A stretch of DNA of 53,320 nucleotides. Origin: Pseudomonadota bacterium (GTDB lineage Bacteria; Pseudomonadota; Alphaproteobacteria; SP197). The notes under the pieces were generated by a model. It was not told where the DNA came from and did not search any database. It was given only the letters and a program-made list of their open reading frames with translations. The position numbers and the translations under genes were made by a program. Shown here piece after piece: positions 1-53,320 of the stretch (within the stretch, counting starts at the first letter, position 1; each line of letters begins with the position of its first letter). The stretch spans positions 1 through 53,320 of the forward strand of contig JAQCLG010000004.1 of NCBI GenBank assembly GCA_027592745.1. The letters run 5' to 3'.

Positions 1-339
1 GGCCAGGGCGATGATGCCCAGCAGCAGGCGCATGCCCTGGACCGTGATCATGTCGAAGGCGATGGCGGCTGCCGCCATGCCGACGAAGGCGCCGGGGATC
101 ATCCAGGCGAGCAGCCTGCGGTCCCACCTGCCCCAGTAGGCGCGCAGGCCGACCAGGTCCATGGCGCAGAGCAGGGGGGCCACGATCGCGGCCGCCTCGA
201 CCGGCGAAAGCGTCAGCGCCATCAGCGGCACTGCGAGGATGCCCAGGCCGCCGCCGAAGCCGCCCTTGGAAATGCCCGTGACGATCAGCGCGGCGACGGC
301 CAGGGCCAGGAAGGCGGGATCGGCGAGGGGAAGGTCCAC
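1..339 (-). CDS. TauE/SafE-family permease, partial (N-terminal 113 codons)
   Basis: The gene runs off the left edge, so only the N-terminal part is visible. The GTG at 339-337 is the likely start because an in-frame TGA lies directly upstream. The translation is strongly hydrophobic and carries SKGGFGGGLG at residues 24-33 between two predicted membrane helices, the hallmark first-repeat motif of the TauE/SafE (DUF81) family of sulfite, sulfoacetate or related organic-anion permeases. It starts 17 bp after the stop of the DUF1989 gene on the same strand, so the two are probably cotranscribed. The substrate cannot be read from this fragment. Confidence 0.8.
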   Translation of the reverse strand, partial: MDLPLADPAFLALAVAALIVTGISKGGFGGGLGILAVPLMALTLSPVEAAAIVAPLLCAMDLVGLRAYWGRWDRRLLAWMIPGAFVGMAAAAIAFDMITVQGMRLLLGIIALA

Positions 340-356
340 TCAGGCCGTCATGGCGC

Positions 357-953
357 TCAGTAGACCTCGAAATGGGCCTCGGTCGGCTGCACGCCCTGAC
401 CGTTGATCGGCAGGATATCCTGCGGGCAGGCCGACATGGCCACGACACAGTCGATCTCGGCGCGCAGGACGATGTAGTCGCCGGGTTTGGTGGCGGGCGG
501 GTCGAAGGAAAGCGCGCCGTCGGCGGTCCAGGGGATGTTCATGAAGACATTGAAGGGCGGCGGCGTGTGCGTCTCCTTCATGCCCAGTTCCGAGAGACCA
601 TGGGTCAGGTTGTCGGCGCAGTTGTCGTGGTAGCCCTCGACGCCGAGCAGGCCGTAGCGCCAGCGGTCGCAGGCCGCGATGATGGTGTCGTGGACGCCGG
701 GCGAGGTGTCCTCGACCAGGGTCAGGATCGGCCGGCGCCGGTTGGTCAGCAGGGCATCGCCGACCCTGGGGATCATCCGCAGGTTGAAGGCGCGCGTGGC
801 CTCCATCGACATGAACTCGGAAGTGTCGCCCTCGACGAAGGCCCAGGTATCGACGACCTGCTCGCCATGGGTGTTGATGATCTTGATGTGCTGGCCCTTC
901 TTGACATGCGCGGCCTTGCCGCTGCGTGCCGGTACCGTCTGCAGATTGCCCAT
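357..953 (-). CDS. DUF1989 / urea carboxylase-associated family protein
   Basis: This 198-residue protein belongs to the DUF1989 family, whose best-studied members (CgdA/CgdB, formerly urea carboxylase-associated proteins) are subunits of carboxyguanidine deiminase. Supporting motifs are HGEQVVDTWAF near residue 35, a central Cys/Asp-rich segment (ACDRWRYG, DNCADN) and the C-terminal SACPQD...P.NG signature. The ATG at 953-951 gives the normal family length; longer upstream reading has no homology. It is divergent from the glycosylase gene across an 82-bp gap and is followed by the permease. A paralogue lies at 10356-10982. No guanidine or urea carboxylase is in the window, so the substrate is open; a deaminase or deiminase role is inference. 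Confidence 0.85.
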   Translation of the reverse strand: MGNLQTVPARSGKAAHVKKGQHIKIINTHGEQVVDTWAFVEGDTSEFMSMEATRAFNLRMIPRVGDALLTNRRRPILTLVEDTSPGVHDTIIAACDRWRYGLLGVEGYHDNCADNLTHGLSELGMKETHTPPPFNVFMNIPWTADGALSFDPPATKPGDYIVLRAEIDCVVAMSACPQDILPINGQGVQPTEAHFEVY

Positions 954-1035
954 GGTGTCATCCCCTATGCGAAGGCTCGCGTCCGGCCCGCATTGTGGGC
1001 ATCCTGCGCCATTGCGCAACGGCGATGGGCGAACG

Positions 1036-1668
1036 ATGGCGGGACCGCAGACGATACGCACGCGGGCGGCCCTGCGGCAGGGCATCGACCGGCTCTGCGC
1101 CATCGAGCCGGTGTTTGCCGCGCTGCACGAGGCGGTCGGCGAGCCGCCCCTGCGGCTGTCGCGCCCGGGTCTGGCGACGACCCTGCGCGTGATCACCGAA
1201 CAGTCGATCTCGCTGAAGGCGGCAGCGGCGATCTGGGCGCGGCTGGAGCAGGCCTTCGATGCCCATGACGGTGCCAGCGTCCTGGCCGTGCCGCCCGAAC
1301 GGCTGCGCGAACTGGGCCTGACCATGGCCAAGGCGCGGGCCTTTCACGGGCTGGCGGCGGCGTCTGCTGGCGGCCTCTTTGCCGCCCTGCCGCGCATGGA
1401 CGACGAGGCGGCGCGACGCGCGCTGATCGCCCTGCCGGGGATCGGGCCGTGGACCGCGGAGATCTACCTGCTTTCGTGCCTGGGGCGGGCCGATGCATGG
1501 CCGGCGGGCGACGTCGCCCTGCAGACGGCGGCCGGTCGCGCCTTCGCGCTCGCGCCGCGGCCTTCCGAGCGGGCGCTGATGGCCATGGGCGAGGCCTGGC
1601 GGCCCTGGCGTTCGGTCGCCGCGCGCCTGCTGTGGTCCTTCTACCGCCACCCCGTGACCGGAGCCTGA
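1036..1668 (+). CDS. DNA-3-methyladenine glycosylase, AlkA-like HhH-GPD protein
   Basis: This 210-residue protein of the HhH-GPD superfamily would excise alkylated bases in base excision repair. The helix-hairpin-helix LPGIGPWTAEIYLL lies at residues 133-146 and is followed by AWPAGDVALQ, whose Asp159 corresponds to the catalytic aspartate of AlkA. It lacks the extra N-terminal domain of E. coli AlkA, as many alphaproteobacterial homologues do. The ATG at 1036 is the first plausible start after the divergent DUF1989 gene. The stop is followed two bases later by the GTG of the AlkC-like gene, so the two form a repair operon. Confidence 0.88.
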   Translation: MAGPQTIRTRAALRQGIDRLCAIEPVFAALHEAVGEPPLRLSRPGLATTLRVITEQSISLKAAAAIWARLEQAFDAHDGASVLAVPPERLRELGLTMAKARAFHGLAAASAGGLFAALPRMDDEAARRALIALPGIGPWTAEIYLLSCLGRADAWPAGDVALQTAAGRAFALAPRPSERALMAMGEAWRPWRSVAARLLWSFYRHPVTGA

Positions 1669-1670
1669 CC

Positions 1671-2759
1671 GTGGCCGATGAACTCAAGGACTGGTTCGAT
1701 GCCGCCTACTTCCGCGACCTTGCCGGTGTGGTGAAGGCGCAGCACGGGGCCTTTCCCCAGGCGCGCTTCGTCAAGGACGCCCTGGATGGCCTCGACGATC
1801 TCGCCCTGATGGCGCGGCTGGAGCGCGCCGCGGAGCTGCTCGCCCGCCACCTGCCGCCCGTGTACGAGAAGGCGCTGGCGGTCGTGCTTGCGGTGACGCC
1901 GCGCTACAGCGGCCATTTTCGTGCACTGCTCGGCCCGGCTTTCGTCGCCCGATGCGGGCGCCACGATCCCCTGCGTTCGCTCGATGCGCTGCGCACGATG
2001 ACGCGCCACGGCTCGGCCGAGTTCGCCGTGCGCCATTTCCTGAAAGACGATCTCGAAGCGACCATGGCGGTGATGCGGACCTGGGCCGGGGACGAGAACC
2101 ACCACGTCCGCCGCCTGGCCAGCGAAGGCTGCCGGCCGCGCCTGCCCTGGTCGTTTCGCCTGGAGGCCCTGGTTGCCGATCCTGGCCCCGCGATTCCCAT
2201 CCTGGAGCGGCTGAAGGCCGATCCCGAACCCTATGTGCGGACCTCGGTCGCCAACCATCTCAACGATATCGGCAAGGACCATCCCGAGCGCATGCTCGAC
2301 CTGGTTTCCGGCTGGGACCGCAGCGATCCCGGCACCGCGTGGATCGTGCGCCACGCCTACCGCAGCCTGATCAAGGCCGGCCACCCCCGCGCCCTGGCGC
2401 TGCACGGTTTCGGCGGGGTGCCGCAGGTCGATCTGCGCGATCTTGCCGTGACGCCGCGGGCGGTGCCCTGGCAGGGCGTGGCGAACCTGACGTTCACCCT
2501 GGTCTCGTCCGGCGCCACCGCCCAGCGCCTGGCGATCGATTACGTCATGCACTAAGTCAAGGCCAGCGGCGGCACCGCGCCCAAGGTCTTCAAGCTGCGC
2601 GAGGTCGACCTTGCCGCCGGCGAGAGCCTGACGATCGCGACCCGGCGGTCCTTCGAGGAGCGCACGACCCGGCGGCACTATCCCGGCCGCCACCGCATCG
2701 ACATCCAGATCAACGGCCAGGTCTGCGGCAGTGTCGACTTCGACCTGCTGGGCCCCTGA
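1671..2759 (+). pseudogene. AlkC-like DNA alkylation repair protein interrupted by an in-frame TAA
   Basis: From the GTG at 1671 the frame encodes a HEAT-like-repeat alkylation-repair protein of the AlkC/AlkD superfamily (for example HVRRLASEGCRPRLPW and PYVRTSVANHLNDIGKDHP), then a C-terminal beta-rich domain as in AlkC. AlkC is a non-base-flipping glycosylase for 3-methyladenine and 3-methylcytosine. An in-frame TAA at 2553-2555 falls after DYVMH (residue 294), yet the same frame continues without another stop to the TGA at 2757-2759 and still reads like the family C-terminus (VKASGGTAPKVFKL). One base change (TAC to TAA) would explain it. The product is either truncated at 294 of 362 residues, losing the Ig-like domain, or the stop is a sequence error. 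Confidence 0.8.
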
Positions 2760-2762
2760 CGA

Positions 2763-2793
2763 AAGCGTCTTCCAGGCTGGAACGGGAGCGCTT
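2763..2793. terminator. Bidirectional hairpin between convergent genes
   Basis: An imperfect stem-loop separates the alkC-like gene (+) from the HAD phosphatase gene (-). AAGCG at 2763-2767 pairs with CGCTT at 2789-2793 and, inside it, TTCCA at 2770-2774 pairs with TGGAA at 2778-2782. No clear T-tract follows, so its use as a terminator is inferred from position. Confidence 0.4.
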
Positions 2794-3578
2794 CAGGCGA
2801 TCAGTTCGGAGGGACCGCCGGCTTCGGCCAGGGGATGGCGCCCCACCAGGATGGCATCCATTCCCAGCAGCAGGGCGCCGGAGATGTCGGTGGCCGGATT
2901 GTCGCCGACCATGATCGCCTCGCTGGGCGAACACCCGGCCCGGCGCAGGGCTTCCTCGTAGAGCGCCGGCTTGGGCTTGCCGATGACGGTGCAGGGCGCC
3001 TCGGACACACAGGCGCGCACGGCCGCGAGCAGGCAGCCGGTCTCGGGTACCAGCCGGCCGTGGCGGCCGGGATGGCTGACATCGGAGTTGGTTGCGAAGA
3101 GTTCGGCGCCTGCGCCCAGCTCGCGCACGATCGCTTCGAGCCGCGTGTAGTCGAAGCCGGTGTCGCGTGCCAGCAGCACGACATCGACGTCGCGCGCGGC
3201 CGGCGTCAGCCCCAGCATGTGCGCCCGGGCGCGCAGCACCGAACTACCGGCGATCAGCACGCGGGCGCCGGGGCGGCGCCGGGCGATCGTCTCGACCGTG
3301 ACGAGGCCGGCCAGGACGATGCGATGAGGCGGCACGACCAGGCCGTGGAGCGCCAGCTCCTGGGACAGCCCGATGGGGTCGTGGGTCGAGTTGTTGGAGA
3401 CGATGTAGAGCCGCTCGCCCAGGGCCTGGGCCAGTGCTGCCGCACCGGGCAGGGCGACATTGCTCTCGGCGAGGCAGCCGTCGAGGTCACAGAGTACGGC
3501 GCGTGCGCCGGCGATGCGTTCGCTGGGCGCCATGGGTGTCGTGCGGATCGGTGCGGGTGGTTCGGCGAGCTTGAGCAT
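2793..3578 (-). CDS. HAD-superfamily hydrolase, NagD / phosphoglycolate-phosphatase-like
   Basis: This HAD phosphatase of the IIA (NagD/PGP) subfamily shows all four motifs: DLDGC (nucleophile Asp31, acid Asp33), VSNNST as motif II, GKPKPALY with the motif III lysine, and MVGDNPATDI as motif IV. It should dephosphorylate a small phosphate ester such as a sugar or glycolate phosphate. I chose the ATG at 3578-3576 (261 residues); an in-frame ATG at 3533 would give 246 residues and keeps every motif, and neither has a strong ribosome-binding site. It stands alone on its strand, convergent with the alkylation-repair pair. Confidence 0.85.
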   Translation of the reverse strand: MLKLAEPPAPIRTTPMAPSERIAGARAVLCDLDGCLAESNVALPGAAALAQALGERLYIVSNNSTHDPIGLSQELALHGLVVPPHRIVLAGLVTVETIARRRPGARVLIAGSSVLRARAHMLGLTPAARDVDVVLLARDTGFDYTRLEAIVRELGAGAELFATNSDVSHPGRHGRLVPETGCLLAAVRACVSEAPCTVIGKPKPALYEEALRRAGCSPSEAIMVGDNPATDISGALLLGMDAILVGRHPLAEAGGPSELIA

Positions 3579-3940
3579 GGCGCGAGCCTGACCCAGTGCG
3601 GCGACGCCATCGTGACGCATGCGTGACGTGATGGTGACGCCGGCAGGATGTGATCGCGGAACGTATCGGACCAGGCGTCGGGCTCTCGCTGCACTCACCC
3701 GGTTTTCGTGGCAGGGGCCGCGGCGCGCAGCCGCGCGCCTGGTTTCAGACCAGGAACCGGTGCGCCACCATGACGGAGACGATGCCGACGGCGACGACGC
3801 TGAGCAGGGGAAGGCGGCAGGCCGCCAGGATTTTGGCAGGGCCGGCGGTGGCCGGTCGGTCTCGACGCCGTCGTGCTGGGGCAGCCTGGGCATGGTCCGA
3901 TGGTGCACGCTTGCCTGCCGTTCGTTTTGGACGCGATTGC
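3579..3940. other. Intergenic stretch without a convincing gene
   Basis: These 362 bases lie between the MATE exporter stop and the HAD gene start, both on the minus strand, and presumably hold the HAD promoter. The only clear structure is a short perfect inverted repeat, CCTGGT (3738-3743) and ACCAGG (3749-3754), with a five-base loop. No reading frame here has a start codon and recognisable content. Confidence 0.5.
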
Positions 3941-5314
3941 TCAGACCGGCGCGATGGCGCGGCGGGACACGACGTGGAAGCGGACCGCCAGCAGGGAGGC
4001 GGCGACGGTCGCCCCGATGACCTCGGCCCAGATCAGCCCGGCCACGCCGCCGCCCAGGTGCGGGCCCAGAAGCCAGGCACAGGGCACCATGACCGCCCAG
4101 AAGGCCAGGAAACCGATGATCGTGGTCGGCCAGACATCGGCCGCGCCGCGCAGGGCGCCGACCAGGACCGCCTGCCAGCCGTCGGCGACCAGCAGGAAGG
4201 CGACCACCGCTAGGCCCGCCAGGATCAGGCCCTGGACGCCGGAGTCGCTCGTGTAGATCGCCGCGATCGGGGCCTGCCAGACGACGACCGCGGCGGCAAG
4301 CAGGACCATGGCGACGGTGATCAGGCCCGCGCCGGTCCAGCCGGCCATGCGCAATCCCTTGGGGTCCCGCCGGCCCACGGCATTGCCGACCCGAACGGAA
4401 GTCGCCGTCGCCATGCCGATGGCGACCATGAAACAGAAGGCGACGACGTTCATCGTCGCCTGGAAGGCGGCGACCTGCATCGCCCCCATGATGCCGGCCA
4501 TCATGGTGATGGTCATGAAGGCCGTGGTCTCGGCGGCATAGGACAGGGCCATGGGGGCGCCGAGCCGCAGGAACCGGATCTGCAGGCGCCATGGCCGTTC
4601 GATGCGGTGAAACAGCCCGTAGCGGTCGCGGTCGGCCATGGTGAAGACATAGGCCAGCAGCGCGGCGAGCATGACCCAGCGGGTGATGCTGGTGGCCAGC
4701 ACGGCACCGGCCGCGCCATCGGCCTGGAACCCGAGATTGCCCCAGATCAGCACCCAGTTCAGCGCGACGTTGACGACATTGGCGCCGATCATCACGAACA
4801 TGCCGGGCCGCGTCCGCCCGATGCCCTCCAGGAACATCGCGGTCGCGACATAACCATAGATCGCCGGCATGCCCCAGGCGAACATGCCCAGCGCCCGTCC
4901 GCCGCCGCGCGCCAGGTCGTCGCTCTGGCCGAACAGGTGAAGGATCGCCTCGCCCTCGGTCATGACCAGCGCCCAGACCAGGCCCAGCCCGACGGCATTG
5001 GCAAGGCCGACCCAGAAGATCTCGCCGCAGGTACGCTGGCGCCCGGCGCCGTCGGCCTGGGAAACCAGCACGACGACACCGGTGAGCAGGCCGATGCCGA
5101 TCACCAGCATGGCGATGTGCGGCGAAAACGAAATCGCCAGATAGGCCAGTTCGGCCGGCCCGGCGTGCCCGGTCATGATCGTGTCGGCGGTCACCATCAC
5201 CAGCATGCCGCAGCGCGCGACGATCACCGGGGCGGCAAGCCCCAGGGTGCGCCGGACGTGTTCGGCCAGGGTGTTGGCAGGCGGCCGCAGGGCCGCGCGC
5301 GCATGGGCAGGCAT
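3941..5314 (-). CDS. MATE-family efflux transporter
   Basis: A 457-residue polytopic membrane protein with about twelve hydrophobic helices in two halves, the normal length for MATE exporters, which expel cationic drugs or metabolites using a Na+ or H+ gradient. The N-terminal half has APVIVARCGMLVMVTADTIM and the second half SYAAETTAFMTITMMAGIMG, the paired helix 1/helix 7 segments of the family. The ATG at 5314-5312 gives a short charged N-terminus before the first helix. No regulator or partner is adjacent, so the substrate is unknown. Confidence 0.9.
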   Translation of the reverse strand: MPAHARAALRPPANTLAEHVRRTLGLAAPVIVARCGMLVMVTADTIMTGHAGPAELAYLAISFSPHIAMLVIGIGLLTGVVVLVSQADGAGRQRTCGEIFWVGLANAVGLGLVWALVMTEGEAILHLFGQSDDLARGGGRALGMFAWGMPAIYGYVATAMFLEGIGRTRPGMFVMIGANVVNVALNWVLIWGNLGFQADGAAGAVLATSITRWVMLAALLAYVFTMADRDRYGLFHRIERPWRLQIRFLRLGAPMALSYAAETTAFMTITMMAGIMGAMQVAAFQATMNVVAFCFMVAIGMATATSVRVGNAVGRRDPKGLRMAGWTGAGLITVAMVLLAAAVVVWQAPIAAIYTSDSGVQGLILAGLAVVAFLLVADGWQAVLVGALRGAADVWPTTIIGFLAFWAVMVPCAWLLGPHLGGGVAGLIWAEVIGATVAASLLAVRFHVVSRRAIAPV

Positions 5315-5389
5315 GATCGGTCCGATCGGGAAGGGGCGAAGCGCTTAGCACGCCCTGCGGCGCAGGAATACCCGGCGTTGGTCGCGCGC

Positions 5390-5764
5390 CTACTGCGGCG
5401 GCGTGTAGTCCTCGACCCGGGCGTCGCCGGTCGCGGCATCGACCCAGGTGATCTTGCCCCCGGCGATGAAGACATCGAAGCAGGCGGTCTGGCCTTCCAG
5501 CCAGGTGGTCCAGCGGCGGCAGAAACGGTCGCCCTCGAGCCACCAGGTGCCGGTGTCCTCGTATTCGTCGCTGAAGCCGGCGATGCCCCAGGTCGTGCCG
5601 CCCTCGCGGATCTCGACGGTATAGGGGTTGCCGTAGGCATTGATGCCCGAGGTTGTCGCGCCGGTGACCGCTTCGACGATCTGGGCCGCGCCCAGCGGTT
5701 CTAAGGATGCCGCCGGCGCGGCAGCAAGAGCCAGGATCAGGAGGGGCAGGGAACGCAGGAACAT
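5390..5764 (-). CDS. Small secreted protein of unknown function
   Basis: A 124-residue protein with a clear Sec signal peptide (FLRSLPLLILALAAAPAAS) and a strong ribosome-binding site (AGGAGG, six to eight bases before the ATG at 5764-5762). The mature part has a Trp-rich segment, GTWWLEGDRFCRRWTTW, followed by QTACFDVF, so its two cysteines could form a disulfide in the periplasm. It follows the hydrolase lipoprotein gene by 14 bp and is probably cotranscribed with it. I do not recognise the family. Confidence 0.75.
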   Translation of the reverse strand: MFLRSLPLLILALAAAPAASLEPLGAAQIVEAVTGATTSGINAYGNPYTVEIREGGTTWGIAGFSDEYEDTGTWWLEGDRFCRRWTTWLEGQTACFDVFIAGGKITWVDAATGDARVEDYTPPQ

Positions 5765-5778
5765 CGGGGCCTCCTGCT

Positions 5779-6594
5779 TCAAGGCGTGGCGAGGGTGGCG
5801 TCGAGCAGGGCGCGGGCGCGCGCCATCGCATCCTCGTGCGCGGCGGCATCGTGGACCAGGCGGTGGCCCCAGTAGGTACCGTCGCATGCCTTGCAGTCGA
5901 AGGAATGGGTCGCGCCGGGATAGACCGCCAGTTCGACCGGCTGGCTCGATGCCGGCAGCCCGGCCACCATGTCCTGGCAGATGCCCGAGGGCGTCCAGTC
6001 GTCGGCATCGCCGATCAGCACGAGCAGGGGCACGCGGAAGGCCTGGGAGGTGCGCGAGCAATAGGGGTAGAGCGCGATGGCCGCCTTCAGGTCGGGTTTC
6101 AGGTCGGGCCGCAGGGAGCCCGGCTCGGCCGCGATCTGCAGCGCGACCCCGGCGCCGTGGGACCAGCCCATGACGGCCACACGGGTGGCGTCGATCTCCG
6201 GGCGGGTCTGCAGATAGGCCATGGCGCCGTTGACGTCGGCGGCACGCGGCACGGGCCTCAGGATATCGGTGCAGATTTCGTCGATGCCGCGCGAGGAGAA
6301 GCTGTCGACCCGCAGGCTGGCGTAACCCCAGGAGGCGACCTGGGCGGCCCATTCGGCGTGGGTTTCGTAAAGTCCGGCGCAGCCATGCAGCATGACCACC
6401 ACGGGGAAGGGACCGGGCCCCTGCGGCAGGGTCAGCAGGCCCGTGACCTCCCCGGGTTCCTGGCCGCTGGCGCCGGGATAGGTCTCCAGGGAAGCAAACT
6501 GCACGCCCCCGGTGGTGCTCGCCGGCAGCGTCGTGTCATCGGCTTTGCAGGAAACGAGGGCCCAGATGGCCATCAGGAACACCAGAAACCGCAC
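5779..6594 (-). CDS. Dienelactone-hydrolase-family lipoprotein
   Basis: An alpha/beta hydrolase of the dienelactone hydrolase type. The nucleophile elbow GWSHGAG places Ser145; downstream DADDWTP and GATHSFDC supply the likely acid and histidine. The N-terminus is a lipoprotein signal with lipobox LVSC (Cys16), so the enzyme would be membrane-anchored in the periplasm. I chose the GTG at 6594-6592, just after the stop of the upstream binding-protein gene and directly before the signal sequence; an ATG at 6654 would add 20 residues and overlap that gene by 41 bases. It probably cleaves a lactone or ester taken up nearby, which is inference. Confidence 0.78.
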   Translation of the reverse strand: MRFLVFLMAIWALVSCKADDTTLPASTTGGVQFASLETYPGASGQEPGEVTGLLTLPQGPGPFPVVVMLHGCAGLYETHAEWAAQVASWGYASLRVDSFSSRGIDEICTDILRPVPRAADVNGAMAYLQTRPEIDATRVAVMGWSHGAGVALQIAAEPGSLRPDLKPDLKAAIALYPYCSRTSQAFRVPLLVLIGDADDWTPSGICQDMVAGLPASSQPVELAVYPGATHSFDCKACDGTYWGHRLVHDAAAHEDAMARARALLDATLATP

Positions 6595-6613
6595 AGCCGC
6601 CCCGCCGAATTGT

Positions 6614-8425
6614 CTAATTCTCGTTACAATACCACGTCGTGATGTCGATGCCATAGAGCGGTGTGCGCTGCGGGCGCGCGATGTGCTGCCAGCGCGCGAC
6701 GTCGTCGTTGCTGCTGAAGTAGAACGGCAGGACGTGACGGCCCCACATCAGGACCCGGTCGAGCGCCCGGGCGGTCGCGACCAGTTCGTCGCGGCTGCGG
6801 GCATCGACAAGGGCCGCGATCAGGGCGTCGACCGCGGGGTCGCGGATGCCAGCGTAGTTGCGGCTGCCGGGCTGGTCGGCCGCGGCGCTGCCCCAGTAGA
6901 TCGCCTGTTCGTTGCCCGGCGAGAGCGAGACGCCCCAGCGCCAGACCAGGGCGTCGAAGTCGAAGTTCTCGATCCGCGTCTGGAACTGGGCGGCATCCAC
7001 GGTGCGCAGGCGCGCCTCGATGCCGAGCTTCTTCAGGTTGGCGACATAGGGCAGCAGGATGCGCTCCCAGGCCGGGCTGCCCAGGAGGATCTCGAAGGCC
7101 AAGGGCCGCCCGTCGCCATCCACCAGCCTGCCGTCCCGCAGCACGAAACCGACCTGCTCGAGCAGCAGGGCTGCCTGCTTGAGGTTCTCGCGCAGCCGGC
7201 CGCTGCCGTCGGTCGTGGGCCAGGCGAAGGGATGCTCGAAGAGGGCGGCGGGAAGGCTGTCGCGGAAGGGTTCGATCAGGGCGCGTTCGGCACCTTGAGC
7301 AGGGCCGCGGGCGGCCAGGGGCGAATTGTCGAACAGGCTGGTGGTGCGCCGGTACTGGCCGTAGAGAAGGTTGCGGTTGGTCCAGGCAAAGTCGAAGGCC
7401 AGCCCCAGTGCCTCGCGCACCCTCACGTCGCCGAAGGGCGCACGCCGCTCGTTCCAGGCGATGCCCTCCAGGCCCGAAGGCCTGCCGTGGGCGAACTCCT
7501 CCATGACGAAGCGGCCCTGGGCGAGCGCTGGCCCCTCGTAGCCGGTCGCCCAGCGCGCGGCATCGTCCTCGAAACGGACGTCGAGGTCTCCGGCCTTGAA
7601 GGCCTGCAGCGCAACATTGGCATCGCGAAACCACTGATAGACGATGGTCTCGAAGTTGTTGTGTCCGGCGGTGATCGGCAGGTCGCGCGCCCAGTAGCCG
7701 GGATCGCGGCGATAGACCACGCGGCTGCCCGGCACGATCGTCTCGACCCTGTAGGGGCCGGTGCCCATGGGCGCCTCCAGCGAGGTGCGCTCGAAACCGA
7801 CCCGTTCGAACCAGGCGCGCGAGAGCACCGGCATCAGGCCCAGGATCAGTGGCATCTCCCAGTTTCCGGGGGCGAGCTCGAAACGCACGCTGCTTGCATC
7901 GGGCGCAAAGGCCCGGGTGACCGCACCGTAATAGGTGCGCGTGTGCGGCTTGCCGTGGTCGCGCAGGTTCTCGAAGGAATAGAGCACGTCGGCCGGGGTG
8001 ACCGGCGTGCCGTCCTGGAAGCGGGCTCGCGGGTCGAGGTGGAAGGTGATGCTGCTGCGGTCCGGCGCCAGTTCGACGTCCTGCGCGATCAGGGGATAGA
8101 GCGTGAAGGGTTCGTCGGGGCTGCGCGCCATCAGGCTCTCGTAGACCAGGCCCAGGCCGCGGGCGGGCAGGCCCAGGACGATGTAGGGGTTCATCGTGTC
8201 GAAGGTGCCGACCTCGCCCAGGCGCAGGCTGCAGCCACCGGCAGCGCCGGGTCGGACCCAGGGCAGCGGCTCGGTGATGCCCTCGGGATGGGCGGTATCG
8301 CCGAACATGGCCAAGGCACGCTGCTCCTGGGCGGTTGCCTGTCCCGGCAGGACCAGCGCCAGAACCGCGGCCAGCAACGCCAGGAAGCCTCTGGGTGCGC
8401 CCCGCATCAGGCGTTGCCGCGCCAT
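6614..8425 (-). CDS. ABC transporter substrate-binding protein, family 5 (YejA-like)
   Basis: A 603-residue periplasmic binding protein of solute-binding family 5 (oligopeptide/microcin C type). A Sec signal peptide (FLALLAAVLALVLPGQATAQ) is followed by the family hallmarks LAPDRSSITFHLDPRARFQDGTPVTPADVLYSFE-like text around residue 120-150 and FGDVRVREALGLAFDFAW near residue 330. The length above 600 fits the YejA branch. No permease or ATPase sits beside it on this strand; it diverges from the DoeB-like gene over a 60-bp gap. It may use transport subunits encoded elsewhere. Confidence 0.9.
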   Translation of the reverse strand: MARQRLMRGAPRGFLALLAAVLALVLPGQATAQEQRALAMFGDTAHPEGITEPLPWVRPGAAGGCSLRLGEVGTFDTMNPYIVLGLPARGLGLVYESLMARSPDEPFTLYPLIAQDVELAPDRSSITFHLDPRARFQDGTPVTPADVLYSFENLRDHGKPHTRTYYGAVTRAFAPDASSVRFELAPGNWEMPLILGLMPVLSRAWFERVGFERTSLEAPMGTGPYRVETIVPGSRVVYRRDPGYWARDLPITAGHNNFETIVYQWFRDANVALQAFKAGDLDVRFEDDAARWATGYEGPALAQGRFVMEEFAHGRPSGLEGIAWNERRAPFGDVRVREALGLAFDFAWTNRNLLYGQYRRTTSLFDNSPLAARGPAQGAERALIEPFRDSLPAALFEHPFAWPTTDGSGRLRENLKQAALLLEQVGFVLRDGRLVDGDGRPLAFEILLGSPAWERILLPYVANLKKLGIEARLRTVDAAQFQTRIENFDFDALVWRWGVSLSPGNEQAIYWGSAAADQPGSRNYAGIRDPAVDALIAALVDARSRDELVATARALDRVLMWGRHVLPFYFSSNDDVARWQHIARPQRTPLYGIDITTWYCNEN

Positions 8426-8485
8426 GCAGGACCGCTACCATGGCTTGAAGCCGACATCGGGGCGGCATGTTCAGGAGCGTGCATC

Positions 8486-9532
8486 ATGTCGGTCTACCAG
8501 ACCTCCCTCTATTCCGAAATCGACTACGAGGCCGACGGCAGGCAGATCGGCCGCCTGTCGCTGCCCTGGTCGGTGACACGTTCGGCCTATGGCGTCATCC
8601 CGATCCCGATCGCGGTGATCAAGAACGGCAAGGGCCCGACCGCCCTGCTGATGGCCGGCAACCACGGCGACGAGTGGGAGGGCCAGATCGCCCTGGGCAA
8701 GCTGATCCGCAGCCTGGAGGCTTCCGACATCGCCGGCCGCGTCATCATCCTGCCCTCGGCCAACCTGCCTGCGGCGCGGGCGGGGCTGCGCGTCTCGCCG
8801 CTCGACGGCGGCAACCTCAACCGCACCTTCCCGGCCGATCCGGCCCACGGCCCGACCTGGCAGATCGCGCACTACATCGAACACCACCTGATGCCGATGG
8901 CCGATGTCTTCGTCGATCTGCACTCTGGCGGCGCCTCGCTCGACTACGTGCCCTTCGTCGGCGTCTCGATGATCGGCAATCCCGACCACGACCGCCGCGC
9001 CTATGCCGCCATGCGTGCCTTCGGCGGCCCCTTCGGCCAGATCTACGATGCCTCGGCGGGCCTGAGCGCGCCCACAGGGGCGGGTTCGACCGCCGGCGGA
9101 GCCGCGGTGCGCCAGGGCTGCATCGACATCGGCGGCGAATTCGGCGGCCGCGCGGTGGTCGATCCGGCTCACCTGGGTCTCGTCGAGCGCGGCCTGCGCA
9201 ACCTGCTCGCCCACCTGGGCATCACGCCGGGCGTGGCCGAGGAGCCGCCCGCGCCGATGCGCCTGATGACAAGCGATCCCGCAAACCTGTATATCTTTGC
9301 CCCAGACTACGGTGTTTTCGTGCCTTCCGTGCGGCTTGGCGACACCGTCAAGGCAGGCGACCTCGCTGGCGAGGTGCATGCCATAGAGCACCCGGAGAAG
9401 GTGCCGGTCCCGGTCCGCTTCCGTGCCGACGGTCTCTTGATCTGCGTGCGCGCCGTGGGCCGGGTCGAGCCTGGCGATTGCCTGGGCCACCTCGCCATCG
9501 ACATCGACGAACCGAGGTTCGAGCAACCATGA
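8486..9532 (+). CDS. Succinylglutamate desuccinylase/aspartoacylase family deacylase (DoeB-like)
   Basis: A zinc-dependent carboxypeptidase-fold deacylase of 348 residues. The metal site is visible as AGNHGDEWEG (His60, Glu63) and DLHSGG (His146), with DGGNLNRTFP between them as in DoeB, which deacetylates N-acetyl-diaminobutyrate during ectoine breakdown. AGGAG lies at good spacing before the ATG at 8486. Its TGA overlaps the ATG of the GntR regulator (ATGA), implying translational coupling. No ectoine hydrolase is adjacent, although an M24 protein of the wider DoeA type lies at 39.1 kb; the acyl substrate is therefore uncertain. Confidence 0.85.
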   Translation: MSVYQTSLYSEIDYEADGRQIGRLSLPWSVTRSAYGVIPIPIAVIKNGKGPTALLMAGNHGDEWEGQIALGKLIRSLEASDIAGRVIILPSANLPAARAGLRVSPLDGGNLNRTFPADPAHGPTWQIAHYIEHHLMPMADVFVDLHSGGASLDYVPFVGVSMIGNPDHDRRAYAAMRAFGGPFGQIYDASAGLSAPTGAGSTAGGAAVRQGCIDIGGEFGGRAVVDPAHLGLVERGLRNLLAHLGITPGVAEEPPAPMRLMTSDPANLYIFAPDYGVFVPSVRLGDTVKAGDLAGEVHAIEHPEKVPVPVRFRADGLLICVRAVGRVEPGDCLGHLAIDIDEPRFEQP

Positions 9533-10269
9533 CACTGAAATCCGTTCCCGTTGCGGCCGAAGCCTGGCCCCACCGTTCCCCCCTGCGGGCACCCAAGCTG
9601 GGCGACCGCGTCTACGAACAGATCGTCGAGCGCATCGTCGCCGGCACGCTGGCCGAGGGCGACCGCCTGCCCAGCGAGCACGAGTTCTGCCGCATGTTCG
9701 AGGTTTCCCGCCCGGTCGTGCGCGAGGCGCTCGCCAGACTGCGCGCCGACGGCATCATCGAATCCCGCCAGGGATCGGGCAGCTACGTGCGCCGCCGTCC
9801 GGTGCGCGACCTGCTGCAATACGGCGCTGCGTCCAACGCGGCCCAGTTGCTGCGCTGCTTCGAGTTCCGCCTGGCCCTGGAGGGCGAGGCTGCCGCGCTG
9901 GCTGCCGTGCGCCATGACAGCGCCGAGATGCGCGCCATCCGGAAGGCCAACGATGCCTGCAACGAGGCGGCGATGAAGGGGCGCCTGGGCAAGCAGGAAG
10001 ACCTCGACTTCCACATGGCTATCGCCCTGGCCAGCGGCAACGGGCTGTTTCCCGACACCATGGAATTGCTGTACGACGACATCCAGAACGGCATGGACAT
10101 GGCGCGCAGCCTGACCAAGTCCGAGCGCAAGGAGCGGGTCGTCATCCTCAAGCAGGAACACGCCATGGTGCTGGCGGCGATCGAGGACCGCGACCCCGAC
10201 CGCGCCCGCGTCGCCATGCGCGCCCACATCGGCAACGCCCAGCGGCGCATCGTCGGCGACGGCAGCTAG
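9529..10269 (+). CDS. GntR-family transcriptional regulator, FCD (FadR) subfamily
   Basis: A 246-residue regulator: the N-terminal winged helix (LPSEHEFCRMFEVSRPVVRE, then GIIESRQGSGSYV) is followed by an all-helical FCD ligand-binding domain with the conserved DLDFHMAIALASGN segment around residue 160. FCD regulators usually sense a small carboxylate and repress neighbouring catabolic genes. Its ATG overlaps the stop of the DoeB-like gene by the ATGA arrangement, so it is expressed with that enzyme and probably controls it and the DUF1989/CocE genes downstream. Confidence 0.92.
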   Translation: MTLKSVPVAAEAWPHRSPLRAPKLGDRVYEQIVERIVAGTLAEGDRLPSEHEFCRMFEVSRPVVREALARLRADGIIESRQGSGSYVRRRPVRDLLQYGAASNAAQLLRCFEFRLALEGEAAALAAVRHDSAEMRAIRKANDACNEAAMKGRLGKQEDLDFHMAIALASGNGLFPDTMELLYDDIQNGMDMARSLTKSERKERVVILKQEHAMVLAAIEDRDPDRARVAMRAHIGNAQRRIVGDGS

Positions 10270-10355
10270 ATCCGATCCGGGGCCTCTCCGGCGCTCTGTC
10301 CTCTTGATCTTTGCCGTGGCGGAACGCAGCGTAGGCGGGCCAACCGGAGCGGCTC

Positions 10356-10982
10356 ATGGGCAGGAAGCTGATCGAGGACATCGTCGTGCCGGCGCGCGAG
10401 GCGCGTGCCGTGGTGGTGCACAAGGGCCAGTTCCTGCGCATCGTCGACATGGAGGGCGAGCAAGTCGCCGACATCGTCTTCTACAATGCCGAACGGCTCA
10501 CGGAGACCTACTCCATGGCCCATTCGGTCTATCTCAACATGCTCCAGGGCACCGGCGACATCCGCATGGTCAAGACGCTCTGGTCGAGCCCGCCCCATGA
10601 ACAGGTGATGATGACGGTGACCGACGATCCGGTCGCCTGCCATTGCCTGGCGCTGGGCACCTGCTGCTCCAGCAGGGTCTATGACGTGCTCTACGGCGAA
10701 CCCGGCCATGCCAGCTACGCGACGAGCCTGGCCCGCGCCCTGGCGCCCCACGGCGTGCCGGCCAACCTGCCCGATGTCTTCAACGCCTTCATGCCCTTCG
10801 ACCCCGAACGCTGGTATGCCGGCGACCCGAAGTTCCGTTCGCCGCCGACGCAGCCCGGCGACTACCTAGAGCTGCGCGCCGAGATCGACGTGCTGGTCGG
10901 CGTCTCGGCCTGTCCCAGCGACCGCACGCCGACCAACGGATTCAAGCCGACGCCGCTGCGCGTTCAGGTATTCTCCGGCTGA
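10356..10982 (+). CDS. DUF1989 / urea carboxylase-associated family protein, second copy
   Basis: A 208-residue paralogue of the DUF1989 gene at 357-953. Shared marks include EGEQVADIVFYN near residue 33, TQPGDYLELRAEIDVLVGVSAC-type C-terminal text and the SACPSD.TPTNG signature; a CC pair near residue 108 is specific to this copy. In characterised systems two DUF1989 proteins act together as a carboxyguanidine deiminase (CgdAB), but here the copies are 9 kb apart on opposite strands. It sits between the GntR regulator and the CocE hydrolase, in one direction with short gaps, suggesting shared control. The chemistry is inferred. Confidence 0.85.
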   Translation: MGRKLIEDIVVPAREARAVVVHKGQFLRIVDMEGEQVADIVFYNAERLTETYSMAHSVYLNMLQGTGDIRMVKTLWSSPPHEQVMMTVTDDPVACHCLALGTCCSSRVYDVLYGEPGHASYATSLARALAPHGVPANLPDVFNAFMPFDPERWYAGDPKFRSPPTQPGDYLELRAEIDVLVGVSACPSDRTPTNGFKPTPLRVQVFSG

Positions 10983-11004
10983 ACTTTTCTGGAAGGACGA
11001 CCGC

Positions 11005-13053
11005 ATGGTCAATCTCGTTGCCGCGTCCGGTGACGCGCTCCGCGTCCGCGACAGCTTTCCCCGCAAGGTCAGGGTCATCGATCACCAGTGGATCCCGATG
11101 CCCGACGGCACGCGGCTGTCGGCGCGGATCTGGCTGCCCGAGGATGCAGAGGCCGATCCGGTGCCGGCGATCATCGAGTACATCCCCTATCGCCACCGCG
11201 ACTTCACCCTGCCGCGCGACGAGCTGATCCATCCCTGGTTTGCCGGCCACGGCTATGCCGCGATCCGTCTCGATATTCGCGGTTCGGGCAATTCCGAGGG
11301 CCTGCCGCTCGACGAATACGTCGCCCAGGAACAGGACGATATGGTCGCCGCGCTCGCCTGGATCGCCGCGCAGCCCTGGTGCAGCGGCGCCTGTGGCATG
11401 ATCGGCATTTCCTGGGGCGGTTTCTCTGGCCTGCAGACCGCATTCCGGCGGCCGCCCGAGCTCAAGGCGATCGTCACGCTGTGCTCGACCGACGACCGCT
11501 ACGCCGACGACGTGCACTACATGGGCGGCGCCCTGCTGCGCAACAACCTGGCCTGGGGCGCCCAGTCGCTGGCCTATTCGGCCCGCCCGCCCGACCCCGA
11601 GCTGGTCGGCGATGCCTGGCGGGCGATGTGGCACGAGCGGCTGGCGAACCTACCCTTCACCACGGCGGAGTGGATGAGCCACCAGCGGCGCGATGCCTAC
11701 TGGAAACACGGCTCGGTCAATGAGGACTGGGATGCCATCCAATGCCCGGTCTATGCCGTCACCGGCTGGGCCGACGGCTACACCAACACGGCGCTGCGCC
11801 TGATGGCCGGCCTGAAGGTGCCGCGCCGCTGCCTGATCGGCCCCTGGGCCCACGGCTACCCCCATGTCGCCAGCCCGGCGCCCACGATCGGGTTCCTGCA
11901 GGACTGCCTGCGCTGGTGGGACCGCTGGCTGAAAGGCATCGAGAACGGCATCGACAAGGAACCCATGGTCCGCCTGTGGCAGCAGGACGCCGCGCCGCCG
12001 CGCGTCGAACACGCCGAACGCAGCGGCCACTGGATCGCCGAGCCGGCGTGGCCGGGGCCCTCGATCTGGGCTCGCGATCTGGGCCTGGACTGCGCCGGCC
12101 GCCTGGTCGAGGGGCCGGGCCGCGGCGATGTCATGATCGCCACGCCGCTCACCGTCGGCACCCTCACCGGCGAATGGAACCCCCATGGCATCGGACCGGA
12201 GATGCCCATCGACCAGCGCCCCGAGGATGCCATGTCCGTGGTCTTCGACGGTCCGGTCCTCGATCGCGACATCGCTATCGTCGGCTTCCCGCTGCTGCAT
12301 GCCCGCATCGCCTCGGGCCAGCCGGTCGCCACCCTGGTCGCGCGCCTGGAGAGCCTGGCGCCCGACGGCAGTTCGGCGCTGCTCTCCTGGGGCGCCCTCA
12401 ACCTGACCCACCGGGACGGCCACGAGGCGCCTGCCGCCCTGGAGCCCGGCCGCAGCTATGACGTGACGGTCCAGCTCAATGCCATTGCCCAGACCGTGCC
12501 GGCGGGCCATCGCCTGCGCCTGGCCCTGGCCAACGCCAGCTGGCCGCTGCTCTGGCCGGCGCCGGAAGTCACCGAACTGTCGCTCGATGGTGCGGCAAGC
12601 CGTCTGGAACTGCCGCTGCGCGAAGCCCAGCCGGGCGATGCGGCGCTGCCGGAATTCGAGGCGGCGGAAGTGCCGCCCATGCCGGCGATCGGCTGGCTGC
12701 GTTCGTTCGGCCGGGTGCGGCGCATCGTGCGCGACCTCGCCACCGGCATGACACGCCTGGAACTCGACAAGGACGACGGCGCCTACCGGATCGAGGCGCA
12801 CGGCATGGAGATCGACCAGGTCGGCCGCGAGGTCCAGGAGATCGTCGAAGGCGATCCCCTGTCCAACCGGGGCGAGGTGACCTGGCGCATCGCCCAGCGG
12901 CGTGGCGACTGGGACGTCGCCATCGAATCGACGACGCGGGTCGCCTGCGATGCCGGGAGTTTCCGCGTCGAGGCCGACATCGTTGCCTTCGAGGGCAGCA
13001 GGGAAGTCGCCCGCCACCGGCTCGAACGCACGATCCCGCGTGACCTGATCTGA
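11005..13053 (+). CDS. CocE/NonD-family hydrolase (X-Pro dipeptidyl-peptidase S15-like)
   Basis: A 682-residue serine hydrolase of the CocE/NonD family, which cleaves esters or acyl-amino-acid bonds. Residues 30-285 are the alpha/beta hydrolase domain: GISWGG with nucleophile Ser136, GWADGY with Asp257 and GPWAHGYPH with His283. A C-terminal jelly-roll domain follows (NLTHRDGHE near residue 470). GGAAGGA precedes the ATG at a usable distance. A 680-residue paralogue lies at 25013-27055. There is no signal peptide, so it acts in the cytosol, probably on something brought in by the neighbouring ABC systems. Confidence 0.92.
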   Translation: MVNLVAASGDALRVRDSFPRKVRVIDHQWIPMPDGTRLSARIWLPEDAEADPVPAIIEYIPYRHRDFTLPRDELIHPWFAGHGYAAIRLDIRGSGNSEGLPLDEYVAQEQDDMVAALAWIAAQPWCSGACGMIGISWGGFSGLQTAFRRPPELKAIVTLCSTDDRYADDVHYMGGALLRNNLAWGAQSLAYSARPPDPELVGDAWRAMWHERLANLPFTTAEWMSHQRRDAYWKHGSVNEDWDAIQCPVYAVTGWADGYTNTALRLMAGLKVPRRCLIGPWAHGYPHVASPAPTIGFLQDCLRWWDRWLKGIENGIDKEPMVRLWQQDAAPPRVEHAERSGHWIAEPAWPGPSIWARDLGLDCAGRLVEGPGRGDVMIATPLTVGTLTGEWNPHGIGPEMPIDQRPEDAMSVVFDGPVLDRDIAIVGFPLLHARIASGQPVATLVARLESLAPDGSSALLSWGALNLTHRDGHEAPAALEPGRSYDVTVQLNAIAQTVPAGHRLRLALANASWPLLWPAPEVTELSLDGAASRLELPLREAQPGDAALPEFEAAEVPPMPAIGWLRSFGRVRRIVRDLATGMTRLELDKDDGAYRIEAHGMEIDQVGREVQEIVEGDPLSNRGEVTWRIAQRRGDWDVAIESTTRVACDAGSFRVEADIVAFEGSREVARHRLERTIPRDLI

Positions 13054-13068
13054 ATGCGCAAACGGAAA

Positions 13069-13094
13069 GGGCCGGCCCGTCGCCGGGCCGGCCC
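13069..13094. terminator. Strong GC hairpin terminator between convergent genes
   Basis: A perfect 11-bp stem (GGGCCGGCCCG at 13069-13079 with CGGGCCGGCCC at 13084-13094) and a four-base TCGC loop lie between the converging CocE gene and the binding-protein gene. On the minus strand the stem is followed by CTTTCCGTTTG, moderately T-rich, so it fits a bidirectional terminator. Confidence 0.75.
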
Positions 13095-13120
13095 CTCCTG
13101 ATCCGCGCAGGCCTGAAGGA

Positions 13121-14728
13121 TCAGGCCTGGCTGTCGTCGATCCAGACGTCGTCCCAGTAGAGCGAGCCGACGTACATGAAGGGATGCCCCTTCATGCCCT
13201 GCACCTTGTTGGCGAGACCATCGGTCCAGTTGATGAAGACCGGGGTGATGGTCGAGCCTTCCGAGGCCATCAGCATCTGGATGTCGCAGTACATCTGCTT
13301 GCGCTTGTCGAAATCCAGCTCCTTGCGGGCGTCGAGCAGGAGGCTGTCGAAGGTCGGGTTCGACCAGCGGCTTTCGTTCCAAGAGGCGCCCGAGACATAG
13401 GCAACCGACAGCATCTGGTCGGCCGTCGGACGGCCGTACCAGGACGAGCCGCACCAGGGCACCTGCATCCAGATGGCGCTCCAGTAACCGTCCGAAGGCA
13501 CCCGGTTGATCTGCACGTTGACGCCGCTCTCACGCATCAGCTCGGCCATGACGATCGAGGCATTGGCGCCGCCGAAGTTGGTATCGGCCGCAGTCAGCTC
13601 GAAGGTGGCGTTCGTCATGCCGGCCTTCTCGAGGTAGAACTTCACCTTGTCGGGATCGGCCGACGGCACCGGCACTTCCTCGCACCAGAACGGGTCATGC
13701 GGCGGCACCGGATGGTCGCGACCGACCACACCCAGGCCGTCGAAGGCCAGATCGAGCATGCGCTGGCGGTCGAACGACCACTTCAGCGCCTGGCGCACGT
13801 TGTTGTCGCTGTAGGGAGCGGTGTCGGCCAGCATCGGATAGGTCGGATGGGCACCGCCCGGCTGCGACAGGATGCGGGCGCTGTCGGAAGCCTCGACCTG
13901 CTTCACCAGGTTGCCCTCGACGCCGATGACGACATCGACCTCGCCCGAGACCAGCGCATTGACGCGGGCACCGTTGTCGGGAATGGCGAAGAACTCGATC
14001 TCATCGAGGTAGGGGCGCCCTTCCTTGTGATAGTTGGCGTGCCGCTTGAAGATCGACACGATGCCCGGATCGAATTCCTCGACCATGAACGGGCCGGAGG
14101 TGACGACATTGCCGGAGGAGTAGGCCGCTGCGTCCTGTCCTTCGGGCGCCACGGTGAAGTGGTACTCGGCCATCAGGTAGGGAACGTCGACGTTGGTCTG
14201 GTTCATCTTGAAGACCAGCGTGTTGCCGTCCGCGGTGATCGATTCCACATCGCCCAGATAGGCATTGGCGGCCGAACCCTGCTCGGGATCGAGATGACGG
14301 TTGAACGAATAGGCCGCGTCGGCAGCGGTGATCGTCTTGCCGTTGGAAAACTCGGCGCCCTCGATCATCTTGAAGCGCCATTCCGTGGCGTCGGCGTTGG
14401 ACTCCCACTCGGAGGCAAGATTGGGCACCAGGCCCTGCTCGGGGAAGAAGTCGATCAGGCGGCTGCCCAGCAGCTGGGAGCGCGAGATGTCGATCGCCTG
14501 GACGATCTTGGTCGGGTCGATGGTATCGCCCGCGTGGCTCGAATCCGCGGCGGCGACGATGCGTCCGCCGGCCTTGGGCTCGGCAGCCTGCGCCTTGGTG
14601 ATGCTCTGCTCGACGATCGTGGCGGCAGCCGAGGCCGTCAGGCCCATGCTCATCAGGCCGGCATTGAAGTCGCGGCGCGACACCTTGCCCTTGATGAACT
14701 CGTTGATCAGAAGCTCTTTCTTTGTCAC
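13121..14728 (-). CDS. ABC transporter substrate-binding protein, family 5 (dipeptide/oligopeptide type)
   Basis: A 535-residue family-5 periplasmic binding protein, standard DppA/OppA length. The start is a GTG at 14728-14726. The N-terminus carries a twin-arginine-like motif, SRRDFNAGL at residues 17-25, before the export signal ending KAQA. Family features include DATEWRFKMIEGAEFSNGKT-type text near residue 115 and YSDNNVRQALKWSFDRQRML near residue 305. It lies about 2.9 kb from the dipeptide-type permease/ATPase operon at 17580-21246 and is its likely binding protein, though on the other strand. Codon use is slightly less GC-biased than in neighbours, as expected for an abundant protein. 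Confidence 0.92.
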   Translation of the reverse strand: MTKKELLINEFIKGKVSRRDFNAGLMSMGLTASAAATIVEQSITKAQAAEPKAGGRIVAAADSSHAGDTIDPTKIVQAIDISRSQLLGSRLIDFFPEQGLVPNLASEWESNADATEWRFKMIEGAEFSNGKTITAADAAYSFNRHLDPEQGSAANAYLGDVESITADGNTLVFKMNQTNVDVPYLMAEYHFTVAPEGQDAAAYSSGNVVTSGPFMVEEFDPGIVSIFKRHANYHKEGRPYLDEIEFFAIPDNGARVNALVSGEVDVVIGVEGNLVKQVEASDSARILSQPGGAHPTYPMLADTAPYSDNNVRQALKWSFDRQRMLDLAFDGLGVVGRDHPVPPHDPFWCEEVPVPSADPDKVKFYLEKAGMTNATFELTAADTNFGGANASIVMAELMRESGVNVQINRVPSDGYWSAIWMQVPWCGSSWYGRPTADQMLSVAYVSGASWNESRWSNPTFDSLLLDARKELDFDKRKQMYCDIQMLMASEGSTITPVFINWTDGLANKVQGMKGHPFMYVGSLYWDDVWIDDSQA

Positions 14729-14910
14729 AGCGTGTCTCTCCCTAAGAGTCTGGTCCTGCCCTGTTGCCGGACAGAATCGCTGCCGACAACGTTAGTCGAA
14801 AAATCGTCAGTTTACATAGCAATCCGTGGTCCTGACCGGAATCGACCCAAGGCTGCGTATTGCCGACGTTTTGCAATCGCCGGGATGGAAGCCTCCTGCT
14901 GGTGCAGGCC

Positions 14911-16179
14911 TCAGGCGGCGGTGCGCAGGCGGGCCGCGATGGCTTCGATCTGCGCGATGCCGGTCAGGTAGGCGCCATGGCAGGTCGAGAAGAACTCGCT
15001 CGAACTGGCCTCGCCGGCGAAATAGAGGACGTCATCGACCGGGCGGGCCAGCTCGGCGCGCGCATGGCCGTGACCCGGCATCGCACCCGAGTAGGACCCC
15101 AGGGTCCAGGGGTCGCTTTCCCAGGCCGTGACGATGGTGCGCTCGCTCAACGAGGCGCGGATGTTGCTGCCGTAGGCGGCGACCAGGCGCTCGGTCATGT
15201 GGTCGATCGAGGCGGCGATGCCCGCGCGCTCCAGCCACGAGCCGTGCCGGCCGCCGGTGACGCCGGAGACATAGTCCATGCCGAAGGGGCGGATCTGGAT
15301 CGACATCGGCACCTCGTCGGCATCGCCGATCTGGATCGTGGCGTCCGCCGGCGCCTCGGGCGGAAAGCGATTGTCCTTGAGCATGATGCCGATGCGGTTG
15401 TGCACGCCCAGGGGCAGGGCCGCGGCGGCCTCGAGCTTCCAGTCGGGCAGCCCGGGATCGAAGACGATGCCGCCCGAGGTCAGGACATTGGTCGAGACCG
15501 TGACCAGCGCCGTGCGGCCGGCAATGGTTCCCCTGGCCGTCTCGACGCGCACGCCCGAACCGCTCCAGATGATGCGTTCGGCCCTGGCGTTGAGCGTCAC
15601 GGGAACCTCGGCGGCCCAGCGTGCGACCAGGGCGCCGAAACCCTCGCGCAGGGGCCAGTTCTCGTCGGTGTCGTTGTAGTTGGTGACGTCCAGCACCGAG
15701 ACCTGGTCGATGTCGCGCGAGGTGCCCAGGGAGAACCAGTAGGCCATGAATGGCGCCCAGGGCGCCGCCAGGTCGATGACATCGGCGACCGCGACATCGC
15801 GGCCCTCGGCGCCGGCGGCATCGATGGCGGCGTGGTCGGCCTCCATGCCGTCCATCCAGCGCTGGCGCTCGTCCTCGGGCAGGAAGGCGCCGCCCGCGAA
15901 GATGTTGGAGCGCCACTGGCTGTCGCGCCGGTAGGAGAAGCCATGTTCGTCGGCGATCGCCACGAAGGGATTGAGGCTGGCCGAATGCATCCAGTGGCAG
16001 CCCAAGTCGTAGGGAATGCCCGGGGCGAATTCCTCGGTGTAGGCGCGGCCACCGATGCGGTGCGAAGCCTCGATCAGGGCGAAGCTCAGGCCGTGCGCTG
16101 CCGCCGCCTTTGCCGCCGAGAGACCGGCCGAACCGGCCCCGATGATGACGACATCGACGTCGTGCTGCTTGCCTGACAT
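14911..16179 (-). CDS. FAD-dependent amine oxidase-family oxidoreductase
   Basis: A 422-residue flavoprotein of the flavin amine oxidase family. The dinucleotide-binding motif GAGSAG is at residues 14-19, followed by E.s.r.GGR at 37-45 and, near the C-terminus, the second FAD signature DDVLYFAGEASSSEF followed by a conserved GAYLTG. Enzymes of this kind oxidise primary or secondary amines to imines with O2 or an acceptor. The ATG at 16179-16177 has GGAGTCCTT upstream; a start 16 codons earlier lacks the family pattern. It lies between the binding protein and the divergent AI-2E gene, so its substrate may be an imported amine. Confidence 0.9.
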   Translation of the reverse strand: MSGKQHDVDVVIIGAGSAGLSAAKAAAAHGLSFALIEASHRIGGRAYTEEFAPGIPYDLGCHWMHSASLNPFVAIADEHGFSYRRDSQWRSNIFAGGAFLPEDERQRWMDGMEADHAAIDAAGAEGRDVAVADVIDLAAPWAPFMAYWFSLGTSRDIDQVSVLDVTNYNDTDENWPLREGFGALVARWAAEVPVTLNARAERIIWSGSGVRVETARGTIAGRTALVTVSTNVLTSGGIVFDPGLPDWKLEAAAALPLGVHNRIGIMLKDNRFPPEAPADATIQIGDADEVPMSIQIRPFGMDYVSGVTGGRHGSWLERAGIAASIDHMTERLVAAYGSNIRASLSERTIVTAWESDPWTLGSYSGAMPGHGHARAELARPVDDVLYFAGEASSSEFFSTCHGAYLTGIAQIEAIAARLRTAA

Positions 16180-16325
16180 GAAGGACTCCGCTCTATGGGG
16201 CCGGCAAGGTAGCTGGCCTGCCCCCACGCTGCCAAGCCATGCCTTTCCGGGGAAAGCAGCAGCGCCTTGCCGCAGGCTGCAACGCTGCCTATGGTCTGCC
16301 TCCGCCTGGGCAATGCGAGCAGCGC

Positions 16326-17390
16326 ATGAAGCCGATCCGCGACTGGTTCCGTCATACCTTTTCCGATCCGCAGGTCCTGCTGCTGACGGTGCTGCTGGTC
16401 ATTGCCGTGATCGCGATCGTCTTCGTGGCCCACATGGTCGCGCCGGTGATTGCCGCGCTGGTCATCGCCTTCCTGCTCGACAGCCTGGTCGAACGCCTGA
16501 AGCTGCGCGGCGTGCGTCACATCGTTGCGGTGATCGGGGTCTACATCGCCTTCGTCGTGGCCGCGTTGGTCTTCCTGGGCGGCCTGCTGCCGCTGCTGAC
16601 GCGCCAGACCATCGAGTTCGCGCACCAGATTCCCCAGATGATCGCGACCCTGCGCGATGAACTGCTGACCCTGCCTGGACGTTATCCCGACTTCGTCACG
16701 GCCGATCAGGTCCATGGCGTCATGGGCGATCTCGGCCGTTCGATCACGGGGCTGGTCCATTCGCTGCCGTCGATGGCGGGCTCCTCGGTGGTCAACCTGC
16801 TGACCGCCATCGTCTACATGATCCTGGTCCTGTTGCTGGTCTTCTTCATGATCAAGGACAAGACCAAGATCCTGAACTGGCTGGCGAGCTTCCTGCCGCG
16901 CGAACGGGGATTGACGACGTCGGTCTGGCACGAGGTCAACGACCAGGTCGGCAACTACGTGCGCGGCAAGTTCTGGGAAATCGTCATCGTCGGCGTCGTG
17001 ACCTGGGTCGTCTTTGCCCTGCTGGGTGTCGAGTTCGCCATCCTGCTTGCCGTCATCACGGGGCTATCCGTGCTGATTCCCTATGTCGGGGCCGCCGCGG
17101 TCACGGTGCCGGTCGCCCTGATCGGCTTCGTCCAGTGGGGATTCTCCTGGGAATTTGCCTGGATCATGATCGCTTACGGCATCATCCAGGCGCTCGACGG
17201 CAACCTGCTGGCGCCGCTGCTGTTCAGCGAGGTCGTCAACCTGCATCCCATCGCCATCATCGTGGCAATCCTGATCTTCGGCGGCATCTGGGGCTTCTGG
17301 GGCGTCTTCTTCGCGATACCCCTGGCGACCGTGGTGCAGGCGGTGATCCGCGCCTGGCCCAAGAATTCGGCCTGGCGCAAGCCGATCTAG
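16326..17390 (+). CDS. AI-2E/PerM-family membrane protein
   Basis: A 354-residue inner-membrane protein of the AI-2E (UPF0118, PerM/YdiK/TqsA) family with about eight hydrophobic helices. Typical marks are VVNLLTAIVYMILVLLLVFF in the middle, the segment LIPYVGAAAVTVPVALI and the C-terminal NLLAPLLFSEVVNLHPIAII followed by GGIWGFWGVFFAIPLA. Members export autoinducer-2 or act in Na+/H+ exchange; the substrate here is unknown. It diverges from the amine oxidase gene across 146 bp. Confidence 0.92.
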   Translation: MKPIRDWFRHTFSDPQVLLLTVLLVIAVIAIVFVAHMVAPVIAALVIAFLLDSLVERLKLRGVRHIVAVIGVYIAFVVAALVFLGGLLPLLTRQTIEFAHQIPQMIATLRDELLTLPGRYPDFVTADQVHGVMGDLGRSITGLVHSLPSMAGSSVVNLLTAIVYMILVLLLVFFMIKDKTKILNWLASFLPRERGLTTSVWHEVNDQVGNYVRGKFWEIVIVGVVTWVVFALLGVEFAILLAVITGLSVLIPYVGAAAVTVPVALIGFVQWGFSWEFAWIMIAYGIIQALDGNLLAPLLFSEVVNLHPIAIIVAILIFGGIWGFWGVFFAIPLATVVQAVIRAWPKNSAWRKPI

Positions 17391-17420
17391 GCTCGGGCAC
17401 GGCCGAAATTCGCCGGCTGC

Positions 17421-17441
17421 AACGCATCGTTGCGATGCGTT
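17421..17441. promoter_or_regulatory. Perfect palindrome upstream of the ABC operon
   Basis: A nine-base inverted repeat, AACGCATCG (17421-17429) and CGATGCGTT (17433-17441), has a three-base TTG spacer. It lies 30 bases after the AI-2E stop and 139 bases before the permease start, just upstream of a promoter-like pair of hexamers. It could be an operator for the transporter operon or a terminator hairpin for the preceding gene; no T-tract follows, which favours an operator. Confidence 0.5.
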
Positions 17442-17455
17442 CAAGCAATACGGAC

Positions 17456-17483
17456 TTGCCAAGCAAACTTGCATCCTTACGAT
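17456..17483 (+). promoter_or_regulatory. Candidate sigma70-type promoter for the ABC operon
   Basis: TTGCCA at 17456-17461 and TACGAT at 17478-17483 are separated by 16 bases, within the spacing of housekeeping promoters. The site is 97 bases before the first permease start and directly after the palindrome. The surrounding 100 bases are visibly more AT-rich than the coding sequence. Confidence 0.45.
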
Positions 17484-17579
17484 ATGCGCAATCCCGGCAA
17501 AAAAACGGGGCTGACAAAACGTGTGCGGCGACAGCGCGGCGCGCGGTGCGCGCTGCTGGGGACCTGGGAGCAAGAGGCG

Positions 17580-18527
17580 TTGTTCAAGCTGATCGCAAAG
17601 CGGCTGTTCGTCGGCCTGATCACCTTGCTGGCGATTTCCGTCATCGTCTTTGCCGGCACGGAAATCCTGCCGGGCGATGTCGCGCAGGCCGTGCTGGGAC
17701 AGGCGGCGACCGAAGAGACGCTGGCTGCGCTGCGCGCGACCCTGGGCCTCAACGAGCCGGCCTACGTGCGTTACTTCATCTGGCTCGGTAAATTCCTGAC
17801 CGGCGATCTGGGCGTCGCGCTGACCAACGGCATGCCGCTGGACGGGATCGTCGGCCAGCGCCTGACCAACACGATCTATCTGGCGCTTTATGCGGCGGTG
17901 GTCGCCCTGCCGCTGGCACTGGGCCTGGGGCTCCTGTCGGCGGCCTGGCCGGAAAGCACGTTCGACCGCGTGGTTTCCTCGGTGACGGTCTTCTTCATCT
18001 CCATTCCCGACTTCGTGATCGCCCTGATCCTGGTGCTGATCTTCGCGGTCGAACTGGGCTGGTTCCCCTCGATCAACCCGCGACCGCGCTGGAGCGACTT
18101 CTTCCCGACGCTGGGCGCGATGTTCCTGCCGATGCTCACGCTGGTCCTGTCGGTGCTGGCGCACATCATCCGCATGACCCGTGCGGCCGTGCTCGACGTG
18201 CTCAAGCAGGCCTACATCGAGATGGCCCTGCTCAAGGGCGTGCGGAAGTCGCGCATCATTCTCAAGCATGCCATCCCCAACGCCCTGGGGCCGATCGTCA
18301 ACGTCATTGCGCTGAACCTTGGCTACCTGATCAGCGGTGTCGTCATCGTCGAGGTCGTCTTCAGTTATCCGGGCCTCGGCCGCCTGATGGTCGATTCCGT
18401 CGTCTTCCGCGACGTGCCCCAGATCCAGGTCGTGGCGATGGTGTTCTGCGCCTTCTACGTGTCGCTCAACATCCTTGCCGATGTCGGCGCCATCATGGCC
18501 AACCCGCGACTGAGGTACGCCAAGTGA
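17580..18527 (+). CDS. ABC transporter permease, DppB type
   Basis: The first membrane subunit of a dipeptide/oligopeptide-type importer, with six helices. The EAA cytoplasmic loop reads AYIEMALLKGVRKSRIILKHAIPNAL near residues 215-240. I chose the TTG at 17580, which puts the first helix at the usual place after FKLIAKRLF and gives 315 residues; ATG codons at 17484 and 17430 would add basic, low-complexity residues not expected in the family. GGGAG and AGAGG precede the TTG. Its stop overlaps the next permease by four bases. It should work with the other permease, the fused ATPase and probably the binding protein at 13121-14728. Confidence 0.9.
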   Translation: MFKLIAKRLFVGLITLLAISVIVFAGTEILPGDVAQAVLGQAATEETLAALRATLGLNEPAYVRYFIWLGKFLTGDLGVALTNGMPLDGIVGQRLTNTIYLALYAAVVALPLALGLGLLSAAWPESTFDRVVSSVTVFFISIPDFVIALILVLIFAVELGWFPSINPRPRWSDFFPTLGAMFLPMLTLVLSVLAHIIRMTRAAVLDVLKQAYIEMALLKGVRKSRIILKHAIPNALGPIVNVIALNLGYLISGVVIVEVVFSYPGLGRLMVDSVVFRDVPQIQVVAMVFCAFYVSLNILADVGAIMANPRLRYAK

Positions 18528-19404
18528 GCGAAACAGCCGCCGTCACGCGCGCGCCGCGCAAGCGCAGCAAGCGCGCCCGCCCCAGGCTCGATTTCTGGGC
18601 CTGGCTGGGCGTGTGCATTGTCCTGACCGGACTCTTCCTTGTCGTCTTCGGACCCTATCTGGCGCCCTATCAGGTCGGCCAGATCGTGCCGGGCGCCACG
18701 CAGTTCATGCCGCCCAGCAGCGAAACCCTGATGGGCACCGACATCCTGGGCCGCGACGTCTTCACCCGTCTGCTCTATGGCGCCCGCCTGACGGTTGGCG
18801 TCGCGCTGGCGGCAACTATCCTGGGTTTCCTGCTGGGCATGGCGGTCGGCTTCTCGGCGGCCGAGATCCGCGGCCGCTACGACGACTTCGTCACATGGCT
18901 GATCGACGTCTTCCTGTCGTTCCCGCCGATCCTGCTGGCGCTGATCGTGATCGCCGCGCTTTCGTCGGACCTCTGGGTGCTGATTTGCACCATCGCCGTC
19001 ATCCACTCCTCGCGCGTCGCGCGTATCGGGCGCGCGGTCGCCATGAATGTCGCTGCCCTGGAGTTCGTCGAGGTGGCCCGTGCTCGCGGCGAGAACCTGC
19101 TCTCCATCCTGGTGCGCGAGATCTGGCCTTCCACGATCCGTCCCCTGGCGGTCGAATTCGGCCTGCGCATGACCTATTCGATCCTGTTCCTTTCCAGCCT
19201 TTCCTTCCTTGGCCTGGGCATCCAGCCGCCCGACGCCGACTGGGGTTCCATGGTGAAGGAGAACCTCAACGGCATCCAGACCGGTGCCTATCTCAGCGTT
19301 CTCGCACCGGCCTTTGCCATCGCCATCCTCACGGTCGGCGTCAACCTCATCGTCGACTGGCTGGGTTCGCAGTCAGGCCGCTCCATTTCCGAGGAGCTCA
19401 CGAA

Positions 19405-19408
<4 letters not shown>
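18524..19408 (+). CDS. ABC transporter permease, DppC type
   Basis: The second membrane subunit of the importer, 294 residues. A basic N-terminus precedes the first helix, followed by the family motif MGTDILGRDVFTRLLYGAR near residue 70 and the EAA loop EVARARGENLLSILVREIWP near residue 185. It starts with GTG inside the TGA stop of the DppB-type gene (GTGA overlap) and its own stop overlaps the ATPase start in the same way, so the three are translationally coupled. Confidence 0.95.
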
Positions 19409-21246
<1,838 letters not shown>

Positions 21247-21260
21247 ACCGGGAAGCTGCC

Positions 21261-21554
21261 ATGGCCTTCGGCTACTACATCGTCGAGATCGACGTGAAGA
21301 AACCCGAGATGATGCCGCGGTATCGCGAACTGGTTGGTCCGACGCTGGCGACCTTCGGCGGCGAGATCCTGGCCGCCAGCAACACCGTCAGCCATCTCCA
21401 GGGCGCACCCGCACCGCTGCCGCGCGTCGTCGTCATCCGCTTCCCCAGCTACCAGCGCGCGCTGGACTGGTTCCACAGCGACGACTACGCCGAGGCGCTG
21501 GCCATCCGGGACCAGGCCTGCATCAGCCGCGCCATCGTGGTCGAGGGCCTGTAG
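21261..21554 (+). CDS. DUF1330 family protein
   Basis: A 97-residue cytosolic protein of the DUF1330 family (ferredoxin-like dimeric alpha/beta barrel fold). Family features are GYYIVEIDVKKPEMMPRYRE at the N-terminus and VIRFPSYQRALDWFHSDDY in the second half. It begins 14 bp after the ATPase stop with a GGAAG site, so it is part of the transporter operon. DUF1330 proteins often accompany catabolic enzymes; their biochemical role is not settled. Confidence 0.9.
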   Translation: MAFGYYIVEIDVKKPEMMPRYRELVGPTLATFGGEILAASNTVSHLQGAPAPLPRVVVIRFPSYQRALDWFHSDDYAEALAIRDQACISRAIVVEGL

Positions 21555-21646
21555 CCGGTCAGCCGGCAGCAACGCGATTGTGCATCGGGACGGTGGCTGG
21601 CAGGCTTGGCGTGTGCAGGCCGATGGCGCTGCACCCGGAGGTCGCG

Positions 21647-22207
21647 ATGCACCCTTCCAAGGCTCTCGCTGCGCTCGTCCTGTTGCTGGTGCTGATGCCG
21701 GGGGAGAGCCGTGCGGAGTGCCGGCAGAGTTTCGATCTCGGCCTGACGGAGATCGCAGGCATCCCCCACCAGAGGACCATCCGCTTCGACGACCCCGGGC
21801 TGGGTGTCCAGTTCCGCTTCTTCGCGCCGGGTGCTGCCGGCAATCTCTCCTACATTCGTTTCGACATGGGCCATGCCACGGTCGATGCGGAGATCGAGGC
21901 AGCCTCGCGCGAGCAGATCTGGCAGAACATCAAGATCGTGGCTGATCTCAACGGTGTCGCCATCCAGGGCCCGGCCCGGCTCGACCCTTATCCTGCAGGC
22001 GATGTCGTGATCACCAACGACATCTTCCTGGGCTGGAGTGACGATGCCGTGGCCGTCGAGTTCCTTGGGCTGGGCCATGACCGCAACTGCCTGCACGAGA
22101 TCCGCTTCACCATCGTCGTGCCGCCCCAGGCCGACGAGATCGATGCGGCGCGCAGCCTCTATCGCGAAATCCTTCGGACGCTGGCGCCCTACATCGAGAC
22201 CGACTAG
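21647..22207 (+). CDS. Secreted protein of unknown function
   Basis: A 186-residue protein with a Sec signal peptide (ALAALVLLLVLMPGESRA, then a Cys-containing mature start) and a good GGAGG site ahead of the ATG at 21647. The mature part has two cysteines, one at its start and one near the C-terminal third (GHDRNCLHEIRF), which may pair. It contains DNDIFLG-like acidic turns and is probably a soluble periplasmic protein. It follows the ABC operon by 92 bp and ends in a palindromic repeat. I do not recognise the family. Confidence 0.72.
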   Translation: MHPSKALAALVLLLVLMPGESRAECRQSFDLGLTEIAGIPHQRTIRFDDPGLGVQFRFFAPGAAGNLSYIRFDMGHATVDAEIEAASREQIWQNIKIVADLNGVAIQGPARLDPYPAGDVVITNDIFLGWSDDAVAVEFLGLGHDRNCLHEIRFTIVVPPQADEIDAARSLYREILRTLAPYIETD

Positions 22208-22268
22208 AGCAAATCATCCTTCTGCGGAATCGCTTCGCGATTGCGCAGAAGGATGTGAATCCGCTCTA
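22205..22268. repeat. Long palindromic intergenic element with TAGAGC ends
   Basis: A nested inverted repeat fills the gap between two convergent genes. Outer arms are TAGAGC (22205-22210) and GCTCTA (22263-22268); the inner arms are CATCCTTCTGCG (22215-22226) with CGCAGAAGGATG (22244-22255), and AATCGC with GCGATT around a TTC loop. The arms even overlap the ends of both genes by a few bases. It can act as a bidirectional terminator and looks like a dispersed repeat; a related element is at 46334-46395. Confidence 0.85.
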
Positions 22269-23687
22269 GAGGCAGCGGGGGCGCAGGCCATCCGCGCTGT
22301 ACATGCCGCTCTCCAGCGCCTGTGCCACCCGGAAGACCGCCTTGTCGTCGCAGGGATTGCCGACGATCTGCAGGCCGGTCGGCACACCGTCGGGGGCAAT
22401 GCCGGAAGGCACCGACAGCGCCGGGCAACGGCTGAAGACGTTGAAGGGAAAGGTCATCACGACCTGCTGCACCGAAGCCTGCCGCCCGTCGACCGCGACC
22501 GGGTTCTCCCAGTCGCGGCAGTCGGCGCCGATGCTGGTCGTGCCCACGGTCGGGCAGAGGAAGGCGTCGTGGCGCGCAAGCTCCGGGCCGAACTGCGCCC
22601 ATGCCGCGCCGTAGGCCTTCATCGCCTCGTGGAACATGCGCGGCGTGACGCCGGCGTTCTGATCGGCAAAGAGCCGGGTGTAGTCGCAGACCAGGTCGGG
22701 ATGGTTGTCGGCTGCATCGCGGAATTCGTCGGCATAGATCATGCCGCCCCACCTGCCTGCCATGCGATAGACCGCGTCGGCCCAGGGCGTGGCGATCTCG
22801 CTGACGATGGCGCCGGCCTCCTGCAGCCGCGCGATGGCCGCGCGGGTGTTGGCCTGCACCGCCTGCGAGACGGCGTAGACGCCCAGGTCCATCGACCAGG
22901 CGATCCTCATGCCCCTCACGTCCGGCGGGGTTGCGGGAATGCGCATGCGCTGGGGCAGGGTGGCGTGGTCGCGGGCATGGGGGCCCGACATGACGTTCTG
23001 CATCAGCGCCGCGTCTGCTGCCGTGCGCGTCATCGGGCCGATGTGGAAGAACATGTCCATGGCGACCTCGGGGCTGCCGGGGTTGCGTCCGTAGGGCGGC
23101 TTGTAGCCGGCGATGCCGCACATGGCCGCCGGCATGCGGATCGATCCGGCGCTGTCCGAGCCGGTCGCCAGGGTCGTGGTGCCCGATGCGACTGCCGCGG
23201 CCGCCCCGCCGGAGGAGGCACCGCTGGTGATGGCGGTGTTCCAGGGGTTGCGCGTCACGCCATGGAGGCGCGAGGTACAGGTCCAGGGCCAGACGAACTC
23301 CGGACAGGTCGTCAGCGCGTGGACGATGGCGCCCGCACGCACCAGCCGCGCGACCGAGGGGTTGGTGTGGTCGGCGATGTTGTCGGCAAAGACGAGCGAG
23401 CCGAAGGTGCGCGGTTTTCCCTTCATCGCGGTGTCTTCCTTGACCGCCAGGGTCAGGCCCTCCAGCCGGCGGGGCCGCCCTTCGGTCTTCATGTAGCGCG
23501 CCTCGGCCCTGCGCGCGGCGGCGCGGGCCTCGTCGAAGAAGGTACAGGCCAGGGCATTGATCCGGGGTTCGACCGCTTCGGCACGCGCGATCTGGGCATC
23601 GAGAAGTTCAAGCGGCGAGAGCGTGCGGGCGCGGAAGGCGGCAAGGGCCTGGGTGGCGGGGAGATAACAAAGGTCGAGGTCGCTCAT
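22266..23687 (-). CDS. Amidase (amidase-signature family)
   Basis: A 473-residue amidase-signature enzyme that hydrolyses a carboxamide to acid and ammonia. The Ser-cisSer-Lys triad is visible: VKED with Lys83, GASSGG with Ser158 and GSDSAGSIRMPA with nucleophile Ser182. There is no signal peptide, so it is cytosolic. It is 22 bases upstream of the DUF4010 gene's end on the same strand and converges with the secreted-protein gene. The substrate is not evident; in this setting an imported small amide is plausible. Confidence 0.95.
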   Translation of the reverse strand: MSDLDLCYLPATQALAAFRARTLSPLELLDAQIARAEAVEPRINALACTFFDEARAAARRAEARYMKTEGRPRRLEGLTLAVKEDTAMKGKPRTFGSLVFADNIADHTNPSVARLVRAGAIVHALTTCPEFVWPWTCTSRLHGVTRNPWNTAITSGASSGGAAAAVASGTTTLATGSDSAGSIRMPAAMCGIAGYKPPYGRNPGSPEVAMDMFFHIGPMTRTAADAALMQNVMSGPHARDHATLPQRMRIPATPPDVRGMRIAWSMDLGVYAVSQAVQANTRAAIARLQEAGAIVSEIATPWADAVYRMAGRWGGMIYADEFRDAADNHPDLVCDYTRLFADQNAGVTPRMFHEAMKAYGAAWAQFGPELARHDAFLCPTVGTTSIGADCRDWENPVAVDGRQASVQQVVMTFPFNVFSRCPALSVPSGIAPDGVPTGLQIVGNPCDDKAVFRVAQALESGMYSADGLRPRCL

Positions 23688-23709
23688 GGCTGCTTCCCTG
23701 GGTTGCCGG

Positions 23710-24966
23710 TCATGGGGTGAACACGAGGCCGATCGGAGCGATTGCCAGCCCGGCCGCGGCGCCGGCGACGGCGGCCAGGACAGCCAGTGCGGCCTGGGGC
23801 AGGAGGATACGGCTGCCGACGGCGACCATGATGGTCGCCTTGGTCAGGGTGTTGACGAAGATGGCGGCAAGGACCCCGGTGGCGGCAACGGTCGCGCCGA
23901 TCTCCTCGCCGGCCATGTGGGCCATCGAGAGGCTGACCGCATCGACGTCGGCAAGGCCGGAGACCGCGCCGAGCAGGACCACGCCGCCTTCACCGGCCCA
24001 GGCGTTGAGGGCGCGTGCGGCCAGCATGATGAGGGCCAGCAGCAGGCCGAACTTCAGCGCCGGCCCCAGTTCCAGCGGGTTGGCGATGACGCCGAGCGCC
24101 GCGTCGCCCTCGGCCGCCGCCGCTCCCCGGCTGCGCCAGACCACGATCGCCGCGACCAGGCCCAGGCCCAGCCCCGCCCCCAGCACCGGTGCGGCGAGCA
24201 GGCGTGCAAACTCGGGTGCGGCGACCGCCACGATCAGAAGGAGGCGCGGAAACATCACCGCCGAGGCGATCATGGCGCCGCCGGCAAAGAGGCCCGCCCG
24301 CGCCGGCTGCTGCCCTGCAAAACGCGCGAAGGAGAGGGTGACGGCCGTCGATGAGGCAAGGCCGCCGCAGGCGCCGGCAACGACGATGCCGCGCCGCGGA
24401 CCCAGCAGGCGGGCCGCGCCGTAGCCCAGGAAGGACGTGCCGGCGATCAGCACCACCATCCACCAGATCTGATAGGGGTTGAGCGCCTGCCACGGGCCGT
24501 AGCCGCGATCGGGCAGCACCGGCAGCAGGACGACGCTGATCACTAGCAGCTTGAGCCCGGCCATCAGCTCGGCTTCCGAGATGCGCCGCAGCCAGCCGTG
24601 CATGGCCGGCTTGAGGCCCAGCAGCAGGGTGGTGACCACGGCGACGCTGGCCGCGAGTTCGAGTTCGCCCCGGCCTGCGATGGCCCCCAGGGCGAAGGCG
24701 ATCAGCATGGCGACGTGGGTCGTGATGCTGCGCCCGGTCGGTGCGCTGGCCGCCCGCACATAGGCCAGGGCGGCAAGGCCGCCGACCAGGGCGAAACCGG
24801 CGATGAAGGCTGCCGGACCGACGCTGCCGCCCAGCACGGCGGTCAGCCCGCCCAGCAGGGCGATCAGTGCGAAGGTGCGGATGCCGGCGGGCCTGCTGCC
24901 CTCCTGGGCATCGCGTTCGTGCCAGCCCCGTTCGGTGCCGATCAGCAGGCCTACCGCCAGCGCCAT
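23710..24966 (-). CDS. MgtC/DUF4010-family integral membrane protein
   Basis: A polytopic protein with about twelve hydrophobic segments. The N-terminal AVGLLIGTERGW resembles the MgtC motif and the rest matches DUF4010 (for example GLASSTAVTLSFAR and GLADVDAVSLSMAHMAG). I give the ATG at 24966-24964 (418 residues), but family members have some ten more residues before the first helix. Upstream, the frame ISATQTLLHLG fits that helix and has only ATT (24999) or CTG as possible starts after the CocE stop, so initiation may be non-standard. A cation-related role is possible but unproven. Confidence 0.82.
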   Translation of the reverse strand: MALAVGLLIGTERGWHERDAQEGSRPAGIRTFALIALLGGLTAVLGGSVGPAAFIAGFALVGGLAALAYVRAASAPTGRSITTHVAMLIAFALGAIAGRGELELAASVAVVTTLLLGLKPAMHGWLRRISEAELMAGLKLLVISVVLLPVLPDRGYGPWQALNPYQIWWMVVLIAGTSFLGYGAARLLGPRRGIVVAGACGGLASSTAVTLSFARFAGQQPARAGLFAGGAMIASAVMFPRLLLIVAVAAPEFARLLAAPVLGAGLGLGLVAAIVVWRSRGAAAAEGDAALGVIANPLELGPALKFGLLLALIMLAARALNAWAGEGGVVLLGAVSGLADVDAVSLSMAHMAGEEIGATVAATGVLAAIFVNTLTKATIMVAVGSRILLPQAALAVLAAVAGAAAGLAIAPIGLVFTP

Positions 24967-25012
24967 CCCGAGGTGCAGCAGGGTCTGGGTGGCGCTAATG
25001 GACGGCTTTCGC

Positions 25013-27055
25013 TCACAGCAGCTTCCGAACGAACTTCTCCGACCAGCGGCGGGCGGAGACCTTCTCCTCGCCGTACCAGGCATCGACCTCGGCCTCGTGG
25101 TGGATGTGGCCGGCGGTCGACCATTGGCGGGTACGCACGTCGATGCGCACGCGCCAGTCGCCGCGCGCCAGGCCGATCGACTGGTCGAAGCTGGCGCTGG
25201 CGCAGAGCGGGTCGTCGTCGTGGATGGTGTAGCAGCGGTCCAGGGTGTGGGCGATCTCCAGCCCGATGGGATCGACGACATAGGTGCCCGCGACCCCGAA
25301 GAATCCGCCCTCGCAGGAGAGCCTGCTGGCGATCTCGCCCGAGACCAGGTCGCGCTCGATCGTGCGGCGGAAATGGCCCGGCTTGACCACGGTCACCGGC
25401 ACGCCGGGGGCCTTCTCGGGTTCGGCGAAGGCGGGCAGGGCGGTATCTTCCTCGCGCGGCGCACGCACCGGCAGCGTGAGCGTGGAGGCGCCGGTGGTCA
25501 GGGTCAGGGTGGCGGCCTCCGACGCCGGCCAGGCCAGGGGCCAGTAGCAGGTCGAGATCGCCAGGCGGATGCGATGGCCGGCCGGGAAGGCGTGGGCGAT
25601 GTCGTTCAACTGCACCCGCACGGTATAGGCCTTGCCGGGCTTCAGCGCGCGGGGTTTCTCGTGGCTGTCGCGGTGGGTCAGGTTGAGGACGGCGTAGGTC
25701 ACCCGCGTCGAGGCGCCGTCGGGAGCGATGTCGTTGAGACGCACCGCGACCTGGGCGACCGGCTTGTCCGAGGCGATGCGCAGCTCGGTGACCGGCGCGC
25801 CGAGGATCTCCAGGCGTTCGGCCAGGGGTTCGGTTTCGAAGCACAGGCTGCGGCCGTCCTCGCTCCTCTGGTCGGGCGGCAGTTCGCCGGCCATGGCAAA
25901 GCCGCACCACTCGCCGCCGTCGACGCCGGTGGAGGCCGGCGAGCGGAAGGCGATGGCGCTGCGCCGGCGCTTGGCGGACTCCAGCCTGCCGTTGCCGTTT
26001 GCATGCAGCACGCGGTCTTCGATGCGCGGCGAGGGCCAGCGGTCCTCGGCGACCCAGCGGCCCGGGCGCTCGGCATAGTTGGTCGCGGGCGGCACGCTCT
26101 CCTGCATCCAGACGCGGTAGTCCGGCTCGTTTTCGATACCGTTCGAGACATCCTTGAGCCAGCGGTCCCACCAGCGCAGGGCGTCCTGCAGAAATCCCAT
26201 GGCCGGGGCGGGCGAACCGTCATGAGGATAGATGTGCGCCCAGGGGCCGACGATGCCGCGGCGCGGTCCCTTGAGTCCGGCGAGCAGGCGCGGGATGGCG
26301 TTGGAATAGCCGTCAGCCCAGCCGCCGATGGCATAGACCGGTACCTCGATGGCTTCGTAGTTCTCACAGACCGAGCCGTGTTTCCAGTAGGCGTCGCGGG
26401 TCTGGTGCTTGAGCCAGGTCAGCGCCCAGGGCTTGTGGGAAGCCAGCCGCTCCTGCCACATCGAGAGCCAGCGCTCGCCGACGATCTGAGGGTCGGGCGG
26501 CGGGTTGTTGAGCGCCATCATGGTTGCCGACCACATCTGGTTGGTATCGAGCAGGCAGCCGCCCATGAAGTGGATGTCGTCGTTGTAGCGATCGTCGGTC
26601 GAGCAGACCGTGAGGATGGCCTTCAGCGCCGGCGGGCGCATGGCCGCGACCTGCAGCGCGTTGAAGCCGCCCCAGGACTTGCCCATCATGCCGACGCTGC
26701 CGTCGCACCAGGGCTGGGCGGCGAGCCAGGCGATGACCTCGGCGCCGTCGTCGAGTTCGGGGACCTGCAGGTATTCGTCGTTCAGCAAGCCGTCGCTGTC
26801 GCCCGCGCCGCGCATGTCGACACGGATGCAGGCATAACCGTGACCGGCGAAATACCTGTGCATGGGTTCGTCACGCGGCCGCGTGAAATCGCGCTTGCGA
26901 TAGGGGATGTACTCCAGGATCGCGGGCACGGGGTTCTGCTCGGCATCCTCGGGCATCCAGATGCGTGCGGCCAGGCGTGCACCGTCCTTGAGTGTGATCC
27001 AGGCGTTCTCGATCTCGCGCACGCTGTTGGAAAACCGCTCGACGATTCGCGCCAT
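25013..27055 (-). CDS. CocE/NonD-family hydrolase, second copy
   Basis: A 680-residue paralogue of the hydrolase at 11005-13053 with the same order: alpha/beta hydrolase domain (GKSWGG with Ser128, GWADGY with Asp248, GPWAHIYPH with His274), then a C-terminal jelly-roll with NLTHRDSHEKPRAL. Both copies share blocks such as PVPAI.EYIPYR.RDFT and TRDAYWKHGSV, so they come from a duplication or parallel acquisition. The ATG at 27055 gives the same N-terminus as the paralogue minus about ten residues. It diverges from the first cupin gene across 81 bp. The substrate is probably an ester or N-acyl compound. Confidence 0.92.
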   Translation of the reverse strand: MARIVERFSNSVREIENAWITLKDGARLAARIWMPEDAEQNPVPAILEYIPYRKRDFTRPRDEPMHRYFAGHGYACIRVDMRGAGDSDGLLNDEYLQVPELDDGAEVIAWLAAQPWCDGSVGMMGKSWGGFNALQVAAMRPPALKAILTVCSTDDRYNDDIHFMGGCLLDTNQMWSATMMALNNPPPDPQIVGERWLSMWQERLASHKPWALTWLKHQTRDAYWKHGSVCENYEAIEVPVYAIGGWADGYSNAIPRLLAGLKGPRRGIVGPWAHIYPHDGSPAPAMGFLQDALRWWDRWLKDVSNGIENEPDYRVWMQESVPPATNYAERPGRWVAEDRWPSPRIEDRVLHANGNGRLESAKRRRSAIAFRSPASTGVDGGEWCGFAMAGELPPDQRSEDGRSLCFETEPLAERLEILGAPVTELRIASDKPVAQVAVRLNDIAPDGASTRVTYAVLNLTHRDSHEKPRALKPGKAYTVRVQLNDIAHAFPAGHRIRLAISTCYWPLAWPASEAATLTLTTGASTLTLPVRAPREEDTALPAFAEPEKAPGVPVTVVKPGHFRRTIERDLVSGEIASRLSCEGGFFGVAGTYVVDPIGLEIAHTLDRCYTIHDDDPLCASASFDQSIGLARGDWRVRIDVRTRQWSTAGHIHHEAEVDAWYGEEKVSARRWSEKFVRKLL

Positions 27056-27059
27056 GTCA

Positions 27060-27087
27060 TTGTCCCTGATGTGGTCGCCGCTATGAT
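27060..27087 (+). promoter_or_regulatory. Candidate promoter of the first cupin gene
   Basis: TTGTCC (27060-27065) and TATGAT (27082-27087) are 16 bases apart, close to the sigma70 consensus, 50 bases before the cupin start. The second cupin gene has a near-identical arrangement at 27773-27800. Confidence 0.6.
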
Positions 27088-27136
27088 GCGCTGCCCCGCC
27101 GCCTGCGTCGATGCGGGGAAAATTCAGGGAGCCCGA

Positions 27137-27739
27137 ATGCGACAGTTGATGGAGACCGCAGCGGTCTGGCTGGCGGCACGCCCGGAAGATGTTTGTCGTC
27201 GCGCGGCCGCGGCCATGCGATGCGAACGGCCCGCGCGTCCCATCGCCCCCGTGGCCAGCACCACCGCCAGCCGCGACCTCGCGACGCTGGTCGCCGATCC
27301 CCAAGGCGAACTGATGCAGGCATTCGTAGCGGCGACGCCGGCCTTTGCCTGGCGTGAGCCGCCCCAGAAGGATGCTGGCAACTATCTGGTCGGGCGCAGC
27401 GCAGGCAATGTCATCATCGGGCCGGAGGGCGCCTTTCCCGCGGAGGACCTGCGCTTTGGCGCCTTCATGATCTCGCCCGAGACGGTCTATCCCCTGCATG
27501 CCCATGCAGCCGAGGAACTCTACATCGTGATCGGCGGCTCGGGCCGCTGGTGGATCGACGATGCGCCCTACAGCCCGCGGCAGCCCGGCGATGTCGTCCA
27601 CATTCCTTCGTGGACGCCCCATGCCATCCGCACCGATGCCGAACCGGTGTTGACACTCTGGGTCTGGATGGGCGACGTCAGCTTCGAATCCTATCGCTTC
27701 GAACCGGCCGGTTTCGATGCCCGGGGCATCCCGATCTGA
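27137..27739 (+). CDS. DMSP-lyase-family cupin, copy 1
   Basis: A 200-residue protein whose C-terminal half is a cupin of the dimethylsulfoniopropionate-lyase type (DddQ/DddW/DddL group and the wider DLL set). The metal motif is HAHAAEELY (His121, His123, Glu127) with Tyr129 and a later His162 (WTPHAIRT), followed by the family block TLWVWMGD. The N-terminal helical half differs strongly from the neighbour while the cupin half is about 60 percent alike by eye. GGGAG precedes the ATG at 27137. Many members of this family do not act on DMSP, so lyase activity is not proven. Confidence 0.85.
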   Translation: MRQLMETAAVWLAARPEDVCRRAAAAMRCERPARPIAPVASTTASRDLATLVADPQGELMQAFVAATPAFAWREPPQKDAGNYLVGRSAGNVIIGPEGAFPAEDLRFGAFMISPETVYPLHAHAAEELYIVIGGSGRWWIDDAPYSPRQPGDVVHIPSWTPHAIRTDAEPVLTLWVWMGDVSFESYRFEPAGFDARGIPI

Positions 27740-27772
27740 GCCGTCGCGGTCCCGAGAAGCCCCCCGATCCAG

Positions 27773-27800
27773 TTGTGCCGGAAACCTGCGCAGCTATCAT
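27773..27800 (+). promoter_or_regulatory. Candidate promoter of the second cupin gene
   Basis: TTGTGC (27773-27778) and TATCAT (27795-27800) are 16 bases apart and 47 bases before the start codon. Hexamers, spacing and the preceding GC nucleotides (CGC or CAGC before TAT.AT) copy the arrangement upstream of the first cupin gene. Confidence 0.6.
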
Positions 27801-27847
27801 GCACCAACCCGCTGGCAGACGCGGTAGCGGGCAGGAGAAGAGCACCC

Positions 27848-28453
27848 ATGCAGAGATTCGTGGAGGCCTGCGCGACCTGGCTGGCCTCGCGCCCGGAGGC
27901 TGCCTGCCGCCGGGCGGCGCTTGCCCTTGGTGAGGCTGCCATGATCGGCGGCGCTGCCGTGACGGACGAGACGCCGGCGGTCATGGCACACCTGGAACCC
28001 GCGTTGACCGCAGTCCGTGGACCACTGGCCGATGCTCTGCGCGCCGCGGGGGACGAGATTGCCTGGTTCGAGTCGCGCAGCGGCGAGGTCGAGCGCCACA
28101 TGGGCGGGCGCAACGCCATGTCCCAGGTGGTCGGCCCCGACTCGCCGCTTGTCTCCGAAACGGTTCGTTTCGGCACCTTCCTCATTGCGCCCGGAACCTG
28201 CTATCCACGCCACGCCCACAGTGCCGACGAACTCTACGTCGTGGTCGGCGGCAGGGGTCGCTGGTGGATCGGGGACAGCCCCTATCGCAGCTACGGACCC
28301 GGCGAGGTCGTTCACGTGATGCCCTGGCAAAAACATGCCATCCGCACCGACGAAGCACCGCTGTTGACGCTGTGGGCCTGGATGGGCGATTTCGACTTCA
28401 AGAACTACCGCATGGAGCCCGACGGCTTCGATGCGGACGGACAGGCGATCTGA
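27848..28453 (+). CDS. DMSP-lyase-family cupin, copy 2
   Basis: A 201-residue cupin, tandem paralogue of the gene at 27137-27739. The metal motif is HAHSADELY (His122, His124, Glu128), with Tyr130 and His163 (WQKHAIRT), then LLTLWAWMGDFDF. The residues match those used by DddQ-like lyases, where the Tyr can act as base, but the substrate pocket cannot be judged from sequence alone. GGAGAA precedes the ATG at 27848. It ends 17 bases before the FAD/GcvT demethylase gene and is probably cotranscribed with it, linking this cupin to a methylated amine or betaine-like substrate. Confidence 0.87.
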   Translation: MQRFVEACATWLASRPEAACRRAALALGEAAMIGGAAVTDETPAVMAHLEPALTAVRGPLADALRAAGDEIAWFESRSGEVERHMGGRNAMSQVVGPDSPLVSETVRFGTFLIAPGTCYPRHAHSADELYVVVGGRGRWWIGDSPYRSYGPGEVVHVMPWQKHAIRTDEAPLLTLWAWMGDFDFKNYRMEPDGFDADGQAI

Positions 28454-28470
28454 AACACAGGGAAGACGTT

Positions 28471-30930
28471 ATGGCAGGCAAGGTTCCAGGCAAGGCAAAG
28501 GTCGTCGTCATCGGCGGTGGTATCGTCGGCACGTCGATCGCCTATCACCTGACCAAACGCGGCGTTTCCGACGTGCTGCTGCTTGAGCGCGACCAGCTGA
28601 CCAGCGGCACGACCTGGCATGCGGCGGGCCTGGTGGGCCAGCTGCGGCCCAGCCACAACCTGACCAAGCTCGCCAGTTATGCGGTCGAGCTTTATCCGCG
28701 CCTGGAGGAGGAGACCGGGCAGGCGACCGGCTTCAAGCAGGTCGGCTCGATCACGCTCGCCCAGACGCCGGAGCGCTTCCACGAGCTCAAGCGTTCGGCC
28801 AGCATGGCCAACGGCTTCGGCGTCGAGGTCCGCGTGCTGACCCCGGCGCAGGTCGCCAAACTCAATCCCGTGATCCGGGTCGACGACATCGTCGGCGCCG
28901 TGCACATGCCGAAAGACGGCCAGACCAACCCGATCGACACGACCCAGGCGCTGGCGCGCGGCGCGCGGATGGGCGGGGCGACCATCGTCGAGAAATGCAC
29001 GGCAACGAAGCTGGTGAAGAAGGGCCAGAACATTGTCGCCGTGGAGACCGACCAGGGGGTCATCGAGGCCGAACAGGTCGTGCTGGCCTGCGGCATGTGG
29101 ACGCGCCAGATCGCTGCCTCGGTCGGCCTGACGGTGCCGCTGCAGGCGGCCGAGCACATGTATATCGTCACCGAGCCGATGGAGGGCCTGCCCGCCGACC
29201 TGCCGGTGCTGCGCGACTACGACAGCTACATCTACATCAAGGAGGACGCCGGCAAGCTTCTGGTCGGCGGCTTCGAGCCGGTCGCCAAGCCCTGGCAGAC
29301 CGACGGCATCCCCGACGACATCTCCTTCCTGCACCTGCCCGAGGACTGGGACCACTTCCAGATCCTGATGGACGGCGCGCTCAACCGGGTGCCGGCGATG
29401 GAACATGCCGGCGTGCGCACCTTCTTCAACGGCCCTGAGAGCTTCACGCCCGACAACCGCTACCACATGGGCCGCGCGCCGGGTTTCGGGAACCTGTTCG
29501 TGGCCGCCGGCATGAACTCCATCGGCATCGCCTCGGGCCCCGGCATCGGCAAGGCGCTGGCCGACTGGATCGTCGACGGCGAATCGCCGCTCGATCTCGC
29601 CGACGTCGACCTCATGCGCGCCGAACCCTTCCAGCGCGCCCGCGACTATCTCGCCGACCGCACGGTCGAGACCCTGGGCCTGCTCTATGCCATGCACTGG
29701 CCCTACTTCCAGCCGACCACGGCGCGCGGCGCCCGCCGGCTGCCCTATCACGATCGCTGCAAGGCCGCCGGCGCGGTCTTCGGCGACGTCCAGGGCTGGG
29801 AACGGCCGCTTTACTATGTCGAAGGCGATGAACCGCGCGAGATGGCCTACGGTTATGGGCGCCAGTCCTGGCACGACGCCACGGCGCGCGAGGCAAGGGC
29901 GACCCGCGAGGCGGTCGCGCTCTACGACCTCTCGACCTTCGCCAAGTTCAAGGTCCAGGGTGCCGATGCGATGGCGGTGCTCAACCGCCTTTGCACCGCC
30001 AACGTCGACGTCGAGGTCGGCAAGGCGGTCTATACCCAGATGCTGAACCACAAGGGCGGCATCGAGGCCGACCTCACCGTCACGCGCCTGGCCGAAACCC
30101 GTTTCATGGTCGTCACCGGCACCGCCGTGCGCCAGCACGACCGCTCCTGGATCGAGCGCAACATCCCTGCCGAGGCCCGCGTCGCCCTGACCGACGTCAC
30201 CTCGGGCTACGCCGTGCTCGGCCTGATGGGGCCGAAGTCGCGCGAACTGCTTGCCGGCCTCACCGCGGCCGACCTCTCGCCCGAGGCCTTCCCCTTCGGC
30301 GGCAGTCGCGAACTGGAGGTCGCCTACGCCCCGGCGCGCGCCCAGCGCACCAGTTATGTCGGCGAACTGGGCTACGAGCTCTACGTGCCGACCGAATTTG
30401 CCCAGCACCTGCACGAGCGGCTGTGCGATGCGGGCGAGGCCTTCGGCCTGCGCCTGGCCGGCATCTTCTGCCAGGACGCCCTGCGCATGGAGAAGGGCTT
30501 CAAGCACTGGGGCCACGACATCGGTCCGGACGATACACCACTGGAAGCCGGCCTCGCCTTTGCCGTCGCCTGGGACAAGCCGGGCGGCTTCATCGGCCTG
30601 GAGGCTCTACAGGCCAAGCGCGAGGCCGGTCTCGACCGGCGCCTCGTCAACTTCACCCTGCCGGGCTGCGAACCCGGCGCGCCGCTGCTGCTCCACGAGG
30701 AGCCGATCTGGCGCGACGGCGCGATCGTCGGCACGACCACTTCAGGCGGTTTTGCCTTCACCCTGGGCTGCCCGATCAGCATGGGCTACGTGAAAAACCG
30801 GGACGGCAAGGCCGACCGCGACTGGATCATGGGCGGCACCTACCAGATCGAGGTCGCTGGCGAGCGCTTCGCAGCCACCCCCAGCCTCGGCGCGCCCTTC
30901 GACCCCAAGGGCGAGCGCATGCGGGCCTGA
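28471..30930 (+). CDS. FAD-dependent oxidoreductase with GcvT domain (dimethylglycine/sarcosine dehydrogenase type)
   Basis: An 819-residue two-domain enzyme. Residues 1-420 form a DAO-type FAD domain with VVVIGGGIVG (11-20) and TTWHAAGLVG, where His50 matches the covalent flavin site of dimethylglycine dehydrogenase. Residues 430-819 are a folate-binding GcvT/aminomethyltransferase domain (DLSTFAKFKVQG, TSYVGELGYELYVP, and a GcvT C-terminal barrel). Such enzymes oxidise an N-methyl group and pass the one-carbon unit to tetrahydrofolate. The ATG at 28471 lies 17 bases after the cupin gene. The exact methylated substrate is unknown. Confidence 0.93.
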   Translation: MAGKVPGKAKVVVIGGGIVGTSIAYHLTKRGVSDVLLLERDQLTSGTTWHAAGLVGQLRPSHNLTKLASYAVELYPRLEEETGQATGFKQVGSITLAQTPERFHELKRSASMANGFGVEVRVLTPAQVAKLNPVIRVDDIVGAVHMPKDGQTNPIDTTQALARGARMGGATIVEKCTATKLVKKGQNIVAVETDQGVIEAEQVVLACGMWTRQIAASVGLTVPLQAAEHMYIVTEPMEGLPADLPVLRDYDSYIYIKEDAGKLLVGGFEPVAKPWQTDGIPDDISFLHLPEDWDHFQILMDGALNRVPAMEHAGVRTFFNGPESFTPDNRYHMGRAPGFGNLFVAAGMNSIGIASGPGIGKALADWIVDGESPLDLADVDLMRAEPFQRARDYLADRTVETLGLLYAMHWPYFQPTTARGARRLPYHDRCKAAGAVFGDVQGWERPLYYVEGDEPREMAYGYGRQSWHDATAREARATREAVALYDLSTFAKFKVQGADAMAVLNRLCTANVDVEVGKAVYTQMLNHKGGIEADLTVTRLAETRFMVVTGTAVRQHDRSWIERNIPAEARVALTDVTSGYAVLGLMGPKSRELLAGLTAADLSPEAFPFGGSRELEVAYAPARAQRTSYVGELGYELYVPTEFAQHLHERLCDAGEAFGLRLAGIFCQDALRMEKGFKHWGHDIGPDDTPLEAGLAFAVAWDKPGGFIGLEALQAKREAGLDRRLVNFTLPGCEPGAPLLLHEEPIWRDGAIVGTTTSGGFAFTLGCPISMGYVKNRDGKADRDWIMGGTYQIEVAGERFAATPSLGAPFDPKGERMRA

Positions 30931-31002
30931 GCCGCCGGCCGCTTGTGGCCCCGGCCAGCCGGTGCCAAGAATGGCATGCCGGCGGGGCGGCAGGGGACGG
31001 AC

Positions 31003-31428
31003 ATGGTCGACGTGGTAAGGGAAGTCCGGCTGAAGGCGCAGGCCGATGCGGTGTGGACCCTGATCGGCGGATTCAATGCACTGCCCAACTGGCATCCCGC
31101 CGTGCTATCGTCGGATCTCTCGCAAGACGATGGCGTGACGACCCGCCATCTGGTGATCGTGGGACGTATCCGGCTCGCCGAGCGCCTGCTGTCCCATGAC
31201 GATGCGGCCCGCACCTACCGCTACACGATTGCCGACGGACCGTTGCCCGTAGAGGGTTATGTCTCGACCGTGACCGTTGCCGACCAAGGCGACGGAACCG
31301 CCACGGTGCGCTGGTCGGCTTCCTTCGAGCCTGCCGGAGCACCCGCGGACGTCGCGGTCGAAGCGATCCAGGGCATCTACGATTCGGGACTGAATAGCCT
31401 CGCGGACCGGTTCGGCCGCGCGGCCTGA
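31003..31428 (+). CDS. SRPBCC (START/polyketide-cyclase-like) family protein
   Basis: A 141-residue protein of the SRPBCC ligand-binding superfamily: VREVRLKAQADAVWTLIGGF at the N-terminus and NWHPAVLSSDL nearby are typical of the helix-grip fold with a hydrophobic pocket, and the C-terminal helix ends GLNSLADRFG. I took the ATG at 31003; longer readings add residues unlike the family. It follows the demethylase gene by 72 bp in the same direction. It may bind a small hydrophobic or amphipathic ligand; no enzymatic role can be read. Confidence 0.82.
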   Translation: MVDVVREVRLKAQADAVWTLIGGFNALPNWHPAVLSSDLSQDDGVTTRHLVIVGRIRLAERLLSHDDAARTYRYTIADGPLPVEGYVSTVTVADQGDGTATVRWSASFEPAGAPADVAVEAIQGIYDSGLNSLADRFGRAA

Positions 31429-31452
31429 ACCTTTCGCCCACGAGGAGGCCCC

Positions 31453-32022
31453 ATGGCCAGGAAGCCGGATTTCGAAGCCCAGAAGCGTCAGCTCGAGGCC
31501 GCCGTCGAGGCAGCCTGCGCGCGCATCGGCACGCAGTCGAGCAAGGCCGTGCGCCAGGTGCGCATGAATGCCGAACGCAAGGACGCCGCCGGACTGGTCG
31601 CGGCCTGCGATGCCGAACTCGCTCTGCGCGGCAGCCACGAATTCACGGCCGAGGAAGCCACCGCGGCCGTCGAACTTGCCGCCTCGCTCGAGGACAAGCC
31701 CTTGCGCGAGCGCATCGTCGAGGCCTTCGAGGCGCTGCCGGCGCGCGACTACGAAGAGGAACTGGTGCGCGTGATCGACGCCCACCCGGGCGCCAACTAT
31801 GCCGTGATCCACAAGGAATACTCGCGCAAGGACACCGCGCTGGTTGCCGGCCATCTGGTCTATGACCGCTTCGGCTACTTCCGTTCGCTGATCGCCACGG
31901 AGGCCGACCAGTCCTCGATGCTGCTGATCAAGGTGCCCAAGGGCAAGCAGATCACCTGGCAGCTTCGCCCCGAGGCGCAGGAGGCCTTTGCAAGCCTGGG
32001 TGTCTTGCAGCCTAGCGCTTGA
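31453..32022 (+). CDS. Conserved-looking protein of unknown function
   Basis: A 189-residue soluble protein, rich in Ala/Glu helices in its first 110 residues (possible helical bundle) and with a more mixed C-terminal part (YAVIHKEYSRKDTALVAGHL, then LIKVPKGKQITW). No signal peptide or membrane segment is visible. AGGAGG lies well placed before the ATG. It starts 24 bases after the SRPBCC gene and so is likely in its operon. The last 11 bases overlap the converging permease gene. I do not recognise the family. Confidence 0.7.
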   Translation: MARKPDFEAQKRQLEAAVEAACARIGTQSSKAVRQVRMNAERKDAAGLVAACDAELALRGSHEFTAEEATAAVELAASLEDKPLRERIVEAFEALPARDYEEELVRVIDAHPGANYAVIHKEYSRKDTALVAGHLVYDRFGYFRSLIATEADQSSMLLIKVPKGKQITWQLRPEAQEAFASLGVLQPSA

Positions 32023-32824
32023 GCTTCCAGCCTGCCGCCACCGCGTGGCGGGCAAAGAGCACGGCCACGACGGCGACCAGGGCGAGTAGCGGCAAGGTGA
32101 TCGCCCCGTCGCTCTCGTCCGTCGCGGTAAAGCCGCGCCGCACGCCGTCGATCGCCCAGAAGGCCGGGTTGCCCTGCATCGCCGCGGCAAGCTCGCGGCC
32201 GTAGTCGCCGATCGGGAAAAATGCGCCCGAGAGGAAGACGGCAGGGGCGACCAGGAAGTTCTGCACCGTGGCGACATGGTCGAACTTGCTCGCCCACATG
32301 CCGGCCAGCAGCTCGATCACGGCAAAGACCAGGCTGCCCAGCACCAGGCTGGCCAGTGTGGTCAGCGCCGCCGCGGGCAGGAGCGGCACGAAGGGCTGCA
32401 TGCAGATCGCGACCAGCAGGCTGTTGATCATCGCCAGGCAGAGCGCCGAGACCAGGAACCCCGCCACCAGTTCGGAGGGACGCAAGGGAGCTGCGACCAG
32501 GACGTCCATGGTGCCGCTGATCTTGGAATCGATGGCGGTCCAGCCTGCCGCCTCGAAGGCGGTCGACATCGCCGTCATGGCGATCAGGCCCGGGGCCAGG
32601 AAATGGAAGAACGGCAGGCCCAGGACCGGCGCCCGGTCGGCGCCCAGGGCCAGGGCGAAGACGGCAAAGAACAGCAGTGTCGTCAGCACCGGGGCAAGGA
32701 TCGCGTAGTGCCAGCCGTCGAGATAGCGGCGCAGTTCCATGCGCACCAGGGTGACCACCCCCAGCAGGTTGAGCAGGGGCATGGGCCGTTCGGCGCCGGC
32801 GGGCATGACGGGGGTTCTGGGCAT
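32012..32824 (-). CDS. ABC-2 type transporter permease
   Basis: A 270-residue membrane protein of the ABC-2 family with six predicted helices: a basic cytosolic start (MELRRYLDGWHYAILAPVLTT), then DSKISGTMDVLVAAPLRPSELVAG, the characteristic loop after helix 2, and NFLVAPAVFLSGAFFPI near residue 195. Such permeases export drugs, polysaccharides or lipids with a separate ATPase; none is adjacent, so the partner must be elsewhere. It converges with the gene at 31453-32022 with an 11-base overlap and diverges from the hydratase gene. Confidence 0.88.
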   Translation of the reverse strand: MPRTPVMPAGAERPMPLLNLLGVVTLVRMELRRYLDGWHYAILAPVLTTLLFFAVFALALGADRAPVLGLPFFHFLAPGLIAMTAMSTAFEAAGWTAIDSKISGTMDVLVAAPLRPSELVAGFLVSALCLAMINSLLVAICMQPFVPLLPAAALTTLASLVLGSLVFAVIELLAGMWASKFDHVATVQNFLVAPAVFLSGAFFPIGDYGRELAAAMQGNPAFWAIDGVRRGFTATDESDGAITLPLLALVAVVAVLFARHAVAAGWKLKR

Positions 32825-32928
32825 GGGGGCGGGACGCTATGCCGAACACGGTTGGCTGTCGACCGCTTCGGCCGCTGGCGCGGCCGGCCGATGGCGGCTA
32901 TGACGGGGGAAACCATCCGGGGGGCTGC

Positions 32929-33711
32929 GTGTCCTTTCAGACCATCCTGTTCGCATGCACAGACGGCGTGGCCACGATCACGCTGAACCGTCCCGAACGG
33001 CTCAATGCCCTGACCAACACCATGTTCCGCGAGCTGGGCAAGGCGCTCGACCGGGTTGCGGCCGATCCCGGCCTGCGCGCCGTGCTGCTGACCGGGGCGG
33101 GCCGCGGCTTCTGTGCCGGCGCCGATCTGGCCGGCGACGGCATCGACGCCGACGCCGATCTCGATGACGCGCTGGTCACGCTCTACAACCCCACCGTCCT
33201 GCGCCTGCAGACCTTTGAGCGGCCCATCGTCTGCGCCGTCAACGGCGTTGCCGCCGGCGCCGGCTGCAACCTGGCGCTGGCCTGCGACATCGTGGTCGCG
33301 GGACGGGCCGCTTCCTTCATGCAGGCCTTTGCGCGGATCGGCCTGATCCCCGACGCCGGCGGTACCTTCCTGCTGCCCCGCCTGGTCGGCCGCGCCCGCG
33401 CCATGGGCCTTGCCATGCTGGCCGAAGGGTTGCCCGCCGAAACCGCCGCCGAATGGGGCCTGATCTGGCGCTGCGTCGAGGACGACGCCCTAATGGCCGA
33501 GGCTGGCGCGCTCGCGGCAAAACTCGCCAAGGGGCCGACCAGGGCCTACGCGCTGATCAAGCAGGCCATGGCCGCTTCGCTCGACAACGGCCTTGAGGAA
33601 CAGCTCGGTGTCGAGGCACGCCTGCAGGGCGAGGCCGGCCGGTCGGCCGACTACGCAGAGGGTGTCGCCGCCTTCCTGGAGAAGCGGCCGGCGCGTTTCC
33701 AGGGCCGTTGA
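32929..33711 (+). CDS. Enoyl-CoA hydratase/isomerase family protein (PaaG-like)
   Basis: A 260-residue crotonase-family enzyme that handles acyl-CoA thioesters. The oxyanion-hole segments GAGRGFCAGADL and GVAAGAGCNLALACDI are clear, and the downstream IGLIPDAGGTFLLPRLVG has the Asp common in PaaG-type isomerases/hydratases. I chose the GTG at 32929, which gives the standard length; an ATG at 32839 would add 30 unlike residues. It precedes the tartrate-dehydrogenase-type gene by 38 bp and is probably cotranscribed with it. Confidence 0.92.
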   Translation: MSFQTILFACTDGVATITLNRPERLNALTNTMFRELGKALDRVAADPGLRAVLLTGAGRGFCAGADLAGDGIDADADLDDALVTLYNPTVLRLQTFERPIVCAVNGVAAGAGCNLALACDIVVAGRAASFMQAFARIGLIPDAGGTFLLPRLVGRARAMGLAMLAEGLPAETAAEWGLIWRCVEDDALMAEAGALAAKLAKGPTRAYALIKQAMAASLDNGLEEQLGVEARLQGEAGRSADYAEGVAAFLEKRPARFQGR

Positions 33712-33749
33712 GGCCGCCCGGACAAGAACAGGAGCTCGAGGACAGGATC

Positions 33750-34805
33750 ATGAAGCACCGTATTGCGGTCATCGCCGGCGACGGCATCGGCAGGGAGGTC
33801 ATGCCCGAGGGTATGCGTGCGCTCGAGGCGGCCGGCGCGAAGACCGGCGTTTCCTTCGAATGGACCGAGTTCGACTGGTCCTGCGAGGTCTTTGCCAGGA
33901 CCGGCCGCATGATGCCGGAGGATGCGCTCGACCAGTTGCGCGCCTTCGACGCGATCTACCTGGGTGCCGTGGGTTTTCCCGGCGTGCCCGACCACATCTC
34001 GCTCTGGGGCCTGCTGATCCCGATCCGGCGGGCCATGGACCAGTACGTCAACCTGCGCCCGGTGCGGCTGTTCGAGGGTGTGCCCTGTCCGCTGGCCAAC
34101 CGCACGCCTGAGGAGATCGACTTCTGGGTCGTGCGCGAGAACGTCGAGGGCGAATACAGCCAGATCGGCGGGCGCCTCCATTCGGGCACCGACCAGGAAA
34201 TGGCCCAGCAGGCCAGCGTCTTCACCCGGCACGGCACCGACCGCATCCTGCGCTACGCCTTCGACCTGGCGCAGAGCCGGCCGAAGAAACACCTGACCAG
34301 CGCGACCAAGTCCAACGGCATCTTCCACACCATGCCGTTCTGGGACGAGCGCGTGGTCGAGGTTGGCAAGGATTATCCCGAGGTGAAGGTCGACAAGTAC
34401 CACATCGACATCCTCACCGCCCATTTCGTGCGCCATCCCGACTGGTTCGACGTCGTCGTGGGTTCGAACCTGTTCGGCGACATCCTCTCGGACCTGGGGC
34501 CTGCCGTGGCCGGCACCATCGGCATCGCACCCAGCGCCAACATCAATCCGGCCGGCACCGCACCCAGCATGTTCGAGCCGGTCCACGGCAGCGCGCCCGA
34601 CATCGCCGGACGCAACATCGCCAATCCCATCGGCATGATCTGGTCGGGCGCGATGATGCTGGAGCACCTGGGCCACCCCGAGGCCGCCGCCCTGATCATG
34701 GCCGCCATCGAGGACACCCTGAAGCAGCCCGCGGCCATGACCCCCGACATGGGCGGCAAGGCCTCGACCACCGAACTGGGCAAGGCGATCGCCGAGAAGA
34801 TCTGA
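33750..34805 (+). CDS. Tartrate / D-malate dehydrogenase-type decarboxylating enzyme
   Basis: A 351-residue NAD-dependent beta-decarboxylating dehydrogenase of the isocitrate/isopropylmalate superfamily, tartrate dehydrogenase (TtuC/DmlA) branch. Marks are IAVIAGDGIGREVMPEG at the start, WGLLIPIRRAMDQYVNLRP near residue 90, the substrate segment VRENVEGEYSQIGGR and VVGSNLFGDILSDLGPA with metal-binding Asp residues. It would convert D-malate, tartrate or a related hydroxy acid to pyruvate-level products. AGGA precedes the ATG at 33750. It is the last gene before the toxin-antitoxin operator. Confidence 0.92.
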   Translation: MKHRIAVIAGDGIGREVMPEGMRALEAAGAKTGVSFEWTEFDWSCEVFARTGRMMPEDALDQLRAFDAIYLGAVGFPGVPDHISLWGLLIPIRRAMDQYVNLRPVRLFEGVPCPLANRTPEEIDFWVVRENVEGEYSQIGGRLHSGTDQEMAQQASVFTRHGTDRILRYAFDLAQSRPKKHLTSATKSNGIFHTMPFWDERVVEVGKDYPEVKVDKYHIDILTAHFVRHPDWFDVVVGSNLFGDILSDLGPAVAGTIGIAPSANINPAGTAPSMFEPVHGSAPDIAGRNIANPIGMIWSGAMMLEHLGHPEAAALIMAAIEDTLKQPAAMTPDMGGKASTTELGKAIAEKI

Positions 34806-34809
34806 TCTG

Positions 34810-34841
34810 TAACGCCTTGCGTTATGTAACGTCACACGTTA
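34810..34841 (+). promoter_or_regulatory. Tandem dyad operator of higBA
   Basis: Two successive inverted repeats, each TAACG-N5-CGTTA, occupy 34810-34824 and 34827-34841, a 17-bp direct repeat of a palindrome. They end ten bases before the toxin ATG and overlap an AT-rich TTATAT stretch (34839-34844) suited to a -10 region. Position and symmetry fit autoregulation by the HigA antitoxin. Confidence 0.75.
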
Positions 34842-34850
34842 TATAGCGCC

Positions 34851-35132
34851 ATGATTCGAAGCTTCGCCGACAGAGAAACCGCCCGTGTCTGGCGCGGTGA
34901 GAGGAGTCGCAGGCTTCCGGGCGACATGCAGTCGATTGCGTTGCGCAAGTTGCGTCTTCTCAATCAGGCTAGAGACCTCTCCGACCTGCGCGTTCCACCC
35001 GGCAACCGTCTCGAGGCCCTCAAGGGAAGCCGGCGCGGAAAGCACAACATCAGGATCAACGACCAGTGGCGCATCTGTTTTGTTTGGAAGGAAGGAGGAG
35101 CCGAACATGTCGAAATCGTCGACTACCATTGA
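34851..35132 (+). CDS. higB: HigB toxin (RelE superfamily mRNA interferase)
   Basis: A 93-residue toxin of the HigB/RelE superfamily that cleaves mRNA on the ribosome. The N-terminus MIRSFADRETARVW, the central ALRKLRLLNQARDLSDLRVPPGNRLEAL and the C-terminal HNIRINDQWRICFVW...VEIVDYH are diagnostic, with the Arg and His/Tyr expected for catalysis. The ATG at 34851 follows a tandem dyad operator. The gene order toxin before antitoxin is the HigBA arrangement, and the antitoxin start overlaps it by 26 bases. Confidence 0.95.
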   Translation: MIRSFADRETARVWRGERSRRLPGDMQSIALRKLRLLNQARDLSDLRVPPGNRLEALKGSRRGKHNIRINDQWRICFVWKEGGAEHVEIVDYH

Positions 35133-35427
35133 ACCTCCTGTTCTGCTCGCCAACCCGCATCCGGGCGAAATCCTCCTGCTCGAATTCCTGGAACCCATGG
35201 GGCTTTCGCAGAATCGTCTGGCGCGCGAGATCGGCGTGCCGCCTCGCCGGATCAACGAGATCGTGCTCGGCAAACGCGCCGTGACCGCGGACACCGACCT
35301 TCGGCTGGCGCGTTACTTCGGGATGTCGGAGGGGTTCTTTCTCGGCCTGCAGGCCGATTTCGATATGATGGAGCGGCGGCGCGTGATTTCGGCCGAGCTG
35401 GCCGCGATTGCACCGCGCGCGGCCTGA
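35107..35427 (+). CDS. higA: HigA antitoxin (XRE-family DNA-binding protein)
   Basis: A 106-residue antitoxin with an XRE helix-turn-helix: HPGEILLLEFLEPMGLSQNR, then LAREIGVPPRRINEIVLGKR, and the family ending RYFGMSEGFFLGLQADFD. AGGAGG inside the toxin gene serves as its ribosome-binding site, and its ATG at 35107 overlaps the toxin end by 26 bases, coupling translation. It should neutralise HigB and bind the repeated dyads upstream of the pair. Confidence 0.95.
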   Translation: MSKSSTTIEPPVLLANPHPGEILLLEFLEPMGLSQNRLAREIGVPPRRINEIVLGKRAVTADTDLRLARYFGMSEGFFLGLQADFDMMERRRVISAELAAIAPRAA

Positions 35428-35433
35428 ACGGCC

Positions 35434-36624
35434 TCAGTTTCCTCCAAGCGCCTCGCAGATCGCGCGGTAGCCGCGGAAGGCGGTGTCGTCCATCGGCCAG
35501 GAGGCGGCCGTGGGCTGGCTGGAGAACTTGGCGATGACCACGCCGGCGCCATGGTCGACGTAGAGGTGCTGGCCGTGGATGCCGGCACCGGTCCAGGCCC
35601 ATCCGTTGTCGATTTCGTACCAGAGGCTGCGGTAGTTGGTGAACGGGGGATAGTCGCCCCATTCGCCGGCCTGCCACGCGGCGCCGGCCGGGGCGGCAAG
35701 GATGTCGTCGAGCCAGGTGCCGGGCACGATGCTGTTGCCGTTGGCGATGCCGTGGTCGAGCAACATCTGGCCGACGCGCGCCATGTCGCGCAGGGTGGTG
35801 TTGAGGCCGCCGGTGGCACGCGGCGCGCCCAGCGGGTCGAGCACCATGAAGGCGTCGGCCTGCGCCCCCAGCTTCGACCAGATTTCGCGGCTGATGAGGG
35901 TCGCAAGATCGGTCCCCGTCGCGCGTTCCAGGATCCAGCCCAGCAGGTCGATGTTGGGCGAGACGTAGTGGAAGGCCTCGCCGTGGCGCCCGCCGCCGCG
36001 CAGGGTCAGCAGGAAGGGCCACAGCCCCGGCTCCACGCCCATGCGCAGCGCGGCCACCGGATCGAGCCCCGCCACGTAGCGGGCAAAGTCACCCGTCTTG
36101 TCGGCGTAGTCCTCGACGAAGCCGACATCGACGTTCATGTCCAGGATGTGGCGCACGCTCGCCTTCTCCCAGGCCGTGCCCTTGACCTCGGCCAGGATGT
36201 CGGCGACCGGTCCTTCGGCATCGAGCACGCCGCGCCCGTGCAGGATGCCGACCAGCAGGGCGACAAAGGACTTCGTGACCGACATCCAGATGTGATGGCC
36301 GTCGGCCTCGAGGCCGTTGGCATAGTGCTCGAAGACGATCTGGCCGCGATGGAGCACGCAGAAGCCGTCGCTGTGGGTCTCCTCCAGCATCTGCGCGATG
36401 CTGACCGGGCGCCCGGCATCGTCGAAGGCAAGGCGTCCGAGGTCCTGGCTGTCGCGCTCCAGGTGCCACACCGGCCCGCTGCCGCGCGCGATGGGTCCGG
36501 TCGGCAGCAGGCGGCGCACGTTGGAGAAGCCCCAGACGTTGAAGGGCGGCGTGCGCCAGTTCTGCAAGGTGACCTGGCCCTCCGGCGAGGGTGGAAACCC
36601 GGTCATCAAGGGCGTGCGCGACAT
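35434..36624 (-). CDS. Serine hydrolase, beta-lactamase (class C-like) family
   Basis: A 396-residue member of the beta-lactamase/penicillin-binding-protein-like esterase family. The catalytic SxxK motif is SVTK at residues 115-118 and the YxN-type motif is seen in FHYVSPNIDLLG near residue 245. No signal peptide is visible, so it is more likely a cytosolic esterase, amidase or oligomer hydrolase than a resistance enzyme. GGGGAG precedes the ATG at 36624-36622. It converges with higA (6-bp gap) and diverges from the CoxL-type gene across 131 bp. Confidence 0.9.
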   Translation of the reverse strand: MSRTPLMTGFPPSPEGQVTLQNWRTPPFNVWGFSNVRRLLPTGPIARGSGPVWHLERDSQDLGRLAFDDAGRPVSIAQMLEETHSDGFCVLHRGQIVFEHYANGLEADGHHIWMSVTKSFVALLVGILHGRGVLDAEGPVADILAEVKGTAWEKASVRHILDMNVDVGFVEDYADKTGDFARYVAGLDPVAALRMGVEPGLWPFLLTLRGGGRHGEAFHYVSPNIDLLGWILERATGTDLATLISREIWSKLGAQADAFMVLDPLGAPRATGGLNTTLRDMARVGQMLLDHGIANGNSIVPGTWLDDILAAPAGAAWQAGEWGDYPPFTNYRSLWYEIDNGWAWTGAGIHGQHLYVDHGAGVVIAKFSSQPTAASWPMDDTAFRGYRAICEALGGN

Positions 36625-36669
36625 CGTGTTCTCCCCAGCGGAAACGGCGCGAAGAGTGCCGCCGCCCGG

Positions 36670-36679
36670 GACAATTGTC
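36670..36679. promoter_or_regulatory. Short perfect palindrome between divergent genes
   Basis: GACAATTGTC, a perfect ten-base palindrome, lies in the 131-bp gap between the serine hydrolase (-) and CoxL-type (+) genes. It could be an operator, or its TTGTCA half could be a -35 element; the sequence 17 bases downstream (GATTGC) is a poor -10. Weak evidence. Confidence 0.3.
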
Positions 36680-36755
36680 ACGTTGCTTGCCAGGCGGGAT
36701 TGCGCGGCCCGTTGCGCCTCCTCTAGCATCGGGCCGACCAGCCACAGGAGAGGTC

Positions 36756-39101
36756 ATGCAATTCGCCATCGGCCAGCCGATGCCGCGCACCGAGGACCCG
36801 CGCCTGGTCACCGGACGCGGGCGCTTTACCGATGACGTCGTGCTGCCGGGCCAGCTCTACGGCCATGTCCTGCGTTCGCCCTATGCCCATGCCGATGTCG
36901 CCGGCATCGATGCCGACGAGGCACGCCGGGCGCCGGGCGTGGTCGCCGTCTATACGGTCGAGGACCTCGACCGCGCGGGCATCGGCGACCTGCCGGTGCT
37001 GGTGCGCCCGAAGAACCGCGACGGCAGCGACCTGTTCTGCCCGCCGCGCCCGGTGCTGGCCCGCGGCCGGGTGCGCCATGTCGGCGAGCCGGTCGCCTTT
37101 GTCGTCGCACAGAGCCACATGGCCGCGCGCGATGCCGCCGAGCTGATCGCGGTCGACTACGAACCGCTCGATGCCATCGTCGAGACGGCGCGCGCCCGCG
37201 ACGGCAATGCCGTGCAGCTCTGGCCGCAGGCGCCGGGCAATGTCGCGCTCGACTGGTCGATCGGCGACGAGGCGGGCACGGCGGCAGCCTTCGAGAAGGC
37301 GGATGCGGTGGTCGAGATCGCGCTCGTCAACAACCGCGTCGTGGTGGCGCCCATGGAACCGCGTGCCGCACTGGGCATCTGGGATGGCATCGACAGGCGC
37401 TACACCCTGCATGCCTGTTCCCAGGGCGCACACAAGATGCAGAAGCCGCTGGCCGAACATGTCCTGAAGGTTGCCCACGGCGACCTGCGGGTCGTCACCG
37501 GCGATGTCGGCGGCGCCTTCGGCATGAAGAACTTCCTGTTCCACGAATACGTTCTGGTGCTCTTTGCCGCCCGCCAGCTCGGCCGTCCGGTGAAATGGAC
37601 CGGCGACCGCAGCGAGGCCTTCGTCTCCGATACCCAGGGGCGCGACCATGTCACCAGGGCGGCGATGGCCTTCGATGCGCAGCGGCGCATCCTGGGGCTG
37701 CGGCTCGACGTCACGGCCAACATCGGCGCCTATCTCTCGCAATTCGCGCCTTTCGTGCCGACCTCGGCCTCGACCGGCGTGCTTTCTGTCGTCTACGACA
37801 TCCCGCAGATCTTCGCCCATGTCCGCCCGGTCTATACCAACACCGTGCCGACCGACGCCTACCGCGGCGCCGGACGGCCGGAGTCGAACTATGTGGTCGA
37901 ACGCCTGATGGCCAGGGCGGCGCGCATCTTTGGCCTTCAGCGCGACGAACTGCGCCGGCGCAATGCCATCGCGCCCGAGCAGTTCCCCTACCAGACCCAG
38001 GTCGGCTTCATCTATGACTGCGGCGAATTTGCCCGCCACATCGCCATGGCGCGCGAGCTCGCCGATCTCGACGGCTTCGAGGTGCGCCGGGCCGAGGCGA
38101 TGGGACGCGGCCGCCTGCGCGGCCAGGGCTTCACCTGCTACGTCGACCGCTGCGGCGGCGGCGGCCCCGACATGGCCGACCTGCGCATCGATGCCATGGG
38201 CAATGTCACCCTGTTCGTCGGCACCCAGACCAACGGCCAGGGCCACGAGACGACCTATGTCCAGCTCGTCTCGGCACGGCTCGGGATCGACCCCGGCAAG
38301 GTGCGCGTGGTCCAGGGCGATACCGACGTTATCGCCTTCGGCTCGGGCAACGGCGGCTCCAACTTCGCCGCTGTGGGGGCAAGTGCCGGCAACGTCGCGG
38401 TCGATCGCGCCATCGAGAAGGGCAGGCGGATCGCCGCCAACCTGCTCGAAGCCGCCGATGTCGACATCGCCTTCGAGAACGGCAGCTTCGAGATCGTCGG
38501 CACCGACCGCAGGGTGAGCCACGCCGAGGTGGCCCGCGCCGCCTACGATCCCGCGAAACTGCCCCGGGGCGAGGATGTCGGCTTCCAGGTCATCGGCACC
38601 TTCAAGCCGCAAGGCCCCGGCTTTCCCAACGGCAGCCATGTCTGCGAGGTCGAGATCGACCCCGAGACCGGCGTGCTTGAGTTGCTGCGTTACGTCACGG
38701 TCGACGACTTCGGCAACGTGCTCAATCCCCTGCTGGTCGACGGCCAGATCCACGGCGGCATCGGCCAGGGCCTGGGCCAGGCGATCGCCGAGGAGACGGT
38801 CTACGATCCCGAGAGCGGCCAGCTGCTCACCGGTTCGTTCATGGACTACCGCCTGCCGCGCGCCGGCGACCTGCCGATGATCGAGACCCACCGCATCGCC
38901 GTGCCCACGGCGCGCAACCCGCTGGGCGTCAAGGGCAACGGCGAGTGCGGCGCCATCGCCGCGCCACCCGTGGTGATGGACGCCATTCTCGACGCCCTTT
39001 CGCCGCTGGGCATCGAACATCTCGACATGCCGGCCACACCGATGAAGATATGGCGCGCGATCCGCGACGCCCGAGACGCCCAGGAAAGGATGCAGCCATG
39101 A
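36756..39101 (+). CDS. Molybdopterin-binding large subunit, xanthine dehydrogenase/CoxL family (form II)
   Basis: A 781-residue molybdenum hydroxylase large subunit. The N-terminal aldehyde-oxidase hammerhead (residues 15-130, ending VGEPVAFVVA) precedes the molybdopterin domains (GDVGGAFGMKNF at 249-260). The active-site loop is AYRGAGRPE (368-376), the form II pattern; true CO dehydrogenases have AYRCSFR. Glu730 in GNGECGAIA is the catalytic base. The medium (FAD) and small (2Fe-2S) subunits are not encoded beside it, which is unusual. AGGAGAGG precedes the ATG. It overlaps the M24 gene by ATGA, so the two are coupled. Probably a hydroxylase of an aldehyde or N-heterocycle. Confidence 0.92.
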   Translation: MQFAIGQPMPRTEDPRLVTGRGRFTDDVVLPGQLYGHVLRSPYAHADVAGIDADEARRAPGVVAVYTVEDLDRAGIGDLPVLVRPKNRDGSDLFCPPRPVLARGRVRHVGEPVAFVVAQSHMAARDAAELIAVDYEPLDAIVETARARDGNAVQLWPQAPGNVALDWSIGDEAGTAAAFEKADAVVEIALVNNRVVVAPMEPRAALGIWDGIDRRYTLHACSQGAHKMQKPLAEHVLKVAHGDLRVVTGDVGGAFGMKNFLFHEYVLVLFAARQLGRPVKWTGDRSEAFVSDTQGRDHVTRAAMAFDAQRRILGLRLDVTANIGAYLSQFAPFVPTSASTGVLSVVYDIPQIFAHVRPVYTNTVPTDAYRGAGRPESNYVVERLMARAARIFGLQRDELRRRNAIAPEQFPYQTQVGFIYDCGEFARHIAMARELADLDGFEVRRAEAMGRGRLRGQGFTCYVDRCGGGGPDMADLRIDAMGNVTLFVGTQTNGQGHETTYVQLVSARLGIDPGKVRVVQGDTDVIAFGSGNGGSNFAAVGASAGNVAVDRAIEKGRRIAANLLEAADVDIAFENGSFEIVGTDRRVSHAEVARAAYDPAKLPRGEDVGFQVIGTFKPQGPGFPNGSHVCEVEIDPETGVLELLRYVTVDDFGNVLNPLLVDGQIHGGIGQGLGQAIAEETVYDPESGQLLTGSFMDYRLPRAGDLPMIETHRIAVPTARNPLGVKGNGECGAIAAPPVVMDAILDALSPLGIEHLDMPATPMKIWRAIRDARDAQERMQP

Positions 39102-40276
39102 AGAAACCCGCCGCCGTCCCCGCCAACGAGTTTCCCGAGCGCCGCGAGAGCGCGCGCAAGGCGGCCAAGGCAGCCGGCCTTGCCGGTCTGCTGGTCTGCT
39201 CGCGCGGCGGCGGCACCACGGACCGCTACGGCGACATCAAGTACTTCACCAACTTCTACACGCGCTTCCCCTACATCCCCGACGTTCCGGGCGAGTGGAC
39301 GGCGCGCGCCCATGCCTTCCTCATCCTTCCCATCGAGGGCGAGGAGATCCTGGTCGCAGACGACAAGCCCAAGCGCGACGAGGAAATGGCGATCGAGGAG
39401 CGCATCGTCACCGGCGACGTCATCGCCTCCGTGCTCGAAAGCCTGAAGAAGGCGGAACTGACCGAGGGCCGCATCGGCATCGTCGGCGCCGACACCCTCT
39501 CCTGGAGCGCCCACAGCCAGCTCGCAGCAGCTTTCCCGGAGGTCACCTGGGTGCCCGCCGACGAGATCGCCAAGGAGATCCGCAAGGTCAAGTCGAAGGC
39601 CGAGATCGAGAAGCTGCGCTACGCCTCCTGGGTCGGCTGCCGCGCCACCGAGGCCATGCTGGAGACCGCCGTTGCCGGCAAGACGCATGGCGAGGTCGTG
39701 GCCGCCGGCATGGAGGTGCTCGCCAGACACGGCGGCATTCTCTACAACAACTTCATGTCCTCGGGCCGGGGCGGCAACAACCCGACCAGCGTCGCCACCA
39801 GCTTCCCCACGTGGGGCAGCCCGGAGGTGCTGGAGGACGGCGACTGGTTCCACTGCGGCATCTCGGGCGCGGTCGACGGCTACTACTTCGACCACGCCCG
39901 CTCCAAGCCGATCGGCAACGGCACCGCCGAGCAGATCCGCGTCTTCGAGGCGCCGATGCTCGCCGTCCAGGCCGCCATGGCCAAGGTGCGCCCCGGCGTC
40001 ACGGCCTCCGAGGTCGCGCGCGCCGGCCGCGAGAAGCTCGAGGAACTGGGTTTCGAGTTCGAGGGCGCCTTCAAGGGTTTCGGCCACGGCGTCGGTCTGG
40101 GCTGGGATTCGCCCTGGCTGATCGAGAGCGACCACACCGTGCTGGAAAAGGACATGGTGCTCTGCGTCGAACGCAGCGTGCGCCACATGGGCTACGTCGG
40201 CGATTTCGAGGAGACGATCCTCGTCACCGAGAACGGCTACGAAAAGCTGACCGACGCGCGCGTGAAGTGGTGGTAG
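39098..40276 (+). CDS. M24-family (creatinase/Xaa-Pro peptidase fold) hydrolase with altered metal site
   Basis: A 392-residue pita-bread-fold protein. The N-terminal creatinase-like domain spans residues 1-165 and the M24 domain follows. Of the five usual metal ligands, Asp265 (FDHAR), His330 (GFGHGVG), Glu358 (CVERS) and Glu371/372 (DFEET) are present, but the first Asp position reads HCGIS, with Cys253 in place of Asp, and the later H.xP motif reads WDSP. This resembles the non-peptidase members such as creatinase, ectoine hydrolase (DoeA) and DddP rather than a true prolidase. It is translationally coupled to the molybdoenzyme gene. The substrate is unknown. Confidence 0.85.
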   Translation: MKKPAAVPANEFPERRESARKAAKAAGLAGLLVCSRGGGTTDRYGDIKYFTNFYTRFPYIPDVPGEWTARAHAFLILPIEGEEILVADDKPKRDEEMAIEERIVTGDVIASVLESLKKAELTEGRIGIVGADTLSWSAHSQLAAAFPEVTWVPADEIAKEIRKVKSKAEIEKLRYASWVGCRATEAMLETAVAGKTHGEVVAAGMEVLARHGGILYNNFMSSGRGGNNPTSVATSFPTWGSPEVLEDGDWFHCGISGAVDGYYFDHARSKPIGNGTAEQIRVFEAPMLAVQAAMAKVRPGVTASEVARAGREKLEELGFEFEGAFKGFGHGVGLGWDSPWLIESDHTVLEKDMVLCVERSVRHMGYVGDFEETILVTENGYEKLTDARVKWW

Positions 40277-40303
40277 GGGAGCGCCGACTCCCCCCAGACT
40301 GCC

Positions 40304-40326
40304 ATCGTCCGGCTTGACCGGACGAT
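40304..40326. terminator. Hairpin downstream of the M24 gene
   Basis: Perfect nine-base arms ATCGTCCGG (40304-40312) and CCGGACGAT (40318-40326) enclose a five-base CTTGA loop, 28 bases after the M24 stop. The right arm belongs to repeat A. There is no T-tract, so terminator function is inferred from position. Confidence 0.5.
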
Positions 40327-40395
40327 CCACGCTGTAACCTTGCGGCCTGCAGGCGTGCGCACGGGCGTGCGGCCAGGAAGGTCACAGCATGGGTG
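40309..40395 (+). repeat. Direct repeat A, left copy
   Basis: An 87-bp sequence beginning CCGGCTTGACCGGACGATCC and ending GTCACAGCATGGGTG. It recurs at 41038-41124 with eight substitutions and no gaps (about 91 percent identity, counted by eye). The two copies bracket a low-GC segment. Confidence 0.9.
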
Positions 40396-40404
40396 TTCCG
40401 ATTT

Positions 40405-40477
40405 CGGTGACGGTTTACGAATTGCAGCCTCATCCTCCCGCAGAGTAGACGAGTTGGGCAAACTGCCACCGTTATTG
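40405..40477 (+). repeat. Direct repeat B, left copy
   Basis: A diverged repeat of about 73 bp starting CGGTGAC and ending TATTG, with shared GAGTTGGG core. It resembles 40963-41035 at roughly 70 percent by eye. Left order is A then B; right order is B then A. Confidence 0.65.
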
Positions 40478-40488
40478 CACGTGTGGCG

Positions 40489-40731
40489 TCACTCTGCTCC
40501 ATGCTCAGGTTCCATGGGAAACCCACAGTTTCGGCAGAGTTGATCCTTAACAGGGTTCATGAGCCCGCAGTGTGAACACGGTCCAAGCCGACCCTGGCCA
40601 AGGAGAACGAGGAGAAACAGAGGTGGGAATAGGAATGCCCAGATGGTCGAAAGTACCGTGTTGCGCCCTTGCAGGATGGCCAAAACTACGCACAGGATCG
40701 CGAGATTGAAGTAAAATCCGAACAGGATCAT
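40489..40731 (-). CDS. Small membrane protein with C-terminal zinc ribbon (superinfection-immunity-like architecture)
   Basis: An 80-residue protein with two hydrophobic segments (residues 1-20 and 28-46) followed by a zinc ribbon, CSHC (52-55) and CRNC (66-69). This arrangement resembles small proteins annotated as superinfection immunity proteins (T4 Imm family), but I cannot confirm homology. The base composition is near 50 percent GC, far below its neighbours, and it sits between two sets of direct repeats, so it was probably acquired by transfer. No clear ribosome-binding site precedes the ATG at 40731-40729. Confidence 0.6.
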   Translation of the reverse strand: MILFGFYFNLAILCVVLAILQGRNTVLSTIWAFLFPPLFLLVLLGQGRLGPCSHCGLMNPVKDQLCRNCGFPMEPEHGAE

Positions 40732-40962
40732 AGCATTTCTTTCGCTGAATTGGCCGTGCTCTACACATGGTCCTAGTAAATCTTGCCGAACGAGCCAACC
40801 TTATTGACTAGTGGGTGTTTTTTCATCAAGGGGAGGACGATCATGTACGGTTGCGGTCTTTGTCGCCGATATCGCAGTTCGTCATCAATCTAATTTTCGG
40901 TAGCCCGTAGTGGCTGGCCACTTGCCGAGCCTTGATGTAATTCTGTTTGGGACTGTGAGTTA

Positions 40963-41035
40963 CGGTGACAATTTGCGAAATTCAACCTGATCCACCCGTG
41001 AAACAAACAGAGTTGGGTGAACCGTCACCGTATTG
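40963..41035 (+). repeat. Direct repeat B, right copy
   Basis: The diverged partner of 40405-40477, with the same ends (CGGTGAC and TATTG) and the GAGTTGGG core. It directly precedes the right copy of repeat A, two bases away. Confidence 0.65.
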
Positions 41036-41037
41036 GA

Positions 41038-41124
41038 CCGGCTTGACCGGACGATCCACGCCGTAGCCGTGCGGCTTGCAGGCGAGCGCACGGGCCTGCG
41101 GCCGGGGAGGTCACAGCATGGGTG
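41038..41124 (+). repeat. Direct repeat A, right copy
   Basis: The ungapped partner of 40309-40395, offset by exactly 729 bases, with the same first 24 and last 17 bases. It marks the right border of the low-GC segment. Confidence 0.9.
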
Positions 41125-41174
41125 GCCCGGTCAAGCCGGACCACGACAATAGGGTGGGCGGCGCGGCTGCCCGC

Positions 41175-41720
41175 TCAGTTCGGCTTGGGCTTGTCCTTGG
41201 CCGGCTCGCGTTCGCCGCGCAGGCGCTTCTCGGGCTCAGGCGCGGGCGCCGGGGCGGCGACGAGGTCCCATTCGGCGCGGTGCGACTGGCGTTCGATCAG
41301 GTGGAGCAGGCCCCAGTAGGTCTGGGACGGGATCTGCCAGGCGACGAACTTGCCGTTGTCGAGCGACAGCTTCATGTGCATGCCGCCGCTTTCCTTCGGG
41401 TTGATCCGGATCTCGGTGATCAGGCGCAGTTCCTCGCCCAGTTCGGGGTACGGCGTGCCGCCCTGGAAGCCCTTGCGGAAGTTGGCCTGCTGCACGGCGG
41501 CCTCGCGTTGGAACTGGGCGACTTCCTTCTTGGCCTCGGGTGTGACGACCTGCTGGGGCACCATCTTCTCGGCGACGCGGCCGGACATGCCGAGCAGGTT
41601 CTTGACCAGGCGGCGCGTCATCCAGGCGCGCACCTCGGTGGCGTCGGGGAAGGCCGCCATCAGCTTCATGCGATCCTGGGCCGCATCGTAGCGCACGGAA
41701 AACTGCAGGTCCTTGGGCAT
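41175..41720 (-). CDS. Protein of unknown function downstream of the ABC-F gene
   Basis: A 181-residue soluble protein. The N-terminal 60 residues look like a conserved alpha/beta module (FSVRYDAAQDRMKLMAAFPD, then VRAWMTRRLVKNLLGM), the middle is Gln/Glu-rich and helical, and the tail is low-complexity and charged (Pro/Lys/Glu). GAGGGGA precedes the ATG at 41720-41718. It starts 17 bases after the ABC-F stop on the same strand and is probably cotranscribed. I do not recognise the family. Confidence 0.72.
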   Translation of the reverse strand: MPKDLQFSVRYDAAQDRMKLMAAFPDATEVRAWMTRRLVKNLLGMSGRVAEKMVPQQVVTPEAKKEVAQFQREAAVQQANFRKGFQGGTPYPELGEELRLITEIRINPKESGGMHMKLSLDNGKFVAWQIPSQTYWGLLHLIERQSHRAEWDLVAAPAPAPEPEKRLRGEREPAKDKPKPN

Positions 41721-41737
41721 CGCTGTCCCCTCGGGCA

Positions 41738-43648
41738 TCAGGCAGCACCTGCCGCCTGGGCGCTGTCGAGCGTCTCGCTCGCCTTGAGCCAGCGCGCTTC
41801 GGCCCTGGCGAGTTCGCGTTCGCAATCGGCGCGCCGCTTCATCAGTTCGGTCACCGTAGCGTCCTTTTCCGGCCCCTTGTAGGCCTTGGGGTCGAACAGC
41901 GCCCGGTCGATGTCGGCGATGCGCTCGGAAAGCTGCGCCATCTCGCCCTCGGCCTGCTTGACCGCCTTGCGCAGGTTGGCCGTCTTCTCGCGCGCCTCGG
42001 CGGTGGCGCGGCGCTCGTCCTTGCGGTTCTGCTTGCTGCCCTGCTTGGGCGCGGACTTGCCCTGGGGCTTGTCGTCGTTGGCGGCACCCCGCCCCAGGAT
42101 GAAGTCGCGGTAGTCGTCGAGCGTGCCGGTGAAATCGGTCGCCCGGCCGTCGGCGACCAGCACCAGGCGGTCGGCGGTCAGCTCCAGCATGTGCCGGTCA
42201 TGGGAGACCACGATGACCGCGCCCTCGAAGTCGTTGAGCGCCTGCACCAGGGCCTCGCGGGCATCGACGTCGAGATGGTTGGTCGGCTCGTCGAGGATCA
42301 GCATGTGCGGCGCCTCGCGCGTGATCAGCGCCAGGGCCAGGCGTGCGCGCTCGCCGCCCGAGAGATGGCGCACCGCCAGTTCGGCCTTTTCGCCCGAGAA
42401 GCCGAAACGGCCGAGCTGGGCGCGGACATGGCCGGGCTTGGCGTCGGGCATCAGCCGCGTCATGTGCTGGATCGGGGTGTCCTCGGCATCGAGTTCCTCG
42501 ACCTGGTGCTGGGCGAAGTAACCCACGCGCATCTTCGAGGAGGCCGACATGGAACCCTCCATCGTGTCCAGCCGGCCCGAAAGCAGGCGCGCCAGCGTCG
42601 TCTTGCCGTTGCCGTTGCGGCCCAGCAGGGCGATGCGGTCGTCGGGGTCGATGCGCAGGTTGAGCAGCGACAGGATCGGCTTGTCTTCGGCATACCCCAC
42701 CGAAGCCTTGTCGAGCGTGATCAGCGGCGGGCGCAACTCGCTGGGGTTGGGGAAGTGGAAGGACATCGAGCTGTCCTCCACCGCCGCGGCGATCGGCTGC
42801 ATGCGGGCCAGGGCCTTCATGCGGCTCTGGGCCTGGCGTGCGGTGTGCGCCTTGAAGCGCCAGCGATCGACATAGGCCTGCAGGTGGGCGCGCTGGGCAT
42901 CCTGCTTGGCGCGCATCGATTCGGCCTGGGCCAGGCGTTCGCTTCTCTGGCGCTCGAAATCGTCGTAGCCGCCGGGGTAGAGCGTCGTCTTGCCGCCCTC
43001 CAGGTGCAGGATGTGGTCGACCACGTTGTTGAGCAGGTCGCGCTCGTGGCTGATCACCAGCAGGGTGCCGCGGTAGGTCTTGAGGAAGTTCTCGAGCCAG
43101 ATCGCGGCCTCGAGATCGAGATGGTTGCTCGGCTCGTCGAGCAGCAGCAGCTCGGGCCCCGCAAACAGCAGGCCGGCCAGCGCCACGCGCATGCGCCAGC
43201 CGCCGGAGAAGTCGTTGAGCGGCCTGTGCTGGTCGTCCTCGCTGAAGCCCAGGCCGGCCAGGATGCGCGCGGCGCGCGCCGGGGCGGCATGGGCCTCGAT
43301 GGCGTTGAGCCGCTCGTGGATCTCGCCGATCCGGTGGGGATCGCGCGTCGTCTCGGATTCGGCCATCAGGGCGGCGCGTTCGGTGTCGCAGGCCAGGACC
43401 CGTTCGAAGGGCGAATCCGGGCCGCCCGGGGCTTCCTGGGCGACATAACCCATGGTCGCGTCGCGCGGCGTCTCGATGGTGCCTTCGTCGGGATCGTTGA
43501 CCCCAGCGATCACCTTCATCAGCGTCGACTTGCCCGCACCGTTGCGCCCGATGAAGCCGACGCGCGAACGCGACGGGATCGTCGCACTGGCGCGATCGAG
43601 GATGACCTTGCCGCCGAGGCGGACGGTGATGGCATTGATGGTGAGCAT
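41738..43648 (-). CDS. ABC-F family ATPase (Uup/YheS-like)
   Basis: A 636-residue soluble protein with two ABC domains and no membrane part, as in ABC-F translation factors that act on the ribosomal E site. Domain 1 has Walker A GRNGAGKS (34-41), FSGGWRMR and LLLLDEPSNHLD; an inter-domain linker rich in Arg/Gln follows; domain 2 has GRNGNGKT, LSGGERAR and ILDEPTNHLD. The C-terminal 120 residues are a charged coiled coil. The ATG at 43648-43646 starts MLTINAITVRLGG, the usual N-terminus; 20 more codons upstream are unlike the family. Confidence 0.95.
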   Translation of the reverse strand: MLTINAITVRLGGKVILDRASATIPSRSRVGFIGRNGAGKSTLMKVIAGVNDPDEGTIETPRDATMGYVAQEAPGGPDSPFERVLACDTERAALMAESETTRDPHRIGEIHERLNAIEAHAAPARAARILAGLGFSEDDQHRPLNDFSGGWRMRVALAGLLFAGPELLLLDEPSNHLDLEAAIWLENFLKTYRGTLLVISHERDLLNNVVDHILHLEGGKTTLYPGGYDDFERQRSERLAQAESMRAKQDAQRAHLQAYVDRWRFKAHTARQAQSRMKALARMQPIAAAVEDSSMSFHFPNPSELRPPLITLDKASVGYAEDKPILSLLNLRIDPDDRIALLGRNGNGKTTLARLLSGRLDTMEGSMSASSKMRVGYFAQHQVEELDAEDTPIQHMTRLMPDAKPGHVRAQLGRFGFSGEKAELAVRHLSGGERARLALALITREAPHMLILDEPTNHLDVDAREALVQALNDFEGAVIVVSHDRHMLELTADRLVLVADGRATDFTGTLDDYRDFILGRGAANDDKPQGKSAPKQGSKQNRKDERRATAEAREKTANLRKAVKQAEGEMAQLSERIADIDRALFDPKAYKGPEKDATVTELMKRRADCERELARAEARWLKASETLDSAQAAGAA

Positions 43649-43746
43649 GGGCGCGGCTGATAGCACGGCCAGGGGGGGAAAGTCAGCAACAGCAGGCTTG
43701 CCATGCACCGGGCGCGGGGCAAGGTTGCGAAGGTGCAGGAGACGCC

Positions 43747-44973
43747 ATGACCCAGACCTTTGTCAGCCATCTTGAATGTTCGCTCACCGGGGAGCGCTAC
43801 GAAGCCGGGCAGATACACGGCCTTTCGGCTGCCGGGCGCCCTTTGCTGGTGCGCTACGACCTGGAACGGCTGGCAGCGGGCGTGAGCAAGGAGGCGCTTG
43901 CGGCCTCGCCCGAGCCCGGGTTCTGGCGCTACGCACCGTTCCTGCCGGTGGCACAGGCCGCGGACCGGGTCTCGCTGGGTGAGGTCATGACGCCCCTGAT
44001 CCCGCTGGAGCGCTCCGCCGCCGGGCTGGGTGCACGGCCGGGCAAGGCCCTGGTCAAGGACGAGGGACGCCTGCCCACCGGCTCGTTCAAGGCGCGCGGG
44101 TTGTGCCTGGCGGTCGCCATGGCCAAGGGCTTCGGCATCGAACACCTGGCGATCCCGACCAACGGCAACGCCGGGGCGGCGTTGGCGGCCTATGCCAGGC
44201 GTGCAGGATTGAGAGCCAGCGTCTTCTGCCCGGCCGACACGCCCGACATCAACGTGCGCGAGATCGCCCAGCAGGGCGCCGAGGTCTGGAAGGTCGACGG
44301 CCTGATCAACGATTGCGGGCGCATCGTCGGCGAAGGCAAGGCCAAGGCCGGCTGGTTCGACGTCTCGACGTTGAAGGAGCCCTACCGTATCGAGGGCAAG
44401 AAGACGATGGGCCTGGAACTGGCCGAGCAGTTCGGCTGGTCCCTGCCCGACGTCATCTTCTACCCCACCGGCGGCGGCACGGGCCTCATCGGCATGTGGA
44501 AGGCCTTTGCCGAACTGCGCGAGATCGGCTGGCTGAGCGGTCCCATGCCGCGCATGGTCGCGGTCCAGGCCGAAGGCTGCGCGCCCATCGTGAAGGCCTG
44601 GGAGGCCGGCGAGGAACACGCGCCGCTCTGGGAGAACGCCCATACCGTGGCGGCCGGCATCCGGGTGCCGGTGGCGGTCGGCGATTTCCTGATCATCCGC
44701 GCGCTGCGCGAATCTGGCGGATTTGCCATGGCGGTCGACGACGCGGCGATCCTTGCCACGCGCGATGCCGTGGCGCGCGAGGACGGCCTGCTGCTCTGCC
44801 CGGAAGGGGCGGCCACCGTGGAGGCCTACCGGCGTGCGCTCGGCCAGGGCCTGGTCGGGGCCGACGAAAGGGTCGTGCTGTTCAATTGCGCCACCGGCCT
44901 GAAGTACCCCATGGCGCCGGTCGCGCGCACCCTGGCGCGGGGCGAGACGCCCGACTACGCAGCGATGGCCTGA
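43747..44973 (+). CDS. PLP-dependent threonine-synthase-like enzyme
   Basis: A 408-residue fold-type II PLP enzyme resembling archaeal-type threonine synthase, which makes threonine from O-phosphohomoserine. The PLP lysine is Lys115 in LPTGSFKARG; IPTNGNAGAALAAYARRAGL is the phosphate/cofactor segment and YPTGGGTGLIGMWKAF the glycine loop; the N-terminal LECSLTGERYEA resembles the small leading domain of these synthases. AGGAGA precedes the ATG. Related dehydratases or diaminopropionate lyases cannot be excluded. Confidence 0.85.
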   Translation: MTQTFVSHLECSLTGERYEAGQIHGLSAAGRPLLVRYDLERLAAGVSKEALAASPEPGFWRYAPFLPVAQAADRVSLGEVMTPLIPLERSAAGLGARPGKALVKDEGRLPTGSFKARGLCLAVAMAKGFGIEHLAIPTNGNAGAALAAYARRAGLRASVFCPADTPDINVREIAQQGAEVWKVDGLINDCGRIVGEGKAKAGWFDVSTLKEPYRIEGKKTMGLELAEQFGWSLPDVIFYPTGGGTGLIGMWKAFAELREIGWLSGPMPRMVAVQAEGCAPIVKAWEAGEEHAPLWENAHTVAAGIRVPVAVGDFLIIRALRESGGFAMAVDDAAILATRDAVAREDGLLLCPEGAATVEAYRRALGQGLVGADERVVLFNCATGLKYPMAPVARTLARGETPDYAAMA

Positions 44974-44980
44974 CGAGACG

Positions 44981-45277
44981 TCAGATCGCGGTTTCCTCGA
45001 TCCCGTCGTTGTTGGCGTCGTCGGGGTTGGCGGGCGTGTCGGGCTGGACGCGGCGGATGATGATGTCGCCGTTCTCGAGCACCTCGGGCAGCGCGTAATG
45101 CGGGATGGTCGCCATCAGGAGCTGCAGGGCCGCAAGGATGCGGCGCATGCCCTCCTCGGCCTGGGCCAGGGGATCCTCATCCGTTTCCTGCGCCTGCACG
45201 GGTGCGGCGCCGAGCAGCAGGCCGGCAAGGGCGATAGCGCCAAACAGGCGACGGCGGCTGTGACATCGACGGATCAT
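44981..45277 (-). CDS. Small secreted acidic protein
   Basis: A 98-residue protein with a basic N-terminus and Sec signal peptide (FGAIALAGLLLGAAPVQAQ). The mature part is acidic with a helix (EEGMRRILAALQLLMATIP) followed by PEVLENGDIIIRRV, a module I recall from short alphaproteobacterial envelope proteins of unknown role. It converges with the threonine-synthase-like gene, with seven bases between the stops. Confidence 0.75.
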   Translation of the reverse strand: MIRRCHSRRRLFGAIALAGLLLGAAPVQAQETDEDPLAQAEEGMRRILAALQLLMATIPHYALPEVLENGDIIIRRVQPDTPANPDDANNDGIEETAI

Positions 45278-45386
45278 GCAGGCAGTGTGGCGCCCGAAAA
45301 CGGCACGATCATGGCTCCGGGGCCAGACGGCCGCAGGCCGGCTGCTGGCAGGTCATCATGTCCCAGCGTTCGTCGCCCTCATTCCA

Positions 45387-45683
45387 TTAGAGGCGGTAGC
45401 TGCCGGCGTCGTTGAGGCGGTAACGCAGTTCGACGCCTTCGGTCAGGATCAGGATGTACCAGTCCGGGCCGCCGCCGTAGACCGCGACCTGGTCGGGAGC
45501 CAGGGTGAAGCGCTCCCAGCTTGCGTTGTCGGGCGAAAGGCCGAAGGTCAGCGGCTGGGGTGCCGTGTTCTCGACATAGACTTCACCGGCGCCGGGGGCC
45601 CCGGTGCCGTTCTCCTGGGCCGCGGCGGGCAGTGCCGCGAGCAACAGCACGGCGGTTGCGGCCAGGCGCTGGAACAGGGTCAT
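45387..45683 (-). CDS. Small secreted protein of unknown function
   Basis: A 98-residue protein with a signal peptide (LAATAVLLLAALPAAAQ) and a compact beta-rich mature part (VYVENTAPQPLTFGLSP, RFTLAPDQVAVYGGGPDWYILILT). No cysteines are present. It follows the duplicated membrane-protein gene by 23 bases on the same strand, so they may be cotranscribed. No family recognised. Confidence 0.7.
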   Translation of the reverse strand: MTLFQRLAATAVLLLAALPAAAQENGTGAPGAGEVYVENTAPQPLTFGLSPDNASWERFTLAPDQVAVYGGGPDWYILILTEGVELRYRLNDAGSYRL

Positions 45684-45706
45684 GACGGCAGGCGGGAAAC
45701 GCCGGA

Positions 45707-46141
45707 TCAGTGCGCCGCGCCGTGCCTTGCGCGCTCCTCGGCCTCGGCGCGACGGGCATGGAAGCCGACCATCAGGAACCAGGACAGGACCAGCAGGCCC
45801 AGACCCATGAACTGGGCCGAGCTGTCGGCGGCGCCGGCGGCCATGAGCAGGCCAAGCAGGCCCATGAGGACAAACAGGATGGAGACGGCGATGCTCTGGA
45901 TCATGGACCATTCCCTGGTAAGGATCGAAGGCAAGGTGGGCCGCGGTGCCGGCAATCCCAGACGCAGGCGCTCCTGCCGTTCCGCGCGGGCGCCATGGTA
46001 ACCGACCAGGGCGATCCAGGCGAGCACGAGAATCCACAGGCCCAGGGTCTGCAGCGCACCGGGAGCGTTGCCTGCCGCCAGCACCAAGCCGCCGAGCGCC
46101 AGGGCGCCGCCGGCAAGGGTGACGAGAATCGTCCGGGCCAT
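45707..46141 (-). CDS. Four-helix membrane protein made of a tandem internal duplication
   Basis: A 144-residue protein in two similar halves. Residues 1-60 and 80-140 each contain two membrane helices ending LVLAWIALVGYHGARAE and LVLSWFLMVGFHARRAE, then a charged tail with QERL or EERA. An internal Met80 with AGGGAAT upstream could once have been a separate start, so this looks like two tandem small genes fused in frame. Function is unknown. Confidence 0.75.
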   Translation of the reverse strand: MARTILVTLAGGALALGGLVLAAGNAPGALQTLGLWILVLAWIALVGYHGARAERQERLRLGLPAPRPTLPSILTREWSMIQSIAVSILFVLMGLLGLLMAAGAADSSAQFMGLGLLVLSWFLMVGFHARRAEAEERARHGAAH

Positions 46142-46333
46142 GTCGTGTCCTCCAGAGCGGGTGCCCGGTTGGCATTACGCCCGTCCCGGGCTGTCGGATG
46201 ACCCAACGCGCAAGCCGCGCGGGTGCTCCGGCCGGGGGCTGCGGGGCTGCCAGGCTGTGCGTCCGCTAGGGCGCGCCGCCGCCGCCGCGAGGGAATCGAC
46301 GGGAGCCTGCGATTCTGCCCTAACGCGTTGAGA

Positions 46334-46395
46334 TAGATCGATTCATGCACGCGGGCAGAGCCGCCGGCGGTTCCACCCCCATGCGATCCGCTCTA
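46334..46395. repeat. Second palindromic element with TAGA(T/G)C ends
   Basis: An imperfect inverted repeat: left end TAGATCGATTCATGCA (46334-46349) against right end TGCGATCCGCTCTA (46382-46395), around an inner hairpin GAGCCGCC/GGCGGTTC (46358-46373). The ends resemble the element at 22205-22268 (TAGAGC.GATTCA core). It lies 39 bases before the reductase gene; its right end also forms TTCCAC-N17-TAGGAT, a possible promoter. Confidence 0.55.
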
Positions 46396-46433
46396 GGATG
46401 GCGCCACAGCATGAACGATGGAGGATCGAGGTC

Positions 46434-47303
46434 GTGAAGGTCGCTTTTCTGGGGCTGGGCGTCATGGGTTTCCCGATGGCCGGCCATCTGGCCGCCAAGG
46501 GCCATGAGGTCACCGTCTACAACCGCAATGGCGCCAAGGCCCGGGACTGGGCCGGCCGGCACAAGGGCAGCGCCGCGGCGACCCCGGCCGAGGCGGCCAG
46601 GGGCGCGCAGATCGTCTTTGCCTGCGTCGGCGACGACCCCAGCGTGCGCGAGGTGATCACCGGGACGGACGGCGCCATCGAGGGCATGGCCAAGGGCGCG
46701 ATCTTCGTCGACCACACCACCGCTTCGGCCGATGTCGCGCGCGAGATGGCCGCGGCGCTGGGCGAGAAGGGCATCGGGTTCCTCGACGCCCCGGCCTCGG
46801 GCGGCCAGGCAGGCGCCGAAAACGGCCAGCTCACCGTCATGGTCGGCGGCGAGCAGGGCGATTTCGACACGGCCAAGACGGTGATGGACTGCTACGGCAA
46901 GGCGGTGACGCTGATGGGGCCGGTCGGTTCGGGCCAGCTCTGCAAGATGGTCAACCAGATCTGCATCGCGGGTCTTGTCCAGGGTCTGGCGGAAGGCATG
47001 AACTTCGCCCAGCGCGCCGGCCTCGACGGCGAGCAGGTGCTCGACGTCATCTCCAAGGGTGCCGCCGGTTCCTGGCAGATGATGAACCGCGGCGCGACCA
47101 TGCTCCAGGACAAGTACGATTTCGGCTTTGCCGTCGACTGGATGAGGAAGGACCTGCGCATCGCCATGACCGAGGCCAAGGCGAACGGCGCCTCCCTGCC
47201 GGTGACCGCCCTGGTCGACCAGTTCTACGGCGAGATCCAGCGCCTGGGCGGCAACCGCTGGGATACGTCCAGCCTGATGCACCGGTTGAAACGGCTGCCC
47301 TGA
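46434..47303 (+). CDS. 3-hydroxyisobutyrate dehydrogenase / tartronate-semialdehyde reductase-type enzyme
   Basis: A 289-residue beta-hydroxyacid dehydrogenase. FLGLGVMGFPMAGHL near the N-terminus is the Rossmann NAD(P) site, DAPASGGQAGAENGQLTVM the substrate loop and GQLCKMVNQI carries the catalytic Lys. The start is GTG at 46434 with GGAGG about ten bases before. It would reduce or oxidise a small 3-hydroxy acid such as tartronate semialdehyde or 3-hydroxyisobutyrate, consistent with nearby hydroxy-acid metabolism, but the substrate is not determined. Confidence 0.92.
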   Translation: MKVAFLGLGVMGFPMAGHLAAKGHEVTVYNRNGAKARDWAGRHKGSAAATPAEAARGAQIVFACVGDDPSVREVITGTDGAIEGMAKGAIFVDHTTASADVAREMAAALGEKGIGFLDAPASGGQAGAENGQLTVMVGGEQGDFDTAKTVMDCYGKAVTLMGPVGSGQLCKMVNQICIAGLVQGLAEGMNFAQRAGLDGEQVLDVISKGAAGSWQMMNRGATMLQDKYDFGFAVDWMRKDLRIAMTEAKANGASLPVTALVDQFYGEIQRLGGNRWDTSSLMHRLKRLP

Positions 47304-47363
47304 TCGGCGCCGCGCCGCGGACCGTTCCCGGGCCCGCGGCGTCTTGCGTATCCGCGCTGAACT

Positions 47364-47999
47364 TCAGCCGCCGGCGGCTTCGGCCATCGGCTGGTCGCGC
47401 AGGCCCTTGATCGCGCTTGCGACACGGGTCAGCCGTGCGCCCATGTGGCGGGCGGCAGCCAGCACCTCCTCGGGCACCGGGGTGCCGTCGCGCGTGTCCT
47501 GGAAGCTGACGCCGTAGGGGTTGCCGCCGGCGGCGTAGATCGAGGCGTCGGTGTAGCCGGGCGGCACCAGGACCGCGCCCCAGTGGTGGAAGGTGGTCGC
47601 CAGGGCCAGCAGGGTGGCTTCCTGGCCGCCGTGCAGGGTCGCCGCGCCGGTGAAGGCCGCGGCCGCCTTGTCGGCCAGCTTGCCCTGGTACCAGAGACCG
47701 CCGGCGCTATCGATGAACTGCTTGAGCTGGCCAGAGACGTTGCCGAAACGGGTCGGCGTGCCCAGGACGTAACCGTCGGCCCACTCCAGGTCGTCGAGGC
47801 TGGCGAGCGCAACGTCCTGCGTGGCGTCCAGGTGGGCCTTCCAGGCGGGGTTGGAGGCGACCGCGGCTTCCGGGGCGAGTTCGGGCACGCGGCGCAGGCG
47901 CACGGTCGCGCCCGCCGACACGGCGCCGGCCTCGACGGCCTGGGCGACCTGGTGGGTGTTGCCGGTGCTGCTGTAGTAGACGATGGCGATGTTGGTCAT
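47364..47999 (-). CDS. wrbA: NAD(P)H:quinone oxidoreductase, WrbA type
   Basis: A 211-residue flavodoxin-like quinone reductase. The FMN phosphate loop YSSTGNTHQVA is at residues 9-19, GTPTRFGNVSGQLKQFID holds the isoalloxazine contact and FTGAATLHGGQEATLLAL the second FMN loop, all typical of WrbA. It performs two-electron reduction of quinones, limiting oxidative stress. It is divergent from a LysR-family gene across 99 bp containing a 22-bp dyad, so that regulator probably controls it. Confidence 0.95.
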   Translation of the reverse strand: MTNIAIVYYSSTGNTHQVAQAVEAGAVSAGATVRLRRVPELAPEAAVASNPAWKAHLDATQDVALASLDDLEWADGYVLGTPTRFGNVSGQLKQFIDSAGGLWYQGKLADKAAAAFTGAATLHGGQEATLLALATTFHHWGAVLVPPGYTDASIYAAGGNPYGVSFQDTRDGTPVPEEVLAAARHMGARLTRVASAIKGLRDQPMAEAAGG

Positions 48000-48056
48000 G
48001 GGTTCCCCCGTGGTGTGTGGTGTGGGGAGCAGATCGGCATGGCCCAGTGTCGCAAA

Positions 48057-48078
48057 AACTGGCATAATTGTGGCAGTT
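48057..48078. promoter_or_regulatory. Dyad between wrbA and the LysR gene
   Basis: AACTG (48057-48061) and CAGTT (48074-48078) form inverted half-sites around a 12-base AT-rich core containing ATAATT, in the 99-bp gap of the divergent pair. Size and position fit a LysR-type recognition site. Confidence 0.5.
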
Positions 48079-48098
48079 CCTGTCAGTTGGATTGACGG

Positions 48099-49025
48099 AT
48101 GATCGACGGCATGACGCTCGACCAGCTCCGAGCCTTCTCGGCGGTGGCCGAAACCGGGAGTTTCAGCGCGGCGGCCCGCCGCCTGGGGCGGGTCCATTCG
48201 GCGATCAGCCAGTCGGTCGCCACCCTGGAGGACCAGCTTGGCGTTCTGCTGTTCGAGCGGGGCGGGCGCACGCCGGTGCTGTCGGAGGCCGGCAGGGTGC
48301 TTCTGGCCGATGCCCGCCGGGTCCTGGGCGAGGCGCGCGCGCTCAAGGCACGCGCCGCAGCCATGGGTCCCGACATCGAAAACGAGCTGACCCTGGCCGT
48401 GGACGGTTACTTCCCCGCAGCGGTGCTGATGGAGGGCATCACGGCCCTGCGCGAGGCCTTTCCCCTGCTGCCGGTCTCGATCTTCACCGAGGGGCTGGGT
48501 GGCGCCGAGCAGCGCCTGCGCGATGGTGTCGTCGGCTTAGCGCTTTATGCGCTCGCCCTGACCGGCGCCAGGGATCTCGAAAGCGCCTGGCTCACTGAGG
48601 TCGTGATGTTGCCCGCGGTCGCCCCCGGCCATCCCCTGGGTGCCCTGGCCGGGCCGCTCACCGTCGAGATGCTGCAGCCCCACATCCAGCTCGTGCTGAC
48701 CGACCGCACGCCGCTCACCCACAGCATCAGCGGCGGCATCCTGGGCAGCCGCATCTGGCGTTTCGCCGATCTGGCGACCCGCCTGCAATACCTGCTGGCC
48801 GGGTTCGGCTGGTGTTTCATGCCCGAACATGTCGTGCGTGCCGATCTCGCCGCCGGACGGCTGGTGCTCCTGGAGATCGCCGGCATCGGGCCGACCAGGC
48901 TGGCGCTGAGCGCCGTTTGGGAACGCGGCCGCTCGCCGGCCCGGGCGGGGCGCTGGCTGCTCGACGACCTGCAGCGGCGTCTGGCCGCCGGCGGCGGAGA
49001 ACGCCAGGACCGCAAGCTCTCCTGA
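48099..49025 (+). CDS. LysR-family transcriptional regulator
   Basis: A 308-residue LysR-type regulator. The N-terminal winged helix (LDQLRAFSAVAETGSFSAAA, then SAISQSVATLEDQLGVLLFE) is followed by the periplasmic-binding-protein-like effector domain. A second in-frame ATG at 48111 begins MTLDQLRAF and may be the true start. It is divergent from wrbA, the classic arrangement for a LysR regulator and its target. It converges with the inositol-monophosphatase-family gene with one base between the stops. Confidence 0.95.
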   Translation: MIDGMTLDQLRAFSAVAETGSFSAAARRLGRVHSAISQSVATLEDQLGVLLFERGGRTPVLSEAGRVLLADARRVLGEARALKARAAAMGPDIENELTLAVDGYFPAAVLMEGITALREAFPLLPVSIFTEGLGGAEQRLRDGVVGLALYALALTGARDLESAWLTEVVMLPAVAPGHPLGALAGPLTVEMLQPHIQLVLTDRTPLTHSISGGILGSRIWRFADLATRLQYLLAGFGWCFMPEHVVRADLAAGRLVLLEIAGIGPTRLALSAVWERGRSPARAGRWLLDDLQRRLAAGGGERQDRKLS

Positions 49026-49026
49026 C

Positions 49027-49842
49027 TCAGAGCGGGTCGGGTCCGATCAGGGCGTCGATGAGCGCCTGCCAGGACGCCGCATCGGGGGCATAGAGGAAGC
49101 CGTGGCTGTGGTCGGGCCCGTCGACCCGGTAGGGGGCACCGTCCAGATGGGCGCCGTGGCCGCCGGCCTCGCGGTGCAGCAGGTGGCCCGCGGCATGGTC
49201 CCAGGGCATCAGCTTGCGGTAGAGCGCGTAGTGCAGCCGTCCGCTGGCAAGGGCGAGGTATTCGTGGCCGGCGCAGCGCAGGTCCATGAAGGGCGGCACG
49301 TTCTGGCAGCGCTCGACGATGCGGCGGGGCAGGGTGCGCTCGCCGAAGCGCAGCTTGACGGTGCCGTACATGTTCTTCGGCGCGGCCGGTGCGGCGACCC
49401 GCACGGTCTGGCCGTTCAGCGTCGCGCCGTCGCCGGCGCTCGCCAGCGCCGTCTCGCCATGCACGGGATCGTGGATGCAGGCCAGGCGCATGCGCCCGCC
49501 CTGGGCAAGGCCGACGATGACGGCAAAGATCGGCAGGCCCGTGGCGAAGTTGGTCGTGCCGTCGACCGGATCGATGATCCACACGGGGTTGTCCTGCGAG
49601 AGCCGGTCGACGATCGCAGGATCGGCGGAAGCGGCCTCCTCGCCCACCACCAGGGAGCCGGGCAGCAGCCCGGCCAGGCGGCGCGTCAGGGCGCGCTCGG
49701 CGGCCTCGTCGGCGACCGTCACGGGATCGCCCGGACCCTTGTCGCGCACGTCGCCGCTTGCCAGGTGCCGGAAGCGCGGCATCAGTTCCTCTGCGGCGAC
49801 CTCGGCGACGATGGCGGCGACGGATTCGGGGGAGGCCAGCAT
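49027..49842 (-). CDS. Inositol monophosphatase-family enzyme
   Basis: A 271-residue Mg2+-dependent phosphatase of the inositol monophosphatase/histidinol phosphatase family. GEEAA (67-71) and DPVDGTTNF (91-99; Asp91 and Asp94) are the metal-binding motifs and MPWDHAAGHLL carries the C-terminal Asp. Candidates include inositol-1-phosphatase, histidinol-phosphatase or 3',5'-bisphosphate nucleotidase; motifs alone do not decide. The ATG at 49842 gives a standard start. Confidence 0.92.
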   Translation of the reverse strand: MLASPESVAAIVAEVAAEELMPRFRHLASGDVRDKGPGDPVTVADEAAERALTRRLAGLLPGSLVVGEEAASADPAIVDRLSQDNPVWIIDPVDGTTNFATGLPIFAVIVGLAQGGRMRLACIHDPVHGETALASAGDGATLNGQTVRVAAPAAPKNMYGTVKLRFGERTLPRRIVERCQNVPPFMDLRCAGHEYLALASGRLHYALYRKLMPWDHAAGHLLHREAGGHGAHLDGAPYRVDGPDHSHGFLYAPDAASWQALIDALIGPDPL

Positions 49843-49911
49843 GCGGTAACCCTTGTTTACAGGTGGACAGGCGGGCAAAGATGCGCGCCGCCAGAAGGAC
49901 AGGAGAGGGTG

Positions 49912-50220
49912 ATGGACGCCATCGATCCCGCGCGCAAGGACCTTGTCGAGGAGTTTCGCGCCAGGCCGGTGGGTCGCCAGTCGGGCGACCTGCGGCGGCT
50001 GCTCAACACCATGCGCCGCCATCCCGACCTGCCGCCCTACATCCTGGTCTGCACGCGGCCCCAGCGCGAATGGCGACTGGCGAGCAAACCCGCCGGGCGC
50101 GGCGTCACCACCACGCTGCTCGACCATCCCCCGTTCCACGATCCGCTGGAAGCCGAATGGCAGGTCTTCCGCCTGCGCTGGAAAGCCCTGACCGGAGAGG
50201 ACCTGCCCCATGAGCGCTGA
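49912..50220 (+). CDS. Putative small subunit of an N,N-dimethylformamidase-like enzyme
   Basis: A 102-residue basic helical protein. It has AGGAGAGGG before the ATG at 49912 and its end overlaps the formamidase-like large-subunit gene by 11 bases, so the two are coupled. Characterised dimethylformamidases are made of a small subunit of about 130 residues and a large one of about 760, encoded in this order. The segments RRLLNTMRRHPDLPPYILV, REWRLA and the C-terminal FRLRWKAL resemble, from memory, the small subunit's LQ.V.NYFR, SEREW and FLRR.ED regions. The match is weak and the protein is some 30 residues shorter. Confidence 0.6.
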   Translation: MDAIDPARKDLVEEFRARPVGRQSGDLRRLLNTMRRHPDLPPYILVCTRPQREWRLASKPAGRGVTTTLLDHPPFHDPLEAEWQVFRLRWKALTGEDLPHER

Positions 50221-52486
50221 CCTGCCGCGCAAGCGCATCATCGGCTACGCCGACAAGCTTTCCCTCGCCCCGGGCGAGACCATCGCCTTCAAGGCAAGCT
50301 GCGAGGACATCGCGCAGTACCGCGCCGATATCGTGCGCCTGGTCTGCGCCGACCTGCATCCCCAGGGCCGCGGCTGGATCGAGGAGGAGATCGCAACGCC
50401 CGTGTCGGGCAGTTATCCCGGCCGCGAGCAGGCGATTCCCGTGGGCTCCTGGGCGTTGGTCGAGTCTGCGCTGGGCCTGTGCAGCCAGAGCCTGACCGTC
50501 GCCCTGCAGCTCTGGCCGACGACGCCGCACAAGGGCGAGCAGGCCCTTCTGGCGCGCATGGACATTGCGGGCAGCCGCGGCTGGATGCTGCTGATCGACG
50601 ATGCCGGCGCCATCGCCCTGCGCATCGCCACGGCCGAGGGGGTCACCACCGTGAGCACGGGGGTGGCGGTGCAGGAGCGGGTCTGGAGTTTCGTCGGCGC
50701 CAGCTTCGATGCCGCCAGCGGCGCCATCCGCGTCTGGCAGCGGCCGCAGAAGACCTGGCCCGGCCACGACGCCACCGGCGACGGCGAGGGATCGGCAAGG
50801 GGTACGCTCGACACGGCCGGCCTCTCGCTCGGCATTGCCGCCCGGCCCGGCCGTGTCGAGGGGCCGCGCCGCTTCTGCCTCGATCCCTGCAACGGCAAGC
50901 TGGAGGCACCGCGCCTCTACGGCCGCGCCATGGAGGCCGGCGAGGCCCTGGCCCTGCAGGAAACCGCGGCCCGCGAGCGCAGCCTGATCGCGGCCTGGGA
51001 TTTCGCCCGCGACACGATGGGCGAGCGCGTGCGCGACACCGGCCCGTCGGCCCATGACGGCTGCCTGATCAACGTGCCGACCCGCGCCATGACCGGTCAC
51101 AACTGGGACTGCAGCGTGATGGACTGGAAGGCCGCGCCGCAGCAGTACGGCGCGATCCACTTCCACGACGACGACATCGCCGACAGCGGCTGGGAGACCG
51201 ATTTTGCCCTGACCGTGCCGCAGGGGCTCAAGAGTGGCATCTATGCCGCGCGCCTGGTCGCGGGCGAGCAGAGCGACCACATCCCCTTTGTCGTGCGGGC
51301 CCCGCGCGGCACCGCCACGGCCGATGCGCTGTTCCTGATGCCCTCGGCCAGTTACCTCGCCTATGCCAACGAACACGGCGCGATCGAGAGCGCCGGCGCG
51401 ATGGATGCCTTCTCGGGCCATCTCTCGGGGCTGTCTGCCCAGGACCTGCTGCTCGGCGAGAGGCCCGACCTCGGCTACTCGCTCTACTGCCATCACGGCG
51501 ACGGCTCGGGCGTGGCGGTCAGCTCGCGCCTGCGCCCGGTGCTCAACATGCGCCCGGGCGTGACCAACGCCTGGGTCGGCCCGGCCGGCACCTTCCCCTG
51601 GCAGTTCAACGCCGACCTGCCGCTGGTCGATTTCCTGGAGCACGAGGGTTTCGCCTTCGACGTGGCGACCGACGAGGACCTGCACGACGAGGGGCTCGAC
51701 CTGCTCTCGCGCTACCGCGTGGTGCTGACCGGCAGCCACCCCGAGTACTACTCCAAGCCCATGCTCGATGCCCTGGACGGCTGGCTGCAGCGCGGCGGCC
51801 GGCTGATGTACCTGGGCGGCAACGGCTTCTACTGGCGCGTCGCCTTCCATCCGGAGATCAAGGGCGTCATGGAACTGCGCCGGGGCGAGGACGGCATCCG
51901 CGACTGGGTTTCCCAGGGCGGCGAATACTACCAGGCCTTCGACGGCGCCTATGGCGGCATGTGGGAGCGTCAGGGCCGGCCGATCCACGCCCTTGCCGGT
52001 GTCGGCATGGCGGGCCAGGGCTTCGACATCAGCGGTTTCTACCGCCGCACCGCCGCAAGCCGGGATCCGCGCGCGGCCTTCGTCTTCGAAGGCATCGAGG
52101 ACGAGATCATCGGCGATTTCGGCACGGTCGGCGGCGGTGCCGCCGGCATCGAGGTCGACCGCTGCGACTTCGCCAAGGGCTCGCCGCCCAACACCCTGGT
52201 GCTGGCCAGTTCGGAGGGGCTTTCCGACCTCTACTATCCGGGGCCCGAGGAGATCGACAACGCGCGGCCCTTCATGGACGGCTCGCAGAATCCCAACCTG
52301 CGTGCCGACATGACGTTCCATGAGACGGCCGGCGGCGGCGCGGTGTTCTCGACCGGCTCGATCGCCTGGATCGGCAGCCTGTCCTGGAACGGTTTCGACA
52401 ACAATGTCGCCGGCGTCACGGCCAACGTCCTGCGCCGTTTCCTCGATCCAGAACCGTTTCAGGGGATAGGGAAAACCACGACGTGA
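50210..52486 (+). CDS. N,N-dimethylformamidase-like large subunit
   Basis: A 758-residue protein matching the large subunit of N,N-dimethylformamidase in length and layout: an N-terminal beta domain, a LamG-like insert (residues 90-265, e.g. SLTVALQLWPTT and WSFVGASFDAASG), then a glutamine-amidotransferase-like alpha/beta domain. The enzyme splits dimethylformamide or related N-alkyl formamides to formate and an amine. Paracoccus enzyme has a two-Tyr, one-carboxylate iron site; here Tyr385 (LAYANEH), Tyr426 (YSLYCHHG) and Glu512 (GSHPEYYS) occupy similar spacings. No signal peptide. Whether dimethylformamide is the true substrate is open. Confidence 0.85.
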   Translation: MSADLPRKRIIGYADKLSLAPGETIAFKASCEDIAQYRADIVRLVCADLHPQGRGWIEEEIATPVSGSYPGREQAIPVGSWALVESALGLCSQSLTVALQLWPTTPHKGEQALLARMDIAGSRGWMLLIDDAGAIALRIATAEGVTTVSTGVAVQERVWSFVGASFDAASGAIRVWQRPQKTWPGHDATGDGEGSARGTLDTAGLSLGIAARPGRVEGPRRFCLDPCNGKLEAPRLYGRAMEAGEALALQETAARERSLIAAWDFARDTMGERVRDTGPSAHDGCLINVPTRAMTGHNWDCSVMDWKAAPQQYGAIHFHDDDIADSGWETDFALTVPQGLKSGIYAARLVAGEQSDHIPFVVRAPRGTATADALFLMPSASYLAYANEHGAIESAGAMDAFSGHLSGLSAQDLLLGERPDLGYSLYCHHGDGSGVAVSSRLRPVLNMRPGVTNAWVGPAGTFPWQFNADLPLVDFLEHEGFAFDVATDEDLHDEGLDLLSRYRVVLTGSHPEYYSKPMLDALDGWLQRGGRLMYLGGNGFYWRVAFHPEIKGVMELRRGEDGIRDWVSQGGEYYQAFDGAYGGMWERQGRPIHALAGVGMAGQGFDISGFYRRTAASRDPRAAFVFEGIEDEIIGDFGTVGGGAAGIEVDRCDFAKGSPPNTLVLASSEGLSDLYYPGPEEIDNARPFMDGSQNPNLRADMTFHETAGGGAVFSTGSIAWIGSLSWNGFDNNVAGVTANVLRRFLDPEPFQGIGKTTT

Positions 52487-52537
52487 CCGAGTTGGAGATT
52501 TGTTTGTGGGGCTACGACGCTCAAGGAATCTGACAAA

Positions 52538-53203
52538 TCAGCGATAAGGATCGAAGAAGCCAGGTTCGATCACCAATGCCTTTGTCTCGCGTACACCTAG
52601 TTCTTCTTCGATCATTAAGTCGAGTAGTCGATCGATATCTACCAATTCGATCGCTACAGCATTCTCTCTCGCGGCCTCGTCCCGAGCGCCTTTCGTGAAT
52701 GTGCCGGTGGTAAGGAATATCCCGCGCTCAGCGCGTCCCTGAATGGCCCCCCGAAAGTCTCTGATTTTATCGGGGCCGACGCTACCGATATAGCGTTTGC
52801 ACTGGAACATCACCTTGGTACGGACAAATCGGTTGATCATCAGGTGTCCTTCGCCATCCACACCCTGATCGCCACGCTGCCCTGTGACATTGACATTCTC
52901 GAAGCTGATGTGCCGCAAAAGACGAGCACAAAGTTCCTCAAAGCCCTTGTCACTAATTGACCTCAGCGCTTCGACAAGCTGCTCCTGAATATCATCTTGA
53001 TTGAAATAAGTGGTTTCGTCCGGAGCGCTGGCGTCATCGTCTTGCGCCACTTGTGCTGTCTTTTCCTTTCGGTTGCTAACTTGCCCGCGAGGAAACGCTT
53101 CACGCACGGCTTTGAAGAGATCATACGCCTGTTCGTGGGATAAGGAGGTGTCGCGGCCAAGCTCAGTGAGTACCCACACCCCACGCTGCTCTGTATCGAT
53201 CAT
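52538..53203 (-). CDS. Mrr-type restriction endonuclease, 5'-truncated
   Basis: At least 221 residues of an Mrr-family protein. The C-terminal catalytic domain shows KGFEELCARLL (87-97), GQRGDQGVDGEG with Asp116 and MFQCKRY with the QxK motif (Gln134-Lys136). An N-terminal Mrr-type winged helix is only partly encoded: the same frame upstream of the first ATG still reads FENKVGWARFYLAKAG, which is family-like, then meets a TGA at 53276-53274 inside a probable insertion element. The true start is missing, so the gene is probably a remnant or starts internally. GC content is near 50 percent, suggesting acquisition. Confidence 0.75.
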   Translation of the reverse strand: MIDTEQRGVWVLTELGRDTSLSHEQAYDLFKAVREAFPRGQVSNRKEKTAQVAQDDDASAPDETTYFNQDDIQEQLVEALRSISDKGFEELCARLLRHISFENVNVTGQRGDQGVDGEGHLMINRFVRTKVMFQCKRYIGSVGPDKIRDFRGAIQGRAERGIFLTTGTFTKGARDEAARENAVAIELVDIDRLLDLMIEEELGVRETKALVIEPGFFDPYR

Positions 53204-53256
53204 TCCGGCCTTGGCGAGATAGAATCGCGCCCATCCGACCTTGTTCTCAAACTTAG

Positions 53257-53320
53257 AGTCTGTCCGGAGACTTCATGAGGGATTGCAGAGTTTTCTGATC
53301 ATGAGACGGATGGAGGCGAG
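53257..53320 (+). mobile_element. Possible end of an insertion sequence at the window edge
   Basis: From about 53257 the sequence (GAGTCTGTCCGGAGACTTCA) no longer reads as Mrr and looks like the terminal inverted repeat plus leader of an insertion sequence; I recall similar GAGTCTGTCCGGA ends from IS5-type elements. An ATG at 53301 could open a transposase, but the window ends. Only one end is visible, so this is tentative. Confidence 0.4.

Follow-up and report, generated by a model that had tools for sequence, protein, structure and literature searches.

Two DMSP-lyase-like cupins beside a FAD/GcvT N-demethylase at an alphaproteobacterial locus: a possible link to methylated onium compounds

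The window, i.e. the whole stretch of 53,320 nucleotides analysed here, carries two adjacent cupin genes (cup1 and cup2) followed by a gene for a FAD/GcvT N-demethylase. The host of the cupin pair is an uncultured alphaproteobacterium. The genes of the region are:

17430..18527, + strand, peptide/opine-type ABC transporter permease 1 (PF00528)
18524..19408, + strand, ABC transporter permease 2 (PF00528)
19384..21246, + strand, fused ABC transporter ATPases (open frame whose start is uncertain; ABC_tran in two stretches plus oligo_HPY)
22266..23687, - strand, amidase (PF01425, 255 bits)
25013..27058, - strand, CocE/NonD (peptidase S15) hydrolase (TIGR00976, 257 bits, cut-off 66.3)
27137..27739, + strand, cup1, DMSP-lyase-like cupin, 200 aa (PF16867, 78.8 bits)
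27848..28453, + strand, cup2, DMSP-lyase-like cupin, 201 aa (PF16867, 88.0 bits)
28471..30930, + strand, dimethylglycine-dehydrogenase-like FAD/GcvT N-demethylase, 819 aa (PF01266, PF16350, PF01571, PF08669)
31003..31428, + strand, SRPBCC (Polyketide_cyc2) protein, 141 aa (PF10604, 97 bits for 30943-31428)
32839..33711, + strand, crotonase/enoyl-CoA hydratase (PaaG-like), in a conserved block (TIGR02280, 351.3 bits, cut-off 345.15)
33708..34805, + strand, tartrate dehydrogenase-type decarboxylating hydroxyacid dehydrogenase, in the conserved block (TIGR02089, 553 bits, cut-off 470)

Rieske, MDR and enolase-superfamily genes were not found at the window locus. For an M24/creatinase-like gene at 38945-40276 an identity as DddP found no support: Xaa-Pro dipeptidases rank first among its matches, and 4b28, DddP according to the PDB entry title, was matched only at E 1e-4.

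Profile searches place both cupins in PF16867 (DMSP_lyase, curated cut-off 27 bits), the cupin DMSP lyase and lyase-like family. DMSP lyases split this marine sulfur compound into DMS and acrylate. The best PDB match of each is the DddQ structure 5cu1 (E 1e-15 for cup1, 1e-13 for cup2). The pair carries the motifs YPLHAHAAEELY and YPRHAHSADELY, with the distal His located in PHA/KHA. In our alignments the motif residues fall on Tyr120, His123, His125, Glu129, Tyr131 and His163 of RlDddQ, which are the catalytic residues listed in an excerpt of PMC4437653. Both proteins thus retain the H-H-E-H metal ligands and both tyrosines of motif 1, and in an 11-row alignment including cup1 and one DddQ-clade cupin the corresponding residues of cup2 (Y119, H122, H124, E128, Y130, H163) are invariant. 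The sequence-only reading had described two adjacent paralogous cupins with catalytic motif and distal His, and this is borne out, with all six DddQ catalytic residues present in each. The predicted model of cup2 (pLDDT 88.2) has DddQ structures as its top Foldseek matches; the similarity of fold to DddQ extends along the full chain (TM 0.76 to RnDddQII) at an identity of approximately 21-26% in the structural alignments.

The two paralogs share 46% identity overall. The proposal that their N-terminal halves had diverged holds on average (33% identity in alignment columns 1-95, 56% in the remaining columns), but identity reaches 58% in the first 24 residues and falls to 20% in columns 25-74, where the divergence is concentrated. 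Cup1 is the ortholog of the single cupin of the same-genus genome G001 (80.5% identity) and is under purifying selection (dN/dS 0.21 in this comparison). One could imagine that one of the two cupins is a former lyase that now acts as partner subunit or isomerase in a hetero-oligomer, as the tandem DddQ1/DddQ2 might be. Tandem unequal pairs do occur in Rhodobacteraceae (L219, L225, L227 and L231 among 20 loci fetched), and adjacent dddQ1-dddQ2 genes are described for Roseovarius nubinhibens ISM in an excerpt of PMC3338564. Since no catalytic residue is lost in either window cupin and the same-genus genome has only one cupin, we regard this as very improbable.

The FAD/GcvT gene starts 17 nt after cup2. 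Its product combines the DAO, FAO_M, GCV_T and GCV_T_C domains in one chain, as is characteristic of the FAD/GcvT family. The best solved relative is PDB 4p9s (E 4e-147, aligned to its residues 23-795), deposited as dimethylglycine dehydrogenase and presumably the rat enzyme; the relationship to N,N-dimethylglycine oxidase is likewise strong. Coordinates, profiles and PDB match therefore agree with the earlier description of an 819-residue enzyme of dimethylglycine-dehydrogenase type. Its substrate need not be dimethylglycine, because the genome holds six FAD/GcvT paralogs including this one. Orthologs are 95% identical in G001 and 69% in G002 and G003, and dN/dS in comparison with the same-genus genome is 0.08, indicating purifying selection.

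Two cupin trees were calculated. The clade of the window cupins (5 rows), found only in one small uncultured order, has support of 100/100 in one tree and 100/98 in the second. Frames were chosen by motif; L042, L050, L135 and L191, which provided no cupin row, are left out of the first tree, L128 and L175 are long branches, and L088a is a very long branch of unsure position in the second tree. Cup1 groups with L035 (100/100); cup2 joins, with weak support, the single cupins from genus g4 (96/45). The DddQ structures sit in a different clade (100/98), and both trees rule out membership of the window cupins in the group of RpDddQ, RnDddQ2 and RlDddQ, a placement that the sequence-only reading had listed as a check. 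As judged from these trees, the window cupins are a clade of their own and not DddQ. The DddW, DddL and DddK clades are without labels in the trees, because no NCBIfam model naming a DMSP lyase clade was found for the cupins scanned.

This placement bears on the possibility that the cupins are ordinary, if divergent, DMSP or DMSOP lyases, with the FAD/GcvT neighbour devoted to other osmolytes such as glycine betaine; the genes would then share an osmolyte-catabolism region rather than one pathway. PF16867 membership with the full catalytic set and DddQ as the closest solved proteins are in line with this, and the crotonase of the conserved block could in principle serve acryloyl-CoA. A further point in favour is that all cupin Ddd enzymes tested cleave both DMSP and DMSOP, as stated in an excerpt of PMC10686828. 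Against it, the window clade is separate from DddQ in both trees, release of DMS or DMSO needs no FAD/GcvT enzyme, and Lei et al. 2018, going by its title, includes other enzymes of unknown function in the family. On balance we consider ordinary DMSP or DMSOP lyases possible but rather doubtful.

A conserved module of tandem cupins plus demethylase, as suggested earlier, did not emerge from the co-occurrence search. Among the five genomes with the window cupin clade, tandem cupins are present in one, the window genome, and adjacency of cupin and demethylase in two. Conservation of the tandem module throughout the taxonomic order is rejected, since in the same-genus genome G001 a single cupin is followed after approximately 22 nt by the demethylase. 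The steadier partners are two genes that the earlier reading had missed, namely the CocE/NonD hydrolase gene, divergent from the cupin operon and kept as neighbour in G001, G002, G003, G012 and G013, and the SRPBCC gene, downstream in the same direction and found at the cupin or demethylase locus in G001, G002, G003, G008, G012 and G013. The amidase is kept at the corresponding locus in G001, G012 and G013. Across the genera g1, g2 and g4 we thus see a frame of CocE and SRPBCC genes in which cupin and demethylase are removable fillings: at this locus a cupin is present in five genomes, a demethylase in four and both in only two, so that the module is not fixed. In three g4 genomes the cupin is kept, the demethylase is absent from the locus and SRPBCC follows directly after the cupin, whereas in the g2 genomes G002 and G003 the 69% demethylase ortholog fills the CocE-SRPBCC slot without a cupin.

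These arrangements raise the question if the cupin works with the CocE/NonD hydrolase and the SRPBCC protein in ester or amide hydrolysis, the demethylase being an incidental genus-level neighbour. In family f1, cupins of two subclades have a divergently oriented CocE gene next to them (WIN, L035, L042 and L046; L047 and L048 with the other subclade), SRPBCC stands directly behind the cupin in the g4 genomes, and the demethylase orthologs of G012 and G013 are encoded at another place, next to an MTTB gene and a further demethylase. On the other hand, the demethylase itself occupies the slot in g2 and hence belongs to the frame, which weakens the idea of a purely genus-level insertion, and similar cupin-demethylase pairings arose in other lineages. 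We therefore think this reading as a whole unlikely.

Linkage of cupin and demethylase was seen in three separate demethylase lineages of the tree and in several cupin subclades: in the window genus, in f56 genomes (L125 and L126, with L127 at a contig edge), and in Rhodobacteraceae, G235 and Limibaculum. In the wider class sample it is confined to 6 of 68 loci. Compared with chance, 5 of 65 loci are linked where 0.81 would be expected (Poisson, P 0.0015; L193, whose genome lies outside the expectation, is left out), and counting by lineages (3 versus 0.81 loci expected, P 0.049) leaves a marginal excess. Neighbours were found by tblastn with chosen queries, so that other gene types are unscored in these counts; in the later scoring a demethylase was counted only if the match reached the GcvT half. 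MTTB genes lie within 5 kb of cupins at 10 of 91 loci, which is not taken as proof because the window genome alone has 12 MTTB matches.

In Rhodobacteraceae a FAD/GcvT demethylase lies beside a DddQ-type cupin in 10 of 21 loci (L229, a 25% partial match, is listed as an eleventh and left out), which also counts against the window cupins being ordinary DMSP or DMSOP lyases. The sample is neither random nor independent, since it consists of 20 of 40 places chosen by their rank of similarity to RpDddQ plus the starting locus L187, skipping second copies at one place and the contig-edge place G529. One cupin of the linked loci, that of L236, is 76% identical to the crystallised RlDddQ. Most linked loci additionally encode an MDR dehydrogenase, enolase-superfamily enzymes and a Rieske enzyme resembling carnitine monooxygenase, to which the L187 copy is closest. 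For the enolase-superfamily enzymes, hydroxyproline-betaine epimerase was rejected: 2pmq/4h2h, which we take to be HpbD, rank only 7th to 9th among the solved matches (approximately 167-190 bits versus 683 and 777 for the best), and a hydroxyproline-betaine substrate is accordingly not claimed. These cupins belong to another clade and are therefore only an analogy for the window pair. Still, the pairing recurs in lineages that are far apart and involves different subclades of cupins and lineages of demethylases, which makes the earlier proposal of a methylated onium or amine compound rather than DMSP plausible, and suggests that such cupins may serve methylated nitrogen compounds. A recurring link of cupins to amine demethylation was not found in the literature searched.

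According to our tentative proposal, the locus serves the catabolism of an imported methylated onium-type compound, probably an amide or ester conjugate on arrival. Import would proceed through the peptide/opine-type ABC transporter, and the CocE/NonD hydrolase and amidase would release a small carboxylate bearing the methylated onium group. We favour a methylated onium carboxylate, probably nitrogenous, as substrate and the cupins as putative metal-dependent lyases of DddQ type, in which the H-H-E-H site would permit Tyr-assisted abstraction of the alpha-proton and beta-elimination, thereby breaking, or in reverse making, a bond between the beta-carbon and a heteroatom. The FAD/GcvT enzyme would remove an N-methyl group oxidatively and pass it to tetrahydrofolate. 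We infer the activity, the substrate, the order of steps and the participation of both cupins in one pathway; given the cupin-only loci of g4 and the demethylase-only loci of g2, cupin and demethylase need not serve one reaction sequence. DddK, a related cupin DMSP lyase, adds amines to acrylate (excerpt of PMC12582016), and C-N bond chemistry is therefore within reach of the fold. Purified DddQ, for its part, cleaves DMSP and DMSOP (PMC10686828, in the excerpt cited above), so that the window cupins may instead act on a sulfur substrate.

A more far-reaching idea is that DddQ-type cupins, DddQ itself included, are at heart C-N lyases of methylated ammonium carboxylates, in the reverse of the amine addition seen for DddK. 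The linked FAD/GcvT enzyme would demethylate the released amine or amino acid, DMS release from DMSP would be a secondary activity of the cupins. The window would represent a second version of the pathway, assembled independently and supplied by hydrolysis of esters and amides. We consider this distinctly unlikely. Which compound many DMSP-lyase-like cupins act on in nature is an open question, arguably also for DddQ with its millimolar Km, and the repeated linkage to N-demethylases offers methylated ammonium carboxylates as a concrete alternative. The dddQ gene is used as a marker of DMS production in ocean surveys; if the alternative were true, some of the DMSP cleavage deduced from counting this gene would in fact be nitrogen-osmolyte turnover. 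For R. lacuscaerulensis DddQ, a table in an excerpt of PMC5395565 gives a Km of 22 mM.

Compared with known systems, the window demethylase resembles dimethylglycine dehydrogenase and N,N-dimethylglycine oxidase (4p9s, 1pj5) in its full FAD (DAO), FAO_M and GcvT architecture with end-to-end alignment, but has five further paralogs in its genome and may differ in substrate. The CntA/Stc2-type Rieske clusters for quaternary-amine demethylation are paralleled by the cupin clusters of Rhodobacteraceae, G235 and Limibaculum, which combine Rieske, FAD/GcvT and MDR genes; at the window locus, in contrast, no Rieske, MDR or enolase-superfamily gene was found. With the DddQ lyases of Ruegeria pomeroyi, R. 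lacuscaerulensis and Roseovarius nubinhibens the window cupins share the PF16867 fold, the N-terminal helices and the six catalytic residues, and with dddQ1-dddQ2 of R. nubinhibens ISM the tandem of unequal copies. A FAD/GcvT demethylase is likewise the neighbour of DddQ relatives in Rhodobacteraceae, whereas the window cupins form a separate clade, with CocE, SRPBCC and amidase genes as neighbours instead of MDR, Rieske and enolase-superfamily genes. At the family level, Lei et al. 2018 reportedly describe other enzymes of unknown function within the cupin DMSP lyase and lyase-like family, so that non-DMSP enzymes are already published there; the window pair would match this picture as lyase-like cupins with a function other than DMSP cleavage.

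Two adjacent cupins of the DMSP-lyase type, termed here cup1 and cup2, lie next to a FAD/GcvT demethylase gene in the window:

27137-27739: cup1, 200 aa, PF16867 DMSP_lyase, 78.8 bits (cut-off 27)
27848-28453: cup2, 201 aa, PF16867 DMSP_lyase, 88.0 bits (cut-off 27)
28471-30930: FAD/GcvT demethylase, 819 residues, starting 17 nt after cup2
22266-23687 (-): amidase
25013-27058 (-): CocE/NonD hydrolase
31003-31428 (+): SRPBCC gene

For both cupins, the best solved relatives are DddQ proteins. RlDddQ (the DddQ of R. lacuscaerulensis) has Tyr120, His123, His125, Glu129, Tyr131 and His163 listed as essential (excerpt of PMC4437653), and both cupins keep all of them in the alignment. With 46% identity between the two, this bears out the sequence-only reading of an adjacent paralogous pair that keeps the DMSP-lyase-like motif. 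The diverged N-terminal halves proposed there were recovered in part: the difference falls within the N-terminal part, mainly in columns 25-74, and not in the first 24 residues. In a Foldseek search with the predicted structure of cup2 (pLDDT 88.2), the best six matches were DddQ structures (TM 0.61-0.76 over the query), followed by DddK. The gene 17 nt downstream was confirmed to be of the dimethylglycine-dehydrogenase type, with the full DAO, FAO_M, GCV_T and GCV_T_C layout in the profile search and an almost end-to-end alignment to dimethylglycine dehydrogenase (E 4e-147). Comparison with G001, a genome of the same genus, indicated purifying selection (dN/dS 0.21 for cup1, 0.08 for the demethylase). 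Judged from sequence, cupin and demethylase genes look intact and functional.

The cupin clade of the window was found in five genomes: the window genome G000, G001, and three of genus g4 (G008, G012 and G013). All five have an SRPBCC gene 3' of the cupin; a divergent CocE/NonD hydrolase adjoins the cupin in four, the fifth (G008) stopping at a contig edge. Tandem cupins occur in one of the five only, and a demethylase follows the cupin in two (G000 and G001), so that tandem plus demethylase, raised earlier as a possible catabolic module, is not a conserved unit. In G002 and G003 (genus g2), where no window-clade cupin was found, a 69% ortholog of the window demethylase has the divergent CocE gene on one side and SRPBCC on the other. 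What stays constant is therefore the frame CocE ... SRPBCC, within which cupin and demethylase are fillings that can each be absent. An ABC transporter, a crotonase, a tartrate-dehydrogenase-type and a xanthine-dehydrogenase-family gene recur in the block of several of these genomes. The tree places the single cupin of G001 as sister to cup1 (100/100) and joins cup2 weakly with those of G008 and G012 (96/45), which suggests, though not firmly, an older duplication followed by loss. In G013, a short part of the cupin (L042, 801-1388) is interrupted by three in-frame stop codons, and CocE (1474-3514) is divided between frames, reflecting frameshifts, assembly error or decay.

Four PF16867 matches are present in the window genome, an assembly of 3.85 Mb in 263 contigs. 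This protein family as a whole was detected in 15 of the 16 species genomes of the window's family, which here coincides with its order, and in 49 of 385 genomes sampled from the class (E 1e-15). On sequence criteria the window clade itself is narrow, since the clade profile drops from 345 and 343 bits (window) to 116.5 for the next best match in the class sample, and a scan across 84,980 named species genomes found four loci at 47-51% identity (those of G001, G008, G012 and G013) and six more at 29-36%.

Does the pairing of cupin and demethylase exceed chance? Genomes contain 0-10 FAO_M genes, which predicts that 0.81 of the 65 class-sample loci should lie within 3 kb of such a gene. We observed five (P 0.0015), three of them from one genus; counting lineages instead gives three (P 0.049). 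The demethylase tree has three lineages linked to such cupins: that of the window, that of family f56, and one joining Rhodobacteraceae, G235 and Limibaculum sp. NKW23. The f56 order, on one strand, is demethylase, phosphonate-binding-type protein, cupin (L125, L126; L127 is cut by a contig edge). Rhodobacteraceae is our label for the family of G037, because known Ruegeria and Roseovarius DddQ fall among its cupins in the tree. Its sample comprised 20 loci out of 40 cupin places found with the R. pomeroyi DddQ as query, plus L187. Of these 21 loci, 10 have a genuine FAD/GcvT gene no more than about 1.3 kb away, not counting L229 (a 25% partial match), against 0.41 expected from the gene density of G037 (P 2e-11, for loci related by descent and a search started from a linked locus). 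Taken more widely, the linkage of DMSP-lyase-type cupins to N-demethylases is strong in Rhodobacteraceae and suggestive elsewhere. Most loci of the whole class sample, 62 of 68, have no FAD/GcvT neighbour.

Further genes accompany the Rhodobacteraceae cupins: an adjoining MDR dehydrogenase (12/21; a thirteenth at L238, 29% identical, lies 1.5 kb away), an enolase-superfamily gene (11/21) and a Rieske oxygenase within 5 kb (9/21). For the Rieske protein encoded at L187, the closest match is carnitine monooxygenase (E 2e-58), with 3vca (stachydrine demethylase) next. Clusters of a DddQ-type cupin with the demethylase are seen at L236 (8036-12107), L187, L221, L225-L228, L231, L232 and L234, most with MDR dehydrogenase, enolase-superfamily enzymes and a carnitine-monooxygenase-like Rieske enzyme. 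The L236 cupin, inside such a cluster, is 76% identical to the crystallised RlDddQ over 136 residues. About 11 kb of Limibaculum sp. NKW23 (L088) hold two cupins of different subclades, FAD/GcvT, Rieske and MDR genes, three enolase-superfamily genes and a carboxymuconolactone-decarboxylase-like gene. Genes of the trimethylamine methyltransferase family (MTTB) lie 1.1-3.7 kb from other PF16867 cupins of the window's family (L033, L034, L036, L043, L050, L205, L207, L208), and the window genome has 12 MTTB matches. Linkage of dddQ to the MDR gene is already published (PMC3338564, in part of its text); a published link to dimethylglycine dehydrogenase was not found in the literature searched, which leaves out most subscription papers and does not prove absence, and three papers mention both DddQ and dimethylglycine.

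Elsewhere in the window, the product of 50210-52486 (+) is close to the N,N-dimethylformamidase large subunit (PDB 6lvb, E 2e-156) and to N-acetyl-(R)-beta-phenylalanine acylase (E 2e-133), and may be another methylated-amide or beta-amino-acid hydrolase. More hydrolases and transport genes occupy 5779-13053: a dienelactone-hydrolase-like gene, an SBP_bac_5 binding protein, a DUF1989 protein that weakly resembles UAAP2 and the DUF1989 portion of TMAO demethylase, and another CocE/NonD hydrolase, the second of the window (11005-13053). The M24/creatinase-type metallopeptidase at 38945-40276 (+) has Xaa-Pro dipeptidases as closest solved proteins and DddP only at E 1e-4.

Most likely, by analogy, a hydrolase, a cupin lyase and an N-demethylase would act in series, substrate and step order being what we infer. 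CocE/NonD hydrolase and amidase would free a methylated onium carboxylate, perhaps supplied as ester or amide; the metal-dependent cupin would cleave it by beta-elimination; and the FAD/GcvT enzyme would then N-demethylate, tetrahydrofolate taking the carbon unit. The pairing leads to a prediction about the role of DddQ-type enzymes that can be put to the test. The reactions proposed for cupin and demethylase are modelled on those of DddQ and dimethylglycine dehydrogenase. A precedent for C-N chemistry in cupins of this type is DddK, which adds amines to acrylate (excerpt of PMC12582016). DMSP is not the sole substrate of cupin Ddd enzymes, since these, DddQ included, also cleave DMSOP, DddQ more efficiently (as stated in a section of PMC10686828), and a sulfur substrate therefore stays in play.

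Follow-up and report, generated by a model that had tools for sequence, protein, structure and literature searches.

Two overlapping genes in the window, the 53,320-nucleotide stretch of DNA that was analyzed, raise the question of whether they form an operon for a two-subunit enzyme of the N,N-dimethylformamidase (DMFase) family and, if so, which amide that enzyme cleaves. The pair very probably encodes a heteromeric mononuclear non-haem iron(III) amide hydrolase of this family. The locus has the following layout.

49912-50220, + strand: small-subunit gene, 102 aa, DmfA1-like, with an N terminus shorter than that of Paracoccus DmfA1 (assigned by profile, fold and alignment)
50210-52486, + strand: large-subunit gene, 758 aa, DmfA2-like, Pfam DMFA2_C (PF20254), predicted three-domain Fe(III) amide hydrolase (assigned by homology and model)
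50210-50220, + strand: 11-nt gene overlap; translational coupling is probable
49901-49905, + strand: AGGAG ribosome-binding site of the small-subunit gene, 6 nt 5' of the ATG at 49912 (read from the sequence)
50194-50200, + strand: GGAGAGG ribosome-binding site of the large-subunit gene, located within the small-subunit gene 9 nt 5' of the ATG at 50210 (read from the sequence)

The coordinates, the lengths of the two open reading frames and their overlap agree with an earlier note on this DNA. Both reading frames are selected as coding by a gene call based on codon usage, and both ribosome-binding sites are purine-rich. A promoter scan returned no sigma-70-like site, a result that is uninformative because the genome is GC-rich.

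The large protein was compared with the PDB using phmmer. The best match is the DMFase large subunit (6lvb_A; E = 2.3e-156, residues 10-750), followed by N-acetyl-(R)-beta-phenylalanine acylase (8huy_A; E = 2e-133), and the Pfam family DMFA2_C (PF20254) is matched with E = 1e-96. Judged from these sequence comparisons, the homology is far beyond chance. A literature search with the Pfam name DMFA2_C and the accession PF20254 found no paper. An AlphaFold model built from 19 sequences (pLDDT 86, pTM 0.88) superimposes on 6lvb_A over the full length with a TM score of 0.93 and an rmsd of 2.3 Å across 768 columns, and on the acylase 8huy with a TM score of 0.86. Full-length homology to the DMFase large subunit extends through the Ig-like, pentraxin-like and ThuA-like catalytic domains.

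The roles of the iron ligands and catalytic residues are taken from work on the Paracoccus DMFase (Arya et al. 2020; PMC7686228), and an alignment places the corresponding residues of the window protein at these codons.

51362-51364, + strand: Y385, iron ligand, equivalent to Y399 of the Paracoccus DMFase
51485-51487, + strand: Y426, iron ligand, equivalent to Y440
51737-51739, + strand: H510, essential second-sphere histidine, equivalent to H519
51743-51745, + strand: E512 of the GSHPE motif, iron ligand, equivalent to E521
51821-51823, + strand: N538, oxyanion residue, equivalent to N547
52151-52153, + strand: E648, proposed catalytic base, equivalent to E657
52259-52261, + strand: N684, at the position of the pocket-gating F693

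Y385, Y426, H510, E512 and E648 are invariant among 27 aligned relatives, and N538 is kept in all of them except one, which has Asp. The earlier note had given the large protein the layout of a DMFase large subunit, had placed a two-Tyr, one-carboxylate iron site at Tyr385, Tyr426 and Glu512, and had named superposition on the Paracoccus enzyme as one check. The whole-length fit, with the ligand residues aligned one to one, bears out both proposals.

The identity of the 102-residue protein is less direct. Searches of the PDB, Pfam and NCBIfam with the single sequence gave no meaningful match, so a family profile was needed. This blank result, together with the solo large proteins encoded in the same genome, would favor the view that the short reading frame encodes no subunit and the large protein works alone. 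A profile made of 12 relatives matched the DMFase small subunit 6lvb_B with E = 1.4e-6, the next best PDB entry having E = 0.07, and it also retrieved the genuine DmfA1 of P. aminophilus pAMI2, with which the family can be aligned. The predicted structure (pLDDT 84.8) matched 6lvb_B with a probability of 1.00 and a TM score of 0.70, and nothing significant was found in the PDB outside DMFase chains. Because both the profile and the fold point to 6lvb_B only, the 102-residue protein is, as judged from profile and model, a genuine, shortened DMFase small subunit.

The shortening is at the N terminus. The profile match begins at residue 41 of the 132-residue 6lvb_B chain, the first helix of the model is merely short (residues 9-17), and the long N-terminal helix of the Paracoccus small subunit is absent from the 102-residue protein by profile, model and alignment. 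Conservation of the protein in its orthologues starts exactly at its ATG, and misannotation therefore does not explain the short N terminus. In the Paracoccus DMFase the small-subunit N-terminal helix is wedged between two large subunits (PMC7686228). With this helix missing, the quaternary packing of the predicted complex may differ from that of the Paracoccus enzyme, and the long helix is possibly not a trait of the DMFase family.

Co-occurrence and gene fusion connect the two proteins. The 61 genomes surveyed comprise the window's own and others of the same genus or family and the same class; 20 of them encode the large protein, and the small-subunit profile finds members in exactly the same 20. 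Small genes directly precede a large gene in the same orientation in 58 of 64 cases, and pairing conserved in so many genomes is far beyond chance. The two are fused in one continuous reading frame (...FRLRWERLTGRPLPLGAPIVLDGVPLHPVVEERPLAYADRW...) in six genomes, the window's own included, and the fusions form one fully supported clade in the tree. The fusion in the window's genome (G000) is on contig C187 at 15791-18325 (L031:6792-9326) and encodes a chain of about 845 residues; the same fusion is found in the five other genomes at L064-L068. Operon structure, co-occurrence and fusion make a physical partnership of the small and large proteins very likely, presumably through direct contact. 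Profile, fold, synteny and fusion evidence, the codon-usage score of the short reading frame and its conservation from the ATG together leave very little room for a large protein that works alone. The earlier note's suggestion that the 102-residue protein is a short small subunit is thus upheld, and the similarity to known small subunits that it had set as a check is detected by both profile and fold. The tree contains 13 large proteins that lack an adjacent small gene, and the deposited acylase entries contain large-type chains only; the small subunit is therefore dispensable in some family members.

Membership in the family, the conserved active site and the pairing of the genes are results of this analysis; the working model for the window pair takes its mechanism and docking from the Paracoccus enzyme. 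The small subunit would be translated first, coupled to the large gene, and by analogy would dock on the catalytic domain, stabilize it and help form the substrate entrance. Iron(III) held by Y385, Y426 and E512 would act as a Lewis acid toward the amide carbonyl and a bound water, E648 would serve as the base and N538 would stabilize the oxyanion. Hydrolysis of the C-N bond would then yield a carboxylate and an amine.

Three known systems resemble the window pair. DmfA1A2 (Paracoccus sp. DMF, PDB 6lvb; P. aminophilus pAMI2) has the same small-large gene order with an overlap, a three-domain large subunit, all of the iron ligands and catalytic residues, and the same small-subunit fold. The identity is about 40% for the large subunit and 27-31% for the small one, which has 102 residues in the window but 132-141 in DmfA1, the N-terminal 30-40 being those that are missing. 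The window operon also differs in having Asn for F693, no LuxR-type regulator directly upstream and a location that is not on a small plasmid. AceAB of Pigmentiphaga sp. D-2, compared by its description in a review (PMC11573777), is likewise a two-subunit amidase of the DMFase family, and it acts on acetamiprid, not on DMF. The N-acetyl-(R)-beta-phenylalanine acylase (PDB 8huy, 8i59, 8i5a), the name of which refers to an N-acetyl beta-amino acid substrate, is a homologue of the large subunit; its second-ligand Tyr aligns, as do His and Glu within the motif G(S/T)HPEY. It differs in that its deposited entries lack a small chain, whereas members of the window clade are always paired.

The shared fold, catalytic residues and two-subunit plan would fit a true N,N-dimethylformamidase, with DMF or N-methylformamide as the physiological substrate and formate and (di)methylamine as products. 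The Paracoccus DMFase also takes formamide, N-methylformamide and N-ethylformamide; in that enzyme F693, contributed by the neighboring large subunit, constricts the pocket (PMC7686228). Against this reading, the identity is modest and the window protein has N684 in place of F693, although the column is variable in the 27-relative alignment and Phe stands there in several paralogues whose host organisms are not known as DMF users, so this residue alone does not decide specificity. A gene of PF11927, the family of the dimethylamine monooxygenase subunit DmmA, was found neither in the window's own genome nor in nine related genomes; other dimethylamine routes are possible. DMF itself is a recent industrial chemical (PMC7686228). 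The window operon has a conserved setting: in orthologous operons the retained neighbors are an inositol-monophosphatase-family gene and a 3-hydroxyisobutyrate-dehydrogenase-like gene, and the surrounding gene order is conserved between genera. The locus is therefore old and vertically inherited, unlike a plasmid- or IS-borne system such as that of pAMI2. The replacement of F693, the lack of a PF11927 gene, vertical inheritance and two relatives that cleave other amides make DMF or N-methylformamide unlikely as the natural substrate. The enzyme probably acts on a natural amide, and we infer an N-formyl, N-acyl or N-methyl amide other than DMF.

Within this preferred reading, the enzyme could be an acylase-like hydrolase of N-acyl (beta-)amino acids that serves amino acid or peptide scavenging. 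The acylase is the second-closest relative of solved structure, and family members at other loci adjoin amino-acid importers, a dipeptidase and a D-amino-acid dehydrogenase. The window operon has none of these as a neighbor, and the invariable pairing of its clade sets it apart from the acylase. N-acyl amino acids are thus a possible substrate class, but one on the doubtful side; DMF-like formamides receive a clearly smaller share of our expectation, and other natural amides the remainder.

The neighbors of the window operon itself gave no pointer to the substrate. The earlier note had seen the operon in a setting of amidases, a demethylase and importers. Such genes are present in the window, namely an amidase (22266-23687), a sarcosine/dimethylglycine-dehydrogenase-like gene (28471-30930) and an importer (13121-21246), but they are some 20-40 kb away, outside the operon and outside the conserved synteny block, and were rejected as functional evidence. 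Neighbors of the paralogues include importer components, a dipeptidase, Rieske oxygenases and an aminotransferase, and these fit the catabolism of nitrogen compounds in general.

The window's genome contains ten large-subunit genes and four small ones. Among 15 other genomes of the same family, 14 have 4-10 large-subunit matches each, some of them partial genes, and one has none. The genes occur in four architectures: a small-large pair, a fusion, a solo large gene, and a tandem of two or three large genes behind one small gene. In a tree of 48 rows the window operon belongs to a group of 14, every one of which is paired with a small gene, and elsewhere on this tree there are several switches between having and lacking a small gene alongside; the tree is a quick one with several long branches, and its deeper order is unsure. 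A cluster of one small and three tandem large-subunit genes is located on contig C32 of the window's genome at 15694-22691 (L025:7695-14692), 3' of a gene read by eye as groEL-like, and similar clusters occur in other genomes of the family. A Rieske/ring-hydroxylating oxygenase gene that follows the C32 cluster is apparently split into two frames.

The window pair is a further member of the known DMFase family. The lineage-specific expansion to which it belongs is striking and comprises paired, fused and solo forms. The copy number, the minimal small subunit and the fusions go beyond a routine family assignment. The evolutionary origin of the folds in the Paracoccus enzyme has been described as unknown. 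In a lineage that maintains about 4-10 copies per genome, together with a minimal small subunit and naturally fused forms, the natural substrates of the 2-Tyr-1-carboxylate iron site and the purpose of the DMFase small subunit can be sought directly, and the fused single-chain forms would be handy biocatalysts. We tentatively suggest, at somewhat less than even confidence, that the up to ten iron amide hydrolases per genome, in four architectures, constitute a broad natural scavenging system for N-formyl, N-acyl or N-methyl amides, that DMF-degrading enzymes were recruited from this system, and that the small subunit of a tandem cluster may serve several large subunits.

Several minor features of the loci were also recorded. 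A gene read by eye as groEL-like (L016:8350-10020) is convergent with and just 3' of an orthologous operon; a groEL-like gene also adjoins the C32 cluster, which may be a coincidence. One orthologue (L018:6001-8251) is broken into two reading frames, either by decay or by an assembly error. In the window, an Mrr-type restriction endonuclease gene (PF04471; 52538-53203, - strand) lies at the end of the contig and is oriented convergently to the operon. Two genes of the uncharacterized family DUF1989 (PF09347) are at 357-953 (- strand) and 10356-10982 (+ strand). Two X-Pro dipeptidyl-peptidase (S15, CocE-like) genes at 11005-13053 (+ strand) and 25013-27055 (- strand) flank genes for an oligopeptide-type binding protein, an amine oxidase and an amidase, an arrangement that suggests a region for peptide or amide uptake.
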